NCBI GenBank assembly: GCA_020051075.1
Contig: JAGVJP010000106.1
Coordinates: forward strand, 1 to 33,912
From: Parachlamydiales bacterium
GTDB lineage: Bacteria > Chlamydiota > Chlamydiia > Chlamydiales > Parachlamydiaceae
DNA: 33,912 bases
Direction of reading: 5' to 3'
Under the pieces are notes generated by a model, which was not told where the DNA came from, did no database searches, and saw only the letters and a program-made list of their open reading frames with translations. Below, piece by piece: positions 1-33,912 of the stretch. How positions within the stretch are numbered: the stretch's first letter is position 1; the number at the start of each line of letters is the position of its first letter. A program made the position numbers and the translations under genes.

Positions 1-335
1 CCCCAAGGAATTAGGGAAACAGCTGCTTCCCTAATGCCATCTGGGTAGCTGTCGGCAAATTGGCGCATGAATTTCAAATTTCTATGCGAAAATGCAGTGA
101 TATTCGGGAATGAAGAGGCCAGATCTTTTGCAATCCTTTCAATTGTCTTCGATCCCCAAGATTCCGACAGGGCTTTTTCAGACAGCATTTTGCCGATCCT
201 CCAATAGAGCTCTATGAGTTCTTTATTAATGGATATGGCCGCGCGCAGCTGCGAGTCTTGAATGTCTTTTTTGATGTGTTCTATAAACTTGTCGTAACTA
301 TGCGGATCAACGATTTCATTTTTCTTTGCGTTCAT
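1..335 (-). CDS. DUF1016/YhcG-type nuclease-family protein, N-terminal part (cut by window edge)
   Basis: Reading leftward from the ATG at 335, the frame stays open to the window edge (111 codons). The protein begins MNAKKNEIVDP. Further in it has ELYWRIGKML, a GWGSK-like stretch (ESWGSKTIERIAKDL) and FSHRNLKFMRQFADSYPD. Together these are the signature I know from the DUF1016 N-terminal domain of YhcG-like proteins. Family members usually carry a C-terminal PD-(D/E)XK nuclease domain, which would lie outside the window. A good ribosome site (AGGGG, 6 nt spacing) precedes the ATG. The gene starts 9 bp after the integrase stop, so the two are probably co-transcribed. YhcG-type genes are common on mobile elements and in defence islands; their exact role is poorly defined. 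The family call is fairly secure, the function is not. Confidence 0.75.
   Translation of the reverse strand, partial: MNAKKNEIVDPHSYDKFIEHIKKDIQDSQLRAAISINKELIELYWRIGKMLSEKALSESWGSKTIERIAKDLASSFPNITAFSHRNLKFMRQFADSYPDGIREAAVSLIPW
12..33. repeat. Near-palindromic 20-21 bp repeat, copy 1 (inside the DUF1016 gene)
   Basis: Positions 13-32 read AGGGAAACAGCTGCTTCCCT. The reverse complement is identical to positions 7892-7911, and identity extends one more base to give 21 bp. The site is an inverted repeat: 11-34 pair across the centre with a single mismatched pair. Here it also encodes REAAVSL of the DUF1016 protein. The second copy is intergenic. Confidence 0.6.
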
Positions 336-344
336 TAAAAACCC

Positions 345-1328
345 CTAAGATATTAAATTTACTTTTTTGCTCGCGTTATCTGCGCGCGAAGACTTGTCAT
401 AAGCGAAAACCATCTCCGATGTAGAATGTCCGGTTACACGCATGATATCACTGTCTTGAAATCCTTGCTGTTTAAGGTATGTGACAGCGGAAGCCCTTAG
501 TACGTGAGGAGATACCTTAAATGGAATACCTGCAGCTTTCCCAGCTTTTGCAAATGTGACGGCCAGCTGATTGATCATGACGGCTTTGCCCGATCTGGTC
601 ACAAACACACTGCCTGTTCTTTCCCCGATGTATTCCCTAAGTTTCTTCATAATTGTCTCTGGATATGTGATGACCGTTTCTTTCAGAAGCCTTCTCATTT
701 TCGACTGAAAAAATGTAATTTCACAGCGCTCCCAATCGATTTGGCTAGTTTGCAAGGATAGAACCTCGTTAACCCTTTTTCCTCCTTGCAGGATGATTTT
801 CCCAATCAAGCAGTCTCGAGGGTTAATTTTCTCTAATTCCTTGAAGAAAGAAATCCACTGCGCCTGAGTCATTGCATGGGTTTTAACCTTCTCGTATACG
901 TTGAAGAAGGTTTTTGCATGGCCTTCTTTATTCGGGATGGCCTTTTTTATGACTCCTTCAAGACGACGGCTCAAAAATCCGGTAAATGAAATATAACAGG
1001 CTGCACGAGCTTGGCGAGTGGTCTCAGCCCAATCCTGAAAAAGCTTGATGCGGTCGATGACGCTTTCATGATTAATCAGAGCAAACTGCTGCAAACTCAT
1101 GAGGGGATTAAGCCATCCGAACTCAACCAACTTCTTGATGCCGGATCTATAGCTAAGCTGAGTTTTAGGGCTCAAAGTCGGCAGCCAATAGGAAATTGCC
1201 TCTTCTACAGAAATCTCATCCAATTTCTTCCATACCAAGTTAGCTTTGAAAGACGCTGCTTGTTCATACGTTTCCAAATGAGAGGGGATAGGAATCTCCA
1301 AAACAGCCGGCATTAAAGTCATTGCCAT
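345..1328 (-). CDS. Tyrosine recombinase/integrase of the chlamydial plasmid pGP8-D/pGP7-D type
   Basis: This 327-residue site-specific recombinase breaks and rejoins DNA through a 3'-phosphotyrosine. The catalytic set is visible: R185 (GGKRVNEVLSL), H275-x-x-R278 (SPHVLRASAV), H301 (VTGHSTSEM) and nucleophile Y310 (VFAYDKSS). The stretches RQARAACYISFT, FVTRSGKAV and AYDKSSRADNASKK match what I remember of the chlamydial plasmid integrases, so it is probably a homologue of pGP8-D (330 aa) or its sister pGP7-D. Unlike some pGP7 proteins as I recall them, all active-site residues are kept. The start at 1328 has an AAGGGAAGAA ribosome site. It overlaps the preceding small gene by 10 bp and is followed 9 bp later by the DUF1016 gene. 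It may resolve plasmid multimers or integrate the element. Comparison with chlamydial sequences is from memory. Confidence 0.92.
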   Translation of the reverse strand: MAMTLMPAVLEIPIPSHLETYEQAASFKANLVWKKLDEISVEEAISYWLPTLSPKTQLSYRSGIKKLVEFGWLNPLMSLQQFALINHESVIDRIKLFQDWAETTRQARAACYISFTGFLSRRLEGVIKKAIPNKEGHAKTFFNVYEKVKTHAMTQAQWISFFKELEKINPRDCLIGKIILQGGKRVNEVLSLQTSQIDWERCEITFFQSKMRRLLKETVITYPETIMKKLREYIGERTGSVFVTRSGKAVMINQLAVTFAKAGKAAGIPFKVSPHVLRASAVTYLKQQGFQDSDIMRVTGHSTSEMVFAYDKSSRADNASKKVNLIS

Positions 1329-1504
1329 TTCTTCCCTTCACAAAGACCCTCAAATAGTTTTTTATGTTCCTCTCTGCACATCACTTCTTGGATCGGAGAA
1401 CTTGTCTCGGTCTTAATGATTGCAAGATCAATTTTTTTCGCAGGCTTTCTTGATTCCGGTATTTTTTCTTGAGACTTTGGGTCTTTGGGTTCCTGTTTGC
1501 TCAC
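1319..1504 (-). CDS. Small basic hypothetical protein upstream of the integrase
   Basis: I do not recognise this protein. From a GTG at 1504, preceded by GAGG at 5 nt spacing, it is 61 residues, rich in Lys, Glu and Pro (SKQEPKDPKSQEKIPES). The open frame extends upstream to a TTG at 1579 (86 residues), but that start has no ribosome site. The stop lies inside the start of the integrase, a 10 bp overlap that suggests translational coupling. No signal peptide, membrane segment or known domain is visible. Its role may lie in control of the integrase, but nothing in the sequence shows that. Confidence 0.45.
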   Translation of the reverse strand: MSKQEPKDPKSQEKIPESRKPAKKIDLAIIKTETSSPIQEVMCREEHKKLFEGLCEGKKWQ

Positions 1505-1622
1505 ATACACCTCGACTTGTTTATAAGCGGCTTTATAAACAATGAAATGTAGCTCAAAAAGTCTTTCGTGGCAACACAAAGTTTTGACGATCTCGTGTCA
1601 TTTACACTAAGGCGTTGTAGCC

Positions 1623-1652
1623 ACTATAAATACTACGACATCTTGAATACAA
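1623..1652 (-). promoter_or_regulatory. Candidate promoter for the small protein-integrase-DUF1016 operon
   Basis: On the minus strand a TTGTAT -35-like box (1647-1652) and TATAGT -10-like box (1623-1628) are separated by 18 bp. They resemble the major sigma70/sigma66 consensus. The site lies back to back with the candidate promoter of the ribbon-helix-helix gene, so a regulator bound here could affect both directions. Confidence 0.35.
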
Positions 1653-1668
1653 GACAACTAAACGCCTA

Positions 1669-1698
1669 TTGACACAAGGCATGCCTATCGTTTATACC
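1669..1698 (+). promoter_or_regulatory. Candidate promoter for the ribbon-helix-helix gene
   Basis: A perfect TTGACA box at 1669-1674 is followed after 18 bp by TATACC at 1693-1698, about 35 bp before the ATG at 1734. The -35 box is strong and the -10 box is a partial match. Confidence 0.45.
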
Positions 1699-1733
1699 TC
1701 TTATCAATAAACCAGCAAAAGGCTTGGGTAAAT

Positions 1734-1979
1734 ATGAACGAACAAGATCAAACGTTAATACAGCAAGACGTCAAAGATATTGGCAGTCAAATAGCCAAAA
1801 CAATTCAAAACAGGAACAAAAAAAAGTTCAAAGCCACAATCTATTTGACTGAAGAGGCGGAGAAGGCATTTACGGAGCTTTATATTCATCGCCTCAGAAA
1901 GGACAGGAAGATCGATCGTTCGATGATCGCCTGCGATGCTCTTCAGGCTCTTTATGAAAAAGAATGCAAAATTAATTGA
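1734..1979 (+). CDS. Small ribbon-helix-helix-like DNA-binding protein
   Basis: This 81-residue protein has a polar N-terminal helix, a basic linker (NRNKKKFKA) and then a short strand and two helices (TIYLTEEAEKAFTELY, then DRSMIACDALQAL). That pattern fits ribbon-helix-helix proteins such as ParG, CopG or antitoxin-like repressors, where the strand TIYLT would pair with a second subunit and sit in the DNA groove. It is transcribed divergently from the integrase operon across a 154 bp gap with candidate promoters both ways. I infer it is an autoregulator or a plasmid partition/copy-control factor. No ParA partner is nearby. The ribosome site is weak (GGGTAAAT). The fold call is moderate and based on pattern only. 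Confidence 0.6.
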   Translation: MNEQDQTLIQQDVKDIGSQIAKTIQNRNKKKFKATIYLTEEAEKAFTELYIHRLRKDRKIDRSMIACDALQALYEKECKIN

Positions 1980-2096
1980 GTAAATTTTATATAGAATCGG
2001 GGAACGGTGAATTTTTCTGCTATTTTATGCATCGACAAGGATAATAATCCTAGATATAGCGGACAAAAGCGAACGTCTCGTAAAAAAGAACAATTG

Positions 2097-3971
2097 TCAC
2101 GCAGACATAGGTAATTTGAAACGAATCAACCTTAATCCGTTCAAAATTACCAGTATAGCTACTCCTGAGTCAGCGCCTATTGCAAATTCAAGACCCGCCA
2201 ACCCAAAGACAGCTAAGGAAAGAAAGACAAACTTCACTCCCAAGGAGACCACAATGTTTTGCTTGATTACTTGGAGTGTCTTTTTTCCAAGGCTTATTGA
2301 ATAAGGGACATTCAGCAGATTATTACTCATCAGTGCAATGTCAGCCGTTTCAATAGCAATATCCGAACTCCCCGCTCCCATAGCGATCCCTACGTTCGCC
2401 GTAGCCAAAGCCGGAGCATCGTTGACTCCATCGCCTACCATGACGACAGATTTATATTTTTTCTTGAGTTCATCAATTTTTTCTACCTTTTCATGGGGAA
2501 GAAGAGATGCGAAAAATATTTGAACCCCTGTTTTATTAGCTATGTATTCAGCTGAATAACGGTTGTCTCCTGTAAGCATTACCGCTTCAACATTCATTCT
2601 ACGCAAAAGATTTACGGCTTCTTTCGCTTCATTTCTGATCGTATCAGCAATGCCAAGCGCTCCTATTATCTGATTCTCTTCTCGAATGATAACAACGGTC
2701 TTCCCATGTTTTTCTAATCCTTCAACAGTATTTAAAATTGCAGGGGGTATAGTAATCCCCATGAATTTAATATTCCCAATCGCATGTTCTGCTCCATTGC
2801 AGTTAATACAAATGGCCTTTCCACCCTTCCCTGAGACATTTTCATATTTTTCCATCACATGATGAGTGATTTTTTTTTCTTGGATATAATTTAAGATGCT
2901 TTTGGATAGTGGGTGAGAGGAAAATTTCTCAATGCCTGCTGCATCAGCAAGAACTTCTTCTTCTGTATGATTACCAAGTGCTATCACGTCTGTGACATAT
3001 GGCTCGCCTAACGTTAAAGTTCTTGTTTTATCAAATGCGACGATTTTCGCTTTTCCAATTTCCTCAAGATGGACCCCTCCTTTGATTAGAACCCCACGCT
3101 TGGCTGCTCCCCCAATTGCTGAAGCTATTGAAATAGGCGTGGAGATGACTAAGGCACAAGGGCAAGAAATGACTAAGAGAACCAGGGATTTGTACAGCCA
3201 CTCATTGAATATTCCTCCAAAAAACAAAGCGGGCACAGTAGCAAAAAAGAAAGCTGCAACTACAACAGTAGGAGTGTAATATTTTGCAAATTTATCGATA
3301 AATTCTTGAGTAGGAGCGCGCGAGCGCTGTGCTGCCTCAATGAGCTGGACGATTTTATTAAAAGTCGAATCTTTGTTTTCTTTCGTAACCTCGACTTCTA
3401 AAAACCCATTTTGATTGATTGTCCCAGAGAAAACTGTGTCGTTTTCATTTTTGTCCTTTGGGATGGATTCTCCTGTAATCATCGATTCATCAACTGATGA
3501 CATTCCTTTAATTACTTTCCCATCTAATGGAATCAGATCGCCTGGTTTAATCAAGATTATATCATTTTTTCTAACAGATTCAACCGGAACTATTTCCCCG
3601 TTTTTCAAAATAGCAGTTTTAGGAGCTCGTTTAATCAACGTTTCTACTGCTTTTTTAGACTTTTCTATCCCATAATTTTCAAAGAATTCAGCCAATGAAA
3701 AGAAGAAAACAACAGCCGCAGCCTCTCCTATCTGATTAATATACATAGCCCCTAAGGCTGCAATGACAACTAGGAAATTAATATTCAGAAATTTTTGTTT
3801 TACAACTCCAAGAAACGCAGAAATTAAAACGAAGTATCCTCCAGAAATTATTGAAATGTAATAAAAAACAGAAGATTCTTTACTATGCTCAAAAAATCCA
3901 AATGCAAATGCCAATAATACAGATATCCCAGAAACTAAAGTTAGAAATTTTTTCCAGAAATCAGATCTCAT
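2097..3971 (-). CDS. Zn/Cd/Pb-type P1B-ATPase with altered phosphorylation motif
   Basis: This 624-residue protein is a heavy-metal P-type ATPase of the ZntA/CadA branch, exporting divalent soft metals across the inner membrane. It has TGES (actuator domain), the membrane CPC motif (ISCPCALVIS), SHP (SSHPLSKS), [10 protein letters not shown], and the late membrane Lys and Asp (LGVKFVF; GADSGVAIL) that mark the Zn/Cd/Pb group. It lacks any N-terminal metal-binding domain, which many relatives have. The oddity is the phosphorylation loop: D314-KTRTLT, with AGA (3021-3023) where nearly all P-type ATPases have Gly. One base change from GGA would give this. It may reduce or abolish activity. The gene lies alone between the terminase and the ribbon-helix-helix gene, apart from the large metal operons. 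It has its own candidate promoter. The family assignment is secure; activity is uncertain. Confidence 0.93.
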   Translation of the reverse strand: MRSDFWKKFLTLVSGISVLLAFAFGFFEHSKESSVFYYISIISGGYFVLISAFLGVVKQKFLNINFLVVIAALGAMYINQIGEAAAVVFFFSLAEFFENYGIEKSKKAVETLIKRAPKTAILKNGEIVPVESVRKNDIILIKPGDLIPLDGKVIKGMSSVDESMITGESIPKDKNENDTVFSGTINQNGFLEVEVTKENKDSTFNKIVQLIEAAQRSRAPTQEFIDKFAKYYTPTVVVAAFFFATVPALFFGGIFNEWLYKSLVLLVISCPCALVISTPISIASAIGGAAKRGVLIKGGVHLEEIGKAKIVAFDKTRTLTLGEPYVTDVIALGNHTEEEVLADAAGIEKFSSHPLSKSILNYIQEKKITHHVMEKYENVSGKGGKAICINCNGAEHAIGNIKFMGITIPPAILNTVEGLEKHGKTVVIIREENQIIGALGIADTIRNEAKEAVNLLRRMNVEAVMLTGDNRYSAEYIANKTGVQIFFASLLPHEKVEKIDELKKKYKSVVMVGDGVNDAPALATANVGIAMGAGSSDIAIETADIALMSNNLLNVPYSISLGKKTLQVIKQNIVVSLGVKFVFLSLAVFGLAGLEFAIGADSGVAILVILNGLRLIRFKLPMSA

Positions 3972-4002
3972 AGTTGCTCATTTTTTGAAATGTCTTATAG
4001 AC

Positions 4003-4031
4003 CTGATATCAAGCGGTGAATAGGACGTCAA
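4003..4031 (-). promoter_or_regulatory. Candidate promoter of the P1B-ATPase gene
   Basis: On the minus strand TTGACG (4026-4031) and TATCAG (4003-4008) are spaced by 17 bp, about 30 bp upstream of the ATG at 3971. This would let the ATPase be transcribed separately from the terminase genes that end at 4075. Confidence 0.35.
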
Positions 4032-4074
4032 GTCAATAAAGCAATATGGTAATAAGCAACTTTAATGAATTGGT

Positions 4075-5424
4075 TCAGAGCGTCATAAGAGCATTTAAGT
4101 CATACGTTGCATCGGTGAGCATCAAGAAAGCACCGCTTAAAGCATCGACAATGTCATCGTGACCGCCTTCAGGGAAATTCTCTAATTCTCGGAGAAAATC
4201 TTCATTCCAAGATGCTTGTAGGATTTTGATATTTCCAGCTTCTGCCTGGGATGAAACGGGGAGGGCCCGCGTTACTTTGTCCTGAGTGGCTTTAAAGGTC
4301 TTCACATTATACCCTTGCAGCATTCTTACTAAATAGTCTGCCTCGCTTACCCCCGCCTGGCCAGGATCTTGTTCGATGCCGATCCTGGTCGAAATACCAT
4401 CCTGGCTTGCTGTATTTTTGATGGCGCTTTGAACCCCCAAAGGGCTCTGCTGAATCCTCACCATATCAGTGATGTATAAGATGTTATTTTTATCTTTTTC
4501 AAGACGCAACCCGACTGTATAATCTGGGTTGTTGCTTTCAGTCTTTTTCGTTGCAGCCCGATCCCAGTAGCGCACAGCCTTTAAGCCGCTTTTAGGAATG
4601 GCCTTAACAACTTCAAAGAAGTTTCTCTGGAAGAACATGCCCGCTGTGGGCCTGACGTTCCAGTTTCCCATGAGCAGCTGCTCCCGTTCAAAACGAGGCA
4701 GCGCTTTAAGATTGGCCAAGTATCCCGGATCTTTATCAAGCAGGATTTTATTGTCATGCACGGTTGATGCCACAAAGGAAACGCTCTTTGGGAGGCAATT
4801 TGGGTCTTTTTCTATCAATTCTTCAAGACTTGACCCCCAAATTGTCTGATCATTCTGAATGAAGAACCAGCGTGTTTTCCCGCTGCGCGAGGGGATCGGG
4901 TATCCGGATTTTTCATCAATCCACCAAGCGATGAATTGCCGGACCCAGGAGTCTGTATCCGGATTGGTGGTAGCTCTAATGTAAGGCTTCACTCCGCACG
5001 TGGATCTATTCCGCGAGAGCATATAGACGAATTGCTGCCACGAAAAATGAGTCAGCTCGTCAAAGCCGAGAAGAGGGATCTGAGATCCCTGCCAATCGAA
5101 GCGCGTCTTATCATGCTCAAGATGAGCGAATTTTACTTTGCCGTTGCCCTGGAAATCCCATTCAAGGGTTGATTCTTTAGGAGTGCCATTGGCGTGAACA
5201 AAAAGCTCGCAGCTTGTATCCCATAAGCCGCCTGGATTTCGTACCTGGGTGCTGTTTCTTCGGAATATCACGGCGGAGAAGCCTGGAACGTTTCTATGGC
5301 GCAGGCATTCCATTAAAAGGGCCCACGTTTTTCCGCCGCCGGCAGCGCCTCCGTAGATCACAATATCCGCAGAAGCATTCAAAAATTGGTATTGAGGGCC
5401 TTCCTGAGGCATGATTTTAGGCAT
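4075..5424 (-). CDS. Phage terminase large subunit
   Basis: This 449-residue protein is the DNA-packaging motor of a tailed phage. The N-terminal ATPase has a Walker A loop with K32 (GGAAGGGKTW) and a Walker B with D122 and E123 (LLGFDELTHF), followed by a TTNP coupling-type motif. The C-terminal half fits the RNase H-like headful nuclease, with acidic residues in RYWDRAATK, GIEQDPGQAG and GGHDDIVDAL. Length is normal for the family and the reading frame is intact. The start at 5424 has GAGG at 6 nt spacing and overlaps the small subunit by 8 bp. Downstream, where a portal gene is expected in most tailed phages, there is instead a P1B-ATPase in its own unit. So the head genes are missing or elsewhere. 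Confidence 0.93.
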   Translation of the reverse strand: MPKIMPQEGPQYQFLNASADIVIYGGAAGGGKTWALLMECLRHRNVPGFSAVIFRRNSTQVRNPGGLWDTSCELFVHANGTPKESTLEWDFQGNGKVKFAHLEHDKTRFDWQGSQIPLLGFDELTHFSWQQFVYMLSRNRSTCGVKPYIRATTNPDTDSWVRQFIAWWIDEKSGYPIPSRSGKTRWFFIQNDQTIWGSSLEELIEKDPNCLPKSVSFVASTVHDNKILLDKDPGYLANLKALPRFEREQLLMGNWNVRPTAGMFFQRNFFEVVKAIPKSGLKAVRYWDRAATKKTESNNPDYTVGLRLEKDKNNILYITDMVRIQQSPLGVQSAIKNTASQDGISTRIGIEQDPGQAGVSEADYLVRMLQGYNVKTFKATQDKVTRALPVSSQAEAGNIKILQASWNEDFLRELENFPEGGHDDIVDALSGAFLMLTDATYDLNALMTL

Positions 5425-5893
5425 TTGGATCCTCCACTTTTTCTTCTATGCAATCGCCCCTTCCGTTATCCGGAATATAAATTTGGACAGGGTCTTCTCC
5501 TTTAACGATCGTTTCCGTGACAATGGTTTCTCTTTGACCGAGCCATATCTTGCCAAGCCAAATAGCCATGGTTGCATTGCGTTCGGCTTGCTGAAATTGG
5601 TAGCGCCGGAGGGAGAGTTTATGAAGTCCATTGCACCTTTTTCTTAACTCCGCAAAACCCATACCGAAAGCCTCCCTCAACCTTCGATCCAAAGTGTCAA
5701 CGCTGACCCTGAAAGCGCCCGCAATTTCTTCGGCGGTGGCTTGTAATTCCGTCCAATAGAGCACTTGATCGAGATTGATCTCCTTTTCCGGGACTACTCC
5801 TTTCCATTCAGAAGGAGGAGCTTTCGGATCGACAGGCGGCTTGACTGTTTTTTTAGGCCGGCCGTTCGGCCTTCCAGTAGGCTTCCTAGGCAT
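5417..5893 (-). CDS. Phage terminase small subunit-like protein
   Basis: The protein is about 158 residues from the ATG at 5893, which has a GGTGAAG ribosome site; an ATG four codons upstream (5905) lacks one. It begins with a basic, Pro-rich tail (PRKPTGRPNGRPKK), then a helix-turn-helix-like segment (ATAEEIAGAFRVSVDTLDRRL), then a basic helical region. This is the usual plan of terminase small subunits, which bind the packaging site and recruit the large subunit. It is squeezed between the methyltransferase (8 bp overlap from this start) and the large subunit (8 bp overlap), as expected for a packaging operon. Identity rests on the helix-turn-helix pattern and position. Confidence 0.78.
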   Translation of the reverse strand: MPRKPTGRPNGRPKKTVKPPVDPKAPPSEWKGVVPEKEINLDQVLYWTELQATAEEIAGAFRVSVDTLDRRLREAFGMGFAELRKRCNGLHKLSLRRYQFQQAERNATMAIWLGKIWLGQRETIVTETIVKGEDPVQIYIPDNGRGDCIEEKVEDPNA

Positions 5894-7211
5894 GTTCTTC
5901 ACCATTCAACTTGATGTCGCATGGCTCGTTCCTCTGGAGCTTGTACTTCCTATAACGATCGACAATCACATCGCAATACTTTGGATCCAACTCGCATCCG
6001 AAGCATCTGCGGTTCAACTGCTCCGCTGCCATAAGAGTTGTGCCGGACCCCAGAAAGAAATCGAAGATGAGATCATCTTTCTTGGAGCTGTTATTAATGA
6101 GATAACCAATCAAAGGGATCGGCTTCATTGTCGGATGTTCGGCGTTCCTTTGGGGCCTGTCGAATTTCAGAAGAGTGGTTTGCTTCCGGTTGTTATACCA
6201 GCGATGTTTTTCTCCTTCCTTCCATCCGTAAAGCACAGGATCGTGATCGCTATACTCTTTCCCTCCGAATAGAACCGGCTCATGCTGCCATTGATAGTCC
6301 TGCCGTCCAAGAACCAGGGAATTCTTGAGCCAAATAAGGCATTGCGTCATTTTTAAGTTTGCTTCGCGGAAAAACCGGCGGAATCTTTCTCCTTCGGAGT
6401 CGGCGTGGAATACATAGATGCCCGCTCCTTCTTTCATGAAGACGAAAGCATTCACATAGAAATCACGTAAGAGGGATTCAAATTCTTCATTCGAAAGATC
6501 GTCATTTTTGATGGTAAGCTTCTCTTTCGTCCCGCCTTTATAAGCCACATTATAAGGGGGATCTGTGATGACTAGGTCTATTAATTCAGAGCCAAGGACT
6601 TTCTCAATGTCGTTATAAATTGTGGCGGATCCACAAATCAGCCGGTGCCTGCCCAAATCATAAATATCGCCCGGCTTGGTCTTCGGCTCTTCAGGCAATT
6701 CTTCTTCATAACCGTCATCAACCGCTTCAATTTTTTCAGGATCCTTCACCTGCAGCTCGTCTTCTGTAAATCCCCAATTGAACAGATCCTTTACCTCCCA
6801 TTCATTGGCTAACCGCTCCCAATCCCATTCTCCTGAATTCTTATTGCTGCGGATGAGATATTCTTCAGCCTCCCGTGTAGTAAGCTGACGGTTTGGAACT
6901 CGGACTTCGATTTCTTCTTTTCCCCGCCCAAGGGCCTTCATGGCTTTGATCCTCATGTGGCCGGCCAAGATCGTATTATCCAGATTGATAACGATGGTCT
7001 CCACATAGTTAAAGCTCTTTAATGACTGCTTTAGCTTCTCCATCTGATCTTTTGTGATCTTGCGTGGGTTTTTCTCATGTTCTTTAAAGTCTTTGATCCG
7101 CCTGATTTCGGTGTGCCACACCAACTCCTCTAAAGTGATTTCGGCTTCTTGCGCCGGGACCTCGATTTCATCTGTCTGGATCTCTGCATCCTTGGTTTTC
7201 CTCTTTGCCAT
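5886..7211 (-). CDS. ParB-like domain fused to a beta-class DNA (adenine) methyltransferase
   Basis: This 441-residue protein has a ParB/Srx-type N-terminal domain (about residues 30-125; KNPRKITKDQ, TILAGHMRIKA) joined to an N6-adenine/N4-cytosine methyltransferase. The catalytic motif IV is DPPYN at D217, and the S-adenosylmethionine motif I (DFFLGSGTTLMAAE) lies near residues 382-395. That order defines the beta class, and DPPY favours adenine as target. Such ParB-methylase fusions are widespread in phages and mobile elements and usually lack a cognate restriction enzyme; none is next to this gene. It could protect the element from host restriction or act in packaging. It starts the packaging block and overlaps the terminase small subunit gene. 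Target site cannot be read from sequence. Confidence 0.93.
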   Translation of the reverse strand: MAKRKTKDAEIQTDEIEVPAQEAEITLEELVWHTEIRRIKDFKEHEKNPRKITKDQMEKLKQSLKSFNYVETIVINLDNTILAGHMRIKAMKALGRGKEEIEVRVPNRQLTTREAEEYLIRSNKNSGEWDWERLANEWEVKDLFNWGFTEDELQVKDPEKIEAVDDGYEEELPEEPKTKPGDIYDLGRHRLICGSATIYNDIEKVLGSELIDLVITDPPYNVAYKGGTKEKLTIKNDDLSNEEFESLLRDFYVNAFVFMKEGAGIYVFHADSEGERFRRFFREANLKMTQCLIWLKNSLVLGRQDYQWQHEPVLFGGKEYSDHDPVLYGWKEGEKHRWYNNRKQTTLLKFDRPQRNAEHPTMKPIPLIGYLINNSSKKDDLIFDFFLGSGTTLMAAEQLNRRCFGCELDPKYCDVIVDRYRKYKLQRNEPCDIKLNGEEHA

Positions 7212-7273
7212 CTTTCATCTCTCTGATTTAATTTCTTCTTTGTACAAGACCTGTAGGCCGATTTTTTTTCTAA

Positions 7274-7288
7274 TTACCAAATTGGTAA
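7274..7288. promoter_or_regulatory. 15 bp perfect palindrome, candidate operator
   Basis: TTACCAA-A-TTGGTAA lies 63-77 bp upstream of the methyltransferase start, in the 168 bp gap before the DUF1064 gene. A second similar half-site (CGGTAGTTAAG) follows at about 7304-7314. Odd-length palindromes like this are typical of repressor sites. No repressor is identified. Confidence 0.35.
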
Positions 7289-7379
7289 AAAGCGATAGAA
7301 AATCGGTAGTTAAGATTTAAGAGAGTAATTGAGAAAGGGAAGTAGGAAGGGTAATTGGGTAGAAGCCTAACGGCTTAAT

Positions 7380-7721
7380 TTAAACTTTGCTGACAATTTC
7401 AATGGTGACCGGATATAAATCCTCAACCATCTTTCGCTTTGCCTGGCTTAAAGCGGTATCTTTTCCTTTGGTGTCGACGAAACTTATTTCGCCATTCGCA
7501 TAAAAAACCTGAAAGTCACAAACATAGCGCACTTTTCCCGGAAGATCGAACGGTATCTGCCTAAGAAAAAAAACAACTTCCCCGGCTTTTTGAAGAATTT
7601 GGAGCTTATCGTAATACCTTCGCTCCAATTTTGAGGGAAACTTTTTACCGTCCCTCTCGCAGGGAATCGCACCGAATTTATGCTTTGGCTTCGCCCTAGA
7701 GTTAAAAAATTTAATATTCAT
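7380..7721 (-). CDS. DUF1064 phage protein, PD-(D/E)XK nuclease-like
   Basis: This 113-residue protein matches the DUF1064 family of phage proteins as I remember it: KFGAIPCERDGKKFPSKLE near the N-terminus, then RQIPFDL, VCDFQVFY and DTKGKDT. The acidic residues in SKLERRYY, CDFQV and VDTKG with the following Lys form an E...D...DxK pattern, as in the PD-(D/E)XK nuclease fold. It may be a small endonuclease or resolvase acting on phage DNA. It is transcribed leftward, 168 bp before the methyltransferase, and is the first gene of the packaging block. The ribosome site is poor: the nearest GGAG is about 15 nt from the ATG. The family call is good and the activity is inferred. Confidence 0.75.
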   Translation of the reverse strand: MNIKFFNSRAKPKHKFGAIPCERDGKKFPSKLERRYYDKLQILQKAGEVVFFLRQIPFDLPGKVRYVCDFQVFYANGEISFVDTKGKDTALSQAKRKMVEDLYPVTIEIVSKV

Positions 7722-8049
7722 TTGAACACAAGCCTGCTCCTATGGGATTAAAGATTTTTCATTCTGTCAGATTATTTCATTTTCTTGCATCTACATATTG
7801 AATATACGCGTAGTAGAGTGCATATGTCACTTTTACATGCAATAGACTGGAAATTAAGGAGAAATGGATAGGAATCAGGGGAATTTGAAATAGGGAAGCA
7901 GCTGTTTCCCTGTTTGGAATATTAATTACTCATAGGGAGTTTTAGCCTTAAATTCGGATGCTCATTGCTCAACCCATTAAAGAAATTTATCTTTTTTTCT
8001 TATCGAAATCGAAGTATAGTTAAAAAATCTTTACCATCAGGAGGCCATT
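7722..8049. other. Gene-poor junction between the phage block and the cargo
   Basis: This 328 bp stretch has no convincing gene. It holds the second copy of the near-palindromic repeat (7891-7911), the 11-mer AGTGCATATGT at 7817-7827 (repeated at 8447-8457), and a TATAGT box at 8015-8020 that may serve the gene at 8050. It separates leftward phage genes from rightward genes, so promoters in both directions are likely. Confidence 0.5.
7891..7911. repeat. Near-palindromic 20-21 bp repeat, copy 2 (intergenic)
   Basis: Positions 7892-7911 read AGGGAAGCAGCTGTTTCCCT, an inverted repeat broken by one G/T pair. It is the exact reverse complement of 13-32. Flanking codons do not resemble the DUF1016 gene that holds copy 1, and the frame is closed just upstream by a TGA. 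A decayed gene copy is therefore less likely than a shared site. Confidence 0.6.
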
Positions 8050-8268
8050 ATGCCTTTAATTCAAGGAAGCAGCGAAGAAAGCCTACATGCGAATATAAAG
8101 AAACTGATAGGGGAAGGGTATAAAAGGAAGCAAGCGGTCGCAATTGCTTATAGCATAGCTGAGAAGGCAAAGAGCAAAGATGACCAAATTGAGAAAAAAC
8201 CTTTTCAGTACAAAAATAGTTGCTTAGAGACTGCTAGGAAAGAAATCCAACAGTTTCCTTATCTATAG
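8050..8268 (+). CDS. Small phage-type hypothetical protein
   Basis: This 72-residue protein starts MPLIQGSSEESLHANIKKL and continues with EGYKRKQAVAIAYSIA. I recognise this plan (MPLI...N+K.....G....QAVAIAYS) from many short phage and prophage proteins of unknown role. An ideal ribosome site (AGGAGG, 6 nt spacing) precedes the ATG. The C-terminal part (IEKKPFQYKNSCLETARKE) is less familiar. It is on the plus strand, unlike the neighbouring phage genes, and is followed by a 246 bp gap before the copper operon. Confidence 0.7.
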   Translation: MPLIQGSSEESLHANIKKLIGEGYKRKQAVAIAYSIAEKAKSKDDQIEKKPFQYKNSCLETARKEIQQFPYL

Positions 8269-8514
8269 CAAATGTTTTTCGATCACTTCATTTATTCCAA
8301 GATGTAGATATTCGATGCCTCAAACGTTATCTTCAGTGCAGCCGATGAAGCCTTGAAGAGACTGCCGATATTTTGCTTCTCATTCCCATTAAAATTCCCA
8401 ACCAGTTTTTGTCAGGCCTTTCTACTGTTTTGTATTGCAAAGGTAAAGTGCATATGTTAACAGTAAACGCTTAGGGTCTCGCTTTGCGCATGCCAAAAAG
8501 AACGGAGTGTTTTG

Positions 8515-9924
8515 ATGAAGAGCTTTTACCGCATACTGGCGTCGTTTATAGCGTTATGCTTTGTTTCTGGCTGCACAAAAATACAAAGATCCGATGATCT
8601 GTACGTTTCGTCAGCCATTGAACGGCGACTTAATAAAACAGTTCAATGGGATAAAGGATGCCCGAAAGATGAACAAGTCCAATGCAGAATCCATAGTCTT
8701 CTTCAACAAGAATTGACCGTCGATGCAGCTGTTCAGGTTGCTTTGCTCAATAACCCTCACACCCAAGCAATATTCGAAGAGATTGGAGTTTCACAAGCTG
8801 ATTTGGTTGAAGCAGGGCTATTTTCTAACCCAATCTTTGATATTGTCATTCGCTATCCTGATAGAAAAAAACTTGTACCAGACATTGAATATTCAATCGT
8901 TGCAAGCTTTATAGATCTTTTTCTTATTCCTCTTCGTGTAAAAGTTGCCAAAGCAGAGCTTGAGCAAACAACGCTGAGAGTAACAAATGAAGTTTTAGAT
9001 TTGGCATTTGAGGTTGAACAAACATACTATGAATTGCAAGCCGCTCAGCAAGAACTTAAGTTTACTCGATCCATTGTAGAACTTACTAGTATTCATAACG
9101 AAATTGCTTCCAGACAAAGAACTATTGATAATGTTAATAGTCTTGATTTTCAACAAATTCAATCTAGATTCCTAGAGGCTAAATTAGAAATCGCAAGAAT
9201 TCAGAACGAAATCATCAGATTAAAAGAAAAACTGAACAAATTGCTTGGATTCCGTGGAGATATTCAGTGGACTATTTCAAATGACCTACCAGAAATTGAT
9301 TATCAGGGGTTGCCAATTGACCGTCTCGAATGTGTGGCTTTCAGAGAACGGCTTGATTTACAAGTATCTCGTTTTGAAGTACTTCGTTTAAGTCGCAAAC
9401 TAGGAATTAAGCAGTGGTGGGTTTACACAAATGGACGCATTGGAATAGGTGGTGAGAGAGATTCTGATGGACTTAACACTCTAGGTCCTGCTTTTTCAGG
9501 TGAAATCCCTATTTTTAACTATGGGCAAGCGGCACGCCTTCGTCTCCATGCAGAATTAAGACAAGCTCAAGATGAGCTAGCTACATTAGAAATTCGCATT
9601 CTCTCTGAAGTAAGAGAAGCTCACAAGCTTCTCATGAATAACCTAGAAATTATTAACGACTATCGAGCTCAGATCATACCCTTACAAAGTAAGATCTTAG
9701 AATCTTCAGAAGAACTCTATAACGTCATGGGGCTTGGAATTGATCGTCTTTTAGAAAATAAACGGCAAGAACTTCAAGCTTATAGCAATTATATCTTGTC
9801 CTTACGCAATTACTGGATGGCAAGGGTCCAACTTGATAGAGCTTTGGGAGGAAAACTTTACAAGATTTTCTCCTATGAAAATGAACCAATTCCCTGGTAT
9901 TGCAAAGAAGGAGTTGTAGAATGA
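8515..9924 (+). CDS. TolC-family outer-membrane efflux lipoprotein
   Basis: The protein is 469 residues from the ATG at 8515 (GGAG upstream; a TTG just before it is an unlikely start). The N-terminus is a lipoprotein signal with lipobox FVSG-C20, as in CusC-type channels. The body shows two long alpha-helical repeats rich in Gln, Glu, Leu and Arg (LDLAFEVEQTYYELQAAQQE; LEIRILSEVREAHKLL), the hallmark of the periplasmic tunnel of TolC trimers. It begins the rightward copper operon and overlaps the oxidase gene by 4 bp (ATGA). No inner-membrane pump lies in this operon, so it probably works with the CusBA pump encoded on the other strand, or with an unidentified partner. A second TolC-type gene exists at 21528-22814. 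Confidence 0.85.
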   Translation: MKSFYRILASFIALCFVSGCTKIQRSDDLYVSSAIERRLNKTVQWDKGCPKDEQVQCRIHSLLQQELTVDAAVQVALLNNPHTQAIFEEIGVSQADLVEAGLFSNPIFDIVIRYPDRKKLVPDIEYSIVASFIDLFLIPLRVKVAKAELEQTTLRVTNEVLDLAFEVEQTYYELQAAQQELKFTRSIVELTSIHNEIASRQRTIDNVNSLDFQQIQSRFLEAKLEIARIQNEIIRLKEKLNKLLGFRGDIQWTISNDLPEIDYQGLPIDRLECVAFRERLDLQVSRFEVLRLSRKLGIKQWWVYTNGRIGIGGERDSDGLNTLGPAFSGEIPIFNYGQAARLRLHAELRQAQDELATLEIRILSEVREAHKLLMNNLEIINDYRAQIIPLQSKILESSEELYNVMGLGIDRLLENKRQELQAYSNYILSLRNYWMARVQLDRALGGKLYKIFSYENEPIPWYCKEGVVE

Positions 9925-11564
9925 AAATCTACACGACCCTTATAGCTTTTCTTATCAATTTTTCTCTATATGGCCAGAACGACCTTGGTATGCATTCTCC
10001 TAACTCCAAGACGGATAGCTCTAATCAATCTTCTATGAAATCCATGCAAGGGATGAACCATTCGCAGATGCCAATGAATGGAATGAAGGATAATAAACAA
10101 GAAACTCCCAAAAAAGACACTAAAAGTAAAGATCACTTCGTTTCAAAAGACAAGAGCCCCCCTTCTGTTATTACACCAAATGTAGGCTCTTTGCCTTGGA
10201 CTATGGATGGGGATGTGAAAGTCTTTCATTTGATAGCTGAGCCTATTCGGAGAGAATTTGCTCCAGGTTTTTGGGTTAATTGTTGGGGTTATAATGGCTC
10301 TAGTCCTGGACCCACTATTGAGGCAATTGAAGGAGAGCGAGTAAGAATTTTTGTAACCAATAAGTTGAATGAGCCCACTTCCGTTCACTGGCATGGAATT
10401 ATTCTACCTAATGGAATGGATGGAGTAGCAGGGCTCAACCAACAAGCTATTCAACCTGGTCAAACATTCAAATATGAGTTTACTCTCAAACAAAATGGCA
10501 CCTTCATGTATCACCCGCATTCTGATGAAATGACTCAGGTAGCTTTGGGCATGATGGGGTTTTTCATTATACACCCGAAAGCAGGGGATGATCCTCCTAT
10601 TGATCGTGATTTTGCTATTTTCCTGCATGAGTGGCGCATTCCTATGGGAGCGAAAACCCCAATTCCTTTTGAAATGCTCGATTTTAACATTTTTACCTTC
10701 AATAGCGTCCTTTACCCAAAGATCGAATCATTGGTCGTTAAAACAGGGGAACGCGTACGCATTCGACTAGCGAATGTGATGATGAATAGCCATCCCATTC
10801 ACTTACATGGACATGAGTTTTTAGTCACAAGAAAAGGAGCACAGAGGTTGCCTCGCTCAGCTCAATACACAGAAGTCACGATCAGCGTTGCTCCGGGAGA
10901 GACAAGAGATATTGAGCTCATTGCGGATAACCCAGGAGATTGGGCTTTTCATTGTCATAAATCGCATCATGTTATGAACCAAATGCAACATGACCTGCCT
11001 AATTTAACAGGGATTAACAAAGAGGGGATTGAAGAAAGAATCAAGCAGTTTTTTCCCAATTTTATGGGTTTAATGAATATCAATGGCATGGGAGATATGT
11101 TTGAGATGTACGGAACCAATAAGATGATGGATATGGGGATAAAGATGAAATATCCACCCAATATGTCTCCCATTGGCAACCCTGGGCCTTTCGGTGTGAT
11201 TGAAATGGGGGGAATGTTCACTGTCTTTAAAGTTAGAAATAATATCAATAGCTATGTAGATCCGGGTTGGTATCAGCATCCTTTAGGAACTGTAGCAGAG
11301 CCGGTGAGTATAGATGCAGTGCCACAAGATATTCGGGTCATGGAACAGATGACTGTGCAGAATCATGAGCCTAAAACAAGCGACATAAGCTGGCTGAGCC
11401 AAGAAGAAGAAAAAAGACAGCCCCAAGAAGATTCAACTAACTGGATGCAAAGCAAACCCGAAGACAGCATGGGAGGTGGGCATACGCATAGTATGGGAGA
11501 GATGAAAGACATGTCCCCAAAAATCATGGATGACGCATCAAATATGAACCATATGGAGCATTAA
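9921..11564 (+). CDS. Exported multicopper oxidase with long Met/His-rich tail
   Basis: From the ATG at 9921 (AAGGAG upstream) the protein has 547 residues and a signal peptide (MKIYTTLIAFLINFSLYG). A Met-rich stretch follows (MKSMQGMNHSQMPMNGMK). All four copper-ligand motifs are present: HWHG (about residue 156), HPHSDE (about 198), HPIHLHGHEF (about 291) and HCHKSHHVMNQM (about 343-354) with the type 1 Cys, His and axial Met. HWHG and HCH are only about 190 residues apart, which suggests two cupredoxin domains rather than three. After them come about 190 residues rich in Met, Gly and His, ending GGGHTHSMGE and NMNHMEH, likely extra Cu sites. It probably oxidises toxic Cu+ to Cu2+ in the periplasm. 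I recall similar oxidases in copper islands of other intracellular bacteria. Confidence 0.93.
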   Translation: MKIYTTLIAFLINFSLYGQNDLGMHSPNSKTDSSNQSSMKSMQGMNHSQMPMNGMKDNKQETPKKDTKSKDHFVSKDKSPPSVITPNVGSLPWTMDGDVKVFHLIAEPIRREFAPGFWVNCWGYNGSSPGPTIEAIEGERVRIFVTNKLNEPTSVHWHGIILPNGMDGVAGLNQQAIQPGQTFKYEFTLKQNGTFMYHPHSDEMTQVALGMMGFFIIHPKAGDDPPIDRDFAIFLHEWRIPMGAKTPIPFEMLDFNIFTFNSVLYPKIESLVVKTGERVRIRLANVMMNSHPIHLHGHEFLVTRKGAQRLPRSAQYTEVTISVAPGETRDIELIADNPGDWAFHCHKSHHVMNQMQHDLPNLTGINKEGIEERIKQFFPNFMGLMNINGMGDMFEMYGTNKMMDMGIKMKYPPNMSPIGNPGPFGVIEMGGMFTVFKVRNNINSYVDPGWYQHPLGTVAEPVSIDAVPQDIRVMEQMTVQNHEPKTSDISWLSQEEEKRQPQEDSTNWMQSKPEDSMGGGHTHSMGEMKDMSPKIMDDASNMNHMEH

Positions 11565-11565
11565 A

Positions 11566-12153
11566 ATGAACAAGCAACTAATTTTGTATTTATTATGCTT
11601 CTTATGCTTTGCAGTTCTTTTTGGTCATGAAAGGCATCAAAATATGGAAGAAGATAAAACTAAACAAGAAACTGTCAATCCCTCATCAGAACCTCAACCC
11701 GCTGTTAAAAACTCGGGAGGAAGGCCTTTGAGTTGGACACAATGGATTGGTAGTTTCCATTTTATCTTCCTACACTTTCCCATCGCTTTAATCGCAATGA
11801 CAGGTATTTCTGAACTTTTATTTGCATGGTGCCAAAGACCTATTTTTGATTACGCTTCTCGATTTATGATCATTGCTGCAGCTGTTCTAGCAATCCCCAC
11901 AGCCGTACTGGGGCTCATCTATAGTTATACATCCTCTTATAGCGGTCTTCTAGCTGACTTCATCTGGTGGCATATGTGGGCAGGAATTTCAACCACCATC
12001 TTTGCAATCTTTGTAGTTTTTCTTAGAGAGCGCTGGGGCATAAGCAAGCTTTACTATGCATGTCTTTTTCTCCTATTCTTGTTAGTAAATATTACTGGTT
12101 ACTTGGGGGGCGGAATGACATTTGGACCGTATCATATGTACCCGCCTAGCTAA
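11566..12153 (+). CDS. DUF2231-like integral membrane protein
   Basis: This 195-residue protein has an N-terminal hydrophobic segment (MNKQLILYLLCFLCFAVLF), a charged and Pro-rich linker, and then about four membrane helices. Conserved-looking polar residues sit at the helix ends: FHFIFLHFPIALI, WWHMWAGI and the C-terminal GGGMTFGPYHMYP. The HFPIAL motif and helix layout recall DUF2231 membrane proteins, often found near copper oxidases and cytochromes. The His residues could bind heme or copper, but this is inference. The start lies one base after the oxidase stop and its stop overlaps the region just ahead of the next gene, so it is clearly part of the operon. Confidence 0.65.
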   Translation: MNKQLILYLLCFLCFAVLFGHERHQNMEEDKTKQETVNPSSEPQPAVKNSGGRPLSWTQWIGSFHFIFLHFPIALIAMTGISELLFAWCQRPIFDYASRFMIIAAAVLAIPTAVLGLIYSYTSSYSGLLADFIWWHMWAGISTTIFAIFVVFLRERWGISKLYYACLFLLFLLVNITGYLGGGMTFGPYHMYPPS

Positions 12154-12173
12154 TGGCCTATAAGGAGAATGTT

Positions 12174-13502
12174 ATGTTGGGAAGGCAAATCAGCTATATC
12201 GGCTTGTACATGGCAGCTGTGCTAATGCCTCTCTTTTTAGTCATTTTATTTCAGCCAGTTTCTGATCATCCATTCCTTTACGAAGTAGGGGTCAACTTTG
12301 CTCTTATTGGGTTGATGATTTTTACTTTACAAGTGCTTTTGGTAGGTCGTTTCAAGTGGATCTCTCAAGTTTTTGGCCTTGATACTCTTATTCGCTTTCA
12401 TAGATACATGGCCATTTTTGCTACCTTATTAGTGATTTCTCATCCTCTTCTTTTGTTTTTATCCAGCAAAAATGGGTCTCTCATTTTCGGTCTAAACATT
12501 CCCTGGCATATTTGGTTGGGACGAACAGCCCTAATAATATTAATTACCAACATCTTATTGAGCCTTTATCAATCCAAATTGAAAATCAAATTTGAGATAT
12601 GGCGTATTTTTCATAATCTATTTGGAATTTGTCTTCTGATTTTCGCTTTTGTACACAGTTGGTTTGCTGGTAGCTCCATACAAGAAGTCTTTGCTCTAAA
12701 AGGACTTTGGATTTTACTTTTATTTGGGTTTTTGACTCTCTTTATTTATCACAGATTTTTAAGGCCTTGGTTACTCAGTCGGCATCCTTATATTGTCATC
12801 GATGTCAGGCAAGAGATACAGGATGTTTGGACAATTAAGTTTGCTCCTCCTCAAGGATTCCCCATTTTTCACTATTTGCCGGGGCAGTTTCACTTTGTGA
12901 CATTTCATAGAGGGAGGGATCTGCCCGAAGAAGAACATCATTGGACAATATCTTCTTCACCTACAGAACAAGGGTTTCTTAGCTCAACAATTAAGACATT
13001 GGGAGACTTTACAGCCACAATCGGTCAAACAAAGCCAGGCGATACCGCCACTGTTCATGGCGCTTTTGGTCGCTTCTCTTATCTTTTCTATCCAAAAGAG
13101 AAAGATTTTGTATTCATTGCAGCAGGTATTGGGATTACGCCTTTTATGAGTATGCTCAAGTCTATGCAAGACTCCCAGTCTGCCTATCCTGTTCTTCTTT
13201 TTTATGCTAATAAAAACGAAGAAGGGATTCTCTTTCGTAAAGAGTTAGAAGGAATAGAGAAAAAGGACTATCCAAAACTCAACATTGTCCACATTCTGAG
13301 CGAACCATCCACTTATTGGAAAGGCGAAAAAGGGCATCTAGACCAACAAAAGATTGAAAGATTTTGCCTCCAAAACCTCAAAGACAAATCTTTCTATATT
13401 TGTGGACCACAAGGGTTGATAGATACAACTTACAAAAGTTTAATCAAAATGAAAATTAAACATAAAAACATTCATACAGAGCTCTTTTCTTTTTTAGATT
13501 AA
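12174..13502 (+). CDS. Ferric-reductase-like flavocytochrome (heme membrane domain plus FAD/NAD(P) domain)
   Basis: From the ATG at 12174, which has AAGGAG at 6 nt spacing, the protein is 442 residues; an earlier ATG at 12153 has no ribosome site. The N-terminal half has about six membrane helices, with two His pairs spaced alike (FHRYMAIFATLLVISH and FHNLFGICLLIFAFVH), the heme-binding pattern of ferric reductases and NADPH oxidases. The C-terminal half is a ferredoxin-reductase fold: HHWTISSSP for FAD, FIAAGIGITPF and YICGPQG for NAD(P). It should move electrons from cytoplasmic NAD(P)H across the membrane. In this operon it may supply or balance electrons for the oxidase or reduce metal ions. 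The substrate is not shown. Confidence 0.88.
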   Translation: MLGRQISYIGLYMAAVLMPLFLVILFQPVSDHPFLYEVGVNFALIGLMIFTLQVLLVGRFKWISQVFGLDTLIRFHRYMAIFATLLVISHPLLLFLSSKNGSLIFGLNIPWHIWLGRTALIILITNILLSLYQSKLKIKFEIWRIFHNLFGICLLIFAFVHSWFAGSSIQEVFALKGLWILLLFGFLTLFIYHRFLRPWLLSRHPYIVIDVRQEIQDVWTIKFAPPQGFPIFHYLPGQFHFVTFHRGRDLPEEEHHWTISSSPTEQGFLSSTIKTLGDFTATIGQTKPGDTATVHGAFGRFSYLFYPKEKDFVFIAAGIGITPFMSMLKSMQDSQSAYPVLLFYANKNEEGILFRKELEGIEKKDYPKLNIVHILSEPSTYWKGEKGHLDQQKIERFCLQNLKDKSFYICGPQGLIDTTYKSLIKMKIKHKNIHTELFSFLD

Positions 13503-13508
13503 AATACT

Positions 13509-13649
13509 ATGCAAAACACCAGGCTGATCAAATTAGTACTTTTTCTTGCGTCTATTTTTCTACTCTGCGCAATTGGGATGGCTGCCTTGCGAACCTCTAC
13601 CAGTCCTAAGGCGCTTCCCCACGAGAATACTTATCATAAGATTCAATAA
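13509..13649 (+). CDS. 46-residue single-pass membrane peptide
   Basis: An ATG at 13509, 6 bp after the flavocytochrome stop, opens a 46-codon frame beginning MQNTRLIKLVLFLASIFLLC. A single hydrophobic helix of about 20 residues is followed by a polar tail containing two His and ending HENTYHKIQ. Position at the end of the operon and the good helix support it as real. The ribosome site is not clear. I do not recognise a family. It may be an accessory subunit of the flavocytochrome or a small exported metal-binding peptide. Confidence 0.5.
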   Translation: MQNTRLIKLVLFLASIFLLCAIGMAALRTSTSPKALPHENTYHKIQ

Positions 13650-13769
13650 CCCAGTCCTATGCCTAAACTAAATTTTGATTGATTCCTTTAAATAGAGGAC
13701 TTGTGGCATATGGCTTGACATATCCGCCCAATCTACGAGTTCTCATGTCCTCTGTAATTATGAGAGAAA

Positions 13770-13799
13770 AAGCCCTGAGAAAATATTTTCAGGGCTTTA
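13770..13799. terminator. Bidirectional rho-independent terminator between convergent copper operons
   Basis: AAAGCCCTGA (13770-13779) pairs perfectly with TCAGGGCTTT (13790-13799) around a 10 nt loop. On the minus strand the stem is followed by TTTTTCTC, which makes a good terminator for the leftward operon ending at 13809. On the plus strand the run after the stem is short (CTTTAATC), so stopping there is probably weaker. Confidence 0.75.
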
Positions 13800-13808
13800 A
13801 TCGCCAAA

Positions 13809-14039
13809 CTAGTCGTTACACTTGCAATCGCATCCACACTGACATTGATCTCCACAAGCACAAGAACGGTCGGCGCATTTGCACCCTGCTTTCGAAAAGC
13901 ACCCGCAATTAGATTCAACAGTACAATTGCATTTCTCACAATGACAACTATTTTTTGTTGGCACCTTTGCAGGAGCTGCAAAAAGCACGGCTCCTGATAA
14001 AATCGCAACTCCAAGAATAAGGGAGGAAAATAACTTCAT
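13809..14039 (-). CDS. Exported Cys-rich, metallothionein-like protein
   Basis: This 76-residue protein starts with a clear signal peptide (MKLFSSLILGVAILSGAVLF, then AAPA). The mature part of about 55 residues holds 15 cysteines, mostly as CxC and CxxC (SCHCEKCNC, GCKCADRSCACG, CQCGCDCKC). That density is typical of metallothioneins, which chelate Cu+, Zn2+ or Cd2+ through thiolate clusters. Known bacterial metallothioneins are cytosolic; this one should be exported, which is unusual. It is the last gene of the leftward metal operon, 12 bp after CopA, with AGGAG at 7 nt spacing. I infer that it buffers Cu+ in the periplasm. It could also be a Cys-rich envelope protein, as chlamydiae use disulfide-linked envelope proteins. 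I do not recognise a named family. Confidence 0.8.
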   Translation of the reverse strand: MKLFSSLILGVAILSGAVLFAAPAKVPTKNSCHCEKCNCTVESNCGCFSKAGCKCADRSCACGDQCQCGCDCKCND

Positions 14040-14051
14040 AATAGACTCCTG

Positions 14052-16238
14052 TTAAAGTTTTAATTTTCTCAATCTTAACGCGTTGAGAACAACTGAGACC
14101 GAGCTAAAGCTCATGGCCAAAGCGGCTATGATAGGATTTAAAAGCAATCCTGTAAAAGGGAAAAGAATTCCTGCAGCGATTGGAATACCAGCAATGTTAT
14201 AGATGAAGGCAAAGAAGAGATTTTGACGGATATTCTTCATGGTTCCATGACTAAGATGGATTACGCGAGAGATTCCTCTTAAATCGCCTTTAACCAAGGT
14301 GACAGCAGCACTCTCCATAGCAACATCTGTTCCTGACCCCATTGCAATTCCCACGTCAGCTGCGGCAAGAGCAGGAGCATCGTTGATTCCATCACCCGCC
14401 ATTGCGACCAAACCATTTTTACCTTTCAGTTCTTTCACAAAGTTCTGTTTCTGACCGGGAGTTACCTCTCCATGAAATTCATCTATATTCAGTGTTTGAG
14501 CGACAGTACGAGCAGTCCGTGGATTATCTCCAGAAAGCATGATGATTTTTAGTCCCCGACGATGAAGATCACTGATTGCAGAAGGAGTTGAAGCTTTGAC
14601 GGGATCACTAATGGTCATCAATCCAGCAATTTTCTTGTCTATGGTGACAAAAATAACTGTTTGACCTTGATTTTGAAATTCTTTTGCTTGATCGGCTAAA
14701 GCTCCTTCTTGTTCATCCATAGATTTCCCAATGAAGACTTCCCGATTTTCAACAATACCAGTAACACCCTTCCCTGTGATAGATTGGAAATGCGTTACCT
14801 TGGGAAGGACAAGATTTCTTTCCTTTGCCCCTTGAACAATAGATTTTGCAAGGGGATGTTCACTATTTTGTTCAATAGCTGCGGCAAAAAAGAGAAGGTC
14901 TTCCTCTTTCAGTTGACCTGCTGTAACGATTAAATTGAGCTTAGGTTTTCCTTCCGTTAAAGTGCCAGTTTTATCGACAACAAGAGTGCGAACATCTTCT
15001 AATTTCTCTAAAGCTTCCGCATTTTTAATGAGAATACCCGCTTCAGCTCCTTTTCCCATACCGACCATAATTGACATGGGAGTTGCAAGGCCAAGCGCAC
15101 AAGGACAGGCGATGATAAGCACAGATACTGCATTCACAATTGCATAGGAAATAGATGGTTCGGGACCCCAAAAAAACCAAACAAAGAAAGCCACAAGAGC
15201 AATTCCAACTACAACCGGGACAAAGTAACTAGAAACTTTATCTACCAATCCTTGGATGGGCGCACGACTTCTTTGTGCTTCCGAGACCATTTCAATGATG
15301 CGGGCAAGCAAAGTTTCACTACCGACTTTTTCTGCGATCATCAAAAAACTTCCCGTTTGATTAATGGTTCCACCTATGACAGGATCATTTTCTCTTTTTT
15401 CAACAGGAATGGGTTCTCCTGTCATCATTGATTCATCAAGAGAGCTGTATCCTTCCTTGATTTTTCCATCTACAGGAACTTTTTCCCCAGGACGCACCCT
15501 TAAAATATTGCCTACTTTTACCTGATCTATGAGAATCTCTTTTTCAACATCATCTTGCACAATCCATGCTGTTTTGGCGGCTCTGCTTAATAATAGCTTA
15601 ATGGCAAGATTCGTTTTCGATCGTGCTTTAATTTCCAATACCTGGCCAAGGAGGACTAATACAGTAATGATGGCCGCCACTTCGAAGTAAATACCCACTG
15701 TCCCTTCATGCTCGAATTCTTTTGGAAATGCTTGGGGAAATAGTAATGCAAAAATACTATAAAAAAATGCCGTTCCAATCCCTAATGCAATCAAAGAGAA
15801 CATATTCAGGCTACGATGTCTTAATGAAAGCCACCCTCTTTTAAAAAATGGCCATCCAGCCCAAAGAACTACTGGCGCACTTAAAATCAATTGAAGCCAT
15901 CGGGAGAGGGATGGGCTTATAAGATTTTTAAAATAAGCACCGAACATGGCGAGTAAAAGTACTGGAATCGTGAAACTTACACCAATCCAGAAACGCTTTA
16001 ACATGTCTTTGTATTCAGCTGACTCTTCTTCAACAGTTGGCTGTAATAACTCTAAATCCATGCCACAGATAGGACATTGCCCCGGTTCATTTCTTTGAAT
16101 TTCCGGATGCATCGGACAGGTATAAATCTGGCTCTGGATCAATTGAGATGACGATTCAAGATCCATACCACATTTCGGGCATGCTCCTGGTTTATCTTGT
16201 TTTACTTCTGGATGCATGGGGCATGAATAGTACATCAA
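14052..16238 (-). CDS. copA: Cu+-exporting P1B-type ATPase (CopA)
   Basis: This 728-residue pump exports Cu+ from cytoplasm to periplasm. Instead of classical HMA domains the N-terminus carries two short Cys/His modules ([10 protein letters not shown]...CPKCGMDLE and YTCPMHPEI...CPICGMDLE), of the heavy-metal-binding type seen in many CopA proteins. It has TGEP (actuator), CPC ([12 protein letters not shown]), D422 in [17 protein letters not shown] and [10 protein letters not shown]. The last helices show [11 protein letters not shown] and [15 protein letters not shown], where Asn, Tyr, Met and Ser are the Cu+-site residues of the P1B-1 group. All motifs are intact, in contrast to the ATPase at 2097. 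The start codon overlaps the stop of the DUF2933 gene (ATGA), so it is co-translated. Confidence 0.96.
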
Positions 16239-16492
16239 TGACAGCCCTTTTGCTTATCGTTATTTTTATTTTCTTGCTTGTTCTCATGCTCAGATTTCTC
16301 ATGCTTCCCATGGCGGCTGTGATGGAATAGGTGCATCAAAGGACAAGAAAGAAAAATCAGCAGAGGTAAAATTGTCCAAAGATGTGGCCCATGATAGATA
16401 ATAAGATAAATACCGACTCCTATTAATAATATATAAAGAAAGTATATTGATTTGAAATTAAACTTCGATTTATTGTTTTTGTCGTCAATCAT
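16235..16492 (-). CDS. DUF2933 small membrane protein
   Basis: From the ATG at 16492 ([16 protein letters not shown] just upstream) the protein is 85 residues. A frame extension to a TTG at 16525 overlaps the previous gene and is less likely. Two closely spaced hydrophobic segments are followed by [20 protein letters not shown], the Cys-Pro-Leu-Met-His motif I associate with DUF2933. The C-terminal tail is rich in His, Lys and Glu and ends QKGCH. DUF2933 genes usually sit beside copper pumps; here it overlaps CopA by 4 bp. A role in metal delivery or binding is plausible but not shown. Confidence 0.8.
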
Positions 16493-16505
16493 TAATACCT
16501 GCCAT

Positions 16506-16847
16506 TTATTTGCCTTCTTTTGCAACTTTTTCGACCGCTTGATCTGGTGTCATTATCAGATTGCCGCTTTTGTCCTTCTGACTAGCTAGTTGCATTGCCT
16601 TTTCTCGTTGATTGTCATCAAACTGACTACAAAATATTTTTAGATTTGACTCGTTCAATTTATCAGTAAATCTTCGTACGGACATAGGGAGATCCCTGCA
16701 TTCTTCTCGATAATTATGTCTTTCATAAGGAACGTTAACAGCAAGGTCATGTTTAGTATTGTCCGCAAAACAAATGGAATTCATAAATATAAAAAATGAT
16801 ATAAATTGCGATAAAGTTAACTTCATTCCTGGCTTTTGAATGCTCAT
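16506..16847 (-). CDS. Small exported protein, member 2 of a tandem paralogous pair
   Basis: From the ATG at 16847 (GAGGAGAAAA ribosome site) the protein is 113 residues with an N-terminal signal-like hydrophobic stretch (LSQFISFFIFMNSICFA). The mature part holds two Cys separated by 22 residues (EECRDL...KIFCSQFDD) and ends with MTPDQAVEKVAKEGK. It is clearly related to the preceding gene: LNESN.K.FCS.FDD.QR and GN..MTPDQAVE are shared. I do not recognise the family. The two Cys could form a disulfide or bind metal. It lies 13 bp after its paralogue and just before the DUF2933 gene inside the copper operon. Confidence 0.75.
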   Translation of the reverse strand: MSIQKPGMKLTLSQFISFFIFMNSICFADNTKHDLAVNVPYERHNYREECRDLPMSVRRFTDKLNESNLKIFCSQFDDNQREKAMQLASQKDKSGNLIMTPDQAVEKVAKEGK

Positions 16848-16860
16848 TTTTCTCCTCACG

Positions 16861-17232
16861 TTAATTAATCTTATCAGTTTCTTTACTTGCTTCCTTCGCA
16901 GTTCTCTCAACCGCTTGATCTGGAGTCATTTTTGGATTGCCAAAGATATTCTTTTCCTTTGCCATCTGCATTGCTTGTTTCCTTTGAGCATCGTCAAATG
17001 TACTGCAGAACATTTTTTGATTAGACTCATTTAAAAGAGATCCAAACTCATACATATCTTGTGACAACCCATGACATTTTTCTCTCATTTTCTTGCTATG
17101 GTATGGTTTCGATGGTCCACCTTTTGCAGTAAGTTGTGTATCAGCATTTTGAGCATCTAAGGCACTTATGGATGAAAAAACTGCAAATATTACTGTTGCG
17201 GCGACAGTTGTTACTAATTTTTGAACTTTCAT
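16861..17232 (-). CDS. Small exported protein, member 1 of a tandem paralogous pair
   Basis: The ATG at 17232, with GAGGGAAAAA upstream, gives 123 residues; the frame extends further upstream but into the end of CusA. The start MKVQKLVTTVAATVIFAVF is a signal peptide. The mature part is helical and polar with two Cys at the same 22-residue spacing as its neighbour (REKCHGL...KMFCSTFDD), a run of Met and Gln (AMQMAKEK), and NPKMTPDQAVERTAKEA. It is 16 bp after the CusA stop. Duplication next to CusA suggests a periplasmic helper of the pump, as CusF is for E. coli CusCBA, but it shows no CusF-like fold or motif. Function unknown. Confidence 0.78.
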   Translation of the reverse strand: MKVQKLVTTVAATVIFAVFSSISALDAQNADTQLTAKGGPSKPYHSKKMREKCHGLSQDMYEFGSLLNESNQKMFCSTFDDAQRKQAMQMAKEKNIFGNPKMTPDQAVERTAKEASKETDKIN

Positions 17233-17248
17233 TTTTTCCCTCAAAATA

Positions 17249-20200
17249 TTAAATCTCTTTTGATACAGGTTTGATGTGTCGAAATTGGATACTCCTCCAA
17301 ATAACATAGATTGCTGGGACTACGAGTAAAGTGAGAATGGTCAATGAAATGAGCCCCCCCCATAAGGGCGCTGCAATGCGTTTAGCAACGTCAGATCCAA
17401 CTCCTCCGCTCCATATGATGGGAAGCAATCCAAAGATGTTGAGAGCTACCGCCATGATTAAAGGCCTTACCCTAGAAGCTCCGTGCTCAACCGTCATGGT
17501 CAATAGATCTTCTTGGGAGTTTATTCGGCCCTCTTCTGTCCATTTTTTGAACCCCTCATCGAGATAAACAACCATTATTGCCGTTGTCTCCGCCGCAGTG
17601 CCAAGAAGAGCAATCACACCAACCCAAACTGCAACTGAGGTATTATAACTCACAGAGAACAGAAGCCAGATGGCTCCAATGGCGGCAAAAGGAACAGATA
17701 ACATGACAATCAGAGTTTGAGCAATGCCTCTAAAGTTAAGATAAAGAATGATAGCGATGATGATTAGAGTCAGAGGAACAACAATTTTCATTAAGGCTTG
17801 AATTCTCTCTAAGAATTCATATTGGCCTGTCCACTTAAGGTAGTACCCTGTAGGAAGTTTCAAGTTTTGTGCGACAGCTTTTTTGGCATCCTTCACGTAG
17901 CCACCAATATCTCGTCCTTCGATATCTACATAAACCCATCCCGCAAGAGACCCCATCTCGTCTTTAATCATCGGAGGTCCCATAACTGCTTCAATTTTAC
18001 CGAGTTGGCCGAGAGGAACATGTGCTACGCGTCCAGGGACTCCTTCTGGTTTCATGATGGGAACAAGGATTTTCTTTAATTTATCGATATCATCACGCAG
18101 TTCTCGAGGATATCGTATATTAATTTTGTATCTTTCACGGCCTTCGATAGTAGTATCCACGTCGAGCCCACCGATTGCTGTTTCTACAATTTCTTGTACG
18201 TCCATTACCCTTAATCCATAACGGGCAATCGCTGCACGATCTGGAGTAAAATCGATAAAGAAACCTCCCATTTCACGCTCAGCATAAACACTGCGTGTTC
18301 CTGGAACCATTTTGAGAATCTTTTCAAGTTCTTCTCCCAGAAAGGCAATTTCCACGAGATCTTTCCCAAAGATTTTAATCCCAATCGGCGTACGGATCCC
18401 CGTCGTCAACATGTCAATACGGGCTTTAATGGGCATTGTAAAGGCGTTTTGAACCCCTGCGAATTGAAGGGCCTGGTTCATTTCTTCGACTAGCTTGTCC
18501 TTTGTCATGCCTGATCGCCATTCAGACTTTGGCTTTAAAGTAATGACTGTTTCGATCATTGAAAGGGGAGCCGGGTCGGTCGGCGTCTCTGAACGGCCCG
18601 CTTTACCAAAAACTGATTGAACTTCAGGGAAGCTGCGTAAAATTTTGTCTTGTGTCTGCACCAATTGCTTGGCAGCCTCAATAGAAATCCCAGGTGTAGT
18701 GATCGGCATGAAGAGAATCGTCTCTTCATCCAAGGGGGGCATAAATTCGGAACCCAACTTGTTATAGATAGGAATAGTAGCAAGAATGAGAAGAAGGCAT
18801 CCTCCCGCTACAAAATAACGCCAGCGCACGCAAAACCTTAGGATGGGCTTGTAAGCAGCAATACAAATCCTTGTGACTGGATTTTTCATTTCGGGCTTTA
18901 TTTTCCCCCGAATAAACGTGACCATAAGGGCTGGGACTAGGGTGACTCCAAGAAGCGCTCCAAAAACTACGGAAAATGTTTTTGTGTAAGCCAAAGGAGA
19001 GAAAAGACGACCCTCTTGTTCTTGAAGAACAAACACGGGAAGAAATCCAATAACAATGACAAAAAGGGAAGCGAAAATGCTGGGGCCAATTTCTCTAGCT
19101 GCTTCGATCACTACATCAACACGAGGCCTCTTTTCTCCTTCCTGTTCTAATTTTTTATGGGCGTTCTCCGTCATAATTACTGCAGAATCGACAATATCTC
19201 CAATAGCGATGATGATCCCAGCTAGAGACATGATATTGGCGTTGATCCCCATGTAATACATCGGAATAAAAGAGATCATTATAGCGATGGGTAAAGTAAT
19301 AATAGAAACAAGGGTAGAACGAAAATGGAATAAGAAGATTAAAATAACTAGAGAAACAATGATGATCTCCTCAATCAGCGCCTCTGATAAAGTATCTATG
19401 GAGTGCCTGATGAGGGTTGAACGGTCGTAAGTCGTGACTACCTTTATTCCAGGAGGAAAAGAAGGTTCCATTTCTTTGAGCTTCTCTTTCACACGATCGA
19501 TCACTTTCGCTGTATCTTCTCCAACGCGCATGACGACGATTCCGCCGACAACCTCTCCTTCCCCATTAAGCTCTACAAATCCTCGGCGAATATTTCCTCC
19601 GATTTGCACGCGCCCTATATCTCGGATTAAGACCGGTGTGCCTTTCTGGTCAGTGCCAACAACAATCTGCTCAATCATGCCTTTATCAGTGATATACCCA
19701 CGCCCTCGAACAGCATATTCGTGTTCAGCGAGTTCAATGACACGACCACCTACATCCCCATTAGATCTGCGAACCGCTTCTTTGATATCGGAAATCGAAA
19801 GATCATAGGCTTGAAGTTTAGTAGGATCGATCTCTATCTGATATTCTTTTTGATAGCCTCCAACACTTGCAACCTCGGCAACTCCAGGCACGGAAGTCAA
19901 CCAGTAACGCAAATACCAATCTTGAAAAGTGCGCATGTCTTGTAGGGTGTATTTTCCGGATTCATCAATGAGCGCATATTCAAAAATCCAGCCAACTCCT
20001 GTGGCATCTGGGCCAAGCTGGGGAGTCACTCCTTCAGGTAGTTTTCCTTGTAACTTAGATAAATACTCCAGAGCTCGGCTTCGCGCCCAATAAAGATCGG
20101 TCCCGTCCTGAAAAATCACGGATACAAAGGACATACCAAACATGGTAAAGCCTCGAACCAATTTAACCTTCGGGGCACCAAGAAAAGTCGTGACAAGAGG

Positions 20201-20401
20201 ATAGGTAATCTGATCTTCAACCAGATTGGGACTGCGCCCCATCCACTCAGTAAAAATAATGACTTGGGTATCAGAAAGGTCAGGTAAAGCATCAATAGGT
20301 GTTTTGCTAATGGTCCAAACGGACCAGAGCAAAACAAAACCGGTCGCAATAAAGACGATAAGTCGGTTTTTTCCACAAATCTCTATGAGTTTGCCGATCA
20401 T
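17249..20401 (-). CDS. cusA: CusA/HelA-type heavy-metal efflux RND pump
   Basis: This 1050-residue protein is the inner-membrane proton-driven pump of a tripartite metal exporter. Length and order match the HME-RND family: one N-terminal helix, a large periplasmic porter domain, a block of helices with GDIVDSAVIMTENAHKKLE (proton relay Asp and Glu in TM4), a second porter half and C-terminal helices with VWVGVIALLGTAAETTAIMV. The stretches EWRSGMT and RIDMLTTGIRTPIGIK contain Met residues at places where I recall CusA binding Cu+/Ag+. A third CusA Met seems to be Gln here (AAKQLVQT), by alignment from memory. Its start overlaps the CusB stop by 4 bp. The copper context favours Cu+ over Zn/Co. 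Confidence 0.94.
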   Translation of the reverse strand: MIGKLIEICGKNRLIVFIATGFVLLWSVWTISKTPIDALPDLSDTQVIIFTEWMGRSPNLVEDQITYPLVTTFLGAPKVKLVRGFTMFGMSFVSVIFQDGTDLYWARSRALEYLSKLQGKLPEGVTPQLGPDATGVGWIFEYALIDESGKYTLQDMRTFQDWYLRYWLTSVPGVAEVASVGGYQKEYQIEIDPTKLQAYDLSISDIKEAVRRSNGDVGGRVIELAEHEYAVRGRGYITDKGMIEQIVVGTDQKGTPVLIRDIGRVQIGGNIRRGFVELNGEGEVVGGIVVMRVGEDTAKVIDRVKEKLKEMEPSFPPGIKVVTTYDRSTLIRHSIDTLSEALIEEIIIVSLVILIFLFHFRSTLVSIITLPIAIMISFIPMYYMGINANIMSLAGIIIAIGDIVDSAVIMTENAHKKLEQEGEKRPRVDVVIEAAREIGPSIFASLFVIVIGFLPVFVLQEQEGRLFSPLAYTKTFSVVFGALLGVTLVPALMVTFIRGKIKPEMKNPVTRICIAAYKPILRFCVRWRYFVAGGCLLLILATIPIYNKLGSEFMPPLDEETILFMPITTPGISIEAAKQLVQTQDKILRSFPEVQSVFGKAGRSETPTDPAPLSMIETVITLKPKSEWRSGMTKDKLVEEMNQALQFAGVQNAFTMPIKARIDMLTTGIRTPIGIKIFGKDLVEIAFLGEELEKILKMVPGTRSVYAEREMGGFFIDFTPDRAAIARYGLRVMDVQEIVETAIGGLDVDTTIEGRERYKINIRYPRELRDDIDKLKKILVPIMKPEGVPGRVAHVPLGQLGKIEAVMGPPMIKDEMGSLAGWVYVDIEGRDIGGYVKDAKKAVAQNLKLPTGYYLKWTGQYEFLERIQALMKIVVPLTLIIIAIILYLNFRGIAQTLIVMLSVPFAAIGAIWLLFSVSYNTSVAVWVGVIALLGTAAETTAIMVVYLDEGFKKWTEEGRINSQEDLLTMTVEHGASRVRPLIMAVALNIFGLLPIIWSGGVGSDVAKRIAAPLWGGLISLTILTLLVVPAIYVIWRSIQFRHIKPVSKEI

Positions 20402-21531
20402 GGTTTTTTCTTTTGCCCCATTTCCATGCCTTGCATGCCACCACCCGCCGCTTTAAGCCGACTTTCAGAATCGATGAGAAATTGCGCGCTGGTGGCCACT
20501 TCCTCATTAGTCTCTAGTCCGCTAATGACCTGATAATAGGAACCTGCCTTAAATCCCAATTGAACTTCTCTAGGTTCAAAACGTCCTTTGCCAGGCGATA
20601 CAAAGACGATTTTTCTCTGTCCGGTATCAATAACAGCCGATTCTGGAACGGCTAGCGCTTTGCCCATTTTGATTTGAATTTCCACAGTTGCATACATGCC
20701 AGGCCTGAGCTGTTCATTGGGATTATCAAAATCAAAGCGAACTTTCATCGTGCGTGTGCTTGGCTCAACGATATAGCTAATAAATGCCACAGAACCAGTC
20801 AGAGATTTTCCAGGGAAGGAGGTAAGAACAAGGGTGGCTTTTTGTCCCATCTTTATCCATGAAATATCCTGTTCATAGATATCAGCCATCACCCAAACAT
20901 GGGACAGATCCGCAATGGTGAAGATGTTCATTCCAGGCTCAACGTTCATGCCGACAAAAGCGTTTTTATTTAAGACGATCCCTTCGACAGGGGAATCGAT
21001 TGTTAAGGTTTTTGAAGGTATGCGAGTCTCTGTCAGACGCTGTATTTCCTGCTCGGGGACATCCCATAATTCTAAACGCTGCCTTGCAGCCTCTAGAAGA
21101 TCTTCATTTGATTGCGTCAGTTCCTCGCCAAACATGCCCTGTACTGGACGCTCTCCTCCCTTAAGAGCTAGTAAATACTCTTCTTGAGCTGTCAATAAAT
21201 CGGGGCTATAGACGGAAAATAAAGGCTCACCATAGCTCACTGGCGTTCCTGTAAAGTTGACAAAGAGTTTTTCTATCCACCCCTTAAATTTGGTTTGTAT
21301 ATTGGCAATTCTTCTTTCATCGACTTCGACAAGGCCAACAGTGCGTATTGTTTTAGACAAATCGCGAATTTGTAGTTTCTCCGTCGTAATTCCAAACAAC
21401 TGCAATTTTTCTGGATCGATTTGAACTTCTGCATATCCCGGAATAGGCTTTTTGTTTTGCGACATACTTTCCATCGAAGCATCCGCGATCTGAGGAGCTA
21501 AACTTAAAAGAAAAATCGTTGCTAAAATCAT
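20398..21531 (-). CDS. cusB: CusB-type periplasmic adaptor of the RND pump
   Basis: This 377-residue membrane fusion protein links the CusA pump to the outer-membrane channel. It has a signal peptide ([18 protein letters not shown]), the start of a beta-barrel/lipoyl region (RTVGLVEVDERRIANI...GWIEKL), a helical hairpin (SPDLLTAQEEYLLAL to DVPEQEIQRL) and a return lipoyl half (SPVEGIVLNKNAFVGMNVEPG). A beta-barrel and membrane-proximal domain follow (RPGMYATVEIQI, AVIDTGQRKIVFV). The C-terminus GGGMQGMEMGQ is Met-rich and may bind Cu+. Order and 4 bp overlaps (ATGA) with both neighbours are those of a classic C-B-A operon. Confidence 0.93.
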   Translation of the reverse strand: MILATIFLLSLAPQIADASMESMSQNKKPIPGYAEVQIDPEKLQLFGITTEKLQIRDLSKTIRTVGLVEVDERRIANIQTKFKGWIEKLFVNFTGTPVSYGEPLFSVYSPDLLTAQEEYLLALKGGERPVQGMFGEELTQSNEDLLEAARQRLELWDVPEQEIQRLTETRIPSKTLTIDSPVEGIVLNKNAFVGMNVEPGMNIFTIADLSHVWVMADIYEQDISWIKMGQKATLVLTSFPGKSLTGSVAFISYIVEPSTRTMKVRFDFDNPNEQLRPGMYATVEIQIKMGKALAVPESAVIDTGQRKIVFVSPGKGRFEPREVQLGFKAGSYYQVISGLETNEEVATSAQFLIDSESRLKAAGGGMQGMEMGQKKKP

Positions 21532-22814
21532 TGAATTTCCTCCAACGGTACTCCAACGGCACGTTCTAATTCCGCTATTAGGGACTCCCTTTCAGCTCTT
21601 ACTCGCTCATATTCCAATGAGATATCTTGATATTGCCTACGCGTATCGAGAAGAAACAAAAAACCTCCCTTCCCTGCGCGATAGCTCGCTTCAGATGCTT
21701 TGAGAGCTTCTTGGATTTTTGGGAGTAGCCCTGTTTCGTATAAAAGAAGTCGTTCTTCGTTTGCTTTAAGTTTCCCGAGGGTCTCTTGAATTTGTCCGCG
21801 AACAAGCGCTTCCATTCCTTTAAGGGCATTCCTATTAGCAGATGCTCTGGCTTGCGCTTCGCGAACTTGCCGCTTTTGTCTTTGGCCAACCCAAAGAGGA
21901 ATTTTAAAACTGACGCTCGCTTCCCAAGCATTGTCTCGAGGATTATGCGTAATCTGTTCGTATCCCGCAGAGATAGTAACATCTGGGAAATATTCTCTTT
22001 TTGCCAGCCTTGCCATCATTTGCTGCTCTTCAACCATGGCTTGTATCTCTTTTAATTCTGGTCTTTTTTGCATCGCTAATCTTTCCAGTTTGTCATAGGA
22101 GAAATTCGCTGATGATCTGAAATCTTTTACGGGATCCCCCAAGGGATCCTTTTGAGGCCGGTCAAGAATCGCATTAAGCATCGAAACAATAAAAATCCGG
22201 TCTGCTTGGATCGCTAATAGCTGCTCATCTAAAACTTGAAGTTCGACTTGGGCTTTAGCAACTTCTTCATAGCCAGCAACACCCGATTTATATAAGGCTA
22301 AACTCGCATCAATAAGATTTTTAACCAGATCGCGATTGCTTTGGTTAATTTGAGAAGAGGCATGATTGAAAAAAAGTTGAAAATAGAGCTTTTTTGTTTG
22401 TAAAACTAGATCGCGCTTGGTGATGACTTCCTGACTCTGAAATTGTTTAAGAACTTCAGCTGCTACTTTCCCTTTTAATCCAAGCTTCCCTGGGAAAGGA
22501 AATGTTTGGGAGATTTGATATTGGAGCATGGGAATGAATTCACTGTTAGATTTAAAGTTGTTGTAATCGCTCAAAAACTTGAATTCTGGATCATCGATGA
22601 CCTGTACTCGAGGAACAACTTCAGCTGCCGCTCGAATGCGTTCCTTAGCCGCTTCTAAATTCGGATTACGTTTCAAAACTTCCTCAATCAATGTTTCTAA
22701 TTGCAAAGAAGATCGGTTCAAAGGATCCTCCTCAGAAAAAAGCTGACCTGCATTAAATGCAATAAAGGCAAAAACAAATAAATAAACTATTCTTTTTTTA
22801 TCTAAAATAAGCAT
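21528..22814 (-). CDS. TolC-family outer-membrane channel of the CusCBA-like system
   Basis: This 428-residue protein begins with a signal peptide ([22 protein letters not shown]) without a lipobox, unlike the channel at 8515. Two helical repeats follow ([40 protein letters not shown]) with [13 protein letters not shown] and [20 protein letters not shown], typical of CusC/CzcC/HelC proteins. It is placed just before CusB with a 4 bp overlap. Its start overlaps the end of the phosphorylase gene by 17 bp in another frame, so it is probably translated by coupling to that gene. Confidence 0.88.
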
Positions 22815-24492
22815 TTAACACATATTGTTGTAACATTCTTTGACTATTGAAAAAGGAACCATTCAACGCTATGCAATGTTGCATGACAGAAATAAACTTT
22901 TCTCTTTCTTTATAAAACATCGGAACAATCACTTTCTCAAGCTTTTCATAAAGCCAAAAAGCATCCTCATGCGAGTCATTTTTCGATTCATGTTTTGGTT
23001 TATCGTCTGCGATTGACCAACCGGTAATTCCTTCAATACACCCTTCTATCCACCACCCATCTAAAATACTTAAGGATGGCACTCCATTTAGAGCCGCTTT
23101 CATCCCACTTGTTCCTGAAGCTTCCATAGGAGTTTGTGGAGTGTTTAACCAAAGATCAACTCCACTAGTGATCAGTTTTGCAAGCTCTAAATCGTAATTT
23201 TCGAGATAAACGATATGAATCTCACTCTTAAGTGACTCTTTAGCGCGATAGATCCGTTGAATCAGTTCTTTTCCTTCTCGATCCTGTGGATGAGCTTTAC
23301 CTGCATAAATAACTTGAATAGCCCCTTTTTCTTTAACGATAGACTTGAGTCTTTCCAAATCTTGAAAAAGAAGATCTCCTCGTTTGTAAGCTGCGGATCT
23401 CCTTGCAAAACCAATGGTAAATACGTCTTGATCCATTCCAATATTAGTTTGCCGGTTCACATGTTGGATCAGTTGCTTTTTCGCCTGCATATGAGCTTCC
23501 CAAATTTCATTTTTGGGAATATTTAGGGCATAACGCAGGCTAAAATTATCTTCCTTCCAAGAGGGAATATAATGATCGTATAGCAGTTGAAAGGGGGTAG
23601 ATGTCCATCTGGTGACACTGACCCCGTTTGTAATCGAATCGATTGAATAATGCCCAAACATGAGATTTGAAATTTCTCCATGTTTTTTTGCGACTCCGTT
23701 CACATAGTGGCTCAAGTTTAAAGCGAGGTAGGTTAAGTTTAAAACTCCCTCACAGCAAAAGATATCTTTCCTATTGAATACTTCTCTGTTACCCAGCACT
23801 TGAATAATGAGATCCATAGGGAATTTATCATGCCCAGCAATGACAGGAGTATGGGTAGTGAACACACACTGCTGCTTCACATTTTCTATATCCTCTTCTG
23901 TAACTACTTGCCTTCCAGCACCTACGCGTGATTCTTCAAGAAGTTCCAAGGTTAAAAGACTTGCATGACCTTCGTTCATATGAAAACGATCTATGTGCTG
24001 ATACCCTAATGCTTTAAGCATTCTTACACCGCCTATCCCCAAGACCACTTCTTGACATAGACGATAATATTGATCTCCTCCATAAAGATAATCACTTAGA
24101 GCCCTGTCACTCTCATCATTTTCAGGAAGATTAGTATCTAAGAAGAAGATTGGAATGCCAAAATTAGTCGGAGATTTAATTTCAAATTTCCACGCCCTTA
24201 TATGAACGATGCGATTGTCAATATCCACCTTGATACGCTCTGGCAATTCTTGCAGAAAATCTTCGACGACCCATTCAACGGGTTCTTCCACTTGCCATCC
24301 GTTTGAATCTAATTTTTGATAACAGTATCCTTTTCGATAGAGCAAGGTGACAGCAACCATTGGAACTTTAAGGTTTAGGGCTGCAAAGATAGTATCTCCT
24401 GCTAATACTCCTAGGCCCCCGCTATAAGTGGGGATGTTTTCTGCTATAGCAATCTCCATTGAGAAATAAGCGATTTTTGCTTGGTTGTTCAT
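22798..24492 (-). CDS. glgP: Alpha-glucan (glycogen) phosphorylase, short form
   Basis: This 564-residue enzyme releases glucose 1-phosphate from alpha-1,4-glucan with phosphate and pyridoxal phosphate. The N-terminus [28 protein letters not shown] is the signature of the short alpha-glucan phosphorylase group (GT35), which lacks the long regulatory N-terminus of muscle-type enzymes (800 residues or more). [24 protein letters not shown] and the cofactor motif [14 protein letters not shown] with K465 are intact. It overlaps the upstream ATPase by 4 bp and the downstream channel gene by 17 bp, so a carbohydrate enzyme lies inside a metal-efflux operon. Glucose 1-phosphate could feed the phosphoketolase route encoded on the other strand. 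Confidence 0.92.
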
Positions 24493-27182
24493 GCTTGCCT
24501 TTTCTGAAATATTCGATTAATCACATATCCACCCATCCCTACACCGAAAGCCACAATGGCAATAACGCCCCATTCTTTTAACCCTAATCCAACTGTTCCG
24601 AAGATTTTTTGTAAGGGAGGGAGATAAATGACGAGCAGCTGAACAAATAGCGAACTTGCTAGAGCTCCAATAATCCATCGATTAGAAAAAAATCCGATGT
24701 GGTATTGAGAGCGCACCATCTGAACTCGAACAAGCTCTAATACGACCAGAGTCGTAAAAGCCATTGTTTGTCCTAAAGCTGCACTGGTACGCAATCCAAA
24801 ATGGCAAGCGACAAGCGTACCTACAGCAATGGTACTACTGATTAACACCAGCTGTAGGGAAAACCGAAATGACAAAATGGGTTCGCTTGACTTTCTGGGT
24901 AGCCTTTCCATCGCTTTTGGATCAACGGGGTCCATCCCTAAAGCAATGGCTGGAAAGCCATCTGTCACAAGATTTAAGAACAACAATTGAACGGCAGATA
25001 AAGAAACGAAAGGATTTCCAGCTGGGTCTTTAAACCCAATGGCCATTCCTGCAAAAATGACCATAAGTTCAGCGATATTCGAGGAAAGCAGATAATTAAC
25101 GAATTTAATGATATTATCATAAATGCCCCTTCCTTCTTCCACCGCATTGACAATAGAAGCAAAATTGTCATCAGTGATAATCATATCGGCGGCTTCTTTA
25201 GTGACATCTGTTCCCTTGATTCCCATGGCTATCCCAATGTTCGCCTCTTTAATCGCAGGAGCATCATTGACGCCATCACCTGTCACTGCGACAATCTCCC
25301 CTAAATTTCGCCACATCCTCACAATACGTAATTTATGTTCTGCTGAGACGCGAGCATAAATACTAATAGTTCGGAGGGCTTTTTTAAGTTCCTCATCGCT
25401 CATTTGTTGAAGCTCTATTCCAGTAATTGCAAGCTTTCCTTCCGTCATTAACCCCAATTCTCTTGCTATAGCCTCCGCTGTATCTTTATGGTCGCCTGTG
25501 ATCATCACTGGAAGGATGCCTGCTTTCATGCAAGTTTGAACCGCTTGCTTAACTTCGGTTCTCGGAGGATCCATCATGGCTACAAGGCCAACAAAAGTGA
25601 GATTATTTTCCATGGATTCATCTATGTTCTGGCCAGACTCTATGTCCCTATAAGCCATAGCTAAAACTCTCAAGGCCCCAGCTGCAAAATCATGGTTGGC
25701 ATTAAGAATTTCTTGTTTGAGAAGAGGCGTAAGAGGTGTCTGCCTATTCTCAAGAAGAACTGTTTGACAACGGTTTAGAATTAAATCAGGTGCTCCCTTA
25801 ACAAAAAGAACATTTCCAGTAGAGGTCTGCCTAAGAACACTCATCCGTTTGCGCTCTGAATCAAAAGGAATTTCCCCAAGAAGAAGATTCACAGTCTCAA
25901 GTTCTTTCTTTTTTATTCCTCCTTTTTCTGCGGCAACGATCAAAGCACCTTCTGTAGGATCTCCGGTAATTTGCCAGCCTTGTTCCGTATGTGTGAGATT
26001 GGCGCTATTACACAATATTCCCGTCTCAAGAAGACGCTTTAATTCAGGGAAGTCTGTAAGAGAAATGATTTGCGATTTTAATGCGAAATCTCCTATAGGC
26101 GTATACCCCACACCAGACACATCAATCTGTGCTTGATTGGCCCATATCTTCCTCACACTCATCTCATTCTTCGTTAGAGTCCCTGTCTTGTCAGTACAGA
26201 TCACAGAGGCACATCCTAGTGTTTCAACTGAGGGAAGATGGCGAATAAGAGCTTTACGCTTTGCCATTTTCCGAACACCAATAGCAAGCGCGATGGTTAC
26301 AATAGCAGGTAGTCCTTCAGGCACAGCAGCAACTGCAAGGCTTGTTGCTATTAAAAGGATGTTAAGAAAAGAATTTCCTTGTAAAATTCCAAGGATAAAA
26401 ACAATCGCAACAATTCCAAGGCAAAGAAAAACCAACCGACGTCCTAATCCGGCTAAGCGAATTTGCAAAGGAGTTTGTTCTTCTTTGTGCTCACTTAACA
26501 GGGAAGCGATCTTTCCAAGTTCTGTATTTAATCCTGTCGTTGTCACTATCATATGTCCTTTACCGCTAAGGACAACTGTTCCCATAAAGGCCATGTTTTT
26601 TCGATCGCCAATGGGTAATTCGCTCTTCGCAAGCGGATCAATCATTTTATGAATAGGCAAAGATTCCCCTGTAAGAGACGCTTCTTGAGTGGAGAGCTGA
26701 ACAGATTGAATGACTCTACCATCTGCTGGAATCAGATCGCCCGCTTCTAATAAGATAAGATCACCGGGGACAATTTCTCTTGAGAGAACTGTCTGTAGAA
26801 CTCCATCGCGGATCACTTTACACGTTGGAGTTGCTAGCTTTTTTAGTGCTGCAAGAGACCGTTCTGCATTGATTTCTTGGATGAATCCTATGATTGCATT
26901 CAGAATAACAATCACAAGAATCGCTATTGCATCTATCCATTCACCAAGAATCCCAGCAATGACAGCTGCGGCAATTAAGACCCATACGATGAAACTGGAA
27001 AATTGATTTAGAAAAAGTTTAAATGGGGAAGGGGGTTTGGGTTCTGGTAACTCATTGAAACCATAACTTTCTAATCGTATCTTTATAGCAGCAGGGGACA
27101 ATCCTTGTTTTGGATCGGTATCTAGTTCCTTGTAGGTTTGTTCTGTGGAAAAACTCCACCACGGCTTCTTCTCTGCTGGCAT
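24489..27182 (-). CDS. P2A-type cation-transporting ATPase (Ca2+-ATPase-like)
   Basis: This 897-residue P-type ATPase has the full P2 architecture: an N-terminal cation-ATPase domain ([17 protein letters not shown]), TGES, the membrane motif [16 protein letters not shown]331 in [35 protein letters not shown] and six C-terminal helices. PEGLPA with [11 protein letters not shown] and [18 protein letters not shown] agrees with Ca2+-transporting SERCA/PMR1-like pumps, though Mn2+ or Na+/K+ relatives share much of this. It heads the long leftward run; its start faces the phosphoketolase gene across 112 bp. Its stop overlaps the phosphorylase start. I recall similar ATPases beside phosphoketolase genes in other bacteria. 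Substrate not certain. Confidence 0.9.
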
Positions 27183-27294
27183 TTATTACCCATAACCCTG
27201 CTATCCTATAGAGGCTCCCTTTCCGCAAAATATCTTTATATTTATTTTTTTTCCATTATATTCACTTATTTATTGATAAAAGGAAAAAATACAC
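27183..27294. promoter_or_regulatory. Divergent promoter region between the leftward ATPase run and phosphoketolase
   Basis: This 112 bp AT-rich gap separates two head-to-head transcription units. On the minus strand a perfect TATAAT lies at 27255-27260, with only a poor -35 match, giving a leader of about 65-70 nt before the ATG at 27182. TATATT boxes on the plus strand may serve phosphoketolase, whose AAAGGA ribosome site lies about 10 nt before its ATG. No operator-like palindrome is evident. Confidence 0.4.
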
Positions 27295-29682
27295 ATGCCA
27301 AGAGAATTTCAAGATCCTTATGCTGAGGATCCTTTAACCAAGATGGAGCTAAATAAACTTAATGCTTACTGGCGAGCAGCTAATTATCTTTCTGTGGGTC
27401 AAATATACCTGCTAAACAATCCTCTACTCAGAGAACCCCTAAAACTTGAACACATCAAACCTCGGTTGTTAGGGCATTGGGGGACAACACCAGGCGTAAA
27501 TTTTATTTACGCTCACATGAATCGGGTCATCAAAAATTTTGATCTTAACGTTCTCTTTATGTTAGGGCCTGGGCATGGAGCGCCTGGACTCATTGCTAAC
27601 ACGTATCTTGAAGGAACATATAGTGAATTCTACCCTCATATCACTCAAGATATCAAAGGCATGCAACGATTATTTAAACAGTTTTCCTTTCCAGGAGGTA
27701 TCCCTAGCCATGCTGCGCCAGAAACACCTGGGTCCATTCATGAAGGAGGGGAGTTGGGCTATGTGATCAGTCACTCCTACGGGGCTGTTCTAGATAACCC
27801 AAATCTTATCACTTGTTGTGTTGTAGGAGATGGAGAAGCAGAAACCGGCCCTCTTGCATGTAGTTGGCACTCTAATAAATTTTTAAATCCTGTCAATGAT
27901 GGAGCTGTGCTGCCTATCTTGCATTTAAATGGGTACAAAATAGCTAATCCCACATACCTTTCGCGAATCAGTCGCCAGGAATTGAATAATCTCTTTGTCG
28001 GATACGGATATAAACCCTATTTTGTAGAAGGATCGGAACCTGAGACAATGCATCAGTTGATGGCTAAAACGCTTGATATAGTCATCAATGAAATCCTAGA
28101 AATCCAAAAAAAGGCCCGTCAAAAAGAGGGTTCTGAACGTCCAGAGTGGCCAATGATTATCCTAAGAACCCCAAAAGGATGGACAGGACCTAAAGAAGTG
28201 GACGGGGAAAAAACAGAAAATAGTTGGCGATCCCACCAAGTCCCTTTAGGGGATTTTAAAACTAAACCCCAACACTTACAACTCCTTGAAATATGGCTAA
28301 AGAGCTATCGACCTGAAGAATTATTTGATGAAAATGGAAAATTGAAGTCTGAACTTCAAGATATGGCGCCGAAGGGAAATAGGCGCATGGGTGCAAATCC
28401 TCATGCAAATGGAGGAGCACTGCTTCAAGAATTAAAATGCCCTGATCTACGAGATTATGCTGCTAAAATTGAATCTCCTGGAAAAGTGGTTGCCGAATCG
28501 GCGAGAATTCTTGGTGGATATCTAAGAGATGTCATGAAGCTCAATCTGGAAAGCAAAAATTTTCGAGTTTTTGGACCCGATGAGACAGCTTCAAATCGAC
28601 TAGGCGCTTTATTTGAAGTCACAAATCGAACTTTTAACGCCACAATCCTCCCTTCAGATGATCATCTTTCCCCTGATGGACGTGTCATGGAAGTACTCAG
28701 CGAACATCTTTGTCAAGGGTGGCTAGAAGGGTATCTTTTGACAGGTAGGCATGGTTTTTTCTCTTGTTATGAAGCCTTTATTCATATTATCGATTCGATG
28801 TTTAATCAACATGCAAAGTGGCTCAAAGTATCGCGGCAGATTAGCTGGAGAAAACCGATTGCCTCCCTTAATTATTTCCTAACTTCTCATGTCTGGAGGC
28901 AAGACCATAATGGCTTTTCTCACCAGGATCCTGGCTTTATTGACATTGTTGTAAACAAAAAAGCTGAAGTCATTCGAGTTTATTACCCACCCGATGCCAA
29001 CACATTGTTATCCGTAGCAGATCACTGTCTTAAATCACGCAATTATGTGAATGTGATCATCGCAGGCAAACAGCCTGCTTTGCAATACCTGAACATGGAG
29101 GAAGCGGTCAACCACTGCACAAAAGGGATAGGGATTTGGGATTGGGCGAGCAACGATAAAGGACAAGCTCCTGATGTCGTCATGGCCTGTGCAGGGGATA
29201 TTCCCACATTAGAGACACTTGCAGCGGTGGATATTTTAAGGAATATGCTTCCATCACTTAAAATCCGCGTTGTCAATGTTGTTGATCTCATGGTACTACA
29301 ACCTAAAAACGAACACCCTCATGGGCTTTCAGATGCAGAATTTGATGCTTTCTTCACAACGGATAAACCCATTATTTTCGCACATCATGGCTATCCCTGG
29401 ATCATTCATCGACTTACCTATCGTCGCACAAACCATAAAAATCTTCATGTCCGAGGATATAAAGAAGAGGGAACGACGACGACCCCCTTTGACATGGCAG
29501 TACTAAATGACCTAGATCGGTTTAATCTTGCAAAAGATACTATCGATCGCATCCCCATAGCTTCCGAAATAAAAGCCAACATTAAAGATGCTCTAAATAA
29601 AAAACTTGCCTACCACAAAGAATATATTCGAGAATACGGAGAAGATATTCCCGAGGTGATCAACTGGAAATGGCCATATTGA
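27295..29682 (+). CDS. xfp: Phosphoketolase (xylulose-5-phosphate/fructose-6-phosphate)
   Basis: This 795-residue thiamine-diphosphate enzyme splits xylulose 5-phosphate or fructose 6-phosphate with phosphate to give acetyl phosphate plus a sugar phosphate. Family signatures are intact: [39 protein letters not shown], the cofactor loop [10 protein letters not shown] with the later N-x-[14 protein letters not shown] and [10 protein letters not shown]. Length is normal. Whether fructose 6-phosphate is a substrate cannot be read from the sequence. The acetate kinase gene follows with no gap (TGA then ATG), a pairing that completes the pathway. Chlamydiae are not generally known for this pathway, so acquisition with the element is likely. 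Confidence 0.96.
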
Positions 29683-30897
29683 ATGAAAAAACAACTGATC
29701 CAGGTCATCAACATTGGAAGTTCATCATTAAAGATCTCTCTCTTTTGTATTTATAAGAAAAGAGTTGAGCGCATTTTGGACGCACATTGCAGAAATATCC
29801 ACGATTCCAATCCGCAAATCGAGATTGTTACCCAAGCAAAGAAAACCTGCATTAAACATCTTAAGGAAGGACAAATTGATAAAATTTTTCTACAGCTCAT
29901 GGAAGAAATCGAGAAGTTCATCGATTTTCATCTTTTTGCTATTATCGGAATAGGACATCGGTTCATTCATGGAGGCGATAAGTATACAACCAGTATGGTC
30001 ATCAACTCTTCTTCTCTTAAAGAGCTAGAAAAACTCAAAGATTTAGCCCCTCTTCACAACCCTGATTGTCTTAAACTCATCAAAGCAAGCCAAAAGTATT
30101 TCCATTCTAAAATGCTACAAATTGCCGTATTCGATACTGCCTTTCACAGCACTCTTCCTTCCTATGCATCACAATATGCGATTCCTCACTCCCTAGCTTC
30201 CAAGTATCACATCAAACGTTATGGGTTCCATGGCATTTCACATGCTTATCTCACCGATAAATATTTTGAATACACAAAAAAGAAAAAAAGACCTTCCAAA
30301 CTTATTACCTTACATCTTGGGAATGGATGCTCTGCTACCGCTATCCTAGACGGCTTATCCATCGATACTTCTATGGGATTCAGTCCTGCAGAGGGACTCG
30401 TGATGGGCACGAGAGCTGGCGATATAGATTTTACCTTGATTGAATTCCTTTGTAAGCAACAGCATCAATCTGTACGCCAAATCACCCATATGCTCAATTT
30501 CGAATCTGGTTTAAAAGGGATTTCGGGAAAAACCTCAAATGTAAAGGAACTTCTTCAGAGCTATGAAAAAGACCCGAATTGCCGACTTGCCATAGATATG
30601 TTTTGCTATCGAATCATCAAATATATAGGGTCCTTCACTACTATCCTCAATGGTGTAAATGCGATTATTTTCAGTGGGGGCATTGGAGAAAACTCTCCTC
30701 TCATAAGGCAGATGATTTGTTCAAAACTCAAATGGTTAGGATTAAAAATCTCAGTCAAAAGAAACAACTCCATTGTAAATTCTAGTCCTGGCAGCGTTCA
30801 AAAAATCAACACTCCCTCTTCTTCTGTCGAACTGTACGTCATTTCAACAGATGAAAATCTTTTTATTGCACAAGAAGTGCTAAAAAATCTCAATTAA
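29683..30897 (+). CDS. ackA: Acetate kinase
   Basis: This 404-residue enzyme converts acetyl phosphate and ADP to acetate and ATP. Signatures are visible: INIGSSSLKISLF at the N-terminus, GIGHRFIHGGD, RYGFHGISHAY, LHLGNGCSATAI, DTSMGFSPAEGLVMGTRAGD and FSGGIGENSPLIR near the C-terminus. These cover both ASKHA-fold halves, and length is normal. Start is directly after the phosphoketolase stop; the ribosome site GGAAATGG lies in the end of that gene, so translation is coupled. With phosphoketolase it yields ATP without the lower part of glycolysis. Confidence 0.96.
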   Translation: MKKQLIQVINIGSSSLKISLFCIYKKRVERILDAHCRNIHDSNPQIEIVTQAKKTCIKHLKEGQIDKIFLQLMEEIEKFIDFHLFAIIGIGHRFIHGGDKYTTSMVINSSSLKELEKLKDLAPLHNPDCLKLIKASQKYFHSKMLQIAVFDTAFHSTLPSYASQYAIPHSLASKYHIKRYGFHGISHAYLTDKYFEYTKKKKRPSKLITLHLGNGCSATAILDGLSIDTSMGFSPAEGLVMGTRAGDIDFTLIEFLCKQQHQSVRQITHMLNFESGLKGISGKTSNVKELLQSYEKDPNCRLAIDMFCYRIIKYIGSFTTILNGVNAIIFSGGIGENSPLIRQMICSKLKWLGLKISVKRNNSIVNSSPGSVQKINTPSSSVELYVISTDENLFIAQEVLKNLN

Positions 30898-30898
30898 G

Positions 30899-30925
30899 AG
30901 CTAAATCCTTTAGCTTGCAATTTTT
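30899..30925 (+). terminator. Possible terminator after acetate kinase
   Basis: AGCTAAA (30899-30905) and TTTAGCT (30909-30915) form a 7 bp stem with a 3 nt loop, followed after 5 nt by TTTTT. The stem is AT-rich and the T run is offset, so it may act only as a partial stop before the transporter gene. Confidence 0.35.
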
Positions 30926-30980
30926 AATTTGGACAATTAATACGAAGGTTAGGGGAATCATTTTGTGGGACGGGTAACTA

Positions 30981-32360
30981 TTGTTTAATTTTCTGCAGCC
31001 AGCTCCTATTGTAGAAGAAATCCAAGATCCTGTACTTGTTAAAAAAAAGTACAAGTACTGGCGATTGCGTACATTTTATGGGATGTATATCGGGTATGCC
31101 TTCTATTACTTTTCCCGCAAAAGCTTCACTTTTGCCATCCCTTCGATGCTCGAGGAAGGGTTTAGCCTCTCGGAACTTGGGATGTTGGGAACCATTCTTT
31201 CCATTACATATGGTGTTAGCAAATTTGTCAGTGGAGTTATGGGGGATAAATCAAATCCCCGTTATTTTATGTCCTTCGGATTGATTTTAACCGGTATTTT
31301 CAATATCGGTTTTGGCTTCACAACAGCTTGGGTCATGCTTGCTGTCCTTTGGGCATTGAATGCCTGGTTTCAAGGGTGGGGCTGGCCCGGCTGCGCAAAA
31401 TTGCTCACTCATTGGTATTCCCAATCTGAGAGAGGGAGATGGTGGAGTGTATGGAATACATCGCATAATTTGGGTGGAGCCCTCATCCCACTCGTCATCG
31501 CTTTTTGCGCTCATCATTATGGCTGGCGTTGCGCTATGTTTGTACCGGGCATCCTCTGTATTATAGCTGGTTTATTCTTGATGAACCGCCTTCGAGATGT
31601 GCCTCAATCGCTTGGATTACCTCCAGTTGAAAAATTCAAAAATGAAGAACAGCCATCGACATCCGGGAAAAATAAAAAGCTTACTTTATCAACGAAGGAA
31701 ATTCTTTTTGACCATGTGCTGTGTAATAAGTACATCTGGGTCATGGCCTTTGCTTACTTTTTCATTTACATCATTCGCATTGGTTTCAATGACTGGAGCA
31801 TGGTCTATTTCGTCAATAAGGGCTACTCTAAAATAAAAGCAGCAAGCTTTGTCTTTTGGTTTGAAATCGGTGGTTTTTTAGGCAGCCTTTTTGCTGGATG
31901 GTGCTCAGACAAAATTTTTAGCGGTAAACGCAACCCAGTCAACATTCTCTTCACCGTTGGAGCCATTGGCGCGCTCCTTGCCATGCATTGGAATGGAGTT
32001 GGCTGGTTATTTTTGGATACTATTATCATCTTTTTAATCGGCTTTTTCATCTTTGGCCCGCAGATGTTGATCGGTATGGTTGCAGCGGAACTTCCTGATA
32101 AAAAAGCTGCAGCGACTGCCAGCGGCTTTGCGGGTTGCTTTGCTTATCTTGGCGCAGCTGTAGCTGGAGGCCCCCTCGGTGCTCTTACGGATCTTTGGGG
32201 CTGGAATGGCTTTTTTGTTGTCTTGATTAGTTGCGGGTTAGTTTCTCTTGCATTAATGATTCCACTTTGGTCAATAACGACAAGGGCCAAACCTGCTGTT
32301 CAACAAATATCTCCTTCGACAGAGATCAACCAAAAAATGACAGTCGAAGAAGCTGAGTGA
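30981..32360 (+). CDS. uhpC: UhpC-like hexose-phosphate transporter (MFS, organophosphate:Pi antiporter family)
   Basis: This 459-residue protein has about twelve membrane helices. The N-terminal part (KYWRLRTFYGMYIGYAFYYF, then SRKSFTFAIPSM) and WALNAWFQGWGWPGCAKLL are signatures of the UhpC/UhpT/GlpT family. I recall chlamydial UhpC, which imports glucose 6-phosphate in exchange for phosphate, as very similar near the N-terminus. No ATG fits the family N-terminus, so the start is the TTG at 30981, with a weak GGG upstream. The tail after the last helix is short and polar. It follows phosphoketolase and acetate kinase on the same strand after 83 bp. It probably supplies sugar phosphate to them; a sensor role, as in enteric UhpC, is less likely because no UhpAB is present. 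Confidence 0.9.
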   Translation: MFNFLQPAPIVEEIQDPVLVKKKYKYWRLRTFYGMYIGYAFYYFSRKSFTFAIPSMLEEGFSLSELGMLGTILSITYGVSKFVSGVMGDKSNPRYFMSFGLILTGIFNIGFGFTTAWVMLAVLWALNAWFQGWGWPGCAKLLTHWYSQSERGRWWSVWNTSHNLGGALIPLVIAFCAHHYGWRCAMFVPGILCIIAGLFLMNRLRDVPQSLGLPPVEKFKNEEQPSTSGKNKKLTLSTKEILFDHVLCNKYIWVMAFAYFFIYIIRIGFNDWSMVYFVNKGYSKIKAASFVFWFEIGGFLGSLFAGWCSDKIFSGKRNPVNILFTVGAIGALLAMHWNGVGWLFLDTIIIFLIGFFIFGPQMLIGMVAAELPDKKAAATASGFAGCFAYLGAAVAGGPLGALTDLWGWNGFFVVLISCGLVSLALMIPLWSITTRAKPAVQQISPSTEINQKMTVEEAE

Positions 32361-32370
32361 CTTTGTCGGC

Positions 32371-32613
32371 TTATTTACTGTCTTCTTCGGGGTATACTTC
32401 AGGGATATAATGGGCGAAGTTTTTTGCCTCTTTATCGCAGATAAAGACAGAGGTGACTGCCGATGAACTTCCTGTCTCTACCTTGTCATTCTCGTAGCAT
32501 GCTCCTCTCCATGCATTTTCTATGGCAATTTCTTCAGTAGGAGCCTCAACTTCTACCATGAAATATTGCGTGAAGGAGAGCCCTACGCGCCATTTTGGAA
32601 ATTTTTTATTCAC
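32371..32613 (-). CDS. Small hypothetical protein next to phage tail genes
   Basis: This 80-residue protein starts at a GTG (32613) with only a weak upstream GGGATG. It begins NKKFPKWRVGLSFTQYFMVE and contains EAPTEEIAIENAWRGACYEND, giving a small alpha/beta impression with an acidic C-terminus (PEVYPEEDSK). No family is recognised. It lies 19 bp downstream of the tail-fibre-like gene on the same strand, so it is probably the last gene of that phage unit. Its stop is 10 bp from the converging uhpC stop, with no clear terminator between. Confidence 0.55.
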   Translation of the reverse strand: MNKKFPKWRVGLSFTQYFMVEVEAPTEEIAIENAWRGACYENDKVETGSSSAVTSVFICDKEAKNFAHYIPEVYPEEDSK

Positions 32614-32632
32614 GAATCACATCCCTGTTGCC

Positions 32633-33337
32633 TTATGTTACACTGATATTTCCCTGCGAAATTCCCGTACAAGTCCAATCGGTGTTGGCCGCTGTGCAGA
32701 GGAGCTGAATCGCATCATATTGATTGGTCGAATCTAAAGAACCACCAATGCCTGTGGTCGTATCTTGATTGCCAAAGTGGATGGTCTGGCCTACATTTTG
32801 GGCGATTTGCCATCCACCTACGCCCTTTCCAACGATCCAAACGAGATCACCGACCGATGAAGTAGCGGGGAGAGTAGCGATAACGAGGGCAGGGTTATTG
32901 AGGATGTACCCGTTGTTGACTGCCATGGTCAGGGCAGTGCCTGTCATCTCGGTGAAAGAAAAGAAAGAAGCTTGCGGGGTCCACTTAACCCCCTCTGGAG
33001 TCGTGGAATCGGTAGTAAGCACCTGGTTGTCTGGTCCGGCTGGCAATCGTGTATTGGCAGTAACCGTTCTGATCAGAAGATCTCCTTTAGTAGTAAGAGG
33101 GGAGATATTCCCAAAAGCGATCACAGCATTGGCTACATCAGAAAGATTGTTAGCGACTGCGAGCAAATCAGTGACCTTCTTTCCTGAATCTTGGATGACC
33201 TTTCCTGTATTATCGGCATAAGTTGCAATATCATCCTGAACAGAAGAATTGGGGCCGATGACATTGCCCGTGCCACCGCCGCCAGTCCCCGATTTATCCA
33301 GGTTGTTCGTGAATGGGTTATATCCGTAAATACTCAT
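32633..33337 (-). CDS. Phage tail-fibre-like structural protein
   Basis: This 234-residue protein has a Gly-rich early segment (SGTGGGGTGNVIGP) and the segment PLTTKGDLLIRTVTANTRLP followed by DNQVLTTDSTTPEGVKW. I recognise that phrase (TTKGDLL...RL..G..GQVL..D......G..W) from many phage tail-fibre and appendage proteins. The C-terminal half is rich in beta-prone residues, Gly, Thr and Asn, with few charges, as expected for a trimeric fibre tip. An in-frame GGGGAAATC precedes the ATG. It would bind a host surface. It is on the same strand as the 91-residue neighbour 8 bp upstream. Confidence 0.78.
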   Translation of the reverse strand: MSIYGYNPFTNNLDKSGTGGGGTGNVIGPNSSVQDDIATYADNTGKVIQDSGKKVTDLLAVANNLSDVANAVIAFGNISPLTTKGDLLIRTVTANTRLPAGPDNQVLTTDSTTPEGVKWTPQASFFSFTEMTGTALTMAVNNGYILNNPALVIATLPATSSVGDLVWIVGKGVGGWQIAQNVGQTIHFGNQDTTTGIGGSLDSTNQYDAIQLLCTAANTDWTCTGISQGNISVT

Positions 33338-33345
33338 GATTTCCC

Positions 33346-33621
33346 CTATGAAAAATAAGTCGCGCGGTTGGTCCAGCTATAAATGAAGCCAGCTCCCGCA
33401 TCGGGTATCTGGACTCGATTGATAAAGTTATTGCTGTCGTAACTAAGTTTGCGGATAAACCACGTTGAATTATCGACGTTTTCATTCGGAATGGCGGAAA
33501 ACCCTACATAAAGCGGCCTTCCTGCGCTGTCATTATCGAGCCTCTGCTCATAGAAATCGTTTGTTCCTAGAGTAGAAGCTAGATTATTGATCTGGTCAAA
33601 AACGTTGGTTGGAATAGGCAT
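33346..33621 (-). CDS. Small phage structural-type hypothetical protein
   Basis: This 91-residue protein starts MPIPTNVFDQINNLASTLG and contains GRPLYVGFSAIPNENVD, STWFIRKLSYDS and GFIYSWTNRATYF. The ribosome site AAAGGAG is strong. I recall short phage proteins with this kind of text (DSAGRPLYVG...W.I.K..YD....R) next to tail-fibre genes, but their role is not known to me. It is 8 bp upstream of the tail-fibre-like gene and co-directional, so it probably belongs to the same structural unit. Confidence 0.65.
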   Translation of the reverse strand: MPIPTNVFDQINNLASTLGTNDFYEQRLDNDSAGRPLYVGFSAIPNENVDNSTWFIRKLSYDSNNFINRVQIPDAGAGFIYSWTNRATYFS

Positions 33622-33691
33622 GAATCACTCCTTTGACCAAAGTCTAAGGCTATTTGACGCCTGTCCAACAGAGAGGGGGGTTCAAACCAAA

Positions 33692-33856
33692 TTACTGGTC
33701 TTCTCGATATTGCGACCTGGTGGTACAGCTATCGCTTTTTCGGGCAGCACCATCCTCCTCTTCTTCTTGATGAGATGGAGGAGGCAGGGCGAGAGCCTGA
33801 ACAAATTCAGGTATCGCAATCCCTTCGAGTGATTCCTCGTGTCTAACATTCGGCAT
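33692..33856 (-). CDS. Possible small acidic protein (doubtful)
   Basis: An ATG at 33856 opens 54 codons (MPNVRHEESLEGIAIPEF, then a run of Glu), and the frame is open a further 17 codons upstream. No ribosome site is clear. A competing frame on the same strand (33682-33882, 66 codons) is very basic and equally unproven. Nothing else is visible between 33622 and the window end at 33912. Confidence 0.25.
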   Translation of the reverse strand: MPNVRHEESLEGIAIPEFVQALALPPPSHQEEEEDGAARKSDSCTTRSQYREDQ

Positions 33857-33912
33857 GGCACGGCCTTGCGCAATGGTTGCATTTTTAAAATATGATGTTA
33901 GCTTGATCTAGA

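Follow-up and report, generated by a model that had tools for sequence, protein, structure and literature searches.

A chlamydial plasmid-type integrase beside tailed-phage packaging genes in a probable phage-plasmid arm from amoeba-associated chlamydiae

The window, which is the whole 33,912-nucleotide stretch of DNA analyzed here, contains an intact integrase, large and small terminase subunits (TerL and TerS), a ParB-methylase, and a DUF1064 protein between positions 345 and 7721, as the original prediction of an integrase near tailed-phage packaging genes had described. The integrase (345-1328, reverse strand) is a tyrosine recombinase (PF00589, E=1.6e-19) that its phylogeny places in the chlamydial plasmid integrase (pgp7/8) clade, and motif inspection found a complete catalytic set of R (GGKRVNE), HxxR (HVLR), GH, and a C-terminal Y (Y310). 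TerL (4075-5424, reverse strand; PF03237, E=1.3e-29; PF17289, E=4e-18; PHROG_979, E=6.6e-164) is intact and possesses the ATPase and RNaseH-like nuclease domains of a tailed-phage large terminase, with undamaged motifs in both the Walker A region (GAAGGGKT) and the acidic positions of the nuclease domain (YWDRA, IEQDP, and DDIVDA). Because the family match of the gene at 5417-5905 (reverse strand) was weak (PHROG_309, E=0.006), we identified its product as the probable TerS from its position, its overlap with TerL, and its conservation. The cassette is completed by a ParB-type N terminus fused to an N6/N4 DNA methylase (5886-7211, reverse strand; PF01555, PHROG_498, and PHROG_620) and by the DUF1064 protein, which resembles phage endonucleases and resolvases (7380-7721, reverse strand; PF06356; PHROG_190, "Holliday junction resolvase").

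The closest named relative of these genes is plasmid 1 of Criblamydia sequanensis CRIB-18 (pCRIB; NZ_LK031773). The integrase is 91% identical to that of pCRIB, compared with 58% for those of Waddlia pWc and Simkania pSn, and the terminase cassette is arranged in identical order with 88 to 94% identity overall (TerL, 93%; TerS, 94% to the pCRIB frame; ParB-methylase, 92%; DUF1064, 88%). For the integrase and cassette, dN/dS relative to pCRIB was 0.03 to 0.07 where computable, with dS saturated for TerL, and the sequences indicate that both are under purifying selection. Three further genes in this interval were missing from the gene list of the original prediction. A small gene that overlaps the integrase and is kept in the module (1319-1579, reverse strand; 86 amino acids) is 78% identical to pCRIB 20956-21237, and a small divergent gene (1734-1979, forward strand; 81 amino acids) is akin to the gene adjoining parA in pCRIB, with its product 68% identical to pCRIB 21372-21623 and 43% identical to part of pCRIB 61425-61925. 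The third encodes a heavy-metal P-type ATPase, a cargo gene inserted between the integrase and terminase (2097-3971, reverse strand; PF00122/PF00702), in a slot occupied by AbiEi/AbiEii in pCRIB and in contig C12 of another chlamydial genome, G113.

The remainder of the window is dominated by cargo. A first set of copper-resistance genes (8512-13502, forward strand; family matches) encodes a TolC-like protein, a multicopper oxidase, a DUF2231 protein, and a ferric-reductase-like protein, the first three of which are syntenic with pCRIB 34980-38794. A second set (13809-22814, reverse strand) encodes a cysteine-rich small protein, a CopA-type ATPase, small proteins, CusA, and CusB-like and TolC-like proteins, and metabolic genes at 22798-32360 encode glycogen phosphorylase, a Ca-type ATPase, phosphoketolase, acetate kinase, and a UhpC-like transporter. 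The contig starts with a DUF1016 N-terminal fragment cut off at its end (3-335, reverse strand; PF17761) and finishes with the beginning of a conserved phage-plasmid block (32371-33912, reverse strand) that is collinear with, and 77% identical in DNA to, pCRIB 42736-44269. In comparison with pCRIB, the right end lies inside this block, and the virion block would be expected beyond both ends. The terminal 36-mer of the right end occurred nowhere else in the assembly, and a check for end overlap indicative of a circular contig was negative. Searches of the window for tRNA and Rfam RNA genes found none, and no convincing attachment site or repeat was detected around the integrase.

The original prediction also held that the integrase is of the pGP8-D type and the host chlamydial, and our analyses bear out both. 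In our tree, from which Chlamydia trachomatis pGP8-D itself was absent, the integrase fell within a group of 14 (joining branch, 91/87) with chlamydial plasmid integrases from Waddlia, Simkania, Rhabdochlamydia, and Chlamydiifrater; chromosomal recombinases, and those of cyanobacteria or associated with transposons, lay elsewhere in the tree. Furthermore, genomes assigned to the same family include one with an 80.7-kb contig whose size and content match R. massiliensis pRm2. We also considered that the contig might be a contaminant from a nonchlamydial host, since contamination of the assembly was 5.7% and one relative, the only match in a contig scan of genomes, lies in a MAG labeled Bacteriovoracaceae; a 16S search of the genome found none, so kinship served to place the host. 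That MAG contig is probably a result of mis-binning, and contamination is hardly credible given the chlamydial integrase clade, a second related cassette elsewhere in the genome on a separate contig, and a closest named relative that comes from cultured Criblamydia as a complete plasmid.

The linkage of integrase and terminase is not due to chance, because the order integrase-small-small-(variable gene)-TerL-TerS-methylase-DUF1064 recurs in pCRIB, G113 contig C12, and, without the variable gene, L135, with truncated versions in L132, L133, and G236. pCRIB, a circular record of 89,524 bp from cultured Criblamydia, combines an integrase and terminase cassette of the type in the window with ParA, a primase-helicase, and a full virion module. 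Its head genes encode a portal (PF06381, E=4e-93), Mu-F (PF04233), a head protease, and a capsid (PF09950, E=3e-72), and its tail genes encode a sheath (PHROG_205, E=3e-107), chaperone, Dit-like protein, spike, tape measure, and baseplate wedge and hub; no holin or lysin gene was recognized. Its ParA is 75% identical to that of a Protochlamydia naegleriophila plasmid and about 40% identical to the best others. Contig C12 (96,481 bp, with a 77-bp end overlap) is collinear with pCRIB, including ParA and primase-helicase, and contains both virion structural and packaging genes. Contig C3 of chlamydial genome G105 (80,697 bp), which matches pRm2 (PMC4791399), is a further collinear version with virion genes, ParA, primase-helicase, copper genes, and an integrase 75% identical to that of pCRIB, but it lacks TerL, TerS, the methylase, and DUF1064. 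These relatives, encoding a contractile-tail virion, agree with the predicted double-stranded DNA tailed phage or relative.

We weighed whether the window might instead represent an ordinary chlamydial plasmid with a stray terminase cassette, phage never having been involved as a unit. The window's own genome does carry the cassette alone. However, this explanation is very unlikely and already contradicted by the complete relatives, with three long relatives carrying the collinear virion module and two of these also the cassette. In addition, the integrase lies between TerL and portal on metagenomic contigs, as in the consecutive methylase-TerS-TerL-integrase-portal-MuF genes of L132, and G236 links DUF1064 to the integrase, portal, capsid, and sheath. 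Scans of viral contigs for integrase and ParA added few loci, and the 40 kb surveyed around a full-length TerL in genome G078 contained no further phage homologue.

A broader set of relatives bears on the origin of the element. Uncultured IMG/VR myoviruses of ~44 kb share TerL (66 to 77%), capsid (58 to 78%), collinear virion genes, and DUF1064 with the element, and one of them, G240, is a complete phage of 44,492 bp with a 127-bp end overlap and a phage-type initiator as its replication gene. Because these myoviruses have the phage backbone but lack the chlamydial integrase, ParA, and primase-helicase, the sequences indicate that two lineages, plasmid and phage, merged. The original suggestion of such a merger is thereby upheld, with the virion module beside chlamydial ParA and integrase in some elements and sister phages without plasmid genes. 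TerLs from integrase-bearing elements formed one clade (support, 100/99). Within the phage clade, the integrase has been exchanged at least once.

Packaging genes were the only phage genes of this type detected in the window's own genome. This genome carries two terminase cassettes on separate contigs, with ~85% DNA identity to each other and a dN/dS of 0.009 between the TerL copies, and both contigs end abruptly. Searches of this genome, which is rated 99.9% complete, detected no gene for a capsid, portal, sheath, or ParA/primase-helicase of the pCRIB type, and a DNA search of it using the virion and replicon region of pCRIB returned nothing but small pieces apart from the AbiE region. Because two cassettes are present yet none of these genes was detected, either the assembly of this copy is incomplete or the copy has decayed. 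Decay, in which the loss of virion and replicon genes left an island or plain plasmid with the integrase, terminase, and metal cargo, is a serious possibility that we rate at somewhat below even chances. The empty searches with queries that do match the relatives favor it, as do terminase relics in other chlamydial genomes, such as G113 contig C9 with INT-AbiE-TerL fragments still in order, and pRm2, which represents loss in the opposite direction to the window's genome. Against it, both cassettes are intact and strongly constrained, and the right end stops inside the conserved block at a unique 36-mer as if an adjoining contig were missing. Two constrained, capsid-less cassettes in one genome might also suggest a phage satellite, with integrase, terminase, and cargo packaged by a helper phage-plasmid. 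Such a satellite is improbable, however, as the genes and their arrangement match the full phage-plasmid, satellite-specific genes are lacking, both contigs break off within homologous DNA, and no helper with a portal, capsid, or sheath of this type was detected elsewhere in the genome.

Considering these results, we consider that the window very probably represents one arm, with the packaging genes and cargo, of a phage-plasmid found in chlamydiae associated with amoebae, a claim about lineage of which decay would be a subcase. Gene content, order, and relatedness, like purifying selection, are evident at the sequence level, and pCRIB and its two collinear relatives look like phage-plasmids: virion and packaging genes occur in pCRIB and contig C12, replication and partition genes lie on the same replicon in both and in pRm2, and an extrachromosomal circle is indicated by the circular record of pCRIB and the end overlap of contig C12. 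Compared with the window, pCRIB shares the integrase, cassette order, copper-gene synteny, and the conserved block at 42.7 to 44.3 kb, and differs in its full virion and replicon block, its arsenic genes, and the gene between integrase and TerL; cargo genes common to both are mostly only about 48 to 75% identical.

In the complete relatives, the circle encodes the pgp7/8-type recombinase plus a contractile-tailed virion and is copied by the primase-helicase and segregated by ParA. We infer that TerS and TerL would cut the DNA and pump it through the portal, that the DUF1064 nuclease would resolve branches in the replicated DNA ahead of packaging, and that the ParB-methylase would mark element DNA against restriction. 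The element has gathered copper and metabolic genes in two stretches, one separating integrase from portal and the other separating the terminase from the following conserved block, and this cargo would aid bacterial survival within copper-using amoebae. Packaging of the whole element is doubtful, because cargo of about 48 kb, which roughly doubles the genome, may exceed the head capacity, with the pCRIB backbone (about 41 kb) being close to the 44.5 kb of G240. Transduction is presumed, and it is unlikely, though conceivable, that metal-resistance plasmids of these chlamydiae owe their spread to an active phage with a contractile tail, its replication module swapped for that of the chlamydial plasmid, and that capsid-less cassettes such as this one ride in its particles.

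The well-known chlamydial phages are microviruses, tiny single-stranded DNA viruses. For the question of gene movement among obligate intracellular bacteria, complete phage-plasmids would hand environmental chlamydiae a double-stranded DNA transduction route, would help explain similar plasmids across different families, and might serve as a gene-delivery tool; with the host Criblamydia in culture, the complete element is directly testable. Conjugation via a T4SS was set aside as a transfer route, as PLSDB types pCRIB as nonmobilizable. Phage-like genes had been described on these plasmids before, in papers reporting 7% of pCRIB proteins to be of phage origin (PMC4208316), 20 phage proteins on pRm2 (PMC4791399), and a "phage group" of plasmid genes, along with 29 gene transfers inferred between two plasmid-bearing species (Köstlbacher 2021; PMC7846284), and we found none naming the plasmids a phage.

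Among known systems, chlamydial plasmids with the pgp1/pgp5/pgp7-8 set (Waddlia pWc, Simkania pSn, and Chlamydiifrater) share with the phage-plasmids the integrase clade and a ParA of the chlamydial plasmid type; pSn is typed as conjugative. P1-like phage-plasmids, in accounts that mention chlamydiae in neither case (PMC10879196 and PMC11652158), have phage and plasmid backbones unrelated to those of the chlamydial element. They nevertheless resemble this element in joining virion genes on a single circle with those for plasmid partition and replication, in carrying accessory resistance genes, and in giving rise to derivatives minus one half.

The five genes that the original prediction named were all present and intact in the window on the minus strand: an integrase (345-1328), TerL (4075-5424), TerS (5417-5905), a ParB-methylase (5886-7211), and a DUF1064 protein (7380-7721). 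A heavy-metal P-type ATPase gene (2097-3971) had been left out of that list. Adjoining the terminase cassette, a small protein (8050-8268) matched PHROG_2423, a family of unknown function (E=1e-17). The nearest named relative of the window is pCRIB, the circular 89,524-bp plasmid of Criblamydia sequanensis, which has the same order of integrase and cassette genes and high protein identity to the window (integrase, 91%; TerL, 93%; TerS frame, 94%; methylase, 92%; DUF1064, 88%).

At 64.7-87.0 kb, pCRIB encodes a portal, a Mu-F-like head protein, a head protease, and the major capsid protein, together with a tail sheath, tail chaperone, tape measure, and Dit-like protein. Spike and tail-fibre-like proteins and a baseplate (hub and wedge) are encoded there too. 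This virion region adjoins genes for a ParA, 75% identical to that of a Protochlamydia naegleriophila plasmid (other best matches reach about 40%), and for a fused primase-helicase, which among plasmids is not specifically chlamydial. pCRIB also has an exonuclease-like gene at 47.4 kb. Judged by this gene content, pCRIB is a predicted virus as well as a plasmid.

Metagenomic relatives have the whole virion order in common with these phage-plasmids (58-78% capsid identity) and carry TerL and DUF1064. The related phages, four of which we read in detail, contained no chlamydial integrase, ParA, or primase-helicase. In one, G240 (44,492 bp, its ends overlapping by 127 bp), a phage-type replication initiator stands in place of the plasmid genes. 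In the TerL tree, the integrase-bearing elements formed a single clade (support of 100/99) nested in a wider phage group. These findings support and extend the proposal that plasmid and phage lineages have merged.

As the original prediction had implied, the phage-plasmid integrases grouped with chlamydial plasmid integrases; the closest integrase in an isolated-phage collection was about 24% identical. They did not form one clade, and two joined that of the Simkania plasmid pSn (96/98), which argues for at least one exchange with plasmids within the phage clade. L132, a small metagenomic virus contig, has the order methylase-TerS-TerL-small gene-integrase-portal-MuF, and on the 29.5-kb metagenomic phage contig G236 this cassette again occurs alongside genes for integrase, portal, capsid, and sheath; the integrase is thus placed between the terminase and portal genes. 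The pCRIB integrase and portal lie about 22 kb apart, with mostly cargo in the interval, and the window runs out on the integrase side where the portal would follow. Between the G236 portal and integrase (L177, 642-1850) is a 402-amino-acid ankyrin-repeat protein that could act in a eukaryotic host cell.

The remaining 25 kb of the window consists chiefly of genes for copper efflux and copper oxidation plus a sugar and energy set (phosphoketolase, acetate kinase, glycogen phosphorylase, and a UhpC-like transporter), and its final 1.5 kb is again conserved with a known chlamydial plasmid. The sugar genes (22798-32360), which travel with the copper genes and, except for the transporter, also occur in pCRIB, are possibly an ATP-yielding module on a mobile element. 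Cargo of the window and pCRIB is alike in kind yet mostly only about 48-75% identical, indicating that backbone and cargo histories differ. From coordinates, the conserved phage and plasmid genes of pCRIB occupy about 41 kb, nearly the length of the complete 44.5-kb phage G240, which leaves 48 kb of cargo and unassigned sequence. If head size resembles that of the small relatives, the whole element would either not be packaged or require a larger head; phage-plasmids outgrowing their capsid and turning into plasmids have been suggested (PMC10879196).

The window, which makes up all of contig C84, belongs to the genome G000 (2.94 Mb in 133 contigs; 99.9% completeness, 5.7% contamination), which yielded no capsid, portal-family, or sheath-family match of the phage-plasmid type, and none to ParA/primase-helicase and neighbours, with queries that matched in relatives. 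The absent block corresponds to 44.3-87 kb of pCRIB, exactly the stretch expected between the right and left ends of the window, and reflects either a missing contig or a deletion. Two other G000 contigs share end overlaps of 94-99 bp, and the right-end 36-mer of the window had no partner in the assembly. A second cassette in G000 (contig C95, L016, 2-5222), with TerL cut by the contig end, neighbours AbiEi/AbiEii and another CusCBA set. The two cassettes are about 85% identical in DNA, and their TerL proteins are 97% identical across the shared part. Their dN/dS values (0.009 for the shared TerL part and 0.03-0.05 for the other genes), although rough because dS is near saturation, indicate that both stayed functional through most of their history, which does not itself prove function in the present host.

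Among 234 chlamydial genomes searched, the capsid protein occurred in 2, the portal family in 3, the sheath family in 4, and a TerL match in 10, several being only fragments. One 96,481-bp contig (G113 C12) is collinear with pCRIB, and its ends overlap by 77 bp, as expected of a circle. Another (G105 C3; 80,697 bp), which in size and content matches the R. massiliensis plasmid pRm2 (80,897 bp; PMC4791399), keeps the virion genes as well as those for integrase, ParA, and primase-helicase but lacks the entire cassette of TerL, TerS, methylase, and DUF1064 (L024-L028). The chlamydial contig C73 of G001 (L138-L142) has collinear tail genes, with 72 kb masked as N. A full-length TerL, about 71% identical to that of pCRIB, stands alone in a 143-kb chlamydial contig (G078 C1; L049, 12318-13676); since it branches among the ~44-kb phages, these may also infect chlamydiae. 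TerL fragments at L057 (G113 C9), L055 (G124 C14), L053 and L054 (G170), L051 (G088), L052 (G093), and L056 (G081), some adjoining AbiE or integrase remnants, are probable relics of past integration. A contig in a metagenome-assembled genome labelled Bacteriovoracaceae (L135, 7705-13003) encodes a TerL 95% and an integrase 79-80% identical to those of phage-plasmids, along with copper genes and a GlgC-like gene; it is probably mis-binned, and otherwise the host range is wider.

Bertelli and colleagues (2014) assigned a phage origin to 7% of pCRIB proteins (PMC4208316), the R. massiliensis genome paper credited pRm2 with 20 phage proteins and with 48 ORFs that it has in common with pCRIB (PMC4791399), and Köstlbacher (2021) described a 'phage group' including terminase and put pgp7/8 among viral integrases (PMC7846284). 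We found no description of these plasmids as complete tailed-phage genomes in open-licence PMC full texts; fragments of them are already in IMG/VR as viral contigs. The Chlamydiota elements, phage-plasmids as predicted from their sequences, appear to be a group, built on chlamydial plasmid functions and undescribed as such, of a kind of element that is already known.
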